DNA of 34,113 bases, taken from NCBI GenBank assembly GCA_018823795.1, contig JAHJGZ010000071.1, positions 1-34,113 of the forward strand, in the 5' to 3' direction. Of this stretch, positions 1 through 34,113 are shown piece after piece (the first letter of the stretch is position 1; each line of letters starts with the position of its first letter). Made by a program: the position numbers and the translations under genes. The stretch is from Candidatus Omnitrophota bacterium (GTDB lineage Bacteria > Omnitrophota > Omnitrophia > JAHJGZ01). Below the pieces are notes generated by a model that did no database searches, had not been told where the DNA came from, and saw only the letters and a list, made by a program, of their open reading frames with translations.

Positions 1-56
1 CAATCGGCAATTAATTGTAATTTTTGGTCCATAGGGTTTGTTTTGATCCACGGCAT
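1..56 (-). mobile_element. 5' end of an IS481-like transposase CDS, truncated by the window edge
   Basis: Minus strand reads ATG CCG TGG ATC AAA ACA AAC CCT ATG GAC CAA AAA TTA CAA TTA ATT GCC GAT = MPWIKTNPMDQKLQLIAD, preceded by AGGAGG. MPW..xNPMDQ(K/R)LQ(F/L)(I/V)A is the typical N-terminus of IS481-type helix-turn-helix/rve transposases. Too short for the ORF track. Confidence 0.7.
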
Positions 57-87
57 GGTATTTACCTCCTTGCCGTAGATTATAAAC

Positions 88-124
88 TGTTACCTATGTC
101 CCCGGTTTATTTTGTTAACTATGT
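88..124. repeat. Direct repeat TGTTA(C/A)CTATGT x2, probably in the IS end / transposase-binding region
   Basis: TGTTACCTATGT at 88-99 and TGTTAACTATGT at 113-124 (11/12 identical), just upstream of the transposase start. Confidence 0.5.
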
Positions 125-147
125 TACCAGTTTGTACCCGGCAGCAG

Positions 148-167
148 CCTGCCTGCCGGTAGGCAGG
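148..167. repeat. 20-nt near-perfect palindrome CCTGCCTGCCGGTAGGCAGG (REP-like)
   Basis: All ten base pairs form, with one G.T(U) wobble. The CCTGCCTG core recurs in the hairpin near 18116-18151. Confidence 0.6.
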
Positions 168-312
168 GATTCGCCTACTACGTCGCATCTCCTGATGCTC
201 CTGCGTAGACTCCCCTCGTCCCGCTGTTGCCGGCAATCCTGCTGGCTTATCCTCCCGATCCCGATCCGCTCGGCGCGGGACTCGCTTCGAATCCATCATG
301 TAAAAAGTTAAT

Positions 313-387
313 TCGGGGCGGCAGGATTCGAACCTGCGGCCCCCTGCTCCCAAAGCAGGTGCTCTAACCAAACTGAGCCACGCCCCG
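313..387 (-). tRNA. tRNA-Pro (anticodon UGG)
   Basis: Minus strand: CGGGGCG TG GCTC AGTTTGGTTA GAGC A CCTGC TTTGGGA GCAGG GGGCC GCAGG TTCGAAT CCTGC CGCCCCG A. Full cloverleaf with 7-bp acceptor and intact D, anticodon and T arms. 3' CCA is not encoded. Confidence 0.95.
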
Positions 388-449
388 ATGTAAATTTTAA
401 ATTACAAAGTGTCAATTGTAAATTAGTTCACTTTGCAAGTCAAGCTGTC

Positions 450-3400
450 TTAATCCGCCTCTGGCGGTAGAATTGAAACCTTTTTTGTCTTAAAGGGGCT
501 TTTTTTCAAATCGCGCGACGCCTCTATTATTTTCAATTTTCCTCGCGGCTGGTCAAGATCGTCCGGAAGGCTATATTTGTTATTGTGTAGTGATGCGCCG
601 ATAACCCCTTCCATCGATTGTCTGAAAAGCCAGCCTGCTGCGCCCGTATATCCATTCCAGATCATGCGGCCAATATCATAATTGGTTAAAATGTCTGCGC
701 ATTGTTTATTCGGCTGCCCGCCGAAAATTTCGATCTCTTTTGGTGTTACGTGACCGACTGGTGTCGTTTTACGCCAGAGACGGTACGCAATTTCGCGATA
801 TTCGGCCGCCTTTTTTTCATTCCCTTCTTTGTCAAACCGCTCGGTGAGAAGTCGTGCAGCACGAATCATCCACTGAACGCCGTGACAGTACATACCATTT
901 TCGCGTACCCCTTCAGGATATTTAGAACTTCTTCCCAAGTATGGCTTGCTGTCTTCACGAAGAGCAGGCCATCCGAGCAGTACCGCATTTTCACGCTCAA
1001 GCACATTCAGTGCGGTATTAAAGACTACTTCAGAGCGTTTCGGATTAATGTTGCAATAGACTGCCCATGCAGCAGTCAATGCATCGGTTTCCCAAATGCC
1101 GCTATCTTTAACGCCGATTTCTGTGCCGTCATCATGATATGCACGCAGATACCGGTCTTGACGCCATGATGCCTCCAGTGCAGCACCCAGATCATCCATC
1201 TTTTTCTGATAGGCTGCCCGGGACTTTTTGCCGTCCCGCTTTTCAATAACGTTGATCATCCCCTTCATAATATAGTAGAGGAAAAAGCCGAGCCATACGC
1301 TCTCCCCTATCCCCTCACTACCGATTTCATCCAATCCGTCATTCCAGTCTCCGACTTGAATAAGCGGCAGGCCATTTTTCCCCAGCCGTTTATTGAACAC
1401 CAGATCAATTGACTTCATGCAATGGCGGTAGACAGAATCTGCGCGTGTCGAACGGTGATAGATGTGGCCATAACCTATTTTATTTTTCGGCAACAGTGCA
1501 AACGGGAACTCCGAGATAACATAGGATGTCATTTCATCAAGAAGTGACTCATCACCCGTTGCCTGTAAATATTCCGCGGTAGCCCATGCAAGCCAGAGCG
1601 GATTGTCAGATGCATGTGAACGGCATGCGAATGCGGTGCGGCCATCAGTCCTCGTAAAAAACCAATGGTACACATCGCCGCGGTAAAACTGATGCGACGC
1701 TGCCAAAACGATCTGCTTCCGCGCCAGTGATGGTTCGACCCAAAGTAAGTTTACACAATCTTGCAATTGATCACGGAAACCGTATGCACCGCTCGTCTGA
1801 TAAAATCCCCGGCGTGCCCAAATACGTTCGGCAAGCGCCTGGTATTTAAGCCAATTGAGAATCTGATCAAACTCGGGCTGATTTGTTTGCACCTCGACTG
1901 TCTTCATGAGGCTAAGCCACCAGGTGCGGGTTGCTTTAAGGCTTGATTGTGCTGCCTTAACGGTCCGGTATTTTTTGACTACTGCTTTTGCTTCTTTTAA
2001 TTTATCGGTTTGCCCGAGAATAATAGCAACCGTCCGTTCACTATTTGCCGGTATATTCAGCGTTCCTAAGAACGCAGCTATCTGCCGGTCATCGGTATAT
2101 TGTTTACGATCCGGTTTGCCTTCCTCTACCATAACCGGATGGGCAGTACTGCGGCCTCTGCCAAAAAATCGACCGCGGCGCGTTTCGATGCACTCAGCCG
2201 GTGTGGTCATAGAGGCAAATGCCCAGCCGACACGAAATATGTTGCGAGGATTATTAAAGAACAAAGCATTTAAATCTTTGTCATACCGGGTACGCAGCGT
2301 ACCGGATTTTTCAGGTTGAAATTCAAGGACCATTTGAAAATATGGAGCGACCCTCATTTTTCGTGATGTATTGCTATTGTTTTTTACCGTCAGAAGATAC
2401 ACCCCCGTTGGATCGTTCGGCGGTACAAATACGGTCAGTTCTGTCGCGATGTCCCCCTTCTTCATATGAAACGTAGCGCTTCCGTCGACACTGAATTCAC
2501 ACGTATTCTCTGCGCTGTGGTCATTGAGTGGATGCAAGGTCGGACAGTACCATTCTTTTTCCCCGACATCGTAAAGATAAATTGCTTCCTGTGGAACTTC
2601 CTTGGTAACCGTATCTGGCCAATCAGGCGTCAGGCGGTTCTGCTGTGAGTTACCATTACATGACGTATGCAGTCCGCGGTTTGTTACCATAAGAGAATGT
2701 ACCGGGTTTGACATTGCGTGGTCATACGGCCGTGTGGTATACGGGGTATGAACGGACAATGTATTCCCATCATGTATATAGTCAGAATACGGCTGCGGTG
2801 TTCCGGGAAGTATTTCACCGTGGCCGATAAGCGGCTGTTTTTTCTTCGGTGATGGATCTATGTGAGCGCCAGTTGGTTTTAAATGCTCCTTAATCAAATC
2901 GAGTGCCTCTTTTTTGTTTGTTGCATAGCCGATCATAAGACGTATCTGCTTAGATGATTTTGCTTTTACGTGGCAATCCATTAAGAGACTGCCGATCGGA
3001 TCAAACGTCGGATACCCAGCCGTATCGCGTGCTTCTTCAAACGCCAATGTTTGAAATACCCGCGGTGTCCAATAACTCTGCGCGCGCCCGATAAAATCCA
3101 TGCGTGACGTCAGAAAGCCTTCTGTCGGCTTTTCTGCAGCTAAAATCCCCATTGATTTGGTCCCTTTGTGCCACGCGAGAACTGCGTTGACATCACTGAC
3201 ATATTCCATTTCAGGAAAGAGCCGTGCATATTGCGTATGGAACCGGTCATGGAGTCCTCCATTCAAGACCCACTCGCAATACGGCACAATCTTTAATGCG
3301 CGCGGGGTGTGTGTCTGGTTTTCAACCGTAATAGTCCAGATCTCTGCTAAACTATCCTGGTCAGGAATATTAATATCAATCGTTGTTTTTATTCCATCAG

Positions 3401-6400
3401 TAATGTTGACAATCTTCAGTGAATCATCGATTCTTGTAATACGAGATGGGTTAAAGTTTTCAGTTGGAAAATTTCCAATAATTGGCCACGAAGAATTTTT
3501 TCCATCATTCCCCTTTTGGGTATCGAGAAGATAGAGAATTCTTCCACATGGTTCGATCATATCATAGGAACGGCGGGTAACATCGTATTCAGGAGGAAAG
3601 ACAGTCCGTTTTTGATGGTCTACTTCACTGTAGATTTCACTGTTTTCTTTGACAACAACTTTATATTCTCTGTTGTGAATGTCGTAACTTTTAATGCGTC
3701 GTCGCGCAGTTCGGTTATGGAGTGAACGCATACGAAATGAAATCCCGGTTGCAATTAAAAGTGCGGCGCCAATAAGAAGCAGCAACTGGCCAAACGGTAA
3801 TGATTGGATAAAAGAAATAATTCCTCCCCCTCCTGCTGCCTGCATTGCTTCTGCAGTGCTCCAGCAATAATCCCAATCAGCGCCGCGCGGTAGGTAAAAC
3901 GGAATAAGTAACGGTCCCCACGTACAAAATCGTTTCACTGCTTCGGGAAGATAGCGTTGTGCTGCTGCAGGACCGATTTTTTCAGCAATCCATTCATCGA
4001 ACCGGTCAAGCCCGAGAAAGCTCAAATTTACCAGTGTCGCAACACGTAGTCCCATGTGATCCATCCAAATAAGGACACGGAAGAAATCAAACGCAAGAAC
4101 CCAGACAAAAAGTTTTAAACTCCACGCATTAAATGCTTCAGGCGAGGAGGTCGCATTATGATAGATAGCAAACAGCGTGCGAATCGCACCGTCCTGGTTA
4201 TACCAGGTTGGCTGCGGCATCATGCGCAGGAAGGTAAATATAATCGGTGACATCCACAATCCCCACCGCAATACGTAAATCATATGTTCGATAAGCATTG
4301 CAACTCCTGCTTTGGAGAAGAAAAACTTGATCGGCGCTGCCTGTTTTTCGAAATAGGCTTGCATAAAAACTTTGTTAATCGCAAAAAGCCATGCGGCAAT
4401 CGACCAGTTGATAACGCCAGCAAGCGATTCGGTAAAAAGAAGTTTTGAACCGCCGGTGTATGATCCTAAATCAATACGGCCCCATTTATTTACCAGCGGA
4501 TAGGTAATGTAACGGACGGCATCAAATCCTGAACTGGTGTAGAGCTTAAATTTTTCAATGACGACCGGTACTTGCCGTGCGTCAAGATAGAATGCTGCGG
4601 CAGAGCCGACAAATGCACCGAGGAGCCCATCAGTAAGATAAAGTTTCCACGATTGTATCTTCCCCTGTCCGCGGACCATAAACGTGGCATCTCGCAAAAG
4701 ACTTACCCCAACAGAGGCGGCAAGACCGACCATAAGGCCGAAGACAATACGCTCGGGCATTGACAGTTCAAACATCCCCTGTGAAACCATTGACGTAAAT
4801 CCGTACCCAACCACTGCACCGCGTGCGTACAGCGTTCCATGACCATAGCTAAACTTGGCCCGTTCAAAAAACGGAAAACTGCCGTCAAATGTTTCAATAA
4901 TTGTTTTAAGAAGCGGAAAGACTAATGCCCCGAAGATAATACCGCACAGAAGCGGCGCTGATTTCATAATCGTTTGCGTCAATCCTGCATTGAAAAATAT
5001 ACTGATCGCAAAAAGCAGTCCGAGCAAATACCCGCTGAACCATGCCCCCTTTTTCATACCGACCCGCACATGCTCAGAGAGAGTTTTCCATGACGGTGCG
5101 GTGTGGTGCCCCGCATCAAGAAGTATGCCGGTGATAAGATACACTTCACCCCACAACCCTGCATAGGAAAGCATGGTGGTAATCATTGCAATAATCATGC
5201 TGATCAGTGTCGGTAATGCGGCAACTGTGCTGCTTGAACCAACATCAGCAATAAGTGGGGCAACAATAACGCCGAATGAGACGAAAAGGACCAGGATATG
5301 TTCTTTGAACTGACTCAGGGTTCGCCTTTTGATGACTAAACCAATGCCGTTTATAAGCAATTCGTTAAAGATAAAGACCACAAAAATCCGGCTCAGTGTT
5401 TCACAAAGAAACGGTGCTTTCATGAGAAGGCCGCCGGTTGTGACATTAAAAAAATTCTGGATAATCGTTATGTTTTCAACAAGGAGCAGCCAGCCGCACA
5501 AAAACGGCGTCATGACAAGCAATGTGCTGGTAATCGGCCGCAGGTGACGCCCCGAGGTAACGAGTGAATACATATTAAAGAAATGATAAATCAAAAAGGT
5601 GACCGCTGCAGTAAGGCTGCTCACCATGAATAATTTCTGCCATGATGATGGTGCTTGCAGAAGCTCTTGACGGCTTGCTGCTGCTGCCAGAAGACCGGAG
5701 AAAAGCATATTTTGGAAAACTTCAGCCGGGGTTAAATGTTTTCCCGTGATTTGAAATTTTAATACTTCGGCGATGAGGACACCGATTAAACCTATGAATA
5801 AAAAGGAGAAACTAATACCCGCGTCTAAAGAGCTTATCGTCCCCTGTGAATAGATCGAGAGTACAATGCCTGCAATGCCTACGATAACAACAGCATAAAT
5901 GAAATCCTTTATAATTCGTGACAGAAAAGTATCGTTAAACAATACCCCACGAGCGCTCGGCGTGCCTTTTGGTTTAAAACGAAAACTACTGCACAGTGAG
6001 ATGAGTCCGATGAGCAGGAGACTGATGATGGAAATCGAGATAAGTTTTATAAACATAAAATTCTTCTCGATAAATGAAAGCTTGTAGAAGTTGACATCCA
6101 TATAAAGAGTACCGGTCAGCGGTGCGCTCATGGCCTGTGGAGGTCCTTCTGCGCGGCTTACTTCAATCGGGCTTCCTCCCATAGGGCTTTGAATTGTTGG
6201 TCCGCCTGCCATGGGACTCACGACAAAAACAAACTCTTTTATTGTGCCGACCATTCCCCAGTCAATCTGTTCATGAAAATAATTCCAGCCCGGTTGCAGG
6301 GTGAGTGGAATCTTTTGCATCGTGGTCTCACCTTTAATTTCAACCTTAACTGCCACCTGATTTACCTGTTCAGGCGTTGGCATATTGACCCCAATCCGTA

Positions 6401-7766
6401 CTGCATCGACATTTTCTGGCGATAATCCAGCGGGAAACTTTTGACTCCAGACCCCGACGATTGCCCCAATCGGGACTGTGTAATCGAACTTCCATACATC
6501 CTTTGCTACCTCCTCATGAAAGGAACATTTCACCACACCATTTCCCGGGCCGATGTTAAACATCCCCTTCGCCCCCGCATCCAGATGTGAATAAAGGGCA
6601 GTAAAATCTTTTGGCGGTGTGATTGTTTCTTTTGGAAGTCCTTGTTTGACAAAGTTGAGAGCAAAAGCAATTGTTCCCTTAACTAATTCCTTCTCCCCTT
6701 TATGATTAATAATAAGAGAAACTTCATTGAGTTCATCGATCATATCCCAGTTAAGAGACTCTTGGAGCGTATTCCATCCACGGAAAAGTTCGAGCAGAAT
6801 AGTCTGTGTGTCCTTTTTACCCCGTATTTCTATGTGTGCGGCTATATCGGCTGTTTGCTCTATCGTGGGAACGTTTATATATATTCGTACGGTATTGATC
6901 GTGTCACTATTAAGCTCTTTGGGAAATTTTTTTGCCAGTATCTCGATATTCGTTCCCTTCGGCAATGTGTAGTCGCACTCTAGAATGTCTTTGTCTATCG
7001 TATCAGCGAATGTGGGGAGTGCACTTCCATTTGCATCACCGCTTTTAAGAATGCCACGCTTGTTGGCATCCATAATAGTAAAAGCGGTCTTGAGCGGTAC
7101 ACTTTTCGGCTTTTCTTCTTTTGCAGGTGTTAGGGCGGGAGTAACAGCTGATTTTATTTCAGGCACTTTTTTCTTTGGTGGAATGTATTTAAAAAGATTG
7201 AGATTGAAATAAACTGTTCCGGTTGCCGGGTCAGCGTCCCCTGTCGAGGTAATGGTAAATACGATTTCAGACAGGTCGCCAATACTTTTCCACTCTATCG
7301 GCCTTTTACGATACACCCATTTTTCCCCGATGCGTAAGGGGATGCGTTGCGTACTTTTTGTCCCCTGTATGTCTGCAGTTACCTGAATCTGTGTAATCTC
7401 TTCAGCTTTCGCAGAGCGAAGACCGATTTGTGCGCTATTTATGGCTGTCTTCGTCAGCGTTGACGGAAAATTTTTTAGCCGGACCTTTATGGATGAGCCC
7501 TTGGGTATTGAATAATCGCATTCGAGGACATTGTTGCCTGTTATGCCATCGACCGAGGTAATGACGTTGCCCTCAGATGATCCCGATTTTTCGACACCCC
7601 GCTCCCCTGCATCAAGGATATTAAATGACGGAGTAGCGAAGGCGCCTGTTGAAAAGATAAGTGTTGTTACGAGTAACGTGAGCCCGATGAATGTCAGTGG
7701 TGTAATGCGGAAATTCCGGCTACGCCTCATATTGGCGCACGGAACGGAATCGGAATTTGATAGCAT
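450..7766 (-). CDS. 2438-aa protein: signal/TM, three N-terminal beta-sandwich-like repeats, polytopic membrane core, two GT36-type beta-sandwich domains and a GH94 phosphorylase catalytic domain (NdvB C-terminal-like)
   Basis: Long uninterrupted ORF. GH94 signatures GAYGFRDQLQD and GDWNDG (1335-1352), plus tandem GT36_AF-like domains as in the C-terminal part of cyclic beta-1,2-glucan synthase. Many hydrophobic segments across about aa 565-1345. Confidence 0.85.
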   Translation of the reverse strand: MLSNSDSVPCANMRRSRNFRITPLTFIGLTLLVTTLIFSTGAFATPSFNILDAGERGVEKSGSSEGNVITSVDGITGNNVLECDYSIPKGSSIKVRLKNFPSTLTKTAINSAQIGLRSAKAEEITQIQVTADIQGTKSTQRIPLRIGEKWVYRKRPIEWKSIGDLSEIVFTITSTGDADPATGTVYFNLNLFKYIPPKKKVPEIKSAVTPALTPAKEEKPKSVPLKTAFTIMDANKRGILKSGDANGSALPTFADTIDKDILECDYTLPKGTNIEILAKKFPKELNSDTINTVRIYINVPTIEQTADIAAHIEIRGKKDTQTILLELFRGWNTLQESLNWDMIDELNEVSLIINHKGEKELVKGTIAFALNFVKQGLPKETITPPKDFTALYSHLDAGAKGMFNIGPGNGVVKCSFHEEVAKDVWKFDYTVPIGAIVGVWSQKFPAGLSPENVDAVRIGVNMPTPEQVNQVAVKVEIKGETTMQKIPLTLQPGWNYFHEQIDWGMVGTIKEFVFVVSPMAGGPTIQSPMGGSPIEVSRAEGPPQAMSAPLTGTLYMDVNFYKLSFIEKNFMFIKLISISIISLLLIGLISLCSSFRFKPKGTPSARGVLFNDTFLSRIIKDFIYAVVIVGIAGIVLSIYSQGTISSLDAGISFSFLFIGLIGVLIAEVLKFQITGKHLTPAEVFQNMLFSGLLAAAASRQELLQAPSSWQKLFMVSSLTAAVTFLIYHFFNMYSLVTSGRHLRPITSTLLVMTPFLCGWLLLVENITIIQNFFNVTTGGLLMKAPFLCETLSRIFVVFIFNELLINGIGLVIKRRTLSQFKEHILVLFVSFGVIVAPLIADVGSSSTVAALPTLISMIIAMITTMLSYAGLWGEVYLITGILLDAGHHTAPSWKTLSEHVRVGMKKGAWFSGYLLGLLFAISIFFNAGLTQTIMKSAPLLCGIIFGALVFPLLKTIIETFDGSFPFFERAKFSYGHGTLYARGAVVGYGFTSMVSQGMFELSMPERIVFGLMVGLAASVGVSLLRDATFMVRGQGKIQSWKLYLTDGLLGAFVGSAAAFYLDARQVPVVIEKFKLYTSSGFDAVRYITYPLVNKWGRIDLGSYTGGSKLLFTESLAGVINWSIAAWLFAINKVFMQAYFEKQAAPIKFFFSKAGVAMLIEHMIYVLRWGLWMSPIIFTFLRMMPQPTWYNQDGAIRTLFAIYHNATSSPEAFNAWSLKLFVWVLAFDFFRVLIWMDHMGLRVATLVNLSFLGLDRFDEWIAEKIGPAAAQRYLPEAVKRFCTWGPLLIPFYLPRGADWDYCWSTAEAMQAAGGGGIISFIQSLPFGQLLLLIGAALLIATGISFRMRSLHNRTARRRIKSYDIHNREYKVVVKENSEIYSEVDHQKRTVFPPEYDVTRRSYDMIEPCGRILYLLDTQKGNDGKNSSWPIIGNFPTENFNPSRITRIDDSLKIVNITDGIKTTIDINIPDQDSLAEIWTITVENQTHTPRALKIVPYCEWVLNGGLHDRFHTQYARLFPEMEYVSDVNAVLAWHKGTKSMGILAAEKPTEGFLTSRMDFIGRAQSYWTPRVFQTLAFEEARDTAGYPTFDPIGSLLMDCHVKAKSSKQIRLMIGYATNKKEALDLIKEHLKPTGAHIDPSPKKKQPLIGHGEILPGTPQPYSDYIHDGNTLSVHTPYTTRPYDHAMSNPVHSLMVTNRGLHTSCNGNSQQNRLTPDWPDTVTKEVPQEAIYLYDVGEKEWYCPTLHPLNDHSAENTCEFSVDGSATFHMKKGDIATELTVFVPPNDPTGVYLLTVKNNSNTSRKMRVAPYFQMVLEFQPEKSGTLRTRYDKDLNALFFNNPRNIFRVGWAFASMTTPAECIETRRGRFFGRGRSTAHPVMVEEGKPDRKQYTDDRQIAAFLGTLNIPANSERTVAIILGQTDKLKEAKAVVKKYRTVKAAQSSLKATRTWWLSLMKTVEVQTNQPEFDQILNWLKYQALAERIWARRGFYQTSGAYGFRDQLQDCVNLLWVEPSLARKQIVLAASHQFYRGDVYHWFFTRTDGRTAFACRSHASDNPLWLAWATAEYLQATGDESLLDEMTSYVISEFPFALLPKNKIGYGHIYHRSTRADSVYRHCMKSIDLVFNKRLGKNGLPLIQVGDWNDGLDEIGSEGIGESVWLGFFLYYIMKGMINVIEKRDGKKSRAAYQKKMDDLGAALEASWRQDRYLRAYHDDGTEIGVKDSGIWETDALTAAWAVYCNINPKRSEVVFNTALNVLERENAVLLGWPALREDSKPYLGRSSKYPEGVRENGMYCHGVQWMIRAARLLTERFDKEGNEKKAAEYREIAYRLWRKTTPVGHVTPKEIEIFGGQPNKQCADILTNYDIGRMIWNGYTGAAGWLFRQSMEGVIGASLHNNKYSLPDDLDQPRGKLKIIEASRDLKKSPFKTKKVSILPPEAD

Positions 7767-7826
7767 AGTACTCTTCCCTTTTATTTAATTGCTTATTATT
7801 GTGAACTTTTGGTCATAAAGTCTGGT

Positions 7827-7854
7827 ATTATAGCAAATTAAGAGTGAATATCAA
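7827..7854 (-). promoter_or_regulatory. Sigma70-like promoter for the 2438-aa gene: TTGATA-16 bp-TATAAT with extended TGC
   Basis: Minus strand TTGATA TTCACTCTTAATTTGC TATAAT, about 60 bp upstream of the 7766 start. Confidence 0.6.
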
Positions 7855-7916
7855 ACAAAAAAGCCATAAATCACACGCTTTAAGACATATGCTTAAAACG
7901 TACGACTTATGGCCTT
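7854..7916 (-). terminator. Long rho-independent terminator after the 8730-7943 transcript
   Basis: Minus-strand RNA GCCATAAGTCGTACGTTTTAAG-loop-CTTAAAGCGTGTGATTTATGGC pairs over 22 bp with four G.U wobbles and is followed by TTTTTTGTTT. Confidence 0.75.
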
Positions 7917-7942
7917 GAAAACAAGGCGTATCCTCAGTAATT

Positions 7943-8730
7943 CTAGCTGTGGGGTTTTATCTCAGCTATATATTCCTTTGCCGTTTCATGCCAACGGTCA
8001 AGCCACGAAGCTTTTTCATCGAAAGGATTCGTCTTCATCGCAAACCGGAAAAAGTACGGGTAATGTTCTTTTGTGTACTCCATGTATGACAACCATTGTC
8101 GGATTAATTTATTATAAGCCCGTTCAATATCTATTTTTGCATGGTCTAAATCCTCTTTCGATAAGGTAAGCAGGTTTCGGGCTGCTAATTCCTCGGCAAT
8201 ATGAAATATTGCCATGATCATATCGGTAAATGTTTCATGCTCCAAGAGGTTGGGATTTTGAAGCATGTTAATGAGCACTCCTCTTTTATCTTTGAGGAAT
8301 TTAGCCAATTTTGATAAATCAACTTTATTGATAGTAATGTCGCTTTGTAATGCTGTAATGCCTTACATGCTGCTTTGAAATTGATATCACCACGCCCATC
8401 TTTATCAATCAAAAGATCGTGAATGGTATGCAAGTTGTTGTCAAAATTTGATAAGTACACCAAGAGGTGTTTACCAAAATCACTAAAGAAAACCTCAATG
8501 ACCATGTTCAACTTCTTTAGATGGCTCTTCTTTTCCCATTCATTGAGTACGTGATGTATGATGAGTGAGACCATGAGAACTTCAATAAAAACAAACGCAA
8601 TATCGCCGACAAGATAAATAAATATGTGGTGCGCATCCATGAATATAAGATAATGTATCAGGTACACCGCAATAGACATCACTACCATTGCGATTCCTGC
8701 AATAATTTTCCAATAGCCTTTATGTTTCAT
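7943..8730 (-). pseudogene. Conserved small membrane protein (two TM helices plus helical C-terminal domain), split by a one-base frameshift near 8344-8346
   Basis: ORF 8218-8751 supplies the N-terminal part. The likely start is MKHKGYW at 8730, with GGAGG 6 nt upstream. ORF 7943-8308 supplies the C-terminal part (NPNLLEHETFTD...EELAARN...). Adding one A to the TACAAAGC run (minus strand) restores ...HYKSDITINKVDLSKLAKFLKDKRG.... Confidence 0.65.
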
Positions 8731-8777
8731 ATAACACCTCCGGTTATTCAAGGTTTCTAAAAATAATATGAGTACAA

Positions 8778-10604
8778 CTACTCGAGCGTGTCGACATAGG
8801 TAAGATTTTTCTTAGCTTCTTTATTGTAAGGATTTAAAGCGAGTGCATGTACGAAATCTGCGCGTGCACGCGCAGCCATCCCTGATTTTCCATAGGCAAC
8901 CCCTCGATTGACGTACAATGGATCGCTATTAGGATTGATTTTTATAGCCTCGTTAAAATCGGATAGGGCGAGATCAAGAGATTCCTGTTTACAGTAAAGT
9001 ATGCCTCGATTAAGCAAGGCTGCGGTATTATTAGGATCAAGAATGTGCACTTTGCTATAGTCGTTAATTGCTTTTTTAAATTCATTATTGTCGGTGTAAT
9101 AAACCGCTCTATTAAAATAGGGACCAGTAAAACGAGGACGGATTGCAATCGCCTTCTCGTAATCATCTAATGCTTTGTTTTTCTCACCTAATATAAAGTA
9201 TGCATATCCCCTATTATTTAATGCGGTGGCTTTATGTGGGTTTATGTCAAGCGCATGTTGGAAATCTTTGAGCGCATTCTTCACATTTCCCTTTCGCGCT
9301 AACTCTTCTCCGCGATTATTGTACGCTAAAGCACAGCGCGGATATTGCCTGATGCAATCATCCCATAAAAGAAATTCGTCTCCCCACGCTTTACATCGTT
9401 GAAATGTTGTTATTGAAAATATCCCTATTATTACAAGGGAAGACGTGATAAATAATATTTTCTGGTTAACGTTGTTTACACGATGTTTTTTGTAGTACCA
9501 ATCACACGCAATAGCAATAATTAAGAATATACCGATTGATGGTAGGTAACAATACCGCTCGGCAGCGATAACATTAAACAATAAAGGAACATGAAGTGTC
9601 GGAAGCAGTGGTACTACGAAGTAAAGAAGTGCGAAAACGATAAGCCTAATTTTATTATAGTTTTTTATGATCCGCTTTGCGAATGGAAAACGAAAAAAGA
9701 TATGTCGGTGCATTATGTAATAGGCAAAAAATAACATAATTGCGCACACAACTAAGAACGGAATATTCATAACAAAAGTGTGCCCCACGTACGGATGAAC
9801 ACATGAAAGATTAACAGGGAAGAATAACTTTACGACATAAAATGTAAGTGAATAAAGTGGTAGAATAAACAGAAAAACAAACCAGTGGATAGCACTACGT
9901 TGCATCTCAGAATCGATGCACCCCGCTTTTAATGCAATGAGGATGAAGATGAACATAAGAATAAAAAAAGGTATTTTTTCTAGAAAAATTCTTTTAAGTT
10001 TCTTTCTCTTCGCAAGATAATCAGTGGCGAGGAGTACAAACGGCAGAGTCATCGCTGTTGGTTTAGCAAAAAGAGATAGCAGACAGAAGCAGAAAGTGAA
10101 TACATAGAATAGCTTTTTATTTGCGCGCAAATAAAGACAATAACTGTAATGCGCGATGAGAAAGAAAAAGGAAAACAATACATCTTTTCTTTCTGAAATC
10201 CATGCAACCGACTCGACATGTAACGGATGAATACCGAATAAAAGACTTACGATAAAACAATAGGTGAGATTCCCCGTAAGAAGATAGATAAGCCAGAATA
10301 CGAGTACGGTATTAATGAGGTGGAGTGATAGATTTGTTGTGTGAAAAATAAATGGATTTAATTTGAAGAAATGATATTCAACCGCATATGAAAGCATCGT
10401 TAGCGGTACATACATACGCACATTTGGTTTGGTAAATAGCTTATATATGTTCCGGTACGTCATATCTCTAATAGCAGGGTTCTCAGTTACATAGGACGCA
10501 TCATCCCACTTGATGAACGGATTGTATAATGAGGGCATGAACGCAAAGAATGTAATACAAACGATAAAGGCGAGCATGAGCACGGTGTATCGGTTAGGTA
10601 TCAT
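8778..10604 (-). CDS. Polytopic TMTC/GT-C-like membrane protein with C-terminal TPR repeats
   Basis: N-terminal KWDDASYVTENPAI acidic loop and HPLHVESVAWISERKDVL motif, multiple TM segments, then about five TPRs (AYNNRGEELARKGN, ALNNRGYAYFILGE, PYFNRAVYYTDNNE, ALLNRGILYCKQES, LYVNRGVAYGKSGM). Confidence 0.85.
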   Translation of the reverse strand: MIPNRYTVLMLAFIVCITFFAFMPSLYNPFIKWDDASYVTENPAIRDMTYRNIYKLFTKPNVRMYVPLTMLSYAVEYHFFKLNPFIFHTTNLSLHLINTVLVFWLIYLLTGNLTYCFIVSLLFGIHPLHVESVAWISERKDVLFSFFFLIAHYSYCLYLRANKKLFYVFTFCFCLLSLFAKPTAMTLPFVLLATDYLAKRKKLKRIFLEKIPFFILMFIFILIALKAGCIDSEMQRSAIHWFVFLFILPLYSLTFYVVKLFFPVNLSCVHPYVGHTFVMNIPFLVVCAIMLFFAYYIMHRHIFFRFPFAKRIIKNYNKIRLIVFALLYFVVPLLPTLHVPLLFNVIAAERYCYLPSIGIFLIIAIACDWYYKKHRVNNVNQKILFITSSLVIIGIFSITTFQRCKAWGDEFLLWDDCIRQYPRCALAYNNRGEELARKGNVKNALKDFQHALDINPHKATALNNRGYAYFILGEKNKALDDYEKAIAIRPRFTGPYFNRAVYYTDNNEFKKAINDYSKVHILDPNNTAALLNRGILYCKQESLDLALSDFNEAIKINPNSDPLYVNRGVAYGKSGMAARARADFVHALALNPYNKEAKKNLTYVDTLE

Positions 10605-10774
10605 AGAGTTCTTTGCAAGAGTTTATTATGCGCTGTGAAATTATACGCGTTAGATAGTAACGTTCGAACTGCATGATAAGCGATAATATAAAGACCATTT
10701 TTTTTGTTCATAACACTATTGTACGTATTTTTCAGTAATGAATAGAGTATGCCATACACAAAACAGTATGGTCG

Positions 10775-12424
10775 TTATAATGTAATATGCCCCCAGGGCA
10801 GTATTTCGCCCTCCTCTATCTGTCTGGTCGCGTACTGTTCTAAATCAATTCCCTTTTCTTCAAACGCACGTTTCCAAATATCGGCATTAAAATGTTCTTT
10901 CCATGCATCAAACCGTGCTCCCTTGTGCCAGGCGCGTGTTATGACGTCTCCCATACGCCGATCTCCTCGTGCAAATGCTCCTTCCAAAACACTGATGGCA
11001 GCCGGAGTGAAGTGGTATTTGATATACCTTTTTTTAAATTTTTCTTTAAGGTAGTTTTGTTTTTCTTGGATAAGCACTACAGAGTCCATTTTTTCTCTTT
11101 CAAAAGCAGTGTGTGGTTTTGGAATGAACGTACCGATATTGACATTAATCTGCGCAGGTTTTTTTGCTACTTGCATGCGCATCTTTGCCAGTTCATACAC
11201 AAGCTTAACGATCCCGTCGAGATCTTCGCGCGTTTCAGTCGGCAGTCCGATCATAAAATAGAGTTTGATATGTTGGTACCCTCTCGTATAGGCTTCAAGC
11301 GTTGACTCTTTCAAATAGTCGATGTTAATATTTTTTCCAATGAACCTACGTAGCCGTTCAGATCCCGCTTCCGGCGCAAACGTTAAACCGGTTTTTTTTG
11401 TTTGTGAAAGATAATAAGGTAATATTGTAATCAATTTTTCTACACGAATTGAGGGAAATGATAACGCAACACGGTTATTCGAGCACGACTGAGATAAGTC
11501 CTTGATGAGCGATTCAATATGAGGATAATCTCCGCTCGATAATGAAAGCAGTGAAAGTTCGTCATGGCCGGTTGCGGCTAGAATCTTTTGCGCCAGCTCC
11601 TTAATCGTATTAGCCTCACGAAGCCGAACGGGATGATAAAAGTGCCGCGCTTGGCAGAATTTACACTGATGCGGACAGCCACGCATGATTTCGACACAAG
11701 CCCTATCATGCACTGTTTGTATATAAGGAACAATAGGCTTCGTCGGATATGGTGCCTGGTCTAATGATCGAAGAGAAATTTTTTGTATTGCATGAGCAGG
11801 TCCCTTTTTAAAAAGGCGAGGAATGTAAACCCCTTCGAGTGTACTCAATGCACAAAGAAGCTTTTCTTTTTCTTTTTGTTTGTGTTTCTTTTTATGTTGT
11901 GCGCATAGAGCAATAATTTGTTTGATAACCTCTTCCCCATCGCCGATAACAAACAGGTCAATGAAATCAGCAAGTATTTCAGGATTTACACTTGCCGGCC
12001 CCCCCGCGATTACCAAGGGCCACGAGGGTCGGTCTTCCGATTTGAAGGGGATCGTACTGCAGTCCAGAATGGTAAAAATATTGGTATAGCATAACTCATA
12101 CGAGAGGGAAAATCCGATGACGTCAAATTTGTGGAGCGCAGTATTTGACTCAAGAGAGCTGAGCGGCACCTTTTTTTTACGTAAGAGCTCTTCCAGATCA
12201 CGAGCAGGTGCAAATACCCGTTCGCACGTTGCGGTATCCAGGGCATTAATGATTGAGTACAATATTTGAATTCCCTGATGACTCATACCGATTTCATACA
12301 GGTCAGGAAATGCTAAGCAGACAGAAATATGGTGTCGTTTTCTCTTTTTGTGAGAGGTATTTATTTCAGTCCCGAGGTAACGGCCGGGTTTTTGAAGCTG
12401 TTTGAGTAGTGATTTCTTGAGCAT
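10775..12424 (-). CDS. B12-binding-domain radical SAM protein (TIGR03960-like)
   Basis: B12-binding-like N-terminus (LAFPDLYEIGMSHQGIQILYSIIN) and radical SAM motif GCPHQCKFC (CxxxCxxC). Confidence 0.85.
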   Translation of the reverse strand: MLKKSLLKQLQKPGRYLGTEINTSHKKRKRHHISVCLAFPDLYEIGMSHQGIQILYSIINALDTATCERVFAPARDLEELLRKKKVPLSSLESNTALHKFDVIGFSLSYELCYTNIFTILDCSTIPFKSEDRPSWPLVIAGGPASVNPEILADFIDLFVIGDGEEVIKQIIALCAQHKKKHKQKEKEKLLCALSTLEGVYIPRLFKKGPAHAIQKISLRSLDQAPYPTKPIVPYIQTVHDRACVEIMRGCPHQCKFCQARHFYHPVRLREANTIKELAQKILAATGHDELSLLSLSSGDYPHIESLIKDLSQSCSNNRVALSFPSIRVEKLITILPYYLSQTKKTGLTFAPEAGSERLRRFIGKNINIDYLKESTLEAYTRGYQHIKLYFMIGLPTETREDLDGIVKLVYELAKMRMQVAKKPAQINVNIGTFIPKPHTAFEREKMDSVVLIQEKQNYLKEKFKKRYIKYHFTPAAISVLEGAFARGDRRMGDVITRAWHKGARFDAWKEHFNADIWKRAFEEKGIDLEQYATRQIEEGEILPWGHITL

Positions 12425-12427
12425 TGT

Positions 12428-12583
12428 TTTCGTATTTAGTATTTAGCATATCGTATATCGTGAATAGTGCTGCAAATTTAATTCAGCAAGAGAAAATGTG
12501 CGTATCGACCCACGTAATATGCTCCTTACTATACAGCTGCATATGACACGCGAAATACGACATACGATATACAAAATACGACT
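12428..12583. repeat. AT-rich imperfect inverted repeat of GTATTT/ATATCGTAT units flanking the rodA-radical SAM intergenic region
   Basis: TCGTATTTAGTATTTAGCATATCGTATATCGTG (left, plus strand) resembles the reverse complement of CGCGAAATACGACATACGATATACAAAATACGAC (right). Confidence 0.55.
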
Positions 12584-12587
12584 TTTT

Positions 12588-13691
12588 TTAGAATATTGTT
12601 CTATCTTTATAGATACTGATTAAAAGACCGAATGCAATAAAGTACGTTAACATTGATGAACCGCCGTAACTGATTAATGGAAGAGGCAGACCAGTTATGG
12701 GGCATAAGCCGATTGTCATGCCAATATTAATACACACCTGAAAGAGCAACATTGCTGTTATGCCAATTGCCAATAATTTTGCTTCAGGGTCGGTCGTTTT
12801 TTGAATAATACCAATCGCCAGTTTTATAAGAATAAAAAACAGTACAAGTAATAAAAAGGCAGCTAAAAACCCACCCTCTTCACTGATGATACAGAAGATA
12901 AAGTCCGTATGATGTTCAGGGACAAAATTGAGACGATTCTGTGTTCCTTCAAAAAGTCCCTTTCCCCAGAACCCTCCGGAACCGACTGCAATTTTAGACT
13001 GTATTGCCGTATAGCCGGCCCTGAGCGGATCGGCGTTTATATTAATAAAAGTAAGGAGCCTATTCTTTTGATAGGGTTTTAACATATGCCATACGATAGG
13101 CATTGACAGAGCACCGAGGAAAAAAGACATAAATATATACTTCAACCGTGTTCCCCACAGATACAACATGCAATAAAGTATCGGAAGAAATATAAGAGCC
13201 GTTCCTAAATCGGGTTGGTTGACAATTAACACTAATGGTATAAAAGTGAGGATAAATGCAATAAAAAAACGCTCTCGCTGAAGGATATTTCGTTTTCTGC
13301 TTCCCAAATAATGCGAGAGTGCCAGAATAACGGCTAATTTTGCAAACTCCGATGGTTGAAAAGCAAAATTCCCGAGTGGAATCCAACGCTGTGCGCCAAA
13401 CTTACTCGTACCAATAAATAAAACTGCTATTAAAAGTAACAGAGAGCAAATATAGAGAAGATAGGAGACATTAAGAAATGATCGATACCCAACCGCGGTT
13501 ACGCCAAACAGAAAACATATGCCCAGTATGAGCCATATAAATTGTTTCAGAGCATAGAGCGGTGCTGTGAAGTCTGAGGACATTGACGCAGAATGAATAA
13601 AAACAATACCGATTGATGCGATAATAATAACAAGAAAAAAGAGTATCCAATAAAAATCTTTAAATGTTTGTTTTATATATGATGGTATCAT
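12588..13691 (-). CDS. rodA: Rod-shape SEDS glycosyltransferase RodA
   Basis: SEDS family: 10-TM pattern, LISYGGSSMLTYFIAFGLLISI near the C-terminus. 4-nt ATGA overlap with mrdA. Confidence 0.93.
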   Translation of the reverse strand: MIPSYIKQTFKDFYWILFFLVIIIASIGIVFIHSASMSSDFTAPLYALKQFIWLILGICFLFGVTAVGYRSFLNVSYLLYICSLLLLIAVLFIGTSKFGAQRWIPLGNFAFQPSEFAKLAVILALSHYLGSRKRNILQRERFFIAFILTFIPLVLIVNQPDLGTALIFLPILYCMLYLWGTRLKYIFMSFFLGALSMPIVWHMLKPYQKNRLLTFININADPLRAGYTAIQSKIAVGSGGFWGKGLFEGTQNRLNFVPEHHTDFIFCIISEEGGFLAAFLLLVLFFILIKLAIGIIQKTTDPEAKLLAIGITAMLLFQVCINIGMTIGLCPITGLPLPLISYGGSSMLTYFIAFGLLISIYKDRTIF

Positions 13692-15406
13692 AAGGCTCTT
13701 TCGTTTTGCTGGTCATACCAAATCGTTGCTATCTCTTTTGCGAGTTTCGCTGCTTTAATGCCACCAACACCGCCATGTTCAACGACAATAACCATGGCAA
13801 TCTTTGGCTTATGGTAGGGAAAAAAACCGGCGAACCATGAATGCGGTTCACCTTTTGTTTCTGCAGTTCCGGTCTTACCGGCAATTTTGAAAAAGTCAAC
13901 CTTGGCAAGATGTCCCGTGCCATACCGTGTATCGACCGCTTTTAACATAGCACGCTTAATCACTTGTACGTGTTGTTTGCTTAAGGAGCTTTTCTCAGGA
14001 TTATGCTGTACCCCCTTTATGATCGTTGGTTCGATAATTGTTCCTTCGTTTGCTATGATGGAAATAAAACGTAATACTTGTAATGGGGTTATAGCAATAT
14101 ATCCCTGTCCGATCGCATAATGGAGTGTTTCTCCTTGGTACCATGGCTCATGAAAACGTTTTCGTTTCCACGTCGTTGATGGGATGAGGCCACGAGCAAC
14201 ACTGGGCAATTCTATATTAACCGGTTCTCCTAAACGTAATTTCCGTGCAAATCGCGCCAATTGATCAGCGCCGAGCAAGCGCCCTATCTGATAAAAATAG
14301 ATATTACACGACTGCTGTATTGCCTTTTCGAGTGTAACCGTGCCGTGTCCATATTTTGACCAACAGTGAAATGGACGGGTGTCTGGAGATAACTTGTATA
14401 CCCCCGTACAGGTAAAAGCAGTATGTTGTGTAATTTTTCCGGCATCTAAAGCAGCCAGCGCCGTTACCAGCTTAAACACCGAACCCGGCGGATACCGTGA
14501 ACTAATAACACGATTAAGAAACGGCAGCGTCTGGTCACGTAGAAGTTCAATACGTTCATTGCTTCGCGACGGCGTTACAAAGGCATTCGGGTCAAAACTG
14601 GGATTACTCAGCAAGGTAAGAATTTCACCAGAATTAATGTCCATGAGACAAATCGAAGCCACCTCATTTCCAAGTAATTCATAAACCTTTTTCTGTAGCG
14701 TGCTATCTATGGTGAGAGTAAGATCATTGCCGGGAAACGGTTTTTTTTCTGCAAGAACCCTCATTTTTCTTCCCTCATAATTTACTTCTATCTGTTCGCC
14801 GCCATGTACACCGCGCAATACTTCCTCAAACAGGTATTCGATGCCGGTACGTCCGACATAGTCATTAATTAAATACCCCATAAACTTTTTCGTGGCATAT
14901 TCATCTTTTGAGATTTTCCCCAGATAGCCAATGACATGTGCACCTATTTCCCGTAATGGATAATACCGCGTTCCTGATACCTCGACAAACACCCCGCCGA
15001 AATCGGTGCTTCTTTCCTCAATGCAATGGACGTCATGTGAGGAAATGTCTCGTTTGAGCACGCGGGGCACAAACGACGGTTGCGACGTATTGGTAAGCGT
15101 TGAGCGTATCGTCTGTGCGGGAATATCTATGATTTCTGACAATACTTCAGCACTTTCACTATTAAAGTCTTTGGGAATGATGTAGAGGTTAAATGAGGGT
15201 CGATTGTCTGCAAGGATAACATGATTTGTGTCGAAAATACGGCCGCGCACCGTTTTAACCGGGATAAGCCGTATCCGGTTATTTTCACTCCGCGTTCTAT
15301 AGTAATCACCGTCGATTATTTGGAACCGGAATAAAGAAAATATAAGTATACCGAACAGGATATACAAAAAATAATTAAACAACTTAATGCGTGCTATCGT
15401 TATCAT
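13688..15406 (-). CDS. mrdA: Penicillin-binding protein 2 (elongasome transpeptidase)
   Basis: SxxK (PPGSVFKL), SxN (QQSCNIYF) and KTG (AGKTGTAE) motifs, single N-terminal TM, and a dimerisation domain. Confidence 0.94.
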   Translation of the reverse strand: MITIARIKLFNYFLYILFGILIFSLFRFQIIDGDYYRTRSENNRIRLIPVKTVRGRIFDTNHVILADNRPSFNLYIIPKDFNSESAEVLSEIIDIPAQTIRSTLTNTSQPSFVPRVLKRDISSHDVHCIEERSTDFGGVFVEVSGTRYYPLREIGAHVIGYLGKISKDEYATKKFMGYLINDYVGRTGIEYLFEEVLRGVHGGEQIEVNYEGRKMRVLAEKKPFPGNDLTLTIDSTLQKKVYELLGNEVASICLMDINSGEILTLLSNPSFDPNAFVTPSRSNERIELLRDQTLPFLNRVISSRYPPGSVFKLVTALAALDAGKITQHTAFTCTGVYKLSPDTRPFHCWSKYGHGTVTLEKAIQQSCNIYFYQIGRLLGADQLARFARKLRLGEPVNIELPSVARGLIPSTTWKRKRFHEPWYQGETLHYAIGQGYIAITPLQVLRFISIIANEGTIIEPTIIKGVQHNPEKSSLSKQHVQVIKRAMLKAVDTRYGTGHLAKVDFFKIAGKTGTAETKGEPHSWFAGFFPYHKPKIAMVIVVEHGGVGGIKAAKLAKEIATIWYDQQNERAL

Positions 15407-15480
15407 AAAAAATCGTTATAGAAAAATTGGTATTGGTAAGAATATATGAAGTGAAATAAATTTGCACGAAAATAGCAATG

Positions 15481-15903
15481 CTAATAATGAATAGCTTGTT
15501 TGGCTATCTCATCATATTCTTCTTTAGTTATAAGCTTTGTACGGTCTATTTCATAGTCATTGAATGTTACCGGCAGCCCCTGATAGTTGATCGTAAAGCT
15601 ACCTCCGTCTTCTCTCTTAATCTTTCCCATTGCCTGAAAGCCGTTCGTAAGCGTAATAACAACATGATCCTTTTTAGGCGGTGGTGCCGCCGGCGGCGTT
15701 TCATGTACGGCAGGTGTATCATCGCCGCGTACGGGTTTTGTGTCTTTAACAACCGCAATACTTCCTTTTTTTGATCCAGGAATCAGTTCTTTACATGTTG
15801 TAATAATATTTTCAAAAAAAGTCCCCTTTTCAAATTGATCAAAGTTTTTATAAGTATATACCGCTAAACCAATTAGTATCACAACAATGATTAACTTTCC
15901 CAT
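15481..15903 (-). CDS. Small membrane-anchored protein: N-terminal TM, Pro/Ala-rich linker, small beta-rich C-terminal domain
   Basis: 140 aa with strong RBS AGGAGG. N-terminal hydrophobic LIIVVILIGLAVYTY, linker TPPAAPPPKK, then VVITLTNGFQAMGKIKREDGGSFTINYQGLPVTFNDYEIDRTKLIT. Confidence 0.7.
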   Translation of the reverse strand: MGKLIIVVILIGLAVYTYKNFDQFEKGTFFENIITTCKELIPGSKKGSIAVVKDTKPVRGDDTPAVHETPPAAPPPKKDHVVITLTNGFQAMGKIKREDGGSFTINYQGLPVTFNDYEIDRTKLITKEEYDEIAKQAIHY

Positions 15904-15955
15904 GTGTACGCGCCAGCCTCCTTTCTGTAATTAAAGTATACTATCGCGAGCGCCA

Positions 15956-18079
15956 TTATTCAAATAGTTTTTCATCGCGCAATAAAAATTCACCGTTCTC
16001 GACAACCGGGTCCTGATGAAATCTATTGCGCATTATTCCATCGTTTAAATAGTTATCCAACGAAATAAAAATCATGGCTTGATCGAGACATAAATATTTT
16101 AACGCTACCTTTTTTGTCTTCGGATTTACCGCGTCATAAAATCCGTATTCGCCATATATATCATACAGGTTAATTAGTGTGCGTATATTTTCTATTGCTT
16201 TTTTCGGGATGTATTCAAGAGTTAAAAATGTTGCATGGGGGGTTACGACACCGTCTTTGTATCCTTTAAGCCCGCCGTATTTGACACCGTATTCAGAGTA
16301 CCCCCCTTCTGGCACTGAGGAGGGACTCATCCCCCACACCGGATAGCCAAGGGTATCTTTTGCATATGATGCCTGCAATTGAGCATGTCGTAGATTATTC
16401 AACCCTAAACTATCAGGAGCAAGATCTTTTTCATTGAGTAATAGTGCAGGCATAAGTGCCTCAAAAAGTGAGCCGCCCCAGGAAGGCACAAAGGATTGCT
16501 CTTTATATTCATAATAACCGCCAAAATACGTGATATCGTGAAAGGTTTTTTCTTTACGATTAATCGGCATCTGTTGTTGCCAGGAGTATGATTCAGGAAA
16601 AGTACGATGGAGCCTTACCCAATGCTCAAGGGGAACATCACCGCGTGCAATTGCCAGGTAACTCGCAATACGCGATTCTGAATAAAATGCGCCGTAATGA
16701 TAGTTAGCATAGGCTTCTAAATTTTTAAAATATCCGTGAAAAAATTGTTGTGCCACGTCATCGTAAAAAAACGAAAAATCCCACGTGTCTAATAATGCGT
16801 CGCAACGATTTCGCAACTCCTCATTTTCAGGAAAGACGTTTTTTGCCACATACACACCGCTTGCGAGCCATCCGCTGTCAACGCATGAGATGAAATTACT
16901 CGTTCGTTCGGCAGTTGTCGTATCGTAATAATTAAAGAGAAAATGTTTATAGGTCTCAAGTGATTCGACGGTGCCGAGCGTTTGATTTATTCGTGTAAGC
17001 ACTTCGGCCTTATCAATAAAACCAAAATCATATGCAGCCACCAAACAAATAAGATAGAGTCCGATATTGGTGACGTTTGTATAGTCACCGACATATCCTC
17101 CCTCGCCGAAGACACCCTCTTCAGTAAGACAAATAGTATCAAGAGGTAAATGCGTTTTTTTATCAACGACTTCATCAAAGAACCGCCACGTATCGTATGC
17201 TATTTCTAAAAGAAGTTCTCGGTCATCTTTTGGAAACTCCTTTTTGACGTAGACCTGTTTCGGGTACCCACAGAGCCGTTTTGCCAACCATTGTGCCCAT
17301 CCAGTAGGATCATATTCATGTGTCGTTTTTTTAAGTGCGCTGCCTCTAAAATCAAAGGCGCTCGGACCGGGATGGCCGGTTTTTCGAAATTGAAATGTAT
17401 CAAAATAAAGAACCCCTTCTTTGTTATCACACAAACGATCATTAAAAATAATGACCAATTCATCAAGGTTTTTCATCTCGCGAATAGCACTGAATTTATT
17501 AAGCGGAATTGAATAACGCTGCCAACTCGAAGTAACGCAGGTTACGATATACGATGCCGCAAGTTTTTCAGTGCGCGTTTCATCCTTGAATTTTTTTAAT
17601 TCCACAATGAAAGAACTGGTAAACCCCTTTTCACTATCCCCTTTGACTAAAAATTCTAAATGATCATAATTGGTTGCATCAATATTCATTAATTTAGTCC
17701 AATAGCCGTTTTGCGCGGTCTCGGACGCTTCTATATCATAGGTTAATTGTAATACTTTTTTCGATAATTCAGGAGCGGGCACGGAGACAATTTCAGGGCG
17801 ACACGACGTAAATTCATCATTCGGGTCGAGATTCCACCCACCACTCTGCCCGTCGAGCCTGTTTTTCAAATTGCCATCATCGAAATCATCAATGATAATT
17901 CTTTTTTCATTTGATGCCGCCTCTCTAAAAAAACCTATTTCTTCACTCTCGTCGTATATAAACGGAATCGCATTTTGTTCTTTGTCTTCTGATGTACATA
18001 CAACACTAGACGCAGAAACAAAGACACATAGAAAAAACGTGATTAAAACAAACAGGCGTATGTATTTTTTTGTTTTCAT
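15956..18079 (-). CDS. Secreted glycoamylase-like (PF10091/GH144-like) protein with N-terminal CIA30/CBM11-like beta-sandwich
   Basis: Signal peptide; IIIDDFDDGNLKNRLDG...W...GVLYFDTFQF beta-sandwich module; catalytic-region hallmarks TSNFISCVDSGWLASG, GGSLFEALMP, WGMSPSS...GYSEYGV, GVVTPHATFLTLEYIP, YGEYGFYDAVN, LCLDQAMIFISLDNY. Confidence 0.85.
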   Translation of the reverse strand: MKTKKYIRLFVLITFFLCVFVSASSVVCTSEDKEQNAIPFIYDESEEIGFFREAASNEKRIIIDDFDDGNLKNRLDGQSGGWNLDPNDEFTSCRPEIVSVPAPELSKKVLQLTYDIEASETAQNGYWTKLMNIDATNYDHLEFLVKGDSEKGFTSSFIVELKKFKDETRTEKLAASYIVTCVTSSWQRYSIPLNKFSAIREMKNLDELVIIFNDRLCDNKEGVLYFDTFQFRKTGHPGPSAFDFRGSALKKTTHEYDPTGWAQWLAKRLCGYPKQVYVKKEFPKDDRELLLEIAYDTWRFFDEVVDKKTHLPLDTICLTEEGVFGEGGYVGDYTNVTNIGLYLICLVAAYDFGFIDKAEVLTRINQTLGTVESLETYKHFLFNYYDTTTAERTSNFISCVDSGWLASGVYVAKNVFPENEELRNRCDALLDTWDFSFFYDDVAQQFFHGYFKNLEAYANYHYGAFYSESRIASYLAIARGDVPLEHWVRLHRTFPESYSWQQQMPINRKEKTFHDITYFGGYYEYKEQSFVPSWGGSLFEALMPALLLNEKDLAPDSLGLNNLRHAQLQASYAKDTLGYPVWGMSPSSVPEGGYSEYGVKYGGLKGYKDGVVTPHATFLTLEYIPKKAIENIRTLINLYDIYGEYGFYDAVNPKTKKVALKYLCLDQAMIFISLDNYLNDGIMRNRFHQDPVVENGEFLLRDEKLFE

Positions 18080-18106
18080 ATTGTTATAACTCCATATTTT
18101 GCTTGT

Positions 18107-18160
18107 ATCCCCCCTGCTTTCTTGCCTGCCTGAAAGCAGGCTGGCGAAAGCAAGAAGGGG
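18107..18160. repeat. Strong intergenic stem-loop (REP-like/attenuator candidate) between mreD and the glycoamylase-like gene
   Basis: GCTTTC-TT-GCCTGCCTG-AAAG-CAGGCTGGC-GAAAGC with outer CCCC...GGGG arms. It shares the CCTGCCTG core with the palindrome at 148-167. Confidence 0.6.
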
Positions 18161-18217
18161 TGATAAATTCGGACTTATATTTTAGCTTCACAGTCGTTCA
18201 CTAAAACATGTCCTCAT

Positions 18218-18727
18218 TTAAAAGAGCTCATATTGCACTGTTTTCCGGGGGATGCAAATCTTTATTATATGATCCATAATGAGTGCGGTTATCGTCGTAT
18301 ACAGTGCAATACCCAATAACTTGTTGACTAATGAATTAATTATATGATACGCCCCCTCGGTAATAATGAGAGAACAGATGAATACAAACAACGAACTCAA
18401 TATAAAAAGAAAAATTATCAATACTCGTACCGGATAACTTTCAATATCAGCTTTTTTTATTATTGTGGGAAAAAAGAGGGCCGGTATCACTAATGAAGTG
18501 ATTTCAAGCCCAAAAAAATTATTTGAATACAGCTCCTTAATAATTCCGATAATATACGCTAAATACATCGCATTGATATTCGGGTGTCGTATCAAAAGAC
18601 AAATAAAGAGTGCGCAGAAAAGATCGGGGCGTATCGTGCCCACAGCAACATACGGGACACACGTTGCTTGCAGAATAATCACACTTATGGCAACAAAGAA
18701 TAATCTTAACTTGATTTTTTTAAGCAT
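18218..18727 (-). CDS. mreD: Rod shape-determining protein MreD
   Basis: Small polytopic protein immediately after mreC (22-nt overlap), with VAVGTIRPDLFCALFICL and FGLEITSLVIPALFF. Confidence 0.88.
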   Translation of the reverse strand: MLKKIKLRLFFVAISVIILQATCVPYVAVGTIRPDLFCALFICLLIRHPNINAMYLAYIIGIIKELYSNNFFGLEITSLVIPALFFPTIIKKADIESYPVRVLIIFLFILSSLFVFICSLIITEGAYHIINSLVNKLLGIALYTTITALIMDHIIKICIPRKTVQYELF

Positions 18728-19500
18728 AAAACATCTTCCAGTTTTGAAAAATCGACAAATGGCTTTATTTTTGCAAAAACGTGAAGTCCATTATCCTCCA
18801 CACCAACAATGGTAATAGAACCTATAGGAATGCCTTTGGCATAAATACCGCCGAGGCCGGACGTAATAACGACATCACCAACCTGTGCATTCGTATTTAA
18901 ATCGAGATAGCGCATCGTAAGGAGTCCGTTACCGTTGCCTTCGATAATGCCGGTATCGCGCGAGCGTTGGATTATACCACTTACTTTTGACTGATGATCA
19001 ATAATAAGAATACATCGCGATGTTGTTAAACTGACGAAAACGATTTTTCCTACAAGACCGCCCTGTGCAATGATAGGCATATCCTTTACTGCCTCATCCT
19101 GAGTTCCAATATTTATCACTATCCAATTTGACCAGGGGGAAACGTCGTGCCCAATGACTTGTGCTACCACATGTTCAACCGGCACGGTTTTTTTAAAGTG
19201 TAGCAATTCAATTAACCGTTCATTCTCTGACTTTATTTCGTCATAATCAATAATCTTTTGTTTTAATTGAATTATTTCCCGCCCCAGATGCTCATAAGAA
19301 CGATACTGTTGAATAGCATCAAAAATACGGCTGACGCCATCAGAAAGGTTGTAAAATAAAAAATTTGATGCCTCAAAAAGTGGCTGAAAGGTGTTGATAG
19401 AAAAATTTCTAACGTGAGAGTAAAAATGGGTTGAATTTAATGCAAAAAAAACCGGTAATATAATTACCGCTAAGAGTACAATTATGTGTTTATGTTTCAA
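18706..19500 (-). CDS. mreC: Rod shape-determining protein MreC
   Basis: N-terminal TM, coiled coil, then VVAQVIGHDVSPWSNWIVINIGTQDEAVKDMPIIAQGGLVGKIV...VSGIIQRSRDTGIIEGNGNG. Confidence 0.94.
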   Translation of the reverse strand: MKHKHIIVLLAVIILPVFFALNSTHFYSHVRNFSINTFQPLFEASNFLFYNLSDGVSRIFDAIQQYRSYEHLGREIIQLKQKIIDYDEIKSENERLIELLHFKKTVPVEHVVAQVIGHDVSPWSNWIVINIGTQDEAVKDMPIIAQGGLVGKIVFVSLTTSRCILIIDHQSKVSGIIQRSRDTGIIEGNGNGLLTMRYLDLNTNAQVGDVVITSGLGGIYAKGIPIGSITIVGVEDNGLHVFAKIKPFVDFSKLEDVLCLKKSS

Positions 19501-19559
19501 TGTTTCCGCCGATAGAAAATGACTTGAAATTTATTAGAATTGCATCGAAGGTAACTTAC

Positions 19560-20609
19560 TTAGAGAGCATACTTGCCGACTTCGCTGGTAACTTTTTTTA
19601 AAAACTTAAGCTCCCCTAACGTGCGCCCTGTTCCGATGGCTATAGAAGTTAGTGGATCGTCAGCGATGTTTACCGGAAGTCCTGTTTCTTCACTGATGAG
19701 CTTGTCAAGTCCCCGCAATAGTGAACCGCCGCCTGCAAGAATAAGGCCGCGGTCTATGAGATCAGCAGAAAGCTCCGGAGGAGTTCTCTCAAGGGTTATT
19801 CGTACGGCATCAAGAATGGATGAAATTGGCTCTGACAATGCTTCGCGGATTTCTTCACTCGTTATCGTAATTGTTTTGGGAAGCCCTGCTAATATATCTC
19901 TCCCTTTTACTTCCTTTTTTATTTCTTCTTCTAACGGATAGGCAGAGCCGATTGCGATCTTAATATTTTCGGCCGTCATTTCACCAATAAGTAAATTGTA
20001 TGTCTTTTTTAAATGCTGCGTAATGGCTTCATCAAATTCATCACCGCCGATACGTATAGATTTTGAATACACGATACCGCCTAAAGAAATAATAGCGACT
20101 TCTGTCGTACCGCCGCCGATATCAACAATCATATTTCCACCCGGTTCTTGAATAGGTAACCCCACGCCGATTGCTGCTGCGATGGGTTCTTCAATTAAAT
20201 ACACCGGCGAACGGGCTCCTGCTCTTTCAGCAGAATCTTTAACCGCGCGTCGTTCAACTTCCGTAATTCCGCTTGGCACCGCAATGATCACTCGTGGACT
20301 AATCAGCTTCTTTTTTGCATTTACCTTTCGAATAAAATAGCGCAACATTGCCTCAGTAATATCAAAATCTGCGATAACACCGTCTTTCATAGGACGAATA
20401 GCAATAATATTACCCGGCGTACGCCCCAGCATCCGTTTCGCTTCTTCGCCAACTGCTAATACGTTGTTCGTTCCACGCTCAATAGCAACAACGGACGGCT
20501 CACATAATACGACCCCCTGTCCTTTCAGATAAACGAGCGTATTTGCAGTACCCAAATCTATACCCATATCATTCGAAAAAAGGTTGAAAAAGCTATCTAA
20601 TAGTCCCAT
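19560..20609 (-). CDS. mreB: Rod shape-determining protein MreB (actin homologue)
   Basis: [80 protein letters not shown]. Confidence 0.98.
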
Positions 20610-20683
20610 AGAAATCCTTCTCTTTTGTCGGTTAAAGGTTATTGCGTAAATTGTTATAACAGAATGTATTATACTAGGTGAAG

Positions 20684-20712
20684 AATATACATGAAACTGT
20701 TTTTTATGTCAA
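20684..20712 (-). promoter_or_regulatory. Near-consensus sigma70 promoter for the mre operon: TTGACA-17 bp-TATATT
   Basis: Minus strand TTGACA TAAAAAACAGTTTCATG TATATT, upstream of mreB. A second TATAAT lies just downstream. Confidence 0.7.
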
Positions 20713-20751
20713 GTCAAATGTCCTGTTTCTTCATGGTAGAGACGAGCTGCT

Positions 20752-21918
20752 TTACACCATATATTCTTTATAGAGCGCATCAAGCTCCTTGACCATTCGC
20801 TCATACGGAAACAAATCAATAGCTTTGTGGTAGCCGTCCATCCCCATTTTTGACCGTACGTCTTTATTTTCAATAAGAAAGAGTATTTTTTCACTGATCA
20901 TATCAATCGATTTTGGCGGAATAAGAAATCCATTTTTTCCATCTTCGACAATGTTGTACGCACCATCAATATCGTATACAACAACCGGTTTCTTACAGAG
21001 AAACGCTTGTGGTACGACCCGTGGCAATCCTTCACGCAACGATAAATGAACGACTATATCCATGCACTGTACATATCGCGGAATCTCTTCAGGCTTCACC
21101 AGACCGACAAAGCGTATATGACGATCAATGCCGAGTTTTTTTGCTTCGTGTTGTAACATATTTTTCAGAATCCCGTCGCCGACCAATAAAAAATAGGTAT
21201 TCGGTTTACGATCGATAACTTTTTTGATTGCCGGCAATAAGTATGTATGTCCCTTGAGATAAAAAAGACGAGCAATTTTCCCAACAACGAGAGCATTTTC
21301 AGGAATGTCTAATTCATTTCGCAAGAGTGTCGCATCACTTTTTGAAGCGGTTGTAAAACGTTCCGTTTCAATTCCGCTATAAATGGTTTGATATTGCTCC
21401 GGGGTACCAACCTTTTCTGCGAGAGCCTTGCGTGTCATTTCAGGACAAACCGTAATAATTTTTTGCGTCCACCGTGAAACCAAACGCTCAACGTATATAT
21501 AGATGATATTCAGCACTTGATTTTCAAAGCGATGATACGCTAATCCATGAATGCTATGAATGATGACCGGAACGTTGGCTATGTGTGCAGCTGCGCGTGC
21601 CAGTATTCCTGCTTTAGAACTGTGTGTATGAACGATGTCATATTTTTTTGATTTAAAGAGTTTGTATAACTTGATAAAAGCGATAGTATCATAATAGACA
21701 TTTAAATTCCGTCTCATTTCATGGATAAGGAGTACTGATATTTTGTTTTTATACGCTCTGTCTAAAAGGGTGCCTTCAGGGCCAATAGCGGGGCCAGTTA
21801 TTAAATCTACGTCGTACTCAGCGTTTGCGTGAAGCCCTTCAACGCTAAGGAGCGTGTTCTCCTGTGCGCCGCCGATAATCATGCGAGTAATAACATGAGC
21901 GATTTTAATTTTTTTCAT
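20752..21918 (-). CDS. Glycosyltransferase family 4
   Basis: GT-B fold: MIIGGAQENTLL, VHTHSSKAGILARAAA, VVGKIARLFYLKGHTYLLPA, LSLREGLPRVVPQAFLCKKPVV. Confidence 0.93.
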   Translation of the reverse strand: MKKIKIAHVITRMIIGGAQENTLLSVEGLHANAEYDVDLITGPAIGPEGTLLDRAYKNKISVLLIHEMRRNLNVYYDTIAFIKLYKLFKSKKYDIVHTHSSKAGILARAAAHIANVPVIIHSIHGLAYHRFENQVLNIIYIYVERLVSRWTQKIITVCPEMTRKALAEKVGTPEQYQTIYSGIETERFTTASKSDATLLRNELDIPENALVVGKIARLFYLKGHTYLLPAIKKVIDRKPNTYFLLVGDGILKNMLQHEAKKLGIDRHIRFVGLVKPEEIPRYVQCMDIVVHLSLREGLPRVVPQAFLCKKPVVVYDIDGAYNIVEDGKNGFLIPPKSIDMISEKILFLIENKDVRSKMGMDGYHKAIDLFPYERMVKELDALYKEYMV

Positions 21919-23329
21919 GACTTGAAATAAGGGTTAATAATTTCTTTGCATTTCCCACAAAAACTTTTGGCTGAGATAATAACTGCTTCATACCAACAAA
22001 AAAATACTTTGGACGCAGATAATGACTACGATACGCATTTCGTAATGCTGAATGCATAGCAGTGTGGCTGAGGTGCGGATATTCATAGATCGGTTTCAAG
22101 GGCATGTAATCATCCCAATTTTTTGTTAACAAAAAACCATGGGTATCAAGATAATTATAAAATTCAGTGCCCGGATACGGCACGGCAATACTGAATTGCA
22201 CTGTTGAGAGATTGAGTGTCTTTGCAAAATGAACTGTTTTTTTAATCGTTTCATGCGTTTCCCCCGGAAGGCCAAAAGCAAATGTTCCGTGGACATGAAA
22301 TTTATAACGCAACATTTTCTCTACAGCGCTGCGGACGTTGTGTAACTCGTATCCCTTTTTAATATTTTTTAATATTTTCTCGTCGGCACTTTCTATACCG
22401 ATTTTCAGAAGGAAACAACCTGCCTGCCGCAATGTTGATAGCAATTCGTCATCGTTACAATCTGCACGAGTATAACATCCCCAGGGAATGGTTAATCTTC
22501 GCTTCATGATTTCACGGGCAACGGCTATTGCATGATCTCTGTCAGCAGTAAACGTATCATCATTAAAAAGAACCGATTGAAACGTATAATTCTTTTGAAT
22601 CTCCTCGAGTTCATCAACGATGCGAATCGGATTTCTTTTTCTGAATGTACGCCCCGTCAGATAGAGCGGCCAATTACAGAATGTGCATGGATACGGGCAT
22701 CCCCGACCACTCAGTACGAACGTAAATGGATTTTTAAGAATAGGATCAAAATATTTATAATTGGGTAACAAATTACGCGCCGGAGGCGGAAGCACATCAA
22801 GTTCTTCACAAAACGGCCGCGGTACATTAATAATAATGCTACCGTGCGCGTCTCTATACCCTATTCCCGGCGTATCGACAGGCCCTTTTTTAATGTATTC
22901 TTCAAGTGAAAATTCATATTCTCCTAATACAATAACGTCTACCGCCTTGTGTGCGAGCGCATCATGTGGTAAAGCAGTAACATGAGTTCCTAAAAAAACA
23001 CTATGAATCATCCGCGGGTAGAGTGCATCTTTTACCTTTTGCGCTACACGACAGTCATTGCTAAATGAAGGGGTTGACGTTTCAAAGACCAGTATATCCG
23101 GTGCTATTTTTTTAACCATGTCAATAAAATCATTCACCGTACTCGCATTTGCTGGTGCGTCGATCAAGTCAACATCATGCCCCTGTTTTCGTATATATGC
23201 TGCAGCGTACGCGAGATAAAGCGGTGGGTGCATAACCGGTGTTGCATAATTGTAGGTTGGGAAACGGACCGGTCTAAAAAAACTGCCTGCATCTTTAAAT
23301 GTTGGTGGATTAGCAAATAATATTTTCAT
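21905..23329 (-). CDS. B12-binding radical SAM protein (BchE/P-methylase-like)
   Basis: B12-binding-like N-terminus (PPLYLAYAAAYIRKQGHDVDLIDAPA) and radical SAM motif GRGCPYPCTFCNWP (CxxxCxxC). Confidence 0.9.
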   Translation of the reverse strand: MKILFANPPTFKDAGSFFRPVRFPTYNYATPVMHPPLYLAYAAAYIRKQGHDVDLIDAPANASTVNDFIDMVKKIAPDILVFETSTPSFSNDCRVAQKVKDALYPRMIHSVFLGTHVTALPHDALAHKAVDVIVLGEYEFSLEEYIKKGPVDTPGIGYRDAHGSIIINVPRPFCEELDVLPPPARNLLPNYKYFDPILKNPFTFVLSGRGCPYPCTFCNWPLYLTGRTFRKRNPIRIVDELEEIQKNYTFQSVLFNDDTFTADRDHAIAVAREIMKRRLTIPWGCYTRADCNDDELLSTLRQAGCFLLKIGIESADEKILKNIKKGYELHNVRSAVEKMLRYKFHVHGTFAFGLPGETHETIKKTVHFAKTLNLSTVQFSIAVPYPGTEFYNYLDTHGFLLTKNWDDYMPLKPIYEYPHLSHTAMHSALRNAYRSHYLRPKYFFVGMKQLLSQPKVFVGNAKKLLTLISSHEKN

Positions 23330-23342
23330 AAATAGTAGTGAA

Positions 23343-23371
23343 TTCTAGCACAGGTCTATTTTTCTATCAAA
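23343..23371 (-). promoter_or_regulatory. Sigma70-like promoter TTGATA-17 bp-TAGAAT for the radical SAM/GT4 pair
   Basis: Minus strand TTGATA GAAAAATAGACCTGTGC TAGAAT, ending about 14 bp upstream of the 23329 start. Lies in a divergent intergenic region. Confidence 0.55.
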
Positions 23372-23434
23372 CAAATAAATGAAGGCGCGATAAACAGAGA
23401 AACCTTCGTTTTAAATTGCTAACATCATTTTTTT

Positions 23435-24436
23435 ATGATACCATTTGGTCTTATTATGAATCTACCATCGGTAACTATCGTCATCCCTTCATACAATAGC
23501 GAAAAAACCATATCTGAAGCTCTGGAGGGGTGTTTAAAGCAAGATTATCCGTTGGAAAAGATGGAAATTATCGTCGTTGATGACGGATCAATAGATGCAA
23601 CGAAGTCGGTCATCGGCAAGTACAATGTACGTTACCGCTATCAACAAAACAATGGGCCTGCGTCTGCACGTAATAATGGTTGGCGCCATGCCAACAGTGA
23701 AATTGTTGCTTTTCTCGATTCCGATTGCGTTCCGCGACGTAATTGGATTAAGAAAATGATGATGCAGTATACATCTGACGATATTGTATGTGTGGGGAGC
23801 CGGTACGGGATCGCTAATCCGCGCAGCCTACTTGCCTGCTGCATCTATTTTGAATTTTTAGTCCGTTATAAACGCATGCCGCGTCATCCAAAGTTTTTGG
23901 GATCTCATGGCTATTCGTTCAGAAAATCATTTCTAGAATCTATCAATGGTTACAACGAGGGATATACAATGGCAAGTCATGAAGATAATGAACTCGCCTA
24001 TCGTATTGTTGCAAAGGGGTATTATACAGTTTTCGATAAAAGCAATATTGTTGATCATTATTTCCCAACCGGAATGGTGAGGTATTTGACCATACAATTT
24101 TGGCATGGGTTTTGGCGAATGAAACTCTACGTTGACCATCCCCGAATGGTTATTGGTGATGATTACTCCGATCTGTGGGATTATATGCAGCCGCCACTTA
24201 TGGTGTTGTTACTCGCTCTTTCCCCCTTTATCTTTATCAATGCGGTGATCCCTATTGTACTTGGTCTTCTCTGCTGCTTAATTTTTTTACAATTACCTAT
24301 TACCGTGAGCATTGTTACATTGATAAGAAAAAAAAGATATGTTGTGTACATACCGTTTGGTATCGTGCGCGCAGGTGCGCGGTGTTTTGGTATGATTATC
24401 GGAATCATTTATTTTTGGATTCAACGCAAAAAATGA
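23435..24436 (+). CDS. Glycosyltransferase family 2 (start may be 23456, MNLPSVTIVIPSYN)
   Basis: TIVIPSYNSEKTISEALEGCLKQDYP, IVVDDGSIDATKSVI, GPASARNNGW, FLDSDCVP. Confidence 0.92.
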   Translation: MIPFGLIMNLPSVTIVIPSYNSEKTISEALEGCLKQDYPLEKMEIIVVDDGSIDATKSVIGKYNVRYRYQQNNGPASARNNGWRHANSEIVAFLDSDCVPRRNWIKKMMMQYTSDDIVCVGSRYGIANPRSLLACCIYFEFLVRYKRMPRHPKFLGSHGYSFRKSFLESINGYNEGYTMASHEDNELAYRIVAKGYYTVFDKSNIVDHYFPTGMVRYLTIQFWHGFWRMKLYVDHPRMVIGDDYSDLWDYMQPPLMVLLLALSPFIFINAVIPIVLGLLCCLIFLQLPITVSIVTLIRKKRYVVYIPFGIVRAGARCFGMIIGIIYFWIQRKK

Positions 24437-25689
24437 AAAACTCTCTCCAGTACAATAAAATAAATTGCAGCATACTCATATTGCTCTTCTTTATTTCTTT
24501 TACTATCCGTCTTGTAGCCGTGCTCGCTCTGCCACAGGAAGGGTCTGATTCAGGCGATTACATTAAATTAGCCCGGAACATTCGTGCTCATCGAAGTTTT
24601 TCATATGATGGTACGATCCCGGATGATTCTCGTGCACCGCTCTATCCTGCATTTATTGCTTCTGTGTTTTTTGTATGTGGTGAGTCGTTGCCACCTATTC
24701 GCATCATACAAGCTGGTCTGGATGCTCTGACGTGTCTCTTGGTGTTTATCTGTGCACTCATACTTTGGGAGAACGTGCTGATTGCATACCTTGGCTGTGG
24801 CATTGCTATGATCCATCCGTCGCTCATCGGCTCGACAACTTTTATTCTTTCTGAAACGATTGCAACGCATGTAATAACATTTTCACTTCTTTTTCTTATG
24901 CTTGCTATGAAAAGGAGCGAAAAAAAATATTATATGTTCAGTGGCATTCTGCTCGGCATTGGAACGCTTGGCAAGCCGATATGCTTACTGTTCCCCTTAT
25001 TTCTTTTTATGTGTTGCTGTATGTATAAAAAATGGCGGTGGGTACTCCCCTTTTTTATTATCTTTATCGGATCGTTTTGTATAACGATTCTTCCCTGGAC
25101 TGCGAGGAATTTTTTTCAGTTTAATAAATTTATACCGGTAAGCTCAAACATTGGCGGGAACTTATGGATTGGAAGTTATGAACCGTGGGGTGGGACATAC
25201 TCAAGTGAAATGAATGCGTTGCATAATCGTCTCGCGGTAAAATTTGATCCGACAATAAAAGGACATTACCGTATTGACGACTACTTAAAAAAGGAAGCCC
25301 TAAAACGCATTAAAAGCGATCCAACGACGTATATTCGCTTATGTCTGGGTAAAACAGTGAGGTTTTGGCTCCGCATTCCGGGTGAGGAAGAAATTTTGCG
25401 CGATAGATTTATTTTAAAATGGCTGATATATCTATCCCACTATACACTGTTATGCTTATTTGTATACGGCCTTATTGCATTGTGTAAAAATGGGTGTTTG
25501 GCTGTATATCACATCATTCCCTTAACGATTATTGTCTACTTCACCCTCCTTCATGCTGCCTTTTCAGCATTGCCACGATTTCGCATTCCTATTATTCCTA
25601 TGGTAATTTTATTGTCGAGCTATGGATTGGTACATTTTTATAGACGGTTACGGACGGATAAAACCCGCAGGACCGCATCGGCATCGTAG
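24433..25689 (+). CDS. GT39/PMT-like (GT-C) membrane glycosyltransferase; the ORF track start at 24175 is too far upstream
   Basis: ATGA overlap with the GT2 stop (24433-24436). MKNSLQYNKINCSILILLFFISFTIRLVAVLALPQEGSDSGDYIKLARNI then multiple TM segments. Confidence 0.85.
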   Translation: MKNSLQYNKINCSILILLFFISFTIRLVAVLALPQEGSDSGDYIKLARNIRAHRSFSYDGTIPDDSRAPLYPAFIASVFFVCGESLPPIRIIQAGLDALTCLLVFICALILWENVLIAYLGCGIAMIHPSLIGSTTFILSETIATHVITFSLLFLMLAMKRSEKKYYMFSGILLGIGTLGKPICLLFPLFLFMCCCMYKKWRWVLPFFIIFIGSFCITILPWTARNFFQFNKFIPVSSNIGGNLWIGSYEPWGGTYSSEMNALHNRLAVKFDPTIKGHYRIDDYLKKEALKRIKSDPTTYIRLCLGKTVRFWLRIPGEEEILRDRFILKWLIYLSHYTLLCLFVYGLIALCKNGCLAVYHIIPLTIIVYFTLLHAAFSALPRFRIPIIPMVILLSSYGLVHFYRRLRTDKTRRTASAS

Positions 25690-27284
25690 ATTTCGATAAA
25701 AGCAGCATGGGGATCATTGAGCGCATCTCGTATGTAATTTTTTTTATGGTGGCGATATCCGACGCTTTCTATAAGGGTAAAATAATTTTTTCCGATATCA
25801 TTTTTAATACGAGCAACCGGCGTACAATAGTTTTCGATGATTGCCTTCGTGTCCTTTTTTAAAACACGATGACTCATAAAATCTAAGACGACATAACGGT
25901 ATGCCCCCTCCTGTAATAACGTTTTCAAGTCCTCGCGCCGGGCAGGTGTCTGCTCGGCAACATTTCTTCCAAAATAGAATTCAGAATACGCATTCGATGT
26001 TGAAAGATGCCGCTCCCCGTGATTTTGCCGCAGGTATTCCATTGCGCTTTGGTATCCTGCCCTTATTGTTGTCAGTTCGATTATGTTATAGATGCTCGTA
26101 TAGGAAACAATAAGTGCGGTTATTGCTATTAACGTCGTACGCGTTTTTTTATGCAGGGGAATATAGAGAAATAATTGAACGAGCGCTACTGCGGCCAATG
26201 CTGCAATAAACGGTAACGCCAGTGAGATATAGCGCAGTGAATTCCCTCTTGTTTTAATACTGAGCACGGTAAATACAATGAGCCCGGGAAGCGCAACAAG
26301 AAGGTCTTTGGGGCTGTGTCTTTTAATCAACATAATCAACCCAATCAAAGAAAGTGATGTTAATGCAACACCATTAAGTTTCAGGAAGAAATCAATGTAA
26401 AGGTCATGAATAAGAAAGGTACCGGCCTTTGATTGGAATACCAGATAATAGATAAGCTGATTAAAATAGCCGAAAATATTTTTTGGCATATGCCGAAATG
26501 AAACCTCAAAATGGGGCATATAATGGAGCGGCCAGTAGACCATCTCACATAGAATTGGCAAAAAGAGAAAAGAAATCGTCAACAGGAGTATCCGTTTAAT
26601 AATTACTTTTCTCTCTGTCGCAGCAACCTTTACGAATCGCACTGATTCATATATCCAAATGATAGGAATAACAATAATCCATCGATAACAGGTAGTAAAA
26701 CACAAGCCGAGCGCGATGCCACACAATAAAATGAAATAGTTATTTTTGCCGAAGGAATTCTTGTCGACACAGCTCTTGCCATACCAATACCACGCACACA
26801 GAATAAAAAAAGTAGATATTGTTTCAGGCCCGCCAATACGCGAAACATAAATATGATATCCTGAACAGGCGAGAAACAGCGCCGCTACGATGGCGATGGT
26901 TGTCCCATACCATAACCGCATGAGCATAAAAAGCATAATAACGGAAAATATACCGAACGTTGCAGCGACGCATTTTGACGAGAAAACGTCAAGACCAACA
27001 GCATAAGAATACAGATAAATAAAAAAACTATGCATTGGCTTAGCAGATGATGGCGGCCATCCCTTAACGTCTTCTATGATGACTTGAGCATCCAAGGTGC
27101 CATTCGCATATTTTGAAATGAATGAAGGTATCGAATGTATGAGGCTTCTATAAAAGACTGCTTCATTCATGTACATACCTTCATCCCATGAAAGAAACCC
27201 CTGATTTTTTAAATTATAAAACCGTATAACGGAAGCGATGCAAATAATGAGCAGTACAATGAGTAGTATAGATTTTTTTGACAT
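25638..27284 (-). CDS. GT39/PMT-like (GT-C) membrane glycosyltransferase
   Basis: IRFYNLKNQGFLSWDEGMYMNEAVFYRSL acidic motif after the first TM, about 10 TM segments, RGNSLRYISLALPFIAALAAVAL. Confidence 0.88.
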   Translation of the reverse strand: MSKKSILLIVLLIICIASVIRFYNLKNQGFLSWDEGMYMNEAVFYRSLIHSIPSFISKYANGTLDAQVIIEDVKGWPPSSAKPMHSFFIYLYSYAVGLDVFSSKCVAATFGIFSVIMLFMLMRLWYGTTIAIVAALFLACSGYHIYVSRIGGPETISTFFILCAWYWYGKSCVDKNSFGKNNYFILLCGIALGLCFTTCYRWIIVIPIIWIYESVRFVKVAATERKVIIKRILLLTISFLFLPILCEMVYWPLHYMPHFEVSFRHMPKNIFGYFNQLIYYLVFQSKAGTFLIHDLYIDFFLKLNGVALTSLSLIGLIMLIKRHSPKDLLVALPGLIVFTVLSIKTRGNSLRYISLALPFIAALAAVALVQLFLYIPLHKKTRTTLIAITALIVSYTSIYNIIELTTIRAGYQSAMEYLRQNHGERHLSTSNAYSEFYFGRNVAEQTPARREDLKTLLQEGAYRYVVLDFMSHRVLKKDTKAIIENYCTPVARIKNDIGKNYFTLIESVGYRHHKKNYIRDALNDPHAAFIEIYDADAVLRVLSVRNRL

Positions 27285-28168
27285 TATTGATTTATTTTTT
27301 GATTGATTTCACGACGCAGACACGCAAGCTGCTCAGATATAAGCGCAAAAATGAACATGATAACACTGACCACAAAGAGAAGGATTGTCGTATCGGCCAT
27401 GTTTCTTTGAATAATGTCACGGGTGAAAAAAACAAGACCACTCATAAAAAAGAAAATACTTACCGGCATGATAACGCGGAGCGGATAAAAATACACGACC
27501 GTTTTTAAAATGGTAACAAAAAATGAGTAGGTATCGCGGACTATTTTAAATTTCGATTTTCCTTTCCTTTTATTATATGTAATAGGAATAAACGATACCG
27601 AAAAACCACTTGCAAGAAAACAGAGGGTGATCGTACTTACCCATGAGTGTCCTGTTGGCAGCACGTAGAGAAATTGACGCGTTTTATCACAATCCATTCC
27701 ACGCAATCCTGAGTTTAAATCCGGAATATTAGTTTTCGTCAGGGCGCCGGCGAGTTTTCTGAATAAATATTTTATACTTGCCCGTAGGATAAAAAACGTA
27801 CCTTTCTCTTCCTTGCGCGCACCTATGACCATATCGGAATGTGTAAGTCCCTCAATAACTTTTGGAATATCAGACGCATTATAGGTGCAATCCGCATCGA
27901 TAAATAAAATCTTTTTCCCTTTTGCATGCAGCACACCGGTTGTGCGAGCAGCCCCGACACCACGTCTGGTCGAATGCTGTAACACGACTAATTCTTTATA
28001 CGTTTTAGTCCTAGCAATAGTGAGACTTTGATCGCCTGACCCATCATCGACAACGATTATTTCAAATGGCCCACCATGAAGACAATCCATCATACATTTT
28101 CGTGATGAATCTATTATCTCGCTAATGCTTTCTTCTTCGTTATAAACAGGAATAATTAAACTATACAT
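27284..28168 (-). CDS. Glycosyltransferase family 2 (DPMS/GtrB-like with two C-terminal TM helices)
   Basis: MYSLIIPVYNEEESISEIIDSS, IVVDDGSGDQS, FIDADCTYNASDIPKVIEGL. The AAAAAAGGA RBS favours the internal start at 28168 over 28207. Confidence 0.9.
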   Translation of the reverse strand: MYSLIIPVYNEEESISEIIDSSRKCMMDCLHGGPFEIIVVDDGSGDQSLTIARTKTYKELVVLQHSTRRGVGAARTTGVLHAKGKKILFIDADCTYNASDIPKVIEGLTHSDMVIGARKEEKGTFFILRASIKYLFRKLAGALTKTNIPDLNSGLRGMDCDKTRQFLYVLPTGHSWVSTITLCFLASGFSVSFIPITYNKRKGKSKFKIVRDTYSFFVTILKTVVYFYPLRVIMPVSIFFFMSGLVFFTRDIIQRNMADTTILLFVVSVIMFIFALISEQLACLRREINQKINQ

Positions 28169-28185
28169 AAAACAGGTATCCTTTT

Positions 28186-28887
28186 TTAATTTTTTGAAAA
28201 ACGACATCGAACGAGCCAGTAGAGCGCAATAATCCCATCCTTCCAGGTTATCTTTTTTCCTTCTTCGTAGGTTCGGCCATAATATGAAATCGGAACTTCA
28301 AAAATGCGTAGTTTCCTCTTTACGAGCTTTGCCGTAATCTCAGCTTCAAAACCAAACGAGTTTGAGTGGAGTGGAATGTCTTGTATCGTCTTTGTTTTAA
28401 ATGCCTTATAGCATGTCTCAAGATCGGTAAATGTTGTGTTGAATAAGATGTTTGCAAAAAGATTGATTATTTTATTGCCCAGTAAATGGTAAAAATAAAA
28501 TACCCTTGTCCGAGATAAAAAGCGCGAGCCGTATACGACATCAGCCTTATCTTTAAGAATCAACTCTATTAACTGACCGTACTCTTCAGGGTCATATTCT
28601 AAATCAGCGTCTTGAATGAGTGTAATATCCCCTTTTACATATTGCAATGCTGTTCTGATCGCAGCCCCTTTCCCTCTATTGTGTTCATGAAAGACAACAG
28701 TAATGTGTTTATCCGAAATTGACCGTAAATATTCTCTTGTCCCATCAGTCGACGCATCATCAACAATAATAAGTTCTTTTTTCAGTTTAACCGCCATCAC
28801 TTTACTGATGATGTGCCTTATTGTGTGAATCTCATTATAGGCTGGCATCACGACAGAAACTAAGATTGTAGTATCTTTATTATTCAT
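28186..28887 (-). CDS. Glycosyltransferase family 2 (DPM1-like, soluble)
   Basis: VSVVMPAYNEIHTIRHII, LIIVDDASTDGTREYL, NRGKGAAIRTALQYVKGDITLIQDADLEYDPEEY. Confidence 0.94.
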   Translation of the reverse strand: MNNKDTTILVSVVMPAYNEIHTIRHIISKVMAVKLKKELIIVDDASTDGTREYLRSISDKHITVVFHEHNRGKGAAIRTALQYVKGDITLIQDADLEYDPEEYGQLIELILKDKADVVYGSRFLSRTRVFYFYHLLGNKIINLFANILFNTTFTDLETCYKAFKTKTIQDIPLHSNSFGFEAEITAKLVKRKLRIFEVPISYYGRTYEEGKKITWKDGIIALYWLVRCRFSKN

Positions 28888-28894
28888 TGATTAC

Positions 28895-30049
28895 TTATGT
28901 ACTTCCTTCCTTTTCCTTAACTTCTTTTTTTTTGCAAAATTGGGCCACGAGTGACGCATAGAGAAAAACAGTTTTCTTAATCGTAGATTCTATCGTGTAT
29001 CTTTGCGTAATAGTAGTATAGGCACTACTTCCCATCTCTGCTGTACGTGTCGGGTCTTTAAATACCTCAACAATTGCATTTGAAAGATATTTTTCATCTG
29101 CGGGAGGAACCACAAAACCGGTTTTATCATTCTTTACCACCTCAGTCATGCCTCCGGTTGCGGTAACGACAACGGGCTTTTTTAACGCCATAGCTTCGAG
29201 GAGCGATATCGGAACTCCTTCCCATAATGATGAAAGCACAAAACAATCGAACGTTGCAAGCATATTGGCGATTGGTGCGACATAATCAAAGAAACGTATG
29301 TGTTTATCAAGATCTAATTGTATTATTTTATGCTGCAATTTCTTCTTGAGCGGCCCCCTTCCCACAATTACAAATATCGTATCGGGTTCTTTCGATAACA
29401 CCCATTTTGCGGCCTTTATAAAGTGTATATGCCCCTTTGGTTTCGTAAGAGATCCGATTGTTCCGACAATTTTCTTATCCGGCGGCAGTTCGTATTGTTT
29501 TTTTAGTTCTTCAATGTCAAATGGACCCGTATATTGTGTAAGGTCGACACCATTATTTATGACCGTAATTTTTTCACTTTTTATTCTCGTTTTTTCCATC
29601 ATGTACAATCGAGCAGCATCGCAGACGACCGTTTCCTTAGTAACGAGAAATCGTGTCATTCTGTCAATAGCTAAATGCCAGAGTTGCCCCTTTTCAATAG
29701 TATGAACAGCAGAAATATTGATAGGAATTTTGTATAATTTCGCAACAATTCGTCCGATAATATTTGCATGAAACATGAGTGAGTGAATAATGTCAAAGCC
29801 TTTATCTTTTACTATTGTGTGTATGCCGGTTAGTTTTGCAATATCCCATTTATGGTCCATATCAAGGCTTTCAACGGTAATACCCGCTTTTTTCAACAAA
29901 GGACCAAAATGACCTTCGTCTTGAAGCGAAACAACGGTTATATCAAACAAGGTTCTATCCAAACGTGTAACCAGGTCGTATAACATTGTTTCTGCACCAC
30001 CGACATTCAATTCAGATATAAGATATAATATTTTAATCTTACTATTCAT
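28895..30049 (-). CDS. Glycosyltransferase family 4
   Basis: SELNVGGAETMLYDLV, VGTIGSLTKPKGHIHFIKAA, LSSLWEGVPISLLEAMALKKPVVVTATGG. RBS AAGGAG. Confidence 0.95.
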   Translation of the reverse strand: MNSKIKILYLISELNVGGAETMLYDLVTRLDRTLFDITVVSLQDEGHFGPLLKKAGITVESLDMDHKWDIAKLTGIHTIVKDKGFDIIHSLMFHANIIGRIVAKLYKIPINISAVHTIEKGQLWHLAIDRMTRFLVTKETVVCDAARLYMMEKTRIKSEKITVINNGVDLTQYTGPFDIEELKKQYELPPDKKIVGTIGSLTKPKGHIHFIKAAKWVLSKEPDTIFVIVGRGPLKKKLQHKIIQLDLDKHIRFFDYVAPIANMLATFDCFVLSSLWEGVPISLLEAMALKKPVVVTATGGMTEVVKNDKTGFVVPPADEKYLSNAIVEVFKDPTRTAEMGSSAYTTITQRYTIESTIKKTVFLYASLVAQFCKKKEVKEKEGST

Positions 30050-30060
30050 TGTTTGTCTCC

Positions 30061-31092
30061 TTAATTAATAAGCGTATGTTCGGATATGAAATTATACAAT
30101 ATTTTTGCATATATGCCATGTAATTTCTTATTGGGGTGAGCATCTAAGAGCGTTGACCGATAACGCGTAAAATTCTGCCCTTTTAGTTCTTTGTACAAAT
30201 CGAGCACTACGATATTATTACTGTCACAGAATGAACGAACGATTTCGTGGGTTTCTTTGTAGGGGTAATTTTCATCAAGTTTTAATGCGTCAACGATAAG
30301 CATGACTAATAATGTTGCATTACGCTTCTTACATTCCTTATTAAAATCTAAAAGGATCTTTTTGTTATATTGCCACGGTAACGAATCTGATACATATTGA
30401 TAATTAAAATAACCGGATTCGCCATAACCACGGATATTAAAACGTCTTAAAAGTGCGTTAATCCGTGGCGTCAGAAATCGTAATGAATATGATTTTCTTA
30501 CGGTGCGTAAAATTTTTGCTTGAAAATCAAACATGCTTTTTTTTCTCTCACGTGCTATCTTTTTTTCACTGCGAAGATCAGGTTTTATCGATGATACTGT
30601 ATGCAGTAAATCATTATAATAATAGCCAAGAATTACTACATCCGGATTATATGCACCAACTTTTACTTTAAATAACTCAAACTCTTGTTGTGTCGTATAA
30701 TCATTAACACCAAAGTTTAATACTTCGAAAGTTCTTGACTGACTTGAATTGACTAATAATTTCTCTAATTGAGCGCAGTAGGTTTCCTCATCGGTGACGC
30801 CATGACCAAAAGTAAATGAATCACCTAAGACGGCAATACGAAACGTCTGTGTATCCTTATCCTTTTTATAATAGGTGCCTCTATAGCCTCCTGCATTAAT
30901 CGTAACTCTTTTCCCCAATCGTACTACATCGACGTTCGGCATTAATTCATTCTTAAGGATTTTGTTTTTGCTTTTTATATATAACTTTCCATGGTCAGGC
31001 GGCTCTTCGATCCGGATATACAGTTCTAATAGTATACAAACCGATATACAGGCAATGATAGAAATAAGGCAATTAATAAATATGTTTTTCAT
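30061..31092 (-). CDS. Membrane-anchored SGNH/GDSL-type hydrolase
   Basis: N-terminal TM, FRIAVLGDSFTFGHGV (block I), LNFGVNDYTTQQEF, VVILGYYYNDLL and a late DAHPNKKLHGIYA (block V DxxH). Confidence 0.88.
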   Translation of the reverse strand: MKNIFINCLISIIACISVCILLELYIRIEEPPDHGKLYIKSKNKILKNELMPNVDVVRLGKRVTINAGGYRGTYYKKDKDTQTFRIAVLGDSFTFGHGVTDEETYCAQLEKLLVNSSQSRTFEVLNFGVNDYTTQQEFELFKVKVGAYNPDVVILGYYYNDLLHTVSSIKPDLRSEKKIARERKKSMFDFQAKILRTVRKSYSLRFLTPRINALLRRFNIRGYGESGYFNYQYVSDSLPWQYNKKILLDFNKECKKRNATLLVMLIVDALKLDENYPYKETHEIVRSFCDSNNIVVLDLYKELKGQNFTRYRSTLLDAHPNKKLHGIYAKILYNFISEHTLIN

Positions 31093-31117
31093 GTTTTATA
31101 AATAGTGTCATAGTACA

Positions 31118-32230
31118 TTACGAACGACAGTTCAGTATTTCCTTAAATTGTTTTATGATAGTGTCGATATTGTGATTTGTGCAGGCATAATCGTAGCAAT
31201 TTTTTGCAAGGGACTGATAAAGAGATTGATCAGCAAGCAACCGTGCGACTTTTTCACATAATTCTTCCACTGTGTGCGTGCAATAACCTACCTTATGTTT
31301 GTCGAATACATCGTCAGGATTCACGCCCACTGATAAAACAGGGACAGCGCATTTCCACGCCTGAACAAATGTATTTGGGAATCCTTCGTAACTTGATGTA
31401 TTGATAAGCATCTTGGCTTTGCTGAAACATCTATCAACTTCTGAAAAGGGAACACGATTGCGATATTCCACATTTTTAAATGATTTTATTTTTTTTATGT
31501 AATTATCATACACCTTCTCATCACCGCTTCTTGGCGCAATCATTAAAAAATGTTCCGAAGAAAAATGTTCGGCAAGGGATAGAAAATAATCAGGTCGTTT
31601 TAAATCAATTAATCGGCCAATCCATAGGATATACTCCTTTCTTTGATTCGATAGTGGATATAGGGGGCATGCCGTGCTCAGGACAGTGCTTTTTAATGAT
31701 GAGGTATCGAACAATAATTTTTTATGACCAGCGCTTTGTGTGAGGATGCGGTGTGCATGCTTTATTCCATACGAGTAAAGTGTTCCACGAACTTTATTGT
31801 TCGCAATATACGTACCATTACAGTCTATGTCTGATGCGGTCATGTATATAAATTTTTTGTTACATAACCGACACAGAAATGCAATGATACCGGTTTCGGC
31901 GCCTGCACTACGTTGTATGTATATATCAGCATTAATACTGAATAAGACACAGAGTAATTTTAGACCGTTAAAGCATTGATGTACGGAGGACACGAATCCA
32001 TCATAGGTGTTCGTGGTACGTAAGATGAATGATTTATGCAGTGTGATGCCACCATACTGCTCTTTTTTTTTTTGACCAAAATCAGCTGTTACCATATGCA
32101 CGGAAAACGCATGGTCCTTTGAAAGTTCTTTCGCTAAGAGATACGTTTGGACTTCTGCCCCACCAAAGGTTATTGTACATTTCTCGTTAAACAATGGATA
32201 GGCATATGGCGAGATAAAACATACTTTCAT
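31118..32230 (-). CDS. Glycosyltransferase family 4
   Basis: FGGAEVQTYLLAKELSKDH, EYILWIGRLIDLKRPDYFLSLAEHF, NTSSYEGFPNTFVQAWKCAVPVLSVGVNPD. Confidence 0.93.
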   Translation of the reverse strand: MKVCFISPYAYPLFNEKCTITFGGAEVQTYLLAKELSKDHAFSVHMVTADFGQKKKEQYGGITLHKSFILRTTNTYDGFVSSVHQCFNGLKLLCVLFSINADIYIQRSAGAETGIIAFLCRLCNKKFIYMTASDIDCNGTYIANNKVRGTLYSYGIKHAHRILTQSAGHKKLLFDTSSLKSTVLSTACPLYPLSNQRKEYILWIGRLIDLKRPDYFLSLAEHFSSEHFLMIAPRSGDEKVYDNYIKKIKSFKNVEYRNRVPFSEVDRCFSKAKMLINTSSYEGFPNTFVQAWKCAVPVLSVGVNPDDVFDKHKVGYCTHTVEELCEKVARLLADQSLYQSLAKNCYDYACTNHNIDTIIKQFKEILNCRS

Positions 32231-32248
32231 AAGATATGGTACACGTGC

Positions 32249-32404
32249 TTACTCTTGCGCCTCGTCAATAAGCATTATTGGAATATCGTCTTTAATAGGA
32301 TATTTTTTCTTACATACCGTGCATACTATTTTTTCATTTTCCAGGATAACAGTGCCTTTACATGCAGGACATGCGAGTATATCAAGCAATTCTTTCTTAA
32401 TCAT
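32249..32404 (-). CDS. Trm112-like/UPF0434 small zinc-ribbon protein (51 aa, not in the supplied ORF track)
   Basis: Minus strand ATG ATT AAG... encodes MIKKELLDILACPACKGTVILENEKIVCTVCKKKYPIKDDIPIMLIDEAQE*. CPxC...CxxC and YPI.D.IP.ML are hallmarks of Trm112/YcaR. 8-nt overlap with the upstream gene's stop. Confidence 0.92.
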   Translation of the reverse strand: MIKKELLDILACPACKGTVILENEKIVCTVCKKKYPIKDDIPIMLIDEAQE

Positions 32405-33422
32405 TTTTCCCTCCCGTATTCATTGTAATCGTTTCCATGTCGAACGTGTTCCCCTTAATTTCTTTATATGCTATTCCCTCTTTATGATAGATATAACAAA
32501 TAAGGCCGACCACACTCAAACTATACAGAGTGATATCTCCAAGAATTGCTAATGAAAACGCATTTTCTGGTGATGTAAAAATACCGAAGAAATAGATATA
32601 TGCCCCCTCACGAATACCAAGTCCATTAATCGAGGGTACCATGCTAAATACAAACACGAGCGGCATTACAAGAAAACATGCGGAGAGAGAGAGATCTATA
32701 TTCAGTGCTATTGCATTTAAGTATACCGTTGCAATAATAATCATTTGAAATACAATCGAATATAAAAATGCCCGAAGCACCAATAATTTATGTTTTTTGC
32801 ATTCATATATTATTTGATACAGATTTTTTATTTGTTTAATTATTTTTTCAGAAAATATCGGCAGGTTTAAAACATTCAAGAACGATGCGATTTTTTTATT
32901 GGTAAAGAATAAAAGAACTACACTACCCACAATAATAATACCGATGATTATTGCTGGAATGACCGGACTATCAATTTTCCTATATGAAATTATTATTGAT
33001 ATTACTGATAAAAACACAATGGAACAAAGACCAATAAATCTGTCAATCACAACCGCTATAAAAGAGTTTGCTTTTTTGCCACAATACTTAAACGCATAAT
33101 ACCCTTTTGCGATATCGCCGCCAATGGAAGTCGGAAGAAATATATTAAAATAATAACCGATATAATACAATTTCCATGTTTTGCGTAATGACATACGAAT
33201 GTCCTGCATGCGAAATACGCATTGGAGACGTGCTGCACTAATTATATTGCTGCTTATCGTTATGAATAACGAGGCCAAAAAAAGCATGATATTGCAATTT
33301 TTTATTATTGCGAAAACATCATCGAATTTATCTCGTAACATATAGACAATAAGCAATACGCCGCAACCGGTTATAGCTATTTTAATGATAACGCCGATTT
33401 TTGCTTTTGATAAATTCCACAT
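32397..33422 (-). CDS. Flippase-like domain/UPF0104 (AglD/LPG_synthase_TM) membrane protein
   Basis: Polytopic, with LPTSIGGDIAKGYYAFKYCGKKANSFIAVVIDRFIGL and SINGLGIREGAYIYFF motifs. Confidence 0.9.
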   Translation of the reverse strand: MWNLSKAKIGVIIKIAITGCGVLLIVYMLRDKFDDVFAIIKNCNIMLFLASLFITISSNIISAARLQCVFRMQDIRMSLRKTWKLYYIGYYFNIFLPTSIGGDIAKGYYAFKYCGKKANSFIAVVIDRFIGLCSIVFLSVISIIISYRKIDSPVIPAIIIGIIIVGSVVLLFFTNKKIASFLNVLNLPIFSEKIIKQIKNLYQIIYECKKHKLLVLRAFLYSIVFQMIIIATVYLNAIALNIDLSLSACFLVMPLVFVFSMVPSINGLGIREGAYIYFFGIFTSPENAFSLAILGDITLYSLSVVGLICYIYHKEGIAYKEIKGNTFDMETITMNTGGKND

Positions 33423-33432
33423 ATTAATATTA

Positions 33433-33873
33433 TTATTTACCCTTTTCTACATACTGAATGCGTAAATCATGTAGTAACCGAGTAATAAAATCAGCCTCTT
33501 CTTTTGTAAGATTCCCTTTCGTTTTATCTTCAAGAATGCCAATAATATCGATGATTTCGCTGGCAGCATCAAGATTTTCTTCTTTTTTTTGCGTGACGGG
33601 ATGGGGGATATCTCCCATATGCAACAGTGCCTGCATTCCCAATGAACTAACAAATGAGGCGAAATTTAATGGCATTCTCTCTTCAGAACTTTTCAGTTGC
33701 GGTTGTTGCTCAGGCTGCTCTTCATTGCGGTCTGTTGTATCACTCTTCTCATCTGATTTTTTTGACGGGGTATCGGCATGAGTGTGCGTGGTACTGGGGG
33801 CGTCATTTTTTTGTTCTATAGTATCTTTCCATGAATCATCTACCTTCTTTTTACTAAACCTTATATCTTTCAT
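33433..33873 (-). CDS. DUF1844 domain protein with a low-complexity charged N-terminal extension
   Basis: C-terminal NFASFVSSLGMQALLHMGDIPHP...NLDAASEIIDIIGILEDKTKGNLTKEEADFITRLLHDLRIQYV. N-terminus rich in S/D/E/K/Q. RBS CAGGAGG. Confidence 0.88.
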   Translation of the reverse strand: MKDIRFSKKKVDDSWKDTIEQKNDAPSTTHTHADTPSKKSDEKSDTTDRNEEQPEQQPQLKSSEERMPLNFASFVSSLGMQALLHMGDIPHPVTQKKEENLDAASEIIDIIGILEDKTKGNLTKEEADFITRLLHDLRIQYVEKGK

Positions 33874-34089
33874 GATTTACCTACCTCCTGGTACATTATG
33901 TATCATTTTTATAATTATAGCGATTCAGTATAATAATTATTTAAAGATAAATGCTATCATAACATAGGATAAATTTATAGTAAAATCAAATCTGGCGTAC
34001 GAGGTATTAAACTACCATTTTTTGATAAAACGCGGGATGGTATCATAGTAATTACTGTGGGTTATACTAGTAATAGGGGCAATCGACTC

Positions 34090-34107
34090 TCACTATCAGA
34101 ATAGTGA
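34090..34107. repeat. Perfect 7-bp hairpin TCACTAT-CAGA-ATAGTGA at the right edge
   Basis: Direct reading of 34090-34107. Function unknown because the window ends here. Confidence 0.4.
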
Positions 34108-34113
34108 TCATGA

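Follow-up and report, generated by a model that had tools for sequence, protein, structure and literature searches.

The 2438 aa protein encoded at 450-7766 on the minus strand of the Omnitrophota contig analysed here (JAHJGZ010000071.1, 34,113 nucleotides; hereafter the window) raises the question of what a GH94 phosphorylase does when it is fused to a large membrane domain in which no synthase can be recognized. The gene is a single intact open reading frame with no internal stops, and Pfam matches and full-length orthologues (~60% identical) define an order of repeats, polytopic module, double supersandwich and GH94 catalytic domain. The initial annotation had described this giant frame, without giving its strand, as N-terminal repeats, a polytopic region, and tandem GT36-like domains followed by a GH94 domain with GDWNDG, and each of these elements is present. 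A predicted signal sequence (aa 1-45, 7632-7766, ending LIFSTGAFA/T) precedes three mutually related repeats of ~160 aa (pairwise identity 26-32%, E-values 1e-25 to 1e-32) at aa 45-202 (7161-7634), aa 229-388 (6603-7082) and aa 392-566 (6069-6593); other family members have one to four copies. The polytopic membrane module (aa 565-1378, 3633-6074) contains ~19 predicted transmembrane (TM) helices and belongs to no known family. The GT36-like domains are two GH94_b-supersand matches (aa 1396-1613, 2928-3581, E 5e-24; aa 1683-1918, 2013-2720, E 2e-42) and the (alpha/alpha)6 catalytic domain (aa 1949-2390, 597-1922) matches Glyco_hydro_94 (E 6e-61), with GDWNDG at aa 2139-2144 (1335-1352); both domain types score above the Pfam cut-off, placing the protein in GH94. 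The fusion protein has no match in NCBIfam, and its architecture is not described in the open-access literature searched.

In loci L053 and L057 the repeats and the first TM helix form a separate, secreted ORF, both splits falling at the first cytoplasmic loop, and we therefore regard the repeats as an extracytoplasmic module. Repeat 1 has a weak hhalign match (probability 48.6%, E 1.8e-4) to the CBM domain found in the GH189-like neighbouring proteins described below, which is suggestive of a CBM11-like jelly roll and a possible carbohydrate-binding function. The positive-inside pattern is clean for TM1-14 and ambiguous between residues 1061 and 1328. After the last helix comes a strongly basic stretch, RMRSLHNRTARRR, which the initial annotation had placed there and which favours a cytoplasmic position for the GH94 side. 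The proposed topology, with the repeats outside and GH94 most likely in the cytoplasm, thus agrees with the charge pattern, the basic stretch and the splits in L053 and L057.

The C-terminal half is more closely related to Cgs than to other GH94 enzymes. Sequence comparison gives 327 bits over the main stretch to Cgs (8rf9), against ~105 for cellobiose phosphorylases and 22 for SOGP. A Foldseek search with an AlphaFold2 model of aa 1379-2438 (pLDDT 69.5, pTM 0.70) has Cgs (8rf0) as the best match (E 1e-42, TMq 0.69-0.71), extending over both supersandwiches and the barrel, followed by SOGP (TMq 0.60) and cellobiose phosphorylases (0.5). Cgs D2528 is the general acid, and D2393 and D2528 are the two positions changed by mutation in CgsiGP, whose phosphorylase is inactive (PMC10901819). 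By alignment these correspond to D1999 and to D2143 within GDWNDG, and both are invariant in 17 orthologues. The motifs GFRD, YCHG and YTGAAGW, which we take to be GH94 phosphate-site motifs, are present alongside GDWND and are invariant in the same 17. From the intact catalytic residues and the Cgs-type character of this half we predict that the fusion GH94 is an active phosphorylase, and its similarity to Cgs indicates that the substrate is probably a beta-1,2-glucan. The soluble GH94 phosphorylases, such as cellobiose phosphorylase and SOGP, share the fold, the catalytic residues and the phosphate-site motifs, but they lack the membrane domain and repeats and are much less similar in sequence. 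The fusion GH94s form a group of their own, 27-31% identical to the GH94 of Omnitrophota Cgs proteins, whereas standalone GH94s in fusion-bearing genomes are closer to it (36-37%). The source genome encodes one such standalone GH94 of 805 aa adjoining a DUF3131 protein (L001, G000:C118:10621-14838), and in class relatives the standalone GH94 is often near a second PF10091 protein.

The membrane module resembles nothing else that we could identify. Its AlphaFold2 model, built with 40 sequences, is almost entirely helical (pLDDT 79.5, pTM 0.78), consistent with ~19 TM segments, and is weak at aa 1230-1290 (pLDDT 50-57), where a remote structural kinship is possible. A 40-member profile has no sequence match in the PDB, and none of the 40 orthologues has a credible Pfam match or any match to a Pfam glycosyltransferase in this region. 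Foldseek returns no PDB match at E <= 0.001 (the best is 0.05, with query TM-scores of <=0.13 among the hits listed) and nothing among viral structure models. Comparisons using hhalign are similarly negative, with probabilities of 0.1% to the GT84 and TM regions of three genuine Omnitrophota Cgs proteins, 0.1% to the PMT-type GT-C proteins of the window, 0.2% to RodA and 1% to an ABC permease. A degenerate or divergent GT84 is thus rejected by Pfam across the 40 orthologues and by hhalign, and no GT84/GT2 module of the D-D-(Q/R)xxRW type is found by either; the invariant 'RW' of VLRWGLW is predicted to sit within a TM helix, and we discount it as a QxxRW motif. The statement in the initial annotation that no synthase module is recognizable therefore stands, and the structural match to GT84 or GT-C that it had named as contrary evidence was sought with Pfam, hhalign and Foldseek and not found, within the limits of AlphaFold model quality. 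Conservation in the fusion protein is greatest in the C-terminal third of the module, at aa 1081-1260 (75-85% mean identity; the most conserved stretch extends over aa 1064-1300, 3867-4577) and is generally above that of the GH94 catalytic domain. The invariant module residues include D1062, R1167, W1168, W1188, N1190, D1192, W1234, D1236, H1237 and R1241, and many of the invariant acidic and aromatic positions are on the predicted outer face; the first outer loop is not conserved.

Relatives of this module are present in a second setting. Searching with the module profile gives remote, collinear matches within gigantic ORFs of another Omnitrophota family, and hhalign with a profile of four such ORFs aligns 416 columns at ~22% identity (99.9%, E 4e-33), a second comparison giving 99.9% and E 2e-32. 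Reversed or column-shuffled profiles score <=0.4%, and these controls, together with comparisons to other polytopic families, reject composition as the source of the match; we conclude from the profiles that the two modules are homologous. The shared region is the C-terminal half of the fusion module (aa 841-1297, 3876-5246). Both forms have, a few exceptions apart, the WGEVYLITG region, FPLxKTxxE, YxRGAVxGxG, SLAGxxxW, GLWMxPxI, PTWxNQxG and WxD, and the motifs FDGS, DHMGLR and NQDG are confined to the GH94-linked form. Apart from the GH94 fusions, the matches among 384 phylum genomes are open frames of ~3,000 to 30,185 aa, some cut by contig ends, and two assembled giants, of 30,185 and 14,792 aa, carry the module some 2,500 aa in from the N-terminus. 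The giants (L099-L102; G215:C4 and G099:C3, L111-L124) also differ from the fusion protein in their N-termini, which have a common signal-like motif FLPEQAAxA; L099, which reaches a contig end and is at least 1470 aa long, contains a peptidase C39 domain ahead of the module, and TPRs. Few domains are annotated in the Velamenicoccia giant ORFs, whose functions are hard to assess (PMC10066038), and we did not find the module described in the open-access literature searched. No GH94 was detected in the gigantic ORFs of the four genomes tested, and the module is therefore not specific to glucan phosphorolysis. The initial annotation is borne out on the absence of a known family or fold, and its suggestion of a glucan translocator or a new polymerase fold is an inference. 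A more speculative and rather doubtful proposal is that the module could be the founding member of a class of glycan polymerases or translocases of the membrane that is new, unrelated to GT2/GT84, GT-C enzymes and flippases, and used in Omnitrophota both for a GT84-less Cgs-like machine and as a conserved core of the giant surface proteins.

The fusion is conserved beyond the source genome. Orthologues are encoded in 25 of 58 relatives, most of the intact ones being 57-66% identical, and a full membrane module is present in 33 of 285 phylum genomes, with 50-62% identity in the module among Omnitrophota orthologues. A scan of GTDB representatives adds 43 public loci, nearly all in Omnitrophota MAGs, with others in Auribacterota (L045), Sumerlaeota (L057), Elusimicrobia (L060) and Planctomycetota (L062 and L063, the latter 38-39% identical), and in every ORF long enough to tell the module runs on into GH94. 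These numbers rule out chance, an assembly artefact or a chimera, and the conservation across loci indicates an old and selected architecture. We also asked whether a glycosyltransferase might act in trans, and reject this for the source genome, in which no GT84 is found and the sole candidate, a GT2 match on a different contig, is weak (E 7e-5). GT84 was likewise undetected in 22 of the 25 fusion-bearing relatives (source genome included). Five Omnitrophota relatives (including L125, L126 and L127, and G031:C44 and G026:C72) have strong GT84 matches in Cgs-like genes, and three of these five also carry the fusion gene; the RxxRW motif is seen in all three Cgs-like genes read.

Because it has no GT84 (DxD, catalytic D and (Q/R)xxRW), the fusion protein is not a Cgs. 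It resembles Cgs/NdvB in being a giant membrane protein with a C-terminal double supersandwich and GH94, the extra supersandwich corresponding to the GP1-GP3 arrangement, and in having the same catalytic residues. It differs in having ~19 TM helices of an unmatched kind rather than six, in having repeats outside, in having a GH94 only ~30% identical, and in having no cytoplasmic cyclase domain, there being no PF10091 match in the ORF. In Cgs the primer is an autoglycosylated tyrosine and the product a cyclic glucan. The fusion protein may still work like a Cgs, and a GH189-type cyclase does exist here as a separate protein. The 707-residue product of 15956-18079 (minus strand), 8 kb from the fusion gene and missed by the initial annotation, is a predicted secreted protein with a CBM-like domain and a GH189/Cgs cyclase-like domain. 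Its best PDB match is the cyclisation domain TiCGS-Tg (8wy1, E 1e-45), followed by Cgs CY (6e-41) and GH144 (8e-7); from TiCGS-Tg the window protein differs in being secreted, in standing alone and in its CBM-like domain. The active-site pattern is of the Cgs type (VDSG and SESR), with serine where GH144 has its catalytic aspartate, and an aspartate, a glutamate and a serine match Cgs D1104, E1300 and S1101 (positions from PMC10901819); by sequence the protein is nearer to GH189 than to GH144. Of the three Cgs enzymes, two thus have relatives encoded in the window, on separate chains, and GT84 is missing.

The genomic context of the fusion gene is variable. A distant group of Omnitrophota (L032, L034, L035, L036, L051 and L053) has the GH189-like gene immediately downstream of the fusion and genes for a TPR protein and another PF10091 enzyme upstream. 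Where the contig reaches, ABC sugar permeases, a ROK protein and a two-component system are also encoded, and some loci of this L032/L036/L053 group include a binding protein and a standalone GH94. Outside this group the fusion has no conserved functional neighbours and is usually a standalone single gene, and we therefore reject a conserved operon as a general feature. PF10091 proteins are encoded in 51 of the 58 relatives, most class relatives have the GH189-like gene whether or not they have the fusion, and it lies among cell-wall genes there, clustering with those for a D,D-carboxypeptidase, a Cu-oxidase_4 (PgeF-like) protein, EF-P and mre proteins; in the window it lies inside a cell-shape run, mreB-mreC-mreD-PBP2-RodA (12588-20609). 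It is thus not an exclusive partner of the fusion in the main class, and their proximity is at most suggestive of a partnership. Elsewhere in the window there is a glycan cluster (20752-33422) encoding GT4, GT2, two PMT-type GT-C proteins, LPG_synthase_TM, a GDSL hydrolase and a B12-binding radical SAM protein.

The explanation that we tentatively favour is that the fusion protein is a GT84-less, Cgs-like machine whose membrane module passes or builds a beta-glucan across the inner membrane while GH94 trims it by phosphorolysis. The N-terminal repeats would hold the glucan outside, the ~19-TM module would move the chain outwards and would probably also build it, and the cytoplasmic Cgs-type GH94 would use phosphate to trim from the non-reducing end, setting the length and returning glucose-1-phosphate; the periplasmic GH189-like enzyme may cyclise or transglycosylate the product. 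In favour we count the Cgs-like C-terminal half (by sequence and Foldseek) with its invariant D2393 and D2528 equivalents, the 22 of 25 fusion genomes with no detected GT84, the GH189-like gene nearby or adjoining, the C-terminal part of the module, which exceeds GH94 in conservation and has many invariant W, D, R and N residues, the positive-inside pattern, and the split-off repeats in L053 and L057. A self-sufficient enzyme is expected to stand alone, so the standalone fusion gene counts in the same direction. Against it are the lack of a glycosyltransferase signature or fold in the module, the spread of the GH189-like gene irrespective of the fusion and its position here in the mre cluster, the greater similarity of standalone GH94s to the Cgs GH94, and the giant-ORF relatives with no detected GH94, which indicate that the module's basic job may be something else. 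The importer-like set of the L032/L036/L053 group, which looks catabolic, also counts against it and raises the possibility, realistic if doubtful, that glucan travels inwards: the repeats would capture beta-glucan, the module would be a channel, and cytoplasmic GH94 would phosphorolyse the chain and pull it in, saving energy as glucose-1-phosphate. Consistent with this, the flanks of the fusion gene in L032, L036 and L053 encode ABC permeases for sugars and a two-component system as well as ROK and a pair of PF10091 enzymes of the GH144/GH189 type, and some of these loci add a binding protein and a standalone GH94. The catabolic function of GH94 enzymes such as SOGP and the weak resemblance of the repeats to a carbohydrate-binding domain point the same way. 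Elsewhere, however, the fusion gene is alone and importer genes are absent, the module is more conserved than expected of a channel, and Foldseek finds no transporter fold for it.

The remaining explanations are less probable. GH94 enzymes are reversible, and if cytoplasmic GH94 polymerised from glucose-1-phosphate and the module exported the chain, no glycosyltransferase would be needed and its absence would be harmless; SOGP has been used in vitro for beta-1,2-glucan synthesis, according to literature cited in PMC12102758. We regard this as improbable, since cellular Pi/G1P ratios favour breakdown. Moreover, we know of no cellular polymer made by reverse phosphorolysis. Homology of the module to that of gigantic ORFs with few annotated domains (PMC10066038) is what would be expected if it served Omnitrophota giants generally as a surface or anchoring element and GH94 were simply tethered to the membrane, but this too is unlikely given that the C-terminal part of the module is more conserved than GH94 and that only the GH94-linked form has FDGS, DHMGLR and NQDG. 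Finally, the polytopic character and the many invariant acidic and aromatic residues on the predicted outer face could reflect a highly diverged GT-C-like glycosyltransferase that uses a lipid-linked sugar. The first outer loop is conserved in classical GT-C enzymes but not here, no Foldseek match to any GT-C was found, and the hhalign comparison with the PMT-type proteins of the window is negative, so that we consider this very unlikely.

The joining of a Cgs-type phosphorylase half to an unrelated membrane module means that GH94 fusions without GT84 should not be annotated as Cgs. To the synthesis, movement and length control of glucans in uncultured Omnitrophota, and to the function of their giant proteins, the fusion offers a practical entry, as it is a compact protein of 2.4 kaa with an assayable enzyme attached to a membrane module that it has in common with the giants.
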